23,504 nt of DNA from a virus. Below are positions 1-23,504 of this stretch, piece after piece. The number at the start of each line of letters is the position of its first letter. Within the stretch, counting starts at the first letter, position 1. Position numbers and translations under genes: made by a program. The DNA is taken from positions 1 through 23,504 of IMG/VR virus record IMGVR_UViG_3300005617_000156. One strand, written 5' to 3'. A model generated the notes under the pieces. That model searched no databases, was not told where the DNA came from, and saw nothing but the letters and a program-made list of their open reading frames with translations.

Positions 1-65
1 TAGTGATCGTGGTCGTAGTGACCGGGGTACCACTCGCGCACCGCCTCTACGCGAAACTCGTTCAC
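1..65 (-). CDS. Partial hypothetical protein (5' end only)
   Basis: The reading frame starts at a GTG whose bases overlap the TGA of the Lar-like gene (GTGA, 4-base overlap), the same junction used throughout this leftward operon. Twenty-one codons are visible before the frame leaves the window, beginning MNEFRVEAVREWYPGHYDHD. No domain can be assigned from so short a piece. The call rests on the overlap architecture and an uninterrupted frame, so the gene is probable and its function unknown. Confidence 0.5.
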   Translation of the reverse strand, partial: MNEFRVEAVREWYPGHYDHDH

Positions 66-304
66 CTTTTGCCCTCCGCTCGGGCCTGGGACGCGACGGC
101 GCGGCGGCGCATCATGGTGTTCCACGCGCTGATTGCCGACCATTCGAGGTGCCGCCCCGGTCCAGTCGCATCGCACTGGTAACACTTCACGTAGAAGAAC
201 TCCCAGCCGTCCTCCTCGCGTGCATCTTCACAGACGGTCGACGTGCGCTTGCAGAAGCGGCACGACAGCGGCTCGCTCGTCGTCTTCTTCGGCGGGCGGC
301 TCAC
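62..304 (-). CDS. Lar-like restriction alleviation zinc ribbon protein
   Basis: An 80-residue protein that reads as a small zinc ribbon. Cys15-x2-Cys18 is followed by Cys41-x2-Cys44, then the signature GATGP-like turn (DATGPG, residues 45-50) and an AISAWN segment (57-62). This order (CPFC, about 20 residues, CxxCGAxGP, AIxxWN) is that of the Lar family. The founding Lar protein of the Rac prophage protects unmodified DNA from type I restriction by modulating the host EcoKI system. The frame stays open far upstream, but that part is arginine-rich shadow of the neighbouring gene. The GTG at 304 overlaps the upstream stop as GTGA and leaves exactly the domain, so it was chosen. Many Lar-like phage proteins have no tested function, so an anti-restriction role here is inference. 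Confidence 0.75.
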   Translation of the reverse strand: MSRPPKKTTSEPLSCRFCKRTSTVCEDAREEDGWEFFYVKCYQCDATGPGRHLEWSAISAWNTMMRRRAVASQARAEGKR

Positions 305-963
305 GTCGCGTCCCCCGAGGAGGGGCGGGCCTGAGCTTCGAACGAGGCTTGGATCTTCGGGATCAATTCTTCTCCGAAGGCGAGCGCGCGCGCCGCGTCC
401 GGGCTTGATTTGTCGCCAGACCGAAGCGAGTCGAGCATCGACGCCCATCGCTCGGCCGGAGGCGGCGTCGCGCCCGCGAACGCTGCGACCATCTCGCGCG
501 CCGGCTCGGGAACGGAGAACCAAATCGTCGCGTACGTTGAATCGAAGTCGTCGTCTCGGTCGACGATGTAGTTCGGATGCTTGCGCAGGCGGTACTCGAT
601 CGTGCATCCGGGGCACGCGCACGACGCCGAGTCCGGCTCTTCGCAGATGTACTTCGTCGCCTTCACGCGCCGTCCCGTCTTCTTGTACTGGGACAGCACC
701 CCATCCTTCACCTCAAGGAGTTCGTCCTCCTCGACCTCGATGGTGTGGTGCTTGCACTTCGGAGATCCGTAGTCGTTGTCCTCGTGCCAGCAGTTTCGGT
801 TGCCGCCACCGTTGCGTGTGTACACGCAGATGACGGGGGCGTCGCCATCCATCTCGACGTGGCAATCGCGGAAGCGCCCGCAGTCCCCTTCGGACAAGCC
901 GAGGAGTTGCAGCAGCGCGCTGGACAGCGGGTTGCGTCCGAAGATCATGTTGTAGAAGCTCAA
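301..963 (-). CDS. Conserved phage protein with cysteine-rich insertion
   Basis: A 220-residue protein. The start is TTG at 963, preceded by a perfect AGGAGG five bases upstream; an in-frame ATG at 948 has no such site. The first ~55 residues (NPLSSALLQLLGL, GRFRDC, then VYTRNGGGNR at 47-56) and the segment HPNYIVDRDDDFDSTYATIWF (129-149) match, from memory, a widespread phage and bacterial family of unknown function in which these two blocks are nearly adjacent. Here about 70 residues lie between them, with six cysteines (58, 70, 107, 115, 117, 120) and histidines, suggesting a zinc-binding insertion. No enzymatic role is known to me. It lies 30 bases after the upstream gene, one of the few non-overlapping junctions in this operon. 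Confidence 0.8.
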   Translation of the reverse strand: MSFYNMIFGRNPLSSALLQLLGLSEGDCGRFRDCHVEMDGDAPVICVYTRNGGGNRNCWHEDNDYGSPKCKHHTIEVEEDELLEVKDGVLSQYKKTGRRVKATKYICEEPDSASCACPGCTIEYRLRKHPNYIVDRDDDFDSTYATIWFSVPEPAREMVAAFAGATPPPAERWASMLDSLRSGDKSSPDAARALAFGEELIPKIQASFEAQARPSSGDAT

Positions 964-993
964 GCGTTCCTCCTCTCGATCAGGGCGGTCAGG

Positions 994-1452
994 TCAGCGG
1001 GCCCAGGCATCAATCACCTCCGTGCGGATCACGATGCAGTCCCCGCGCGGTTCGAGTCCGACGATGCCGACGCCGCTCGCGGTGCCGTACTCGGAGAGCC
1101 ACACGAACGTCGAGCGCCGCATCGTGTACTCGCCGCCCTTGTAGCCGTAGTACATCGCCCCGTCCGCGCCGCGCAGCATCTCCAAGAACATCCGTGCCGT
1201 GCAGGGCTCGCTGCCGGGCACCACGGCGAGTTGTTCGTAGTAGCCTCGATAGCTGTCCATGCGGACCGGGTTGCTGCCGCCGACGCGCCCCGGCTCGTCG
1301 ATCTGCATGACGGCCTCCGGCCGCTCGCGCTCGATCGGCTCCAAGCGCGCGATCAACTCGCCGAGCGTGATGATGTTCTTCGCCGAGAGATCGGCCTGCA
1401 CCTGTTGGTTGACGATGGCGTTGATTGACTTCTGGAAAAACTCGTGACTCAC
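994..1452 (-). CDS. Conserved phage hypothetical protein (SYRGYYE family)
   Basis: A 152-residue protein starting at GTG 1452, which overlaps the upstream stop as GTGA and has a GGAGG a few bases further upstream. The centre carries MDSYRGYYEQLAV (residues 65-77) and, later, YYGYKGGEYTMRRSTFVWLSEYG (100-122). I recognise this pair as a recurrent phage and actinobacterial protein family of unknown function. The N-terminal ~40 residues are helical and polar, with no signal peptide or membrane segment. The gene belongs to the tightly overlapping leftward operon. Function is not assigned. Confidence 0.8.
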   Translation of the reverse strand: MSHEFFQKSINAIVNQQVQADLSAKNIITLGELIARLEPIERERPEAVMQIDEPGRVGGSNPVRMDSYRGYYEQLAVVPGSEPCTARMFLEMLRGADGAMYYGYKGGEYTMRRSTFVWLSEYGTASGVGIVGLEPRGDCIVIRTEVIDAWAR

Positions 1453-1850
1453 CTCAAACCTCCTTGGCTATTCTCCTCCCCGCCTCCCCGTTCTGTCGCT
1501 GAGGGCGCGCGGGAGCGGAACCGCAGCACCCAGTATCCGTCATCGCGGTGGATCCACTCGCCGAAACGGATCGACCGTCCGGGCGGGCTCTCGACTTCGA
1601 CGAAGTGGCCGCCAATTGGACCGGGAGGAGCGTCGAACACGATATCGATCTCGCGCCGTTCCTCCGCCACGGCAGCCTCGACGCGCTCGGCAATCAAGGC
1701 GGACAGCGTGGAGTCGACTGCTTCGACCGCGCGCACTCGCATCTCGTTTCCGATCACGATGCGCGGGTGCGAGTCGGCGAAGTAGTTGACAGCGTTCCAA
1801 AACGCCAGTAGCGCCGCTTCTCGCGCTCCGTCATGCGGGGCGGGGGTCAC
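1449..1850 (-). CDS. Hypothetical phage protein, 133 aa
   Basis: The frame is open to 1964, but the GTG at 1850 overlaps the upstream stop as GTGA and sits six bases after GAGGAGG, so it is taken as the start. The N-terminal half contains a phenylalanine/tryptophan-rich helix (ALLAFWNAVNYFADSHPRI) followed by a charged helix with AVAEERREIDIVF. The C-terminal half looks like a small beta-rich domain (GGHFVEVES, GRSIRFGEWIHRDDGYWVLRF). No cysteines and no recognisable motif. It is probably a soluble accessory protein of the leftward operon; function unknown. Confidence 0.7.
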   Translation of the reverse strand: MTPAPHDGAREAALLAFWNAVNYFADSHPRIVIGNEMRVRAVEAVDSTLSALIAERVEAAVAEERREIDIVFDAPPGPIGGHFVEVESPPGRSIRFGEWIHRDDGYWVLRFRSRAPSATERGGGEENSQGGLR

Positions 1851-2029
1851 GATTCGTCCTCCTCTGCGATCTCGTCGCGTACGCACTCCAAGTTCGTTCT
1901 CAGCATCTCGATCGCCTCCTCCAGCGTGTCGCGGTACATCCCCTTCGACATCGGCGGCGCGCATCGCCGCTCAAGCTCTTCTCGAATGTCGTTCGCGATT
2001 GACTCCGCCGTCTCCTTCTTAGCCTTCAT
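1847..2029 (-). CDS. Small helical hypothetical protein, 60 aa
   Basis: The ATG at 2029 is preceded by GAGGAGGAAC, an excellent ribosome binding site. The frame continues upstream, but only as an arginine/lysine-rich shadow of the neighbouring gene. The 60-residue product starts MKAKKETAESIANDIREELE and is strongly acidic and helical, ending DEIAEEDES. It overlaps the upstream gene by 11 bases and the downstream one by 4. No family recognised. Confidence 0.7.
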   Translation of the reverse strand: MKAKKETAESIANDIREELERRCAPPMSKGMYRDTLEEAIEMLRTNLECVRDEIAEEDES

Positions 2030-2429
2030 GTTCCTCCTCGTCTTGGTCTTTCGCCTCTTCCGCCGAGAGCGCGGTGAGCCGCGCGAGCGTTTCTGTGCGG
2101 CAGCCATTCCAGCCGGCGCACGCCTGTTGGATGTCCGCGTCGAACTCCGTTCCCTCGTCAGCCGTCTCCTCCGGTAGCGCCGCCTTCGCGGCCTCGATCG
2201 CGGCGTTCCAGCCCGCGAGGAAGATCGGCCGCACGTCGCCGATTCGCTTGTCGCCCGGAATAGTCGAGTCGTAGCTCAACACCTCGGCCGTGAGCGCGGC
2301 CTCTCGGCGATTCTCGTCCGCTGCCTCCTTGCAGCATTCGCGGCAGCACACAGGCGCTCCGCAATACAGGCAGTCATCATGGAGTTCGACGCTCGGATGC
2401 TTGAGACAGTGAGGCAGGTAACTGTTCAT
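2019..2429 (-). CDS. B-box-like cysteine-rich protein, 136 aa
   Basis: The start ATG at 2429 overlaps the upstream stop as ATGA. The first 35 residues are cysteine-rich: Cys8-x2-His11, then Cys20-x2-Cys23-x4-Cys28-Cys29-x2-Cys32-Cys33. This resembles the first half of a B-box zinc finger (C-x2-H ... C-x2-C). The remainder is an acidic, alanine-rich helical region with a GWNAAIEAAKAAL helix and a terminal run of Glu/Asp. A similar CxxC-x4-CxxC block occurs in the 79-residue protein at 4288-4527. B-box-like fingers in bacteria and phages have no general function known to me; protein binding is the usual inference. Confidence 0.75.
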   Translation of the reverse strand: MNSYLPHCLKHPSVELHDDCLYCGAPVCCRECCKEAADENRREAALTAEVLSYDSTIPGDKRIGDVRPIFLAGWNAAIEAAKAALPEETADEGTEFDADIQQACAGWNGCRTETLARLTALSAEEAKDQDEEEHEG

Positions 2430-2746
2430 GTCCCGCTCGCCTCCTCAGCGCGCTGGAGCGCCAGCCGGACACGCGGCAAGAGATCCAGCCGCGCGTAATG
2501 GTCGGCCACGTCGGCAAGCCGCACCGCGCCGATGAACTTTTCTGCGTCGATCAGGAGCGCCCGCGCCGCGTCCCGCTCCCCGCGAAGCGCCGCGACCTCG
2601 GAGCGGAGGGCGGCGAGTTCGGCGCGTGCGACGGATCCATTCGGCCCAGGCCAGTGGTCTACAAGATCGTCGAGCGTCGGCTTGTCTGCTCTGCTCATCT
2701 CGTGCGGGATCCCCGCCCCCTCCGGTGCCTTCGGACTGGAGGTCAC
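2426..2746 (-). CDS. Hypothetical coiled-coil protein, 106 aa
   Basis: GTG at 2746 overlaps the upstream stop as GTGA, with GAGGAGG eight bases upstream. Residues 40-70 (ARAELAALRSEVAALRGERD and following) form an evident heptad-like coiled coil, and a second helix runs to the C-terminus. Short coiled-coil proteins with an LRSEVAALRGERD-type repeat are common in phage early regions and have no agreed function. No cysteines, no membrane segment. Confidence 0.7.
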   Translation of the reverse strand: MTSSPKAPEGAGIPHEMSRADKPTLDDLVDHWPGPNGSVARAELAALRSEVAALRGERDAARALLIDAEKFIGAVRLADVADHYARLDLLPRVRLALQRAEEASGT

Positions 2747-3057
2747 GACGCATCCTCCTCGATCTCTTGCTGCAAGCGTTCATCGCGCGCGCCGTCGATC
2801 GCCTTGAAGATTGCAGTGATGAGGTCGGACGGTCGCTTAGGAGCCCAAAAGCCGCGCACGCGCAGCCCTTCGCGGATCTCCTGAGCGAGCGACGTGCGCA
2901 ACGCTTCGCGCTCTGCGTCCAAGTCCTCCATCCGCGCGTTCATGTCCACGAGGGCGCGGGCGAGGGTGACGATGCGCGTGTTCAACTCCGGCATGTTCGG
3001 ATCGTCGAGCACCTTGCGCGCGATGCGGAGCGGGGCGGTGAAGTCGGCGGCACTCAC
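2743..3057 (-). CDS. Hypothetical protein, 104 aa
   Basis: The frame is open further upstream, but GTG at 3057 overlaps the previous stop as GTGA and follows GGAGGAATCGCC, so it was chosen. The product begins MSAADFTAPLRIARKVLDDP and contains two long helices (NTRIVTLARALVDMNARMEDLDAEREALR) and a C-terminal SDLITAIFKAIDGARDE segment. It is rich in charged residues and probably forms a helical bundle or coiled coil. No family assigned. Confidence 0.7.
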   Translation of the reverse strand: MSAADFTAPLRIARKVLDDPNMPELNTRIVTLARALVDMNARMEDLDAEREALRTSLAQEIREGLRVRGFWAPKRPSDLITAIFKAIDGARDERLQQEIEEDAS

Positions 3058-3479
3058 GGCGATTCCTCCGATCCGCACTTCGCGTAGTCCGGGTGCTTGC
3101 GCTTCATGTGCTCGCGCAGCGCCGTGAACGATCGCTTGCAGCACGGGCACACGCCATGTCCGATGCGTCGCTTCGTGCGCGTCACGACCCCGCGCATGGA
3201 CGACAAGCGGCGCGACTGTCGATCACGCTGCGCGCGCAGTTCGTCCGCACGCTCGGCCAGGGACTTCGTCATCTTCTCAGCGGCGTCGAGCTGGCGCTTG
3301 TACTTCTCGGCGTCGGATTCCGCAGGGAAGTACTGGGTGTGCCCGTTCGGGCAGTAGAAAGTCTTGTGGTCCTCGCGACGTGCCACGTCCCAATAGTGCG
3401 GGACTCCAAACACCATGCCGCATCCCTCGGTGCTGCACGTCAACACGAAGAATCGAATCCCAAGGACTACCTCGGTCAT
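3054..3479 (-). CDS. Two-zinc-site phage protein with C-terminal C2H2 finger
   Basis: A 141-residue protein. The N-terminal part has a CxxxxC pair (LTCSTEGCGMVFGVP) followed after about 20 residues by FYCPNGHTQYFP, giving a zinc ribbon. The middle (residues 55-100) is a charged helix. The C-terminus holds a C2H2 finger (VCPCCKRSFTALREHMKRKHPDY). This ribbon-helix-C2H2 layout recurs in phages and alphaproteobacteria as an uncharacterised family; nucleic-acid binding is a reasonable inference. Two starts are possible. ATG 3479 has GGGGAG five bases upstream and begins close to the ribbon, so it is preferred. ATG 3497, six codons earlier, overlaps the previous stop as ATGA. Confidence 0.85.
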   Translation of the reverse strand: MTEVVLGIRFFVLTCSTEGCGMVFGVPHYWDVARREDHKTFYCPNGHTQYFPAESDAEKYKRQLDAAEKMTKSLAERADELRAQRDRQSRRLSSMRGVVTRTKRRIGHGVCPCCKRSFTALREHMKRKHPDYAKCGSEESP

Positions 3480-3493
3480 GCTTTCTCCCCCTC

Positions 3494-4291
3494 TCATCGC
3501 TCTGCGGCGGCGAGTCTGTCGAATGCCTCACGTAGTTCGACGAGTGCGTATCCAAGCCGGGCCGCACCCGGATAGACACCGGGCGGAATTGCGCGCCATT
3601 CCTCGACCACCCATCGCGCCTTGTGCTCCAGGTCCTTTTTCGCTCGCTCCAGCTCCCCCTCTGGCTTCGAGGGGCGCGGAGAGGCGGCGGATTCGAGGGC
3701 GGCGAGGCGCTTTTCGATGGCTTTGATATCCAGATCGACGCGCGCCTCTAGGGTCGACTGACCAGCGCGCAGCCATGTCGCCCGCGTTTCAATTTCTTTC
3801 AGGCGCGACAGCAGCGCCTCGTGTTCCTGCATGTGCGCGATCGAGAATGGTTCGGGCTTCGCCTCCGTCTCGTCGATCCTCTCTTCAATGCTGTCGATGC
3901 GCGCGATCACACCATCGAGGCGCGGGTAGGTCACGTCCTTCGCAAGCTCGCGCACGAGCCGCTCCTGCCGATCCGTCAATCCGATCTCCGCGCGCGCCTC
4001 CGTGAGTGGCTGAGAGGGGGGCAGGGGCGGCGGCGTGGCGCTCTTCGTCTCTTGAAGGCTTTGGATCAGGCCGCGCTTCCACTCGTCCACGTCGCTCGTG
4101 AAGCGGACCGGCAACAACATCTGGTAGGCCGCGATGTACTCGCAGGCGCGTTCCGTCGCCCGCTTCTCCGCGTCGCGCTCGGCCGCTTGGATGGTTTCGG
4201 TCAACGTCATGTGGCGCGTGTGCCAGAGCGAGCCGATCGGAACAGAATCGAGCTTTCCGAGAAATGCGCTCGCTCGATCCGGGGAGGTCAC
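3494..4291 (-). CDS. Hypothetical coiled-coil protein, 265 aa
   Basis: GTG at 4291 overlaps the upstream stop as GTGA; the open frame beyond it is arginine-rich shadow. A later ATG at 4210 (MTLTETIQAAERD) has no visible ribosome site. The protein is mostly helical. A segment of heptads with alternating Ile/Leu and charged residues (LDGVIARIDSIEERIDETE, then LSRLKEIETRATWL and LDIKAIEKRLAALESA) suggests an extended coiled coil of about 110 residues. The C-terminal ~60 residues (ARWVVEEWRAIPPGVYPGAARL) look globular. It has a proline-rich linker (TPPPLPPSQP). No family is recognised. Confidence 0.7.
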   Translation of the reverse strand: MTSPDRASAFLGKLDSVPIGSLWHTRHMTLTETIQAAERDAEKRATERACEYIAAYQMLLPVRFTSDVDEWKRGLIQSLQETKSATPPPLPPSQPLTEARAEIGLTDRQERLVRELAKDVTYPRLDGVIARIDSIEERIDETEAKPEPFSIAHMQEHEALLSRLKEIETRATWLRAGQSTLEARVDLDIKAIEKRLAALESAASPRPSKPEGELERAKKDLEHKARWVVEEWRAIPPGVYPGAARLGYALVELREAFDRLAAAER

Positions 4292-4527
4292 GGGCGCATC
4301 CCGCGAACGGCGTCGCGCGTTTCGTTGTCGCTGCGGATCTCGTCGCACACCGGGCACGTCTTCTTGTCCGCGCACTTGAGGCAGATTGCCTCGTGCTCGA
4401 ACTCGCAATCCGCGCGCTCTCCGATGCAGCCGTCGCAGATTTCGGCCATGCACGCGGTGCAGTTGTAGTCCTCCCCGCATTCCTCGCCGTCGTGCGCGTG
4501 AATCGGGCCTTCGCCGTCGATCTTCAT
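4288..4527 (-). CDS. B-box-like cysteine-rich protein, 79 aa
   Basis: ATG 4527 overlaps the upstream stop as ATGA and follows GGGGAGGATGGAGAG. Ten cysteines in 79 residues (17, 23, 26, 31, 34, 41, 49, 52, 58, 61) are arranged as pairs: CTACMAEICDGC (CxxC-x4-CxxC), CLKC and CPVC, with His residues between. The spacing resembles tandem B-box or cross-brace zinc fingers binding at least two zinc ions. It is acidic with no basic surface in the finger, so protein rather than DNA binding is more likely. The related block in the 2019-2429 protein suggests a shared fold. Confidence 0.8.
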   Translation of the reverse strand: MKIDGEGPIHAHDGEECGEDYNCTACMAEICDGCIGERADCEFEHEAICLKCADKKTCPVCDEIRSDNETRDAVRGMRP

Positions 4528-4784
4528 CTCTCCATCCTCCCCTTCAAAGCCTTCCAGCGCGCCTCCCGCACCAGCGCCAGTTCGTCCGCGTCCTTGATGA
4601 GCTGCTCGCCAGCTTCCGGGCCGCCGTACGCGCCGGCTTTCCGGAGCGCCTTCTCGGCTTCGTAAAGCAATTCACAGAACGGATCGCTCGCAACGCACAA
4701 GCGGCGGTCGGCCTCGGCGCGCATCTTCGCGGCCTTGGCTTCGAGGTCCGCCGCGATCTCCGTGGAGAGCCTTCTAGGAGACAC
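4524..4784 (-). CDS. Hypothetical helical protein, 86 aa
   Basis: GTG 4784 is preceded by GGGAGG with six bases of spacing and overlaps the end of the 27-residue membrane peptide gene by 11 bases. The frame further upstream runs through that peptide gene and is rejected. The product starts MSPRRLSTEIAADLEAKAAK, is helical throughout (LLYEAEKALRKAG, EQLIKDADELALVREARWKALKGRMER) and has two cysteines only. No function is assigned. Confidence 0.65.
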   Translation of the reverse strand: MSPRRLSTEIAADLEAKAAKMRAEADRRLCVASDPFCELLYEAEKALRKAGAYGGPEAGEQLIKDADELALVREARWKALKGRMER

Positions 4785-4857
4785 GGTTAGCCTCCCATCC
4801 GTGCGCGAACGCGACGGCGAAAACAAGCACCACGACGGCCGAGTAGATCCAGGCCAT
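4774..4857 (-). CDS. 27-residue single-span membrane peptide
   Basis: The ATG at 4857 lies two bases after the stop of the upstream gene, and the TAG at 4774-4776 overlaps the next GTG start by 11 bases, so this frame exactly fills what would otherwise be the only gap here. The peptide begins MAWIYSAVVVLVFAVAFAHG: one hydrophobic helix of about 16 residues followed by a short polar tail ending NRVS. A weak GGAAG-type site lies just upstream. Membrane insertion is clear from composition. The role could be host envelope modification or superinfection interference, but that is only a guess. Confidence 0.6.
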   Translation of the reverse strand: MAWIYSAVVVLVFAVAFAHGWEANRVS

Positions 4858-4859
4858 GG

Positions 4860-5204
4860 CTACTTCCGCCCCTTCTGCGCGCGGCGCCTGGCCCAGTAGG
4901 CACGCATCGCCTTGATTTGGCGCGCGCGGCCGGCGGACATGGCCTTGTGCTTGACGGGCGCTCCGTTCGCGGGTCGATCGCCCAGGATGGCGTTCTCGGT
5001 CACGACGATTCCGTGGCGCTTATCATCGGGCGGCTGCACAACGCAGCCGTGGACGAGCGCGCGGTAGAGGATCGGCTGATTGCCGAGCGCCGCGCCGAGA
5101 ACGCGCCGGAGCTCCTCGCGGACATCCTCACGCGCCTGAGTTCTCATCATCCCGAGCAGCTCATCGTGGAGCACGCTGCGGGGCAATGTTTTCGTGGACT
5201 TCAT
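4860..5204 (-). CDS. Hypothetical protein with very basic C-terminus, 114 aa
   Basis: ATG 5204 overlaps the upstream stop as ATGA. The N-terminal half is helical (VLHDELLGMMRTQAREDVREELRRVLGAAL). A short central stretch may be beta (HGIVVTENAIL). The last 30 residues are strongly basic (GRARQIKAMRAYWARRRAQK) and look suited to nucleic-acid binding. No family is recognised. It is the second gene downstream of the divergent control region, so a regulatory role is possible but unproven. Confidence 0.65.
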   Translation of the reverse strand: MKSTKTLPRSVLHDELLGMMRTQAREDVREELRRVLGAALGNQPILYRALVHGCVVQPPDDKRHGIVVTENAILGDRPANGAPVKHKAMSAGRARQIKAMRAYWARRRAQKGRK

Positions 5205-5350
5205 GCTGTCTTCTTCCTCTGCGGCGCGGGGCCGCTCTTCGCCTTCTTCCTCTTGAGGCGCTTGTCATGTGCCCAGCACAGCCCGTTGACCTTCGCTGCT
5301 TTCGGGCAGCGCGGCCAGCGGCAGGCGGGCACGGTTGCTGTCTTGACCAC
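5201..5350 (-). CDS. Small zinc-finger-like basic protein, 49 aa
   Basis: First gene of the leftward operon. GTG at 5350 is the only likely start close to the conserved part. An upstream in-frame TTG inside the palindrome region would add about 14 residues. The product has Cys10-x4-Cys15-x9-Cys25-x2-His28 (CRWPRCPKAAKVNGLCWAHD) followed by a lysine/arginine-rich tail. This CxxxxC...GLCxxH motif is frequent in phage proteins, often fused to HNH nucleases, and probably binds zinc and DNA. Here it stands alone next to the 20-bp palindrome, so a regulator acting there is conceivable. Confidence 0.7.
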   Translation of the reverse strand: MVKTATVPACRWPRCPKAAKVNGLCWAHDKRLKRKKAKSGPAPQRKKTA

Positions 5351-5505
5351 GATGGAGACCTTATCGGACCGTCCTGGACATGTCCAGGACAAAAATCCAA
5401 GAAACCTGTTGCGGGAATCCCGCCCGGCCCCGATCCTAGGAAGCGTCGCGGCCCCCGCTGGGCAATCCCGCCCCGCCCGCCCCGCGACGAACGAAGAGGA
5501 AGGCA
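5351..5505. promoter_or_regulatory. Divergent intergenic control region
   Basis: This 155-base non-coding interval separates the leftward small-gene operon from the rightward recombination and replication genes, so both sets should be driven from here. It contains the 20-bp palindrome at 5371-5390, a second interrupted palindrome GCGGGA-A-TCCCGC at 5411-5423, and the direct repeat AATCCCGCCC at 5416-5425 and 5464-5473. No strong -35/-10 pair stands out. TGGACA inside the palindrome with GATAAG on the minus strand at 5360-5365 is a weak leftward candidate (15-base spacer). TTGCGG at 5410-5415 with GATCCT 17 bases on is a weak rightward candidate. Confidence 0.6.
5371..5390. promoter_or_regulatory. 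Perfect 20-bp palindrome, candidate operator
   Basis: GTCCTGGACA is followed immediately by its exact reverse complement TGTCCAGGAC, giving ten paired bases with no spacer. It sits 20 bases from the start of the leftward operon and 115 bases from the start of the rightward one, and is followed by AAAAA. Perfect symmetry at this length, in the one divergent junction of the window, is typical of a dimeric repressor site. The cognate protein is not identified. Confidence 0.65.
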
Positions 5506-6438
5506 ATGACGACGACAGTAGAAGCGCCCTGGGATCAGACGCAGGAAGCCGCGCACGCCGCCGAGCAGAAGATCCAGGAGGGCTTGAAGAAGCTGCGCGC
5601 GCCCTTCGATGCACGCGCGATCGGGAAGCTTCCCCGCGCGACGCGCCAAGACGCCAAACCCGGCAAGTGCTCGGAATGCGGAGGCTGGCACAAGCTCCCC
5701 GCAATCCACCTCGACTACGTAGGGCACGCGGAAGTCACCGACCGCCTGCTCTCCGTCGATCCGAACTGGAATTGGCGACCGCTCGCACGCGACGAGGACG
5801 GGCTGCCGAAGTTCATCCGAGCAGCCGGCGGGAATCCGCTCGGCCTCTGGATCGAGTTGACCGTGCTCGGCATGACGCGCCTGGGCTACGGCTCGGTCGA
5901 GGGCCACGCCTTCGACGCTGAAAAGCAGTTGATCGGCGACGCGATCCGAAACGCCGCGATGCGTTTCGGCGTCGCTCTGGACCTCTGGAGCAAGGCCGAG
6001 CTGGAGTCAACGCTGGAGCCTGTGGACAAGGCGACGGGCGAAATCCAGAAGCCGACGGAAGCCGCGCGGATGCAGGCCGAGGTCGATGCGTTCGCCACGG
6101 GCGAGCCCGCGCCGCGCCGCGTCATCGAAGGCATTCCGATCCTGACGCCGAAGGGTTGGGAGCAGGCGAAGACGCTGCCGCTCGGAGGCAAGGGTCCCTA
6201 TCAGGCGATGACGCTCGGCGCGATCATCGCGCAGGACTTCGAGGACGAACGCGACGCGCTCGAATTCTTCGAAGGCACGGTAATCAAAGCCATTCTGGAG
6301 AAGTGGAAGCGCACGCCGCCCGCGAAGAAGCACGAGGGCGTCGGCCTCACGTCCGAATGCGCGCTGATCGCCTACAAGGAACTGATGGACCGCCGCTCGT
6401 CCCCTGGAACCGTTGATCTGAGTGAGGAGAAGTCATGA
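5506..6438 (+). CDS. Rad52-like single-strand annealing protein
   Basis: A 310-residue protein starting at ATG 5506 after AGAGGAAGG. Residues 55-58 carry a CxxC (KCSECGGWHKLP). The core runs from DYVGHAEVTDRLL (70-82) through the paired tryptophans WNW (88-90) and the strand GLWIELTV (113-120) to IGDAIRNAAMRFGVALDLW (143-161). The last segment is the hallmark helix of Rad52/Sak-type annealing proteins (K/G-x-A-x-x-D-A-x-x-x-A-A-x-x-F-G-x-A-L-x-L). Such proteins coat single-stranded DNA and anneal complementary strands in phage recombination. The C-terminal third is variable and probably a partner-binding tail. It is translationally coupled (ATGA) to the coiled-coil gene that follows, a usual pairing in phage recombination modules. 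Confidence 0.8.
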   Translation: MTTTVEAPWDQTQEAAHAAEQKIQEGLKKLRAPFDARAIGKLPRATRQDAKPGKCSECGGWHKLPAIHLDYVGHAEVTDRLLSVDPNWNWRPLARDEDGLPKFIRAAGGNPLGLWIELTVLGMTRLGYGSVEGHAFDAEKQLIGDAIRNAAMRFGVALDLWSKAELESTLEPVDKATGEIQKPTEAARMQAEVDAFATGEPAPRRVIEGIPILTPKGWEQAKTLPLGGKGPYQAMTLGAIIAQDFEDERDALEFFEGTVIKAILEKWKRTPPAKKHEGVGLTSECALIAYKELMDRRSSPGTVDLSEEKS

Positions 6439-7196
6439 GTACAAACATTGTGGAGCTTTCCATTCCGAATCCCGACAGGCAGCTTTTCGACAGCGCGCAG
6501 GCGAGCCTGGAGCAGGCGCGTGCCGCAACGATCACAACGCAGGAGGAGCTGTCGCTGGCGGGCGAGGACCTCATGACAATCAAGGGCTTGCAGAAGAAGC
6601 TCGAAGAGAAACGGACTTCGATCACGAAGCCGCTCAACGACGCGCTCAAGTCCGTGAACGATCTATTCCGGCCCGCGAAGGCATGGCTCGAAGAGGCCGA
6701 AGCGATCCGCAAAGGACAGATGACCGTCTATCGAGAGGCGGAGGCGGAGAAGATCCGCAAGGCTCAGGCCGAGTTGGAAGAGATCGCACGCAAAGAGCGC
6801 GAAGCTCTCGCTGCGAAAGCCGCCGAGGCCGAACGTAAGGCGCGCGAGCAGGCCGATAAGCTCCGCGCGGCGGCGAACACTGAGGCTGAACGCCAGGCCG
6901 CAGAGCGGCGCATCGCTCAAAAGGAAGCCGAAGCCGCAGCGAAGGCCGAAGCGTTGCGCGCGGAGGCAGCCGCGACGGTTGCTCCGAAGATCGTCGTGGA
7001 GCCGCCTCGGTCGTTCGGACAGAGCGTGCGCGAATCCTGGACGTTCGAAATCGTGGATGCATCGCTAATCCCGCGCGAGTTCCTCGTGATAGACGAGAAG
7101 AAGATCGGAGGCATCGTGCGTGTCATGAAGCACGACCACGGGATTCCAGGCGTCAAGGCCATCAAGGGCGAGGTCATCTCGTCGAAGGCTTGGTAG
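6435..7196 (+). CDS. Coiled-coil recombination-associated phage protein
   Basis: A 253-residue protein whose ATG overlaps the annealing-protein stop as ATGA. Residues 15-95 form a helical domain of the kind ITTQEELxxAGEDLxxIKGLQKKLEEKR..ITKPLN. Residues 100-190 are a long, uninterrupted, alanine/glutamate/arginine-rich coiled coil. The last 60 residues are a conserved compact domain (RESWTFEIVD, then GIPGVKAIKGEVI). I know this layout from many phages, where the gene sits beside ERF, RecT or Rad52-like genes and is of unproven function; assistance to recombination or nuclease recruitment is inferred. It ends with TAG just before the hairpin-rich gap. Confidence 0.8.
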   Translation: MSTNIVELSIPNPDRQLFDSAQASLEQARAATITTQEELSLAGEDLMTIKGLQKKLEEKRTSITKPLNDALKSVNDLFRPAKAWLEEAEAIRKGQMTVYREAEAEKIRKAQAELEEIARKEREALAAKAAEAERKAREQADKLRAAANTEAERQAAERRIAQKEAEAAAKAEALRAEAAATVAPKIVVEPPRSFGQSVRESWTFEIVDASLIPREFLVIDEKKIGGIVRVMKHDHGIPGVKAIKGEVISSKAW

Positions 7197-7378
7197 AAGC
7201 TTCGCCGCGCCTCGTGAACTGGAGCGCGCCGTGACGGGGATTCGTCAGCCGTGCGCGGTCCAGTTCGAAGCGGGGCGCGGCGTTTCCGCATCTCGCCGCC
7301 CTTGTGGGCCGGAAACACGTTTGGGTGGGTCCGAGCGTGCGCGAACCGGCTTGGAATGGGGGCGGCGGGACCCTCTTT

Positions 7379-7408
7379 CCGGAAATCGGGACGCCTCGAT
7401 CTTTCCGG
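7379..7408. repeat. Inverted repeat with bulge (CCGGAAA/TTTCCGG)
   Basis: CCGGAAATCG pairs with CGATCTTTCCGG: seven perfect pairs, a two-base bulge (7400-7401), then three more pairs around an eight-base loop. TTTCCGGA also appears as a direct repeat at 7376-7383 and 7402-7409. It lies in the non-coding gap. Confidence 0.5.
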
Positions 7409-7472
7409 ATCGTAACCGCCGGCACCGGCTTGATGTGGTAGGCGGACTCCCGTAGGTAGGAGCAGGTAGCGA

Positions 7473-7495
7473 CTCGGAGGACTTCACCCTCCGAG
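7473..7495. repeat. Perfect 8-bp stem hairpin, 7-nt loop
   Basis: CTCGGAGG at 7473-7480 and CCTCCGAG at 7488-7495 pair perfectly around the loop ACTTCAC. The loop arm GGAGG is also an exposed Shine-Dalgarno-like sequence when unfolded. No U-run follows, so it is not a standard rho-independent terminator. Confidence 0.6.
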
Positions 7496-7503
7496 GCGCT
7501 CAA

Positions 7504-7523
7504 CCGCTCGCGCAAACGAGCGG
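7504..7523. repeat. Perfect 7-bp stem hairpin, 6-nt loop
   Basis: CCGCTCG at 7504-7510 pairs with CGAGCGG at 7517-7523 around CGCAAA. It lies eight bases after the previous hairpin and thirty bases before the micro-ORF start. The pair of adjacent hairpins suggests a folded leader RNA or attenuator ahead of the replication genes. Confidence 0.55.
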
Positions 7524-7553
7524 CAAACCCACCGAGAAAGGCGCGTTTTCCCG

Positions 7554-7613
7554 ATGAATCTGCTCGCCAACGTACCAGCCGGCTACTGCGCGTTCAAGGT
7601 TGGTGCGGCTTGA
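7554..7613 (+). CDS. 19-residue micro-ORF, possible leader peptide
   Basis: ATG 7554 opens a frame of 19 codons (MNLLANVPAGYCAFKVGAA) whose TGA overlaps the TTG start of the DUF1376 gene as TTGA. The composition is protein-like and the overlap matches the coupling seen across the genome. No good ribosome site is seen at the usual distance; GAGAAAGG lies about 12 bases upstream. It could be a translated leader that couples the hairpin region to replication-protein synthesis, or chance. Low certainty. Confidence 0.35.
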   Translation: MNLLANVPAGYCAFKVGAA

Positions 7614-8428
7614 ACAACGCACGCGACGGGAAGATGCCGGCTTACCTCTGGTACCCGGCCGACTGGCTCTCCAGCTCGTCAGTCCGGCGCATGACACGCT
7701 GGGAGCGTTCCTGTTATCGTGACCTGCTCGACCATGCGTGGCTCGACGGTGGGATCCCGGACTCCTTGGAGGAGATTGCGCGTCTCCTCGGCGAACCGAT
7801 CGACCAGCTCCGCGCGTCGTGGGAGCGCCTCCGCGCCATGTTCAAGGCCGGTCCTGCTGGGCTGCTTGTGAACCCAAGGCAGGAATCAGAAAGGGCCATT
7901 CAAGCCGCCTTCCGGGCCGCGAAATCCAATTCTGGGAAGGCCGGAGCTGACGCACGTTGGCGCGACAAGCGAACCGATGGCAACGCCATAGATTCGCCAT
8001 TGGCGAAAAATGGCTCTTCTCCGGCTCCGGCTCCGGCTCAGAAGAGAGAAGAGAAGACAAGGCGCGCGAGCGCGCCCTTTGACTGGCGTGCTGTGCTTGC
8101 GGAGTTTCATGCGCTCGACGTTGACACCGTGCGGGCGGCGGTCGAGGCGTACCTGCCTGCTCGAAAGCAGGTCTGGACGAACCAGGGGATGCGGATCGCT
8201 CTGCGCAAGCTCGCCAAGCTCGGGCCCGCCGAGGCCGTCGTGGCGTTCGAGATGGCGACCGAAGGCGGTTGGAAGACGCTTTGGCCGCGCACGGATCAGA
8301 AGCGGTGGGGCGTCGTTCGCTCCGAAGCCCCTCCGCCGCCGACCATCGAGGAAATACGCCGACGTGATGCCGAGGAGCGGGCCGCAAAGGACGCCGCGTA
8401 CGCGCTACGCAAAGGCGGTGTCGCATGA
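7610..8428 (+). CDS. DUF1376-type replication initiation protein
   Basis: A 272-residue protein. The N-terminal domain (residues 9-90: MPAYLWYPADWLSS, VRRMTRWERSCYRDLLDHAW, GGIPDSLEEIARLLG) is the DUF1376 winged-helix-like domain found in phage replication or replisome-organiser proteins. A low-complexity linker (residues 125-150, with a PAPAPAP run) leads to a C-terminal domain (WRAVLAEFHAL ... GMRIALRKLAKLGPAEAVVAFEMATEGGWKTLW) resembling the helicase-loader-type tails of these proteins. It directly precedes the DnaB-like helicase with an ATGA overlap, which supports a role in origin recognition or helicase loading. The start is TTG 7610 by overlap with the micro-ORF; ATG 7634 is an alternative that begins exactly at the domain. 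Confidence 0.75.
   Translation: MNNARDGKMPAYLWYPADWLSSSSVRRMTRWERSCYRDLLDHAWLDGGIPDSLEEIARLLGEPIDQLRASWERLRAMFKAGPAGLLVNPRQESERAIQAAFRAAKSNSGKAGADARWRDKRTDGNAIDSPLAKNGSSPAPAPAQKREEKTRRASAPFDWRAVLAEFHALDVDTVRAAVEAYLPARKQVWTNQGMRIALRKLAKLGPAEAVVAFEMATEGGWKTLWPRTDQKRWGVVRSEAPPPPTIEEIRRRDAEERAAKDAAYALRKGGVA
7993..8077. repeat. Cluster of inverted repeats and hexamer repeat in replication gene
   Basis: Within the linker of the DUF1376 gene lie TTCGCC-att-GGCGAA (7993-8007), CTCTTCT/AGAAGAG (8014-8020 and 8040-8046) enclosing three tandem CCGGCT hexamers, and GGCGCGC-ga-GCGCGCC (8061-8076). The short A-run at 8006-8010 is the most AT-rich spot nearby. Phage origins often lie inside the initiator gene (lambda O is the known example), so this is an origin candidate. 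The encoded PAPAPAP linker could also explain the hexamer repeat. Confidence 0.4.
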
Positions 8429-9690
8429 ACCCGGAAACGAGGCTCTTGTACGAGCAGAGCATCCTCGGAGCCGTCTTCGTCGAGCCGAAGAGGCTGCCGG
8501 GCATCGTGGGGCTTGTGACACCCAAGGACTTCCTGGACACGCGCTGCCGGCTCTGGTTCGGTGCCGCACTCGCACTCCTCGAACGGAACGAACCGATCGA
8601 GATAGCGACCCTCGGCCTGGAGCTCGCCAACCGCGAGCAGTTCATCGAAGCCGGCGGGTACTCCGGGCTCATGGAAGCTACGGCCGATGGCTACCTGAAC
8701 GGCGCGCATCTCAAATACTACGTCCGCGAGCTGCTCAAGGAGACGCGCCGTATTCGCCTCGCGGAACTCTCAGCGCGAGCTGGGCAGGGTGAGGACGTGA
8801 GCGAGCTTCTCCTCGCGGAACTCCAGACCGAGCCCGCGCGCGAGGACGAGAAACCCGAGACGCTCGGATCGGTCGCTCGGAGCCTCGCGGCGCGCTCAAT
8901 CGCCGGCCTCTCGCTGAACGAGGGCTGCCTGCCGACGCCGTGGTCCGACCTGAACGACGCGATCATGGGCCTAGCTCCAGGCGAGCTAACGCTCGTGGCC
9001 GCTCGTCCCGGACGTGGGAAAACGGTGTTCGTCACGGACATCGCGCGCCACGTTGCGGAAACCGGCCCGGTGCTCTTCTTCTCGCTGGAGATGAACCGCA
9101 ACGGGATCACGACGCGGCTTCTCTCGTCGCTATCCGGGGTCAGTCACGCGGAGATCCGCCGGGGCGACATCCATGAGACGGATAAGGATTCGGTCGTAGA
9201 CGCCGCCGAGCGCATCGCGGAAATGCGCCTTGACCTGAACGACCAGGGCGGACTCTCAATCCAGCAGATGCGCGCGCTCGCAAAGGCAAGCAAGGCAAAA
9301 GACGGGCTCGCGCTCGTCGTCGTCGATTACGCCCAGCTCGCAAGCGATCCGAGGGCCGACCGGCGTTTCGAGGAGATGGCCGCCGTCTCTCGCGGGCTCA
9401 AGGAGATGGCCAAGGAACTCCGCGTGCCCGTGCTCGCGGCTGTCCAGTTGAACCGCGAGGGCGACGGCGAGAAACCCCGCCTTTCCCACATCCGGGAGTG
9501 CGGTCAATTCGAGCAGGACGGCGATACGATCCTGTTCCTGTGGATGGAAGATTCGAGAGAGAACGAGGAGTCACCGGATGTTGAGGTATGGATCAAGAAG
9601 AACCGACAGGGCCGAGGCGGGATCGTGAAGCTGATTTTCCAGAAGAGCCGGTGCCGGATGGTGCCGAGCGCCGGGGCCGTGTTCATGTGA
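8425..9690 (+). CDS. DnaB-like replicative helicase
   Basis: A 421-residue hexameric helicase of the DnaB/RecA superfamily, expected to unwind DNA 5' to 3' at the phage fork. The N-terminal domain (residues 1-110) has the DnaB form (EQSILGAVFVEP, FLDTRCRLWFGAALALLERNEPIEIATLGLEL, YVRELLKETRRIRLAELSARA). The ATPase domain starts near 170 (TPWSDLNDAIMGLAPGELTLVAARPG), with Walker A ARPGRGKT at 193-200, LFFSLEMNRNGITTRLLS (H1a/LEM motif) at 218-235, Walker B VVVDYAQL at 298-305, and the H3/H4 segments AAVQLNREGDGEKPRLSHIRECGQFEQDGDTILFLW at 338-373. All key residues are present and its length is near that of DnaB. ATGA overlap with the upstream initiator gene and GTGA with the following micro-ORF. 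Confidence 0.95.
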   Translation: MNPETRLLYEQSILGAVFVEPKRLPGIVGLVTPKDFLDTRCRLWFGAALALLERNEPIEIATLGLELANREQFIEAGGYSGLMEATADGYLNGAHLKYYVRELLKETRRIRLAELSARAGQGEDVSELLLAELQTEPAREDEKPETLGSVARSLAARSIAGLSLNEGCLPTPWSDLNDAIMGLAPGELTLVAARPGRGKTVFVTDIARHVAETGPVLFFSLEMNRNGITTRLLSSLSGVSHAEIRRGDIHETDKDSVVDAAERIAEMRLDLNDQGGLSIQQMRALAKASKAKDGLALVVVDYAQLASDPRADRRFEEMAAVSRGLKEMAKELRVPVLAAVQLNREGDGEKPRLSHIRECGQFEQDGDTILFLWMEDSRENEESPDVEVWIKKNRQGRGGIVKLIFQKSRCRMVPSAGAVFM

Positions 9691-9773
9691 ACGAGCCCCG
9701 GCACATCAAGCCGATCATCGCCGAGGTCATGGCGGACTGGGCGAAGCGCGTCGAGCCGGACGACCCGGCATGA
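9687..9773 (+). CDS. 28-residue conserved-looking small protein
   Basis: The GTG at 9687 overlaps the helicase TGA (GTGA), and its own TGA overlaps the next ATG (ATGA), so the frame exactly bridges two genes. The peptide, MNEPRHIKPIIAEVMADWAK with the tail RVEPDDPA, is amphipathic and helical. Small proteins of this type (IxPIIxEVMADW) occur in phage replication regions; I cannot name a family with confidence. The double overlap is the main support. Confidence 0.6.
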   Translation: MNEPRHIKPIIAEVMADWAKRVEPDDPA

Positions 9774-10282
9774 AGAAACCGCCCTACGACCCGATCGCCG
9801 ATCTCAAGCTCCAGATCCGCGCCGGCAAGCTGCCCGAGGCGATCGAAGAGCACCGATTCGGTCAGAGCATCAAGCGCCTGTACCGCTTCGACTGGGCCTG
9901 GCCCGAACAGGGCATCGCCTTGGAGTACGAAGGCGGGACCTGGGCCGCGATGTCCAGCCACATGCACCCGATGGCGTACGAGGAGGACGCGATCAAGTAC
10001 AGCCTCGCCGCCGGCCTCGGCTGGAAGGTCATCCGTTGCACGTCGAAGATGGTCCGGGACGGGACGGCCCTCACGCTGCTCCTATTCGCGTTCGGACGCA
10101 TCGCGCCCGAGCAGGTAGGTCCAATGACCAAGCGGGCAAAAAAACACAAGGACCGCGTTCCTGGTGAGTCTAGGGCGAAGATAAGCCTGGAGCGGTCTCG
10201 CGCGATCAACCTGCTCGGCCGGGGCAACCGCCGGAACGACCGGGGGGCGCTGCCTGAGTCCGTGCTGAGGGCGCTGCGATGA
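9770..10282 (+). CDS. PD-(D/E)XK-like phage nuclease
   Basis: A 170-residue protein. Residues 38-58 (LYRFDWAWPEQGIALEYEGGTW) match the core of Vsr/DUF559-like PD-(D/E)XK nucleases: Asp41 in RFDWAWPE, then Glu52 and Glu54 in ALEYEGG. Next come His64 and His66 and the helix YEEDAIKYSLAAGLGWKVIRCTSKMV (70-95), which in this family supplies Lys76 and the recognition helix. Such phage proteins are thought to process branched or mismatched DNA; the substrate is not known here. A basic C-terminal tail follows the core. ATGA overlap with both neighbours places it in the replication operon. Confidence 0.7.
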   Translation: MKKPPYDPIADLKLQIRAGKLPEAIEEHRFGQSIKRLYRFDWAWPEQGIALEYEGGTWAAMSSHMHPMAYEEDAIKYSLAAGLGWKVIRCTSKMVRDGTALTLLLFAFGRIAPEQVGPMTKRAKKHKDRVPGESRAKISLERSRAINLLGRGNRRNDRGALPESVLRALR

Positions 10283-10725
10283 AACGCGCCCGCCCGCTCT
10301 CCCGCTCAAAGCCTCCGAAAAAGGCGCGCTGGATCACCGGCACCACGCCCTACAGCGGGACGCGCTACTACTGCCGGGACGACGCCGTGATCGATCCGTC
10401 CAAGCCGGTCAAGTGGACGAACACGATGGTCCCGTACAAAGGCAAGCCCAAGCCTAAGCCCAAGAAGCGTAAGCCCTTGCGCAAGCGCGGCCTGCGAGCG
10501 GAGCGGGAGCGAGAGGCCCTCCAGCACGGCCGGGAAGTCACGCTCGCCCGCGCTCAAGGCCGCTGCGAACGCTGCGGGAGACACGCGCCGCTCGATGTCC
10601 ACCACGTTCGAAGCCGCGCCAGGAATCCCGGAGCGCCCTGGCTGCACGGCCCGGAAAATTTACGCGCCTGGTGCCGTCCGTGTCACGACGAGGAGCACTT
10701 TGGAGGGAAGATGCCGGTGTCTTGA
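10279..10725 (+). CDS. HNH endonuclease
   Basis: A 148-residue protein. The N-terminal ~80 residues are lysine/proline/arginine-rich and unlike a folded domain (repeated PK pairs at 55-69). The HNH domain follows: Cys96-x2-Cys99, DVHH at 106-109, the central GPENLRAWC (124-132, with Asn127), and Cys132-x2-Cys135-His136-x3-His140. The four cysteines would form the structural zinc site and the histidines and Asn the metal-dependent active site. HNH proteins near the terminase genes often act with the packaging complex; here the gene lies 5.5 kb from TerL, so it may instead serve replication. ATGA overlap with the upstream nuclease gene. Confidence 0.9.
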   Translation: MKRARPLSRSKPPKKARWITGTTPYSGTRYYCRDDAVIDPSKPVKWTNTMVPYKGKPKPKPKKRKPLRKRGLRAEREREALQHGREVTLARAQGRCERCGRHAPLDVHHVRSRARNPGAPWLHGPENLRAWCRPCHDEEHFGGKMPVS

Positions 10726-10841
10726 CGACCACCACAGCCAGTAGTAGGACATCCAACCGGGATGCAACAAGCTGGTGTGGATCTAGAGCGGCGGGCGTGC
10801 TCGATCGGGCGCGCTCGCCGCATCGCTTTTGGAGCTAGTTG

Positions 10842-11978
10842 ATGGCCTGGAACGCGGAGTTCATGGACACGTTCGCGCACTATTCGGTCGCGCTCGCTCA
10901 GAATCTCGGGAAGTGGACGAGCGCAACTGGCACGGCTCCGGTCGCCATGGACATCCCCGAGGACGGGCTGAAGGGGCTCCAAGGCGGATTCCTCTCCAAG
11001 ACGCTCGCCGCAACTACCGGCCGCATCATCGCCACGCGCGGATCGACGACAGGCAACGCGACCGTCGAGACGATCTTGAAGTGTTGCACGGACGCGAACG
11101 ACCACATCGTCTGGTTGTCCGTCGATGAGACGAACGGCCACGTCACGATGAACTTCCCCGATGGCTCGTTCATCACGAGCACGCAAGTCGTCATCACGAA
11201 CGGGGCCTATTACAACTTCGAACTCGCGTTTCTCTACACGGGCGTCCACCTCGTCTACGAGGTCTACGTCGATGGCGTGAAGCTCCTCGACATCGGCTCA
11301 ACCTACTCCGGCACAGGTGGGGCGGACACGCCGAACATGACGCAGCTTCGGACGTTCCAATCGCTCGGCAGCTTCCCGCCGCTCTTTGCGCGCGCATGGA
11401 TCGCGTGCAAGCGGTATTCGGGTTCCGGTGGTCAGTGGGTTGCGAACGATCTCTATGGCACGGTGAAGCGCGGCCTTCTCTACCCGAGCGCCGACGGCAA
11501 CGCGCCGGCCGGAGAAGTCGGCCGGAACTGGAAGCCCGACCTCCTCACGGGCCAATTCACGCCGCGCATCAACGAAACGATCGCGGACTCTGGCACGAGC
11601 TTGATCTTCACGGATGTCAACCCGATGGAGACGCTCTCGCCCCAGAACGAAGCGACCTGGTTCATGTCCGACAGCCCGAGCGACGTTCCGAATGCGGGCC
11701 TCGTGACGGACGTTCCGCACGTCCAGGTGAATAACCTCGCGTCGTTCAGCGGAACGCTTGGAACGGTGTACTGGGTAATCCGCTTGGACTCGGACACGAA
11801 CCTCGCAAACGATCAGCACATCGGGGATCCCGCAAACCCGGCGAACGCTCAAGCCCTAACGGCAAGCTTCCGCATCTACCCGCTCGCTTTTGGACGCGAC
11901 CCGCGCAGCGGCGATCCGTGGAGCAAATCAAACCTCGATAGCTTGGAGCTTGGCGTTTACGCATATGACGTTATCTGA
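10842..11978 (+). CDS. LamG/concanavalin-like virion protein
   Basis: A 378-residue protein whose ATG at 10842 has GGAG seven bases upstream; a TTG one codon earlier is also in frame. The first ~210 residues look like a beta-sandwich of the laminin G/concanavalin type: KTLAATTGRIIATRGS, ATVETILKCCTDANDHIVWLSVDETNGHVTMNF, then AYYNFELAFLYTGVHLVYEVYVDGVKLLD. The C-terminal part (ETLSPQNEATWFMSDSPSD, VPHVQVNNLASFSGTLGTVYWVIRLDSD) resembles phage appendage or minor tail proteins of unknown fold. It probably sits at the tail or head surface and binds glycans. A 115-base spacer separates it from the HNH gene and holds no clear promoter. It starts the appendage cassette, with a TGATG junction to the next gene. 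Confidence 0.65.
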   Translation: MAWNAEFMDTFAHYSVALAQNLGKWTSATGTAPVAMDIPEDGLKGLQGGFLSKTLAATTGRIIATRGSTTGNATVETILKCCTDANDHIVWLSVDETNGHVTMNFPDGSFITSTQVVITNGAYYNFELAFLYTGVHLVYEVYVDGVKLLDIGSTYSGTGGADTPNMTQLRTFQSLGSFPPLFARAWIACKRYSGSGGQWVANDLYGTVKRGLLYPSADGNAPAGEVGRNWKPDLLTGQFTPRINETIADSGTSLIFTDVNPMETLSPQNEATWFMSDSPSDVPNAGLVTDVPHVQVNNLASFSGTLGTVYWVIRLDSDTNLANDQHIGDPANPANAQALTASFRIYPLAFGRDPRSGDPWSKSNLDSLELGVYAYDVI

Positions 11979-12343
11979 TGGCCAAGCTCTACCACTCTCA
12001 GAGCGTCACGGAGTACCTCTACAGGCCCGTGGGCGGTGGTGGAGGAGGAACGGATTCAGAGATCGATCTCAGTCAGAGCGTCGTGGAGTTTCTGTATGTC
12101 CCGACTAGCTCTCCGACAAACCCGCAGCTCGAAATCAGCCAGAGCGTTGCTGAGTTTCTCTACAAGGTCACGCGCGTTACTCCCCCGTCAATCTACCTCA
12201 GCCAGCAGGTCGTAGAGTTCTTGTACACGCCCCCGACCGAACCGCCGCCGCCTCCCCTGGAAGGCTTCTTCGAATGCGGCATCGCTTCGTCGTGGGTTGC
12301 TTGCGTCCAGCAGCAGCAGGCGTACTGCGAGGATAACGGCTAG
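11978..12343 (+). CDS. Small protein with four SQxVxEFLY repeats
   Basis: A 121-residue protein starting with the ATG of a TGATG junction. It carries four copies of a nine-residue motif: SQSVTEYLY (7-15), SQSVVEFLY (32-40), SQSVAEFLY (54-62) and SQQVVEFLY (75-83), at spacings of 25, 22 and 21 residues, usually preceded by an Ile/Leu-x-Leu strand. Linkers are glycine- or proline-rich (GGGGGG; PPTEPPPPP). The C-terminal 25 residues have three cysteines (100, 109, 117). Related SQEYVEVLY-type repeats occur in phage virion proteins, from memory. Placement between the LamG-like protein and the tailspike suggests a virion linker or adaptor; function is inferred. Confidence 0.75.
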   Translation: MAKLYHSQSVTEYLYRPVGGGGGGTDSEIDLSQSVVEFLYVPTSSPTNPQLEISQSVAEFLYKVTRVTPPSIYLSQQVVEFLYTPPTEPPPPPLEGFFECGIASSWVACVQQQQAYCEDNG

Positions 12344-15156
12344 TGCCGCGCATCATCAAAACGAGCGATCGGAAGCCGGAGGGCGTCGATTTTGGCGACA
12401 CGATGGCGCGGCTTCCGACGCGGCGCGACGGGACCAAGCTCCTCGCGGCGGACATCGCAAGCATTCGTCTGCGCGTCTTCGATCGAAAGAATCCGCGCAC
12501 GGAAATCTGGTCCACGGATCTCGCGCCCGCGAGCACGATCTACGCGAGCTACCAGCTAAACGATCGATGGGACATCGACACGATCGGCTTCGACTTCCTG
12601 CACTACCTCTCGCTCGATCTCGTCTTCGCAGGCGACATCAAGGAAGCGGGCGGCCACACCTATCGGCTCGAATACTACCTCGTCACGAAAGCCGCGACGG
12701 GGATGGGGCGGATCCTGATTGAGCGCGAGGTGTACGTGGTGCCGGCGTTCTCGCCTCTCCCCCCTGCTGACACGGGTGGTGGTGGAAACACGCCGGACTT
12801 CACGCTCTCGATTGTTCCGCAGACGCAGCAGGTCAACGCGGGCAGTAGCGTCACCTACACCGTCTCGAACCTCGGCACCAACGGCTTCGTCGGGCAAATT
12901 GACCTTACGGTCGCGCCGGTCATTCCGGGCGTCACGTACATCCTGGATCTTGCGACGATCAGCAACGACTCCTCGACGACGCTGCGTGTCTTCACGGACG
13001 GGAGCGTTGTTCCTGCCGGCTACACGATCGTCGTCACGGGCACGTCGGGCCTGCTCGTGCATCAAGCCGCCGCCGGCCTTGATGTCCTCGCCAACGCTGG
13101 CGACTTCTCGATCATCGCCAACCCGCCGAGTGTTACGGTGGAGGAGGGCGACTCGATCGACGTGTCGATTAGCTCGACGGCAATCGCGGGCTTCACGGGC
13201 ACGATCTCCTACACGGTCGGTCCGCCGCTACTCGGAGTCACCTACTCGATCAATCCGCCCTCGGTGATCGTCGGCAACACGGCGACGCTGACGATTGACA
13301 CGATCGTAGGTGCCGCATCGGGCGGGCCGGTCATTGCAACGCTCACGATCACGGGGACAAGCGGCCTGCTCGTCCACACGACGACCACGCTTCTGCAAAT
13401 CGACCCCGCCGGCACCGGCTCAACGGGCTGGACGACTTTCACGGCGACGAGCGGAACGGATCACGATACGCGCAAGGTCTATTGCTCAAGCTCGACAGGG
13501 AACGACGGAAACTCAGGGCTCGACGACACGCACCCGAAGCTCACGCTCTCAGCCGCGTGCGCGCTCATCCGCGACGGATTCCCGGACTGGCTCCTCCTGA
13601 AATCAGGTGACACGTTCACGGGCCACCTCAGCGACGGAACGCCCAACAGCGACTATTGGAGGCAAGCGGGCTACTCGGCTTCCGAGAAGATCCTGATTTC
13701 AACCTACACGCCAGGCAACGCGGCGCTGACCACGTTCGGCGCGCGGGCAAAAATCGACAGCACCTACCACGGCAGCCCGCCCTACGAAGTGGCGTGTATG
13801 CAGACGTGGAACCAGCAGTCAAACGGTCACTATGTCGGCAACCTCGCCATCGTGAACATCGAGTTCACGAGCACGGCCTATGACGGCACGGTCGAGATGC
13901 GCGGCGTCCAGTTCTACGGCGGCGGCCCCGACATCCTCGTCGAAGGATGCTACTTCCACCGCCTGACGGCCGGCCTCATCTTCGGCAGCGACGGCCACGG
14001 AGGAGCAGGACGGCTCTCGCGCGTGATCGTTCGTCGGAACATCATCGCGGACAACTTCCGTTCAGGAGCGAACGGCCTCGGCTCTCAAGGGCTCTACATG
14101 TCCGACACGGACGGGGCCTTGATCGAGCAGAACTGCATCGACTGCAACGGATGGTCAGAGTTCACGGGCCAAGGCGATCCGAGCCAGTTCCGCAGAAACG
14201 TCTACATCCAGAACGCTTGCACGGGCCTTGTCTTCCGACAGAACCTCGTCAGTCGCTCGGATGGAATCCAGCTTCGTCCCGGCGGCGATCTCCTCGGAAA
14301 CTTCTTCTATAAGAACGCGATCAACCTCCAGTTCGGATCAGGAAACGAACCGGAGACGGGCGGTGTAAACGGGCTCATCAAGGGCAACGTCATCATCGAC
14401 GGCAACAACATCGGCAGCGGCCCCGACGACGGACGCGGGACCGGAATCAGCATGGGCAACGTCGTGGGGTCAGCGATCAACCCCGCCGTCGTCACCTACA
14501 ACATCATCGCGCACAACGTCACGGGCGACAGGACGCGATTCAACGTGATGCCGCTCCTGTTGAACTTCGACAACGGCCACGGCAACCCGAACGGGATGCA
14601 CCACGTGACCTTCGACCACAACATCATCTATGACTGGTCATGCATCGGTAGGCAATCGCTCGTCGGTTGGTACACAACGCAGCAAAGCCCGCAGGGCTAC
14701 CCGCTCGAAGAGATCGCGTTCAGCTACAACGACCTGCAAAGCGCGCTCGCCGCTGACCAAGCGTTCCCGATCATCGACTTCGTAACGACGACGATCAACG
14801 TGCCGCCGGAGATCCATTCGGACCACAACCGGATCCACCGGAAGAACGACAATCAGACAGCGGACAACATGTTCAAGATCCGGGGCACGTCCTACAAGTT
14901 CGACGCCTACATGGCGCTCGTCGGGGACAGCACCAGCCGATATGTCGAGATCACGCCAGGTGGGGGAGCGGACCAATACCCCGACCCGGCCAGCGGCCTC
15001 CCCGAGTACGACTTGTCGGTAGGCGGCGCGGGAACGGTAGCGCACTTCTTCGCTCAAGCGCGGCTCAACTCGAAAGTCTCATGGGTTGACACCTGGACGG
15101 CGGCTCCGGTCTGCGCGTTCTTCCAAGCGAACTTCGGGATGGTTGTGCCTCCGTGA
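12343..15156 (+). CDS. Tailspike-like beta-helix protein with Ig-like domains
   Basis: A 937-residue protein; the GTG start overlaps the previous stop by one base (TAGTG). Residues 1-140 are an N-terminal beta-rich domain, probably the virion-attachment part. A GGGG linker precedes two Ig-like domains (152-249 and 254-353), both ending with the shared motif TGTSGLLVH. From about 378 the sequence becomes a right-handed parallel beta-helix: entry KVYCSSSTGNDGNSG, LLLKSGDTF, and repeated strand and turn units such as GVQFYGGGPDILVEGCYF, VIVRRNIIADN, GLIKGNVIIDGNNIG, VTYNIIAHNV and VTFDHNIIYDW. These are typical of pectate-lyase-like spikes that bind or cut polysaccharide. No catalytic residues can be assigned by eye. 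It is the likely host-recognition spike. Confidence 0.85.
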   Translation: MPRIIKTSDRKPEGVDFGDTMARLPTRRDGTKLLAADIASIRLRVFDRKNPRTEIWSTDLAPASTIYASYQLNDRWDIDTIGFDFLHYLSLDLVFAGDIKEAGGHTYRLEYYLVTKAATGMGRILIEREVYVVPAFSPLPPADTGGGGNTPDFTLSIVPQTQQVNAGSSVTYTVSNLGTNGFVGQIDLTVAPVIPGVTYILDLATISNDSSTTLRVFTDGSVVPAGYTIVVTGTSGLLVHQAAAGLDVLANAGDFSIIANPPSVTVEEGDSIDVSISSTAIAGFTGTISYTVGPPLLGVTYSINPPSVIVGNTATLTIDTIVGAASGGPVIATLTITGTSGLLVHTTTTLLQIDPAGTGSTGWTTFTATSGTDHDTRKVYCSSSTGNDGNSGLDDTHPKLTLSAACALIRDGFPDWLLLKSGDTFTGHLSDGTPNSDYWRQAGYSASEKILISTYTPGNAALTTFGARAKIDSTYHGSPPYEVACMQTWNQQSNGHYVGNLAIVNIEFTSTAYDGTVEMRGVQFYGGGPDILVEGCYFHRLTAGLIFGSDGHGGAGRLSRVIVRRNIIADNFRSGANGLGSQGLYMSDTDGALIEQNCIDCNGWSEFTGQGDPSQFRRNVYIQNACTGLVFRQNLVSRSDGIQLRPGGDLLGNFFYKNAINLQFGSGNEPETGGVNGLIKGNVIIDGNNIGSGPDDGRGTGISMGNVVGSAINPAVVTYNIIAHNVTGDRTRFNVMPLLLNFDNGHGNPNGMHHVTFDHNIIYDWSCIGRQSLVGWYTTQQSPQGYPLEEIAFSYNDLQSALAADQAFPIIDFVTTTINVPPEIHSDHNRIHRKNDNQTADNMFKIRGTSYKFDAYMALVGDSTSRYVEITPGGGADQYPDPASGLPEYDLSVGGAGTVAHFFAQARLNSKVSWVDTWTAAPVCAFFQANFGMVVPP

Positions 15157-15362
15157 CAGAGCCGATGCCCTATCGGGATCCGACGCCGATCGACATGCAC
15201 GTCCAGGGGGAACGGATCTACTGCCACAACCTCACCGAAGAGCAGCAGAAGTGGATGATCGACGCCATCGGATCCGAGGTCACGATCGTCATGGACAAGA
15301 AGCCTTTGCGCGTGCGCGTCAAGGGCGTCAAGAAGAACAAGGCGATACTGGAGGTGCTCTAG
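15153..15362 (+). CDS. Small hypothetical protein, 69 aa
   Basis: GTG 15153 overlaps the tailspike TGA (GTGA). The product reads as one small alpha/beta domain (MHVQGERIYCHNLTEEQQKW, then EVTIVMDKKPLRVRVKG and a C-terminal KAILEVL strand). There is one cysteine and no motif I recognise. Its stop overlaps the endonuclease VII start by one base. It may be a small virion or regulatory protein; unassigned. Confidence 0.7.
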   Translation: MTEPMPYRDPTPIDMHVQGERIYCHNLTEEQQKWMIDAIGSEVTIVMDKKPLRVRVKGVKKNKAILEVL

Positions 15363-15742
15363 TGCCGGCGAAGACGCAGAAGGGCTGGCCCAGCCACGAC
15401 AAGTACCTTGAGTACCACCGCAAGTATCGTCGGGCTAATCCGGAGCAGTTTGAGTTGGCCAGAATCAAGTACGTCTATGGTTTGACCGACGAGGCGGCAC
15501 GGATGTCGATGCGTGAGGTGCGGCTGGAGTGCCATGCCTGCGGCTCGCTCCCGACGGCGCGACGCAAGCATTGCATCGACCACGAACACGATACAGGGTT
15601 CATCCGTGGGGTGTTGTGCCACAACTGCAACCTAATTCTTGGTCTGGCCTACAACGATGCGGAGCGCCTACGCAATCTCATCGAGTACCTTGAAAACGTG
15701 ATCGCATACAAGGAGAAGCGCGATGCCGGCAACGTCAGCTAA
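15362..15742 (+). CDS. Recombination endonuclease VII
   Basis: A 126-residue protein. GTG 15362 has GGAGG seven bases upstream and overlaps the preceding stop (TAGTG), so the longer open frame is rejected. Residues ~58-100 carry the signature of the T4 gp49 family: CHACGS, RKHCIDHEHDTGFIRGVLCHNCNLILGL, then AERLRNLIEYLEN. The two CxxC pairs bind zinc, and the IDHEHDTG segment holds the His/Asp active site. The enzyme cuts Holliday junctions and branched DNA, clearing them before packaging. This is the third nuclease of the window. Size is short against T4 gp49 (157 aa) but usual for phage relatives. Confidence 0.9.
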   Translation: MPAKTQKGWPSHDKYLEYHRKYRRANPEQFELARIKYVYGLTDEAARMSMREVRLECHACGSLPTARRKHCIDHEHDTGFIRGVLCHNCNLILGLAYNDAERLRNLIEYLENVIAYKEKRDAGNVS

Positions 15743-15875
15743 GCAAGCCCGCTACATGCAGGGCTGTCTCCACAACCCGAGCAAGATGCGCGGCAAGTGT
15801 CCGAGCAAGACCGTGGCGAAGGAGTTCAACCACGTGAAGATGTTCCGAGGGCTGTCGAGCCGAAAGGTGCGCTGA
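15723..15875 (+). CDS. Small basic phage protein, 50 aa
   Basis: ATG 15723 has GGAG seven bases upstream and overlaps the endonuclease gene by 20 bases; its TGA abuts the next start. The sequence begins MPATSAKQARYMQGCLHNP and continues KMRGKCPSKTVAKEFNHVK. The MPAxSxKQxRxM start and the MRGKCP segment recall, from memory, a small phage protein common near terminase genes, similar to the DUF3008 type. It is highly basic with two cysteines (15, 26). No function is known. Confidence 0.75.
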   Translation: MPATSAKQARYMQGCLHNPSKMRGKCPSKTVAKEFNHVKMFRGLSSRKVR

Positions 15876-16217
15876 TTGATCGAGGGGAACGGACACGAAG
15901 CGGCGAGCAATTCGCCGCAAGCGGCGAGGCCTTCACCCGTCAACGGGGTCATTCCGCCCGTCGAGCATCAATTCACCTCGGAGACGGCGGCGCTCTTTGG
16001 GAGAAAAGGCGGCCTCATCTCGGGCCAGGCTCGGAAGAAGCTGCGCGAGAACCCCGAGCGCCTTTCAAAGATCACCGACGGCTGGCTCGATCGTGCGGAA
16101 ATCGACCGTGGCGATTTGAGCCTGCTTCTGGAGTACGTCGAGGGCAAGCCCAAGCAGACGGTCTCGGTTGAAACGAGCGCGCCTACGGAGATCGGTGGAG
16201 TCGAGGCGTGGCAGTAG
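15876..16217 (+). CDS. Putative terminase small subunit
   Basis: A 113-residue protein directly before TerL, overlapping it by 10 bases. Only TTG 15876 lies upstream of the conserved part, since a stop in frame precedes it at once. The sequence has a low-complexity N-terminus (residues 1-28), then AALFGRKGGLISGQARKKLRENPERL (38-63) and LSLLLEYVEGKPKQTVSVE (81-99). The AxLGRKGGxxSGxARKK and LLxYVxGKPKQxVxV segments occur in phage small terminase proteins. A DNA-binding helix-turn-helix cannot be confirmed by eye. Position is the stronger evidence. Confidence 0.55.
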   Translation: MIEGNGHEAASNSPQAARPSPVNGVIPPVEHQFTSETAALFGRKGGLISGQARKKLRENPERLSKITDGWLDRAEIDRGDLSLLLEYVEGKPKQTVSVETSAPTEIGGVEAWQ

Positions 16218-17701
16218 CCGAACTCGCAGCCCCGACGAAGCTTGAGCCGCGCGGGCAGATGCTCGCGTTCCTCCAGGATCTTCGGAACTACAAGGGCGAG
16301 CGCAAGGTCATACAGGCCGTCATTGAAGGGCCGAGAGGCAGCGCCAAGTCGCGCAACTTCACCACGTTTCTTTTCAACTGCGCGCGCCACTTCGCGGGGA
16401 TGCAGATTCTTGTGGTGCGCAAGACGCGCGCGGACCTCGCGGATACGTGGTGCAAGACATTCGAGACGGAAGTGGTCCCGCCCGACATGCGCGCCGCCGT
16501 GATCGGCGACGCGAAGGCAACCAACCGCACCGAGTACACGCTTCCGAACGGCTCCGCCTTCGTCCTCCTCGGCCTCGATCGACCGTCCAAGCACCAGGGC
16601 GCGAACGTGGACGTAACGCTCATGGAGGAGCTTGAGGAACTGACTTGGGGCCAAGTCCAGGGCTTCCTCGGCGCGCTGCGCAAGTTCACGGGCACGATCC
16701 CCTGGCAGCTCTTCGTCGGGCTCACGAACCCCGGCCCGCCCAAGCATTGGGCGAACCTCGCCGCGATCAAGGGCGAGATGCGCCGGGTAGTGACGACGCA
16801 CAAGGACAACCCCAAGTGGTGGAACGAGGACACGCAGACGTGGACGCCGGAGGGGAAGGCGTACATGGCGAGCCTCTCGCGCTACACGGGCGTCCAGCAC
16901 AAGCGCCACGTTCTCGGCCTCTGGGCTGGTGCCGAGGGCACGGTTTGGGAGAACTTCGACGACGCAACGCACGTCATCGAGCCGCCGAAGAAGCCCGACG
17001 GATTCCCGGACTACTCGGCTCTCGGGATCAAGGACTACCTGGCCGCGATGGACTGGGGCTTTACGGCTCCTGGCTCGCTCTCGATCTACGGACGCGATGG
17101 AGACAAACGATTGATCCGCGTCGCACAGATTTACCGCGTCAAGCAGAGCCTCGAGTGGTGGGCCGAGCGCGCGTGCGAGCTGGACGAGGAATTCGGCCTC
17201 TCGCGCATCATGTGCGATCCGAGCCGGCCCGATGCCATTGCGCTCTTGAACGATCACCTGCGCTTGAAGGGCCGTCCGATGCTCGCCGGGCCCGCGAACA
17301 ACAAGCGCTCATCGAGCACCACGGGCGACCTTGGCGGCATCGACCTCGTGCGCTGGGGATTTGAGAAGGACGAGACTGGCACGCCGCGCCTGCGCTTCTT
17401 GAAGAACGCGCACCGCTTCGGTCCCGATCAGGAACTCATCTCAGAGGGGCAGCCGACATGCACCGAGGAGGAGATCCCCGGCTACACGTTCGCGCGCGAT
17501 GCCCACGGCGAAGTGCTCGACGATCGCACCGACCCTGACGTGCCCGATCACGGCTGCGATGAGCTGCGCTACGCCTGCGCCGAGAACTGGCGCAAGGCCC
17601 CTGCGCCCGATGTTGTCGTGCCAAAGTTCGTCCCCGGCACGCTCGGCCACACGCTGCGCCACGAGGAAGAGTACCGACGTGTTCGGAGGCACGCGCGATG
17701 A
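16208..17701 (+). CDS. Terminase large subunit
   Basis: A 497-residue packaging motor. GTG 16208 is the start used; the downstream gene overlaps as ATGA. The ATPase domain has Walker A GPRGSAKS at 41-48 and the Walker B region VDVTLMEELEEL (134-145, acidic end MEE). The segment ending RYTGVQHKRHVLGLWAGAEGTVWENFD (225-251) is typical of the transition to the nuclease domain. The RNase H-like nuclease shows Asp282 in AAMDWGF, Asp337 in IMCDPSRPDAI, and the terminal DHGCDELRYA (447-456). It cuts the concatemer and drives DNA into the capsid with ATP. The packaging strategy cannot be told from this. Confidence 0.95.
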   Translation: MAVAELAAPTKLEPRGQMLAFLQDLRNYKGERKVIQAVIEGPRGSAKSRNFTTFLFNCARHFAGMQILVVRKTRADLADTWCKTFETEVVPPDMRAAVIGDAKATNRTEYTLPNGSAFVLLGLDRPSKHQGANVDVTLMEELEELTWGQVQGFLGALRKFTGTIPWQLFVGLTNPGPPKHWANLAAIKGEMRRVVTTHKDNPKWWNEDTQTWTPEGKAYMASLSRYTGVQHKRHVLGLWAGAEGTVWENFDDATHVIEPPKKPDGFPDYSALGIKDYLAAMDWGFTAPGSLSIYGRDGDKRLIRVAQIYRVKQSLEWWAERACELDEEFGLSRIMCDPSRPDAIALLNDHLRLKGRPMLAGPANNKRSSSTTGDLGGIDLVRWGFEKDETGTPRLRFLKNAHRFGPDQELISEGQPTCTEEEIPGYTFARDAHGEVLDDRTDPDVPDHGCDELRYACAENWRKAPAPDVVVPKFVPGTLGHTLRHEEEYRRVRRHAR

Positions 17702-19572
17702 TCGACCGCACTCCGAAGAAGGTCTTTGAGCTTGTCGAGGCGGGCGAAGCCCTGCGCAAGAAGCACTTCGAATCGGTAGCCGACCAAGTGCGCCGCTATC
17801 ACGGGCCTTGGTACGACGGAAACCCGCAGAGCGCCGTCACGGACTACGACCCGGCCCCGCTCGCTTACGAGTACATCTCGCTCGTCTTGCCGACGATCGC
17901 GTGGGACAACCCGAGCTTCGAAGTAAAGAGCAAGCGCGGGATCCAGAACTCGCTTGTCGATCAGGTCTTCAAGCACGCGCTCGACCGCTGGGCTGTCGAT
18001 ACGGACTTGCAAGAGGCGCTTGAGCTGGTCGCTACGGACTTCCTCTTCGCGTTCGGCGTCTTGCTGACTGAGATGGAGCCCTCGAAGGATCAGGACCCGA
18101 CGGGCAAGGATCCGAGGAAGCGCCCGGTTGTGAACCAGCTCGATCCGCGCAGGTTCGGGGCGGATCCCTTCGCTACGAACTGGCGCGACGCGCGCATCCT
18201 CTTCCACATGTGGGTCCGGGACCGCGAGGACATCCTCAAGGAAGCGAAAGAGAGCCCGGACAAGGGCTGGGATGTCGAGGCGATCGAGAAGCTCGGCGCG
18301 AACGTCGGCGTTGAGAAGCTCGGCCGCGACAAGACGGCGGACAACGCGCCGCAGCGGGATGAGGTCGTCGGCTATCAATGCTGGATCGCCGAGTGGGAGC
18401 ACGAGGACGTTGCGAAGATGCCCGAGGAGAAGCGCCGGCTCTTCAAGGGAACGATCGTTGACGTTGCTGCGTCGGGCGCGGACGGGACCGATCGAACGAT
18501 CGCGTTCATCCGCAAGGCCCGGCCCTTCTATGGTCCGGCGTGGGGGCCTTACTCGATCCTGGGTGCCTACAAGGTGCCGGGGAAGCTCTACCCGCTCGGG
18601 CCGTTGACTGCGATCGAGGCGCACAACAGAGAACTCAACGCGGCGAAGAAGGCGTATCTCAAGGCGCACCGCGCGCGGAAGAAGATCGGTCTTGCGTCAG
18701 ACAAGGACCCGACGCTCTCCGACACGATCCTCGACACGCCGGACGGTGAAGTCGCGCTCGTGAACATGGACAACCTCGATCGCAACTTCAAAGAGGTCGA
18801 GTTGGCGGGGCCGACGGAAGAGCAACGGCTTGCCATCGTGGGCCTCGAATCGGACGCAGACACGGCGCTCGGCATGAGCGACGCGAAGAAGGGCGACGTA
18901 ACAGGCATCGGCACGGCGACGGAGAACGCGATTGCGGACGCGGCTGGAAATCAGCGCCTCTCGTGGAAGAAGAAGCGATTCCGTAAGGGCGTGCTCCAGG
19001 CTTGCAAGACGGCTGCCTGGTACATCTGGAACAACGAGCAGGTGGAAATCCCGTTGCCCGAGGAGGCAACAGCCGAGCTTGGTCTGCCGGCCGGGACGAC
19101 CTTCCGAGGTGGGGAACCGGCGAAGGAAGATCAGGCGCTCGATGTCTCGAAGACGGACTTCGAGGACCTCGAAATCGAGATCGAGGTCTTGAGCACGGAG
19201 CGGGTGGACGAGGGCGTCGCGCAGGCAAGAGCCATGCAGCTCTTCCAGCTCGCGGCTACGACGATGCCTGTTGTTGCCTCGTTCCCGATGGCGGGATGGG
19301 TCGAAGCGTTCGACATGGTTGGGGAGTCGCTCAACGTGTCGGATCTCGGGAAGATCCTCGGCATTGACCGCGTGCAGGCGGCGGCGGCGAATGGGCAGCT
19401 TCCCCAGCCTCCTGGCGAGCAGGACGCAGGACAGCCCAGGATGAGCGGAGACAAGGCGAGCGTGGGTAGGGCTCAGAGCCCGGCTCCGGCCGTGAAGAAG
19501 GGCGGGGTAGCGCCACAGGCGGCTCCGCAGAAGGCCCAGAACAACCGTGCGCGCACGGCGGGGGTGGCGTAG
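17698..19572 (+). CDS. Portal protein
   Basis: A 624-residue protein following TerL with an ATGA overlap. The N-terminal part (FESVADQVRRYHGPWYDG, then PLAYEYISLVLPTIAWDNPSFEVKSKRG) and the central NQLDPRRFGADPFATNWRDARILFHMWVRDREDILKEA segment read like large phage portal proteins. The AHNRELNAAKKAYLKAHRARK region is the helical stem and ADTALGMSDAKKGDVTGIGTATENAI the usual loop before the helical tail. It forms the dodecameric DNA gate at one capsid vertex. The last ~60 residues are proline/alanine-rich and poorly conserved-looking. The N-terminal lysine-rich start and long length suit a podo- or siphovirus portal. Confidence 0.85.
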   Translation: MIDRTPKKVFELVEAGEALRKKHFESVADQVRRYHGPWYDGNPQSAVTDYDPAPLAYEYISLVLPTIAWDNPSFEVKSKRGIQNSLVDQVFKHALDRWAVDTDLQEALELVATDFLFAFGVLLTEMEPSKDQDPTGKDPRKRPVVNQLDPRRFGADPFATNWRDARILFHMWVRDREDILKEAKESPDKGWDVEAIEKLGANVGVEKLGRDKTADNAPQRDEVVGYQCWIAEWEHEDVAKMPEEKRRLFKGTIVDVAASGADGTDRTIAFIRKARPFYGPAWGPYSILGAYKVPGKLYPLGPLTAIEAHNRELNAAKKAYLKAHRARKKIGLASDKDPTLSDTILDTPDGEVALVNMDNLDRNFKEVELAGPTEEQRLAIVGLESDADTALGMSDAKKGDVTGIGTATENAIADAAGNQRLSWKKKRFRKGVLQACKTAAWYIWNNEQVEIPLPEEATAELGLPAGTTFRGGEPAKEDQALDVSKTDFEDLEIEIEVLSTERVDEGVAQARAMQLFQLAATTMPVVASFPMAGWVEAFDMVGESLNVSDLGKILGIDRVQAAAANGQLPQPPGEQDAGQPRMSGDKASVGRAQSPAPAVKKGGVAPQAAPQKAQNNRARTAGVA

Positions 19573-19994
19573 TGCCGATCTATCTTTTCCGGGCTCTCGA
19601 TGGCTCGATCGTCGAGCGGTACCTCTCGATGGACGAGGCCCCGGAGATTGGCTCGAACATCGTGGACCCCGAGGGGGAAGGCAACTTGACGCGCCTTCCG
19701 AGCGGCTCGTCTGGTCCGGGCATCGTCCGGGACTACGCGAACACGGGGCATAGCCTCCCGAAGGTCTGGGATCCTCGTGCCGTGGCGAAGAGGCGCAGGG
19801 CGGAAGCCGCCGTCGAAGCTGATCCAGCGCAGCGCGAGGCGCTTTTGGAGAGCGCCAGCGATTGGGAGCGGTCCAAGCCCTTCTGGAAGAAGACCGACGC
19901 CAAGGGCCACCCCGTTTTCGAGACCAAGCGCGACGTGGAGGAGTTCCAGGCGCGCACCGGAGGGCGTTACCGCTTCAACGCGGACGTGGATTGA
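19572..19994 (+). CDS. FmdB-like protein without zinc ligands
   Basis: A 140-residue protein starting at the GTG of a TAGTG junction with the portal gene. Residues 1-44 (MPIYLFRALDGSIVERYLSM, then DEAPEIGSNI and a final LTRLPS) follow the outline of an FmdB zinc ribbon (MPxYxYRC..CG..FE..xSMxxxP). None of the cysteines that define FmdB is present, so the fold may persist without metal. The rest (AVAKRRRAEAAVEADPAQREALL, FWKKTDAKGHPVFETKRDVEEFQARTGGRYRF) is charged and helical, the last part resembling a short DNA- or protein-binding tail. Phages often carry such a gene near the portal; no function is established. Confidence 0.65.
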   Translation: MPIYLFRALDGSIVERYLSMDEAPEIGSNIVDPEGEGNLTRLPSGSSGPGIVRDYANTGHSLPKVWDPRAVAKRRRAEAAVEADPAQREALLESASDWERSKPFWKKTDAKGHPVFETKRDVEEFQARTGGRYRFNADVD

Positions 19995-20031
19995 CCATCA
20001 ACGAGGAAACTAGTAGGAGGTTGTAGGGAAG

Positions 20032-20349
20032 ATGATCGTTCAAGAGCAGAGCGTTGTTCGTTTCGCCCCGACGGGGGACCGCATCGTCGTCCGACGGCTT
20101 GAGAACGACGGCCGCAGTCCTGGCGGCGTGTTCCTCCCGCAGAACTTCAAAGAGGCTTTGAGCGAGGGTCTTGTGCTCGCGGTCGGGCCGGGCCGGCGCT
20201 TCGATGACGGCAAGGTCTATCCGCCGCCGTACATGGCCGGGCAAGTTGTGCTCTACCACGAAAGCTCGGGGCTGGAGTTCGACAAGGAAGCCGAGGACCA
20301 GGTGATGCTCGCGGAGAGCGTTGTGATCGGGGTGAAGCGTGTCCTCTGA
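20032..20349 (+). CDS. groES: GroES-like co-chaperonin
   Basis: A 105-residue homologue of Cpn10. The recognisable parts are GDRIVVRRLE (15-24), the mobile loop with GGVFLP (31-36, the VFL tripeptide matching the GroEL-binding IVL of E. coli GroES), EGLVLAVGPGRRFDDGK (45-61) and GQVVLYHESSGLEF (70-83). A C-terminal VMLAESVVIGV follows. Such proteins cap GroEL in ATP-driven folding. T4 gp31 is the classical phage example, needed to fold the capsid protein. This gene sits between portal and scaffold, just before the capsid gene. ATG 20032 has GGGAAG adjacent and GGAGG 11 bases upstream. The next gene overlaps by 11 bases. Confidence 0.9.
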   Translation: MIVQEQSVVRFAPTGDRIVVRRLENDGRSPGGVFLPQNFKEALSEGLVLAVGPGRRFDDGKVYPPPYMAGQVVLYHESSGLEFDKEAEDQVMLAESVVIGVKRVL

Positions 20350-21382
20350 GGCCACCACGATCGACGCTCCGCAGCCCTCACCGGCTGCGATGCCGACCGG
20401 CAAGCCGCGCGACCCGGAGACGGGCAAGTTCGCTCCGAAGCAGACGATCTCGGACGATGCCGTCCGAGCGCAGCTTGCGAAGGAGTTCCCGGACGATCCG
20501 GGCTTCAAGGCTCCGAAGGAGAAGGCCGCGAAGGTCGAGGCCAAGGAAGAGGCACCCGCCAAGGCGGACGCTGCCCCCGAGGCAAAGAAAGAACAACCCG
20601 CCGAGGCGGCCAAGGTCGAGCCCGACAAGGCTTTGACCAAGGCCATCGACGTGTTGAGTCGGGCGCGGATTCCTGCGTCCGTCGTGGAGAAGATGGACAG
20701 GGACGAGAAGATTGCGGCGGCGAAGGCCGTTCGGGATCAGGTCGTCGAGAGCCAGAAGCTCCACAACCGGCTTGTTGAGCTGGAGAAGAAGCAGGGCCAG
20801 AGCATCGCTGGGAATGAGCCTGCCACCGGATCGGCCGCGAAAGCGCCCGAGAGCCCGCGTAGCAACCCCAGGGAGGCGCTCAAGGCACTTGCTCCGCTCT
20901 ATGGCGACGAGGCCGTGAAGGCGTTTGGCAGCATCATCGAGCCGCTCATTGACCGCTTGGACACGATCGAGCAGGTGACGAACCGCTCGACCCAGGCGAG
21001 CGTGCAGCGGACGTTGAACGATGCCAGAGTCGCGTTGCAGGAGCGTTTCCCGCAACTGGAGGACGAAGACGATTTCGGAGAAGCCATGCCGATCATGGTG
21101 AAGCTCGAATCTACGGGCCTGTTCGACACGAGCACGGTTGACGGGATGAAAGAGCTAATCACACAGGCGGCGGCAAAGCTTCGCTGGACGGCGATCGAGC
21201 CTCAGCAAAAAGAAAGCGAAGCGGCGTTTATTCGCGCGCGCGACAACGGGACGGCTTCTTCAAAGTCGAAGTCGGGCACCTCTGCTACCAAAACCAAAGA
21301 GGAGAAAGAGGATCTCGCGGCGGAACTCGCCATGGATCCCTCGGTCTCTATCGAGGAGGCACGCAGGCGCGTTCACGGATAG
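20339..21382 (+). CDS. Capsid scaffolding protein
   Basis: A 347-residue acidic, alanine/lysine/glutamate-rich protein. GTG 20339 with an upstream GGGGTGAAGC overlaps the GroES gene by 11 bases. Residues 1-95 are disordered-looking (RDPETGKFAPK, then repeated KAEAKEEAP-type segments). Residues 95-155 form a helix and residues 170-280 a coiled coil (EALKALAPLYGDEAVKAFGSIIEPLIDRLDTIEQVTNRS). A charged C-terminal region (residues 305-347) follows. Composition and position between portal and capsid genes fit a scaffold that is removed during capsid maturation. A protease domain is not apparent. Confidence 0.75.
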   Translation: MSSEATTIDAPQPSPAAMPTGKPRDPETGKFAPKQTISDDAVRAQLAKEFPDDPGFKAPKEKAAKVEAKEEAPAKADAAPEAKKEQPAEAAKVEPDKALTKAIDVLSRARIPASVVEKMDRDEKIAAAKAVRDQVVESQKLHNRLVELEKKQGQSIAGNEPATGSAAKAPESPRSNPREALKALAPLYGDEAVKAFGSIIEPLIDRLDTIEQVTNRSTQASVQRTLNDARVALQERFPQLEDEDDFGEAMPIMVKLESTGLFDTSTVDGMKELITQAAAKLRWTAIEPQQKESEAAFIRARDNGTASSKSKSGTSATKTKEEKEDLAAELAMDPSVSIEEARRRVHG

Positions 21383-21405
21383 ACCTATCCGAAAGGACGT
21401 AGATC

Positions 21406-22596
21406 GTGGCAGGCTCAAGCCTGAGCGCATTTACGCGATTCCAAGACATCACGGGGCCGACGTACTACTCGGGCCGTGAGGAATGCGTGAACGATGCTCA
21501 GAAGACGAATTATCACACTCTCGGTTACTTGCTGCGCGGACAGCAAATGGCCGACATTCTCCAGGGTGGCGCGGACATCCGCGACAACATCACCCTCGGG
21601 GTAACGCGGCTCACTCACTCCTACAAGATCGGGGACTCTGAGACCTACCAGATGCCCCAGCCGACGACCACGTGGCGCGTGCCGTGGCGGTACTGGCTCA
21701 CCTACCTCGCGTGGACCGACCAACAGGTCGAGCTGAACGAGGGTGGCGGCGACCTCACCCACGTCTTCAAGCGTGAGTGGTGGAAGATGCAGCAGGAGAT
21801 GTGGACTGACTATTTCAACTACATGGAGGAGAGCTATTGGGCCGTTCCCAACAAGTCCACCATGGAGGCGGTTGACGGTCAGGAGCAGTACTCCATTCCG
21901 TGCTTCATCAACGAGCACACGAACGGCCTCGCGGCTCCGGGAACGGCGAACGGTGGCACCTGGACGACCGTGCAGAACGTCGATCCGACGGCTGCCGGCA
22001 AGTCCACGTGGGTTCCGACGCAGCAGAGCTACACGCAGCTTCTCTCGACGACGAACAGCGCGTCGGCGGTTGCGGGTCTCGTGTCTGCGTTCGACAAGGC
22101 GTACGACAAGTGCGACTTCCAAGCCCCGCCGATGAAGGCGGAATACTTCGAGTCGAACATGGCGCAGCCGCAGGGCTTCATCGCTTGCTCTCTCCAGGGC
22201 AAGGCGAACGCCCGGTTTGCGTACCGCGACGCGAACGACCGCTGGCAGGACTTCTGGGATCCGTTCGGTCAGCCGACCTACGGCGGACGCCCTTTCGTGT
22301 ACGTGAAACAGCTCGATACCGCCGCGATCTTCCCGACGGGATCGGCTGCGGCGTACTCGACTGAACTCGATACGGCGGGCACGACGAACGCCGGCCCTCG
22401 CTACTTCGGGATCATGCCCAAGTACCTCCGAAGCGTGTTCAAGAACACGCGCTTCATGAAGGACCTTGGCGTGATGACGGACGCGAAGACGCCGACGACT
22501 CACGCTCGCCCGTTCGACAACTGGGGCAACCTCGTCTGCCGATCGCGCGCCCGTCACTTCATCATCTACCCGACGGCGGACATCAACAACGCCTAG
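21406..22596 (+). CDS. Major capsid protein
   Basis: A 396-residue protein after the scaffold gene, starting at GTG 21406 with AGGA nine bases upstream. The sequence has segments typical of HK97-like phage capsids lacking a long leader: QMADILQGGADIRDNITLGVTRL, then YWLTYLAWTDQQVELNEGG, a WWKMQQEMWTDYFNYMEESYW helix (120-140), KAEYFESNMAQPQGFIACSLQG, and a C-terminal PFDNWGNLVCRSRARHFIIYPTADINN. The fold assignment is by position and composition. It is the likely folding client of the phage GroES. A Shine-Dalgarno-bearing 13-base spacer leads to the decoration gene. Confidence 0.8.
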   Translation: MAGSSLSAFTRFQDITGPTYYSGREECVNDAQKTNYHTLGYLLRGQQMADILQGGADIRDNITLGVTRLTHSYKIGDSETYQMPQPTTTWRVPWRYWLTYLAWTDQQVELNEGGGDLTHVFKREWWKMQQEMWTDYFNYMEESYWAVPNKSTMEAVDGQEQYSIPCFINEHTNGLAAPGTANGGTWTTVQNVDPTAAGKSTWVPTQQSYTQLLSTTNSASAVAGLVSAFDKAYDKCDFQAPPMKAEYFESNMAQPQGFIACSLQGKANARFAYRDANDRWQDFWDPFGQPTYGGRPFVYVKQLDTAAIFPTGSAAAYSTELDTAGTTNAGPRYFGIMPKYLRSVFKNTRFMKDLGVMTDAKTPTTHARPFDNWGNLVCRSRARHFIIYPTADINNA

Positions 22597-22609
22597 GAGG
22601 CGATGAACA

Positions 22610-23143
22610 ATGGAGTTTCAAGTCAACAATTACGCCGGCAAGGGGCTGAACCCTCGGACTCTCAAGTCCACGGTTTGGAACCGGGTCGGATCAACTGTCG
22701 CGCTTGGTCAGGTCGTGATGACCGACACCAAGGCGACGCAAACCGAGTCTTCGAAGACTCAGACGAACCCTGGGGCCGACGATTTCCCGCTCAACCAAGT
22801 CATCACGCCGACCACGGCCGGCATTGGTGTCTTGAGCGGCGACCCCGGCTACTGGTTCGGAGTCGTCACTGGCCTCGGCACACTCGGCACCGGAGCTGAC
22901 AATACCGAGATCGAAGTCACGTGGGCGGGCCGTGTCAACGTGCTCATCACCACGGGCGTCGGCTCGGGCGAGTACGGCAAACTCTTGTACGCGCACAACA
23001 CGGATACCGGGGTCACGACCACGGCTACCGGGGTTGGCGCGAAGGCCCTTGGTCGCGTTGAACTCGACGTGACCACGAGCGCGGCTCTCTCGCCGGCTCT
23101 GTGGGACGGAATCGCTGGCTTCGGTAACGAGGCTGCGAGCTAG
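22610..23143 (+). CDS. Putative capsid decoration or stabilisation protein
   Basis: A 177-residue protein directly after the capsid gene. The start ATG 22610 lies nine bases after AGGAGG; an out-of-frame ATG at 22603 is too close to it. Residues 1-60 begin MEFQVNNYAGKGLNPRTLKS and contain VALGQVVMTDTKATQTES. The rest is glycine/threonine/valine-rich and beta-like (WFGVVTGLGTLGTGADNTEIEVTWAGRVNVLITTGVGSGEYGKLLYA). Position, size and beta-rich, Gly/Ala/Thr-rich content fit capsid cement proteins. The gene is followed by a strong hairpin. Confidence 0.65.
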   Translation: MEFQVNNYAGKGLNPRTLKSTVWNRVGSTVALGQVVMTDTKATQTESSKTQTNPGADDFPLNQVITPTTAGIGVLSGDPGYWFGVVTGLGTLGTGADNTEIEVTWAGRVNVLITTGVGSGEYGKLLYAHNTDTGVTTTATGVGAKALGRVELDVTTSAALSPALWDGIAGFGNEAAS

Positions 23144-23151
23144 TTTCGAGC

Positions 23152-23180
23152 GGGGGCCGGGCTTTCAACGCTCGGCCCCC
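23152..23180. terminator. Strong GC hairpin after decoration gene
   Basis: GGGGGCCGGGC (23152-23162) pairs with GCTCGGCCCCC (23170-23180) around the loop TTTCAAC: 11 pairs with a single G-T wobble. The next bases are AATCCCTTATG, so there is no U-run and it does not meet the strict rho-independent pattern. It could still end or attenuate transcription of the abundant capsid messages, or act as an RNA stabiliser at the 3' end. It is the most stable small hairpin I see in the window. Confidence 0.65.
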
Positions 23181-23188
23181 AATCCCTT

Positions 23189-23504
23189 ATGTCACTCACA
23201 CTCGCTGAACTGATCCGGCACTCAAACCACGTCGTAGGTGGCGAGATCCCGGACTTCCCGGCCCTTGGCATCGTGAACGACGCGGGCCGCTGGATCTGCG
23301 ACTCGTGGCCGTGGCGCTTCTTCGCGCGCTCGCCTGTTCGGCTCGATCTGCGCGCGCCCATCTCATTCACGGCGGCGACCTGGGACGAGGCGTCCTTGAC
23401 GCTCACGGTCACCGATCCCGCTACAGCCCTCGAAGGCTACGACTTCCTCGAAGGTGACGCCTTGGAGATCACCGGAGGGACGGGTGCAACGCCCGCCTTC
23501 TACG
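23189..23504 (+). CDS. Partial head-tail adaptor protein (5' end)
   Basis: ATG 23189 opens a frame of 105 codons running off the window end. It starts MSLTLAELIRHSNHVVGGEI, then FPALGIVNDAGRWICDSWPWRFFARSP. The pattern VNxAGRxxxxxxPWxFxxRxP at residues 30-52 is that of a family of phage adaptor or head-completion proteins usually found after the capsid gene. No Shine-Dalgarno is visible; the ATG follows the hairpin by eight bases, which may affect its translation. Start is likely but not certain. Confidence 0.6.
   Translation, partial: MSLTLAELIRHSNHVVGGEIPDFPALGIVNDAGRWICDSWPWRFFARSPVRLDLRAPISFTAATWDEASLTLTVTDPATALEGYDFLEGDALEITGGTGATPAFY

Follow-up and report, generated by a model that had tools for sequence, protein, structure and literature searches.

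Why would a phage carry a GroES of its own, and why keep it among the genes for its head? We address this question for one viral contig, analysed over its whole record of 23,504 bp (the window), which is classed as linear and is probably a fragment. An original prediction had proposed that a groES gene in this window lies between the portal and scaffold genes, that it serves capsid folding as in phage T4, and that such a placement is rare.

Results

Identity and predicted structure of the product

The groES reading frame (Table 1) starts with ATG, stops with TGA and encodes a protein of 11.6 kDa. This protein matches the Pfam family Cpn10 (PF00166) over residues 11-101 (E 9.1e-18; 64.5 bits, cut-off 21.1) and PHROG 3188, co-chaperonin GroES (E 3.6e-13). 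A sequence search of the PDB returned 20 matches at E<=1, the first 17 of which (E<=4.3e-7) are Cpn10-type co-chaperonins. The profile and PDB matches are well outside chance. The core motifs that had been singled out (GDRIVVRRLE, GGVFLP, AVGPGRR and GQVVLY) are all found in the sequence, and so is the intact hydrophobic tripeptide for GroEL binding, V33-F34-L35. It lies in a mobile loop that carries G31 G32 V33 F34 L35 P36 and that, in alignments, has the length of the loop in bacterial GroES.

Structure prediction of the protein alone had been proposed as the means by which a fold other than Cpn10 would come to light. An AlphaFold2 model built with 35 viral sequences reached a mean pLDDT of 84.5 and a pTM of 0.75, its confidence being low mainly for the N-terminal residues and the mobile loop. 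Residues 21-40 have a pLDDT of only 58-69, which is consistent with a flexible mobile loop. When the model was searched with Foldseek, the best matches among solved structures were Cpn10/GroES proteins (TMt up to 0.91), including Thermus Cpn10 (E 4.6e-7) and proteins from Mycobacterium, human mitochondria and E. coli GroEL complexes. T4 gp31 (1g31) was also recovered (E 2.2e-3), and those high-ranking viral predicted structures that carry a name are likewise GroES. The predicted fold of the 105-residue product is the Cpn10 beta-barrel, and the identification as GroES therefore survives the fold test.

The head block around groES

Table 1. Positions of the head-block genes in the window and of features in and before groES
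Feature	Position	Strand	Basis
Candidate terminase small subunit, 113 aa, overlaps TerL	15876..16217	+	Position alone
Terminase large subunit (TerL), 497 aa	16208..17701	+	PHROG 2, E 1.9e-22; 31% identity to Thermobifida phage P1312 TerL
Portal protein, 624 aa	17698..19572	+	Family-level SU10_portal, PHROG 1216, PHROG 332; position after TerL
140-aa protein in the portal-groES interval, conserved in 5/5 lineages	19572..19994	+	Synteny
AGGAGG, probable groES ribosome-binding site, 11 nt 5' of ATG	20015..20020	+	Sequence
groES (Cpn10 co-chaperonin), 105 aa	20032..20349	+	PF00166, PHROG 3188, PDB Cpn10 matches, AlphaFold2 and Foldseek
N-terminal extension, ~10 residues ahead of the Cpn10 core, common to the group's five lineages	20032..20061	+	Alignment
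Mobile loop E24-A42 (limits approximate); tripeptide V33-F34-L35 at 20128-20136	20101..20157	+	Alignments, low pLDDT
Dome roof segment, ~residues 53-64	20188..20223	+	Alignment, pLDDT about 95
Putative scaffold protein, 347 aa, Glu/Lys/Ala/Gln 41%, GTG start within groES	20339..21382	+	Position, composition, conservation
Putative major capsid protein, 396 aa, 44.6 kDa	21406..22596	+	Position, conservation across group
Candidate head decoration protein, 177 aa	22610..23143	+	Position alone; 50% identical in L006

Sequence comparison supports the assignment of the terminase large subunit well. The portal is supported only through weak matches of its family: SU10_portal was matched at 7.8e-4, PHROG 332 (head-tail adaptor) at 3e-6 and PHROG 1216 (portal) at 3e-4, the two PHROG matches being found in 3/5 family members. 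Alignments of the portal and of the capsid protein gave nothing usable against PDB profiles. The putative scaffold protein had no convincing match among Pfam and PHROG family profiles, and neither did the putative major capsid protein in the family libraries and the PDB. An AlphaFold2 model of the latter from five sequences had a pLDDT of 27.9, and an HK97 fold is unsupported by it. The names scaffold and major capsid are putative and are given by position, composition and conservation, not by homology.

Thus the placement of groES between portal and scaffold is right in that the gene lies inside the head block. However, groES does not adjoin the portal gene, because the gene for the 140-aa protein intervenes, and its 3' neighbour is a scaffold gene by position. 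The two genes do overlap, as had been claimed, and share 11 nt. Promoter and terminator scans gave signals no better than shuffled sequences, and a tRNA and Rfam search of the window found none.

Elsewhere in the window, a protein of 937 aa (12343-15156), encoded upstream of the terminase genes, shows Ig-like repeats and a beta-helix-like stretch by eye. It had no match in Pfam or PHROG and may be a tailspike or another host-binding protein, unusually placed. A Recombination endonuclease VII gene (PF02945, 1.8e-17) lies at 15086-15742, just 5' of the candidate small terminase, and an HNH endonuclease gene (PF01844, 2.4e-7) at 10279-10725. The plus strand also carries a recombination-replication module, with a single-strand annealing protein (PHROG 3290; 5506-6438) and a DnaB-like helicase (8425-9690).

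Relatives and conservation of the locus

Single-sequence pattern searches of viral contigs with GroES and with the capsid protein found no close relatives, tblastn of the capsid and portal proteins in annotated phages gave no match, and there were no capsid relatives in bacterial genome contigs. Relatives were obtained by pattern searches with TerL and the portal, and then with an alignment of the capsid protein. Five lineages cover the stretch: the window, L097, L096, L098 and L006 (near-copies L005, L010 and L095; the L005 contig stops inside the scaffold gene). All five share one gene order (portal, small gene, groES, scaffold, capsid); L006 has an additional gene after the portal. The groES and scaffold genes overlap in every lineage, by 11, 4, 4, 4 and 1 nt, which suggests that their translation is coupled.

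Two of these loci carry further genes near groES. In L096, a gene for an HNH_3 endonuclease (1110-1589), possibly a homing element, lies between the small gene and groES, which is intact. The extra gene of L006 (5302-5907), in the interval between the portal and the small gene, encodes 201 aa. Over 70 residues its product shows 57% identity to a portion of a 319-aa protein (L095 7047-8006) encoded 3' of the capsid gene; judging by this match, the two proteins could have a domain in common.

The five GroES proteins form one clade (support 97/82, and 95/86 in a second tree), so that a single ancestral acquisition in this group would be the simplest reading. Beyond the group, the phylogeny of viral and bacterial GroES that had been suggested is mixed, and its resolution is poor. 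The dN/dS of groES is 0.17-0.29 for the three lineages nearest to each other, so the gene is under purifying selection; deep pairs are near saturation and were left out of this estimate. Identity between deep lineages is 26-36% for GroES, 36-40% for the putative scaffold protein, 57-63% for the portal and 61-68% for the putative capsid protein. In four relatives the scaffold protein shows 35-39% identity, and the capsid protein is ~68% identical throughout the group. The divergence of GroES is therefore about as rapid as that of the scaffold protein, whereas the putative capsid protein changes far more slowly.

In alignments, the relatives retain the hydrophobic tripeptide followed by proline in the mobile loop. 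The loop of L006 is two residues shorter and is without the GG pair, and the roof region has four additional residues in L006, L096 and L098. A GroEL gene was sought in all records of the group, which may be fragments, and none was found; host GroEL would therefore be the expected partner.

Other viral groES loci

A profile-pattern search of viral contigs yielded 80 GroES loci, reduced to 44 non-redundant loci of more than 8 kb. GroEL is also present in 21 of these 44 records and is missing from 23. Neighbours were inspected for a selection of the 23 loci, which is not an unbiased sample, and those that could be matched belong mostly to DNA metabolism (DNA polymerase, exonuclease, ParB-like, SbcC-like and helicase proteins). 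Exceptions in this selection are the order TerL, groES, portal in L027, groES followed by TerL in L064, and a TerL gene upstream in L026. The L027 block lies at 4520-8312 and 9241-11670; its terminase is a protein of 947 aa, and the N-terminal part of this protein has further matches to DnaC-like or primase ATPase families.

Among annotated phages, a GroES gene stands immediately 5' of a scaffold-like gene and then a capsid gene in HTVC023P (MN698239), HTVC027P (MN698241), the roseophage CRP-902 (OQ401624) and DSL-LC04 (OR003939), and in HTVC023P and DSL-LC04 the portal lies a few genes 5' of GroES. The 13 core genes of HTVC023P-type pelagiphages include GroES (PMC9599517). It also occurs within the structural gene block of the Pseudoalteromonas siphovirus B8b (PMC4294664), and cpn10 is among the proteins shared by the flavophage family Pervagoviridae (PMC8776804). 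A Flavobacterium immuto phage has groESL. The expectation that a groES in the head block is rare agrees with the DNA-metabolism neighbours that predominate in the inspected selection. However, HTVC023P and DSL-LC04, the capsid-side order in HTVC027P and CRP-902, and the status of GroES as a core gene (PMC9599517) make it only partly right: the layout is uncommon, yet it is already known in annotated phages.

Several records were rejected as examples of phage GroES. 'Acinetobacter phage MD-2021a' (CAKLQH020000021) carries groS and groL in an ordinary bacterial setting, along with glpK, pckG and acrB, and is therefore probably bacterial. Salmonella records of 0.5 Mb with GroES look bacterial as well. 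Records named 'Listeria phage' or, from faeces, 'Bacteriophage sp.', which lack annotation, were likewise set aside.

Discussion

What, then, might this GroES do for the phage? We consider it likely that the product is a functional co-chaperonin of the GroES type, which would serve as a heptameric lid on host GroEL and help to fold phage head proteins during late expression. Under this explanation the protein would assemble into a heptamer that binds and caps host GroEL, and it would be made together with the scaffold protein through translational coupling. Its likeliest client would be the capsid protein encoded 1 kb 3'; the putative scaffold protein or other head proteins are alternatives. 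The phage may need more lid, or a better-matched lid, than its host supplies; alternatively, specificity could reside in the inner surface of the dome. The supports for a head-directed co-chaperonin are the predicted fold, the intact mobile loop, the fixed synteny, the overlap with the scaffold gene, the single origin in the group and the purifying selection. The comparable location of groES in HTVC023P, HTVC027P, CRP-902 and DSL-LC04 and the precedent of T4 gp31 also speak for it. Against it stand the shortened L006 loop without GG and the positional identities of the capsid and scaffold proteins. The faster divergence of GroES than of the putative capsid protein would also not be expected if a close match of chaperone and client were all that mattered.

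The same protein could instead be a general supplement, keeping GroEL capacity high or replacing host GroES for a wide range of phage proteins, in which case its place in the head block would reflect expression from the late operon rather than a role specific to the capsid. Most sampled viral groES genes with matched neighbours lie outside head modules (beside genes for DNA polymerase, exonuclease, ParB or SbcC-like proteins), others share their record with GroEL, and the groESL of the Flavobacterium immuto phage is of the same kind. Moreover, gp31-like proteins can stand in for GroES with every essential client of the host (PMC3012670), the loop and roof of the window protein resemble those of ordinary GroES, and the putative capsid protein, at 44.6 kDa, is smaller than gp23 of T4 (PMC6318259). 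However, five lineages keep groES in the slot 5' of the scaffold gene, and the HTVC023P-type group and DSL-LC04 have it in a similar one, which points to a role in head assembly, and we regard a general supplement as rather unlikely.

Another reading takes the rapid divergence at face value: the Cpn10 fold may have been repurposed, mainly as a structural or assembly factor acting with the scaffold or portal, and no longer chiefly as a lid for GroEL. Low identity between the deep lineages, the shortened loops of relatives with loss of GG in L006, the four-residue roof insertion in three of them and the fixed place adjoining the scaffold gene would all fit. However, the window protein has a full mobile loop, its relatives keep the hydrophobic tripeptide and proline, and the model matches GroEL-bound GroES structures. 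Strong divergence is also no bar to function, as phage co-chaperonins diverge strongly yet stay functional, gp31 being only 14% identical to GroES (PMC6318259). Repurposing thus seems improbable. That groES is a relic, or was picked up by chance from a host and has no role in the phage, is extremely improbable: phages do take up host genes and the wider viral and bacterial tree is mixed, but the gene keeps the same place in 5/5 covered lineages as one clade, has a low dN/dS among the three closest of them, was kept in L096 despite the adjacent HNH insertion, and shows no frequent losses or broken copies among relatives.

On present sequence evidence, then, groES is real, correctly identified and conserved, and it looks functional; it adds an example to a known theme. 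If the role as a lid for head proteins is correct, a little-known phage group joins those that encode a chaperonin lid next to their head genes. There would then be a conserved genetic link from co-chaperonin to head assembly, and the putative capsid protein should fit the ordinary GroEL-GroES cage.

Compared with the GroES/Cpn10 family at large (PF00166; PHROG 3188), the window protein has the same profile, predicted beta-barrel, loop tripeptide, predicted roof segment and size. It differs in its N-terminal extension and is ~26-37% identical to the other aligned viral and bacterial members. Its gene lies in a phage head block rather than beside groEL.

The closest likeness in gene order is to the HTVC023P-type phages, CRP-902 and DSL-LC04, where groES is likewise directly 5' of a scaffold-like gene that is followed by the capsid gene. 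However, the GroES proteins of HTVC023P, HTVC027P, CRP-902 and DSL-LC04 are only 17-23% identical to that of the window and ~30-50 residues longer. Comparison of the portal, scaffold and capsid profiles of the two groups by hhalign, with shallow alignments, was not significant, and both groups of portals touch PHROG 1216 weakly. The window-group and pelagiphage GroES proteins are separate in the best tree, yet their union in one clade is not rejected (p-AU 0.365). It is possible that the two groups recruited groES independently. A broader proposal would be that groES was recruited independently into the same pre-scaffold slot in at least two unrelated head modules, and that here it became a head-dedicated lid that evolves roughly as fast as the scaffold protein, with a cage of normal size; taken as a whole we think this doubtful. 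If it were true, capsid-specific co-chaperonins need not enlarge the cage. In B8b, by comparison, GroES lies outside the portal-scaffold interval, shortly 5' of the tape-measure gene.

T4 gp31 and RB49 CocO are, like the window protein, phage-encoded co-chaperonins with the Cpn10 fold. T4 gene 31 is not known to lie in the portal-capsid block. The T4 parallel that had been drawn fits in role and fails in detail. Folding of gp23 needs gp31, and GroES is no substitute (PMC3012670). The mobile loop of gp31 has 22 residues rather than 16, its roof loops are absent, and its client of ~56 kDa, gp23, is described as slightly above the limit of the cage (PMC6318259). In contrast, alignment and model give the window protein a loop of GroES length and a predicted roof segment, without the lengthened loop and missing roof of the gp31 type. 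Given an ordinary GroES loop and roof and a putative capsid protein of 44.6 kDa, the explanation of gp31 as the maker of a larger cage does not apply here, and the window groES offers a useful contrast to gp31 for asking why phages carry lids.
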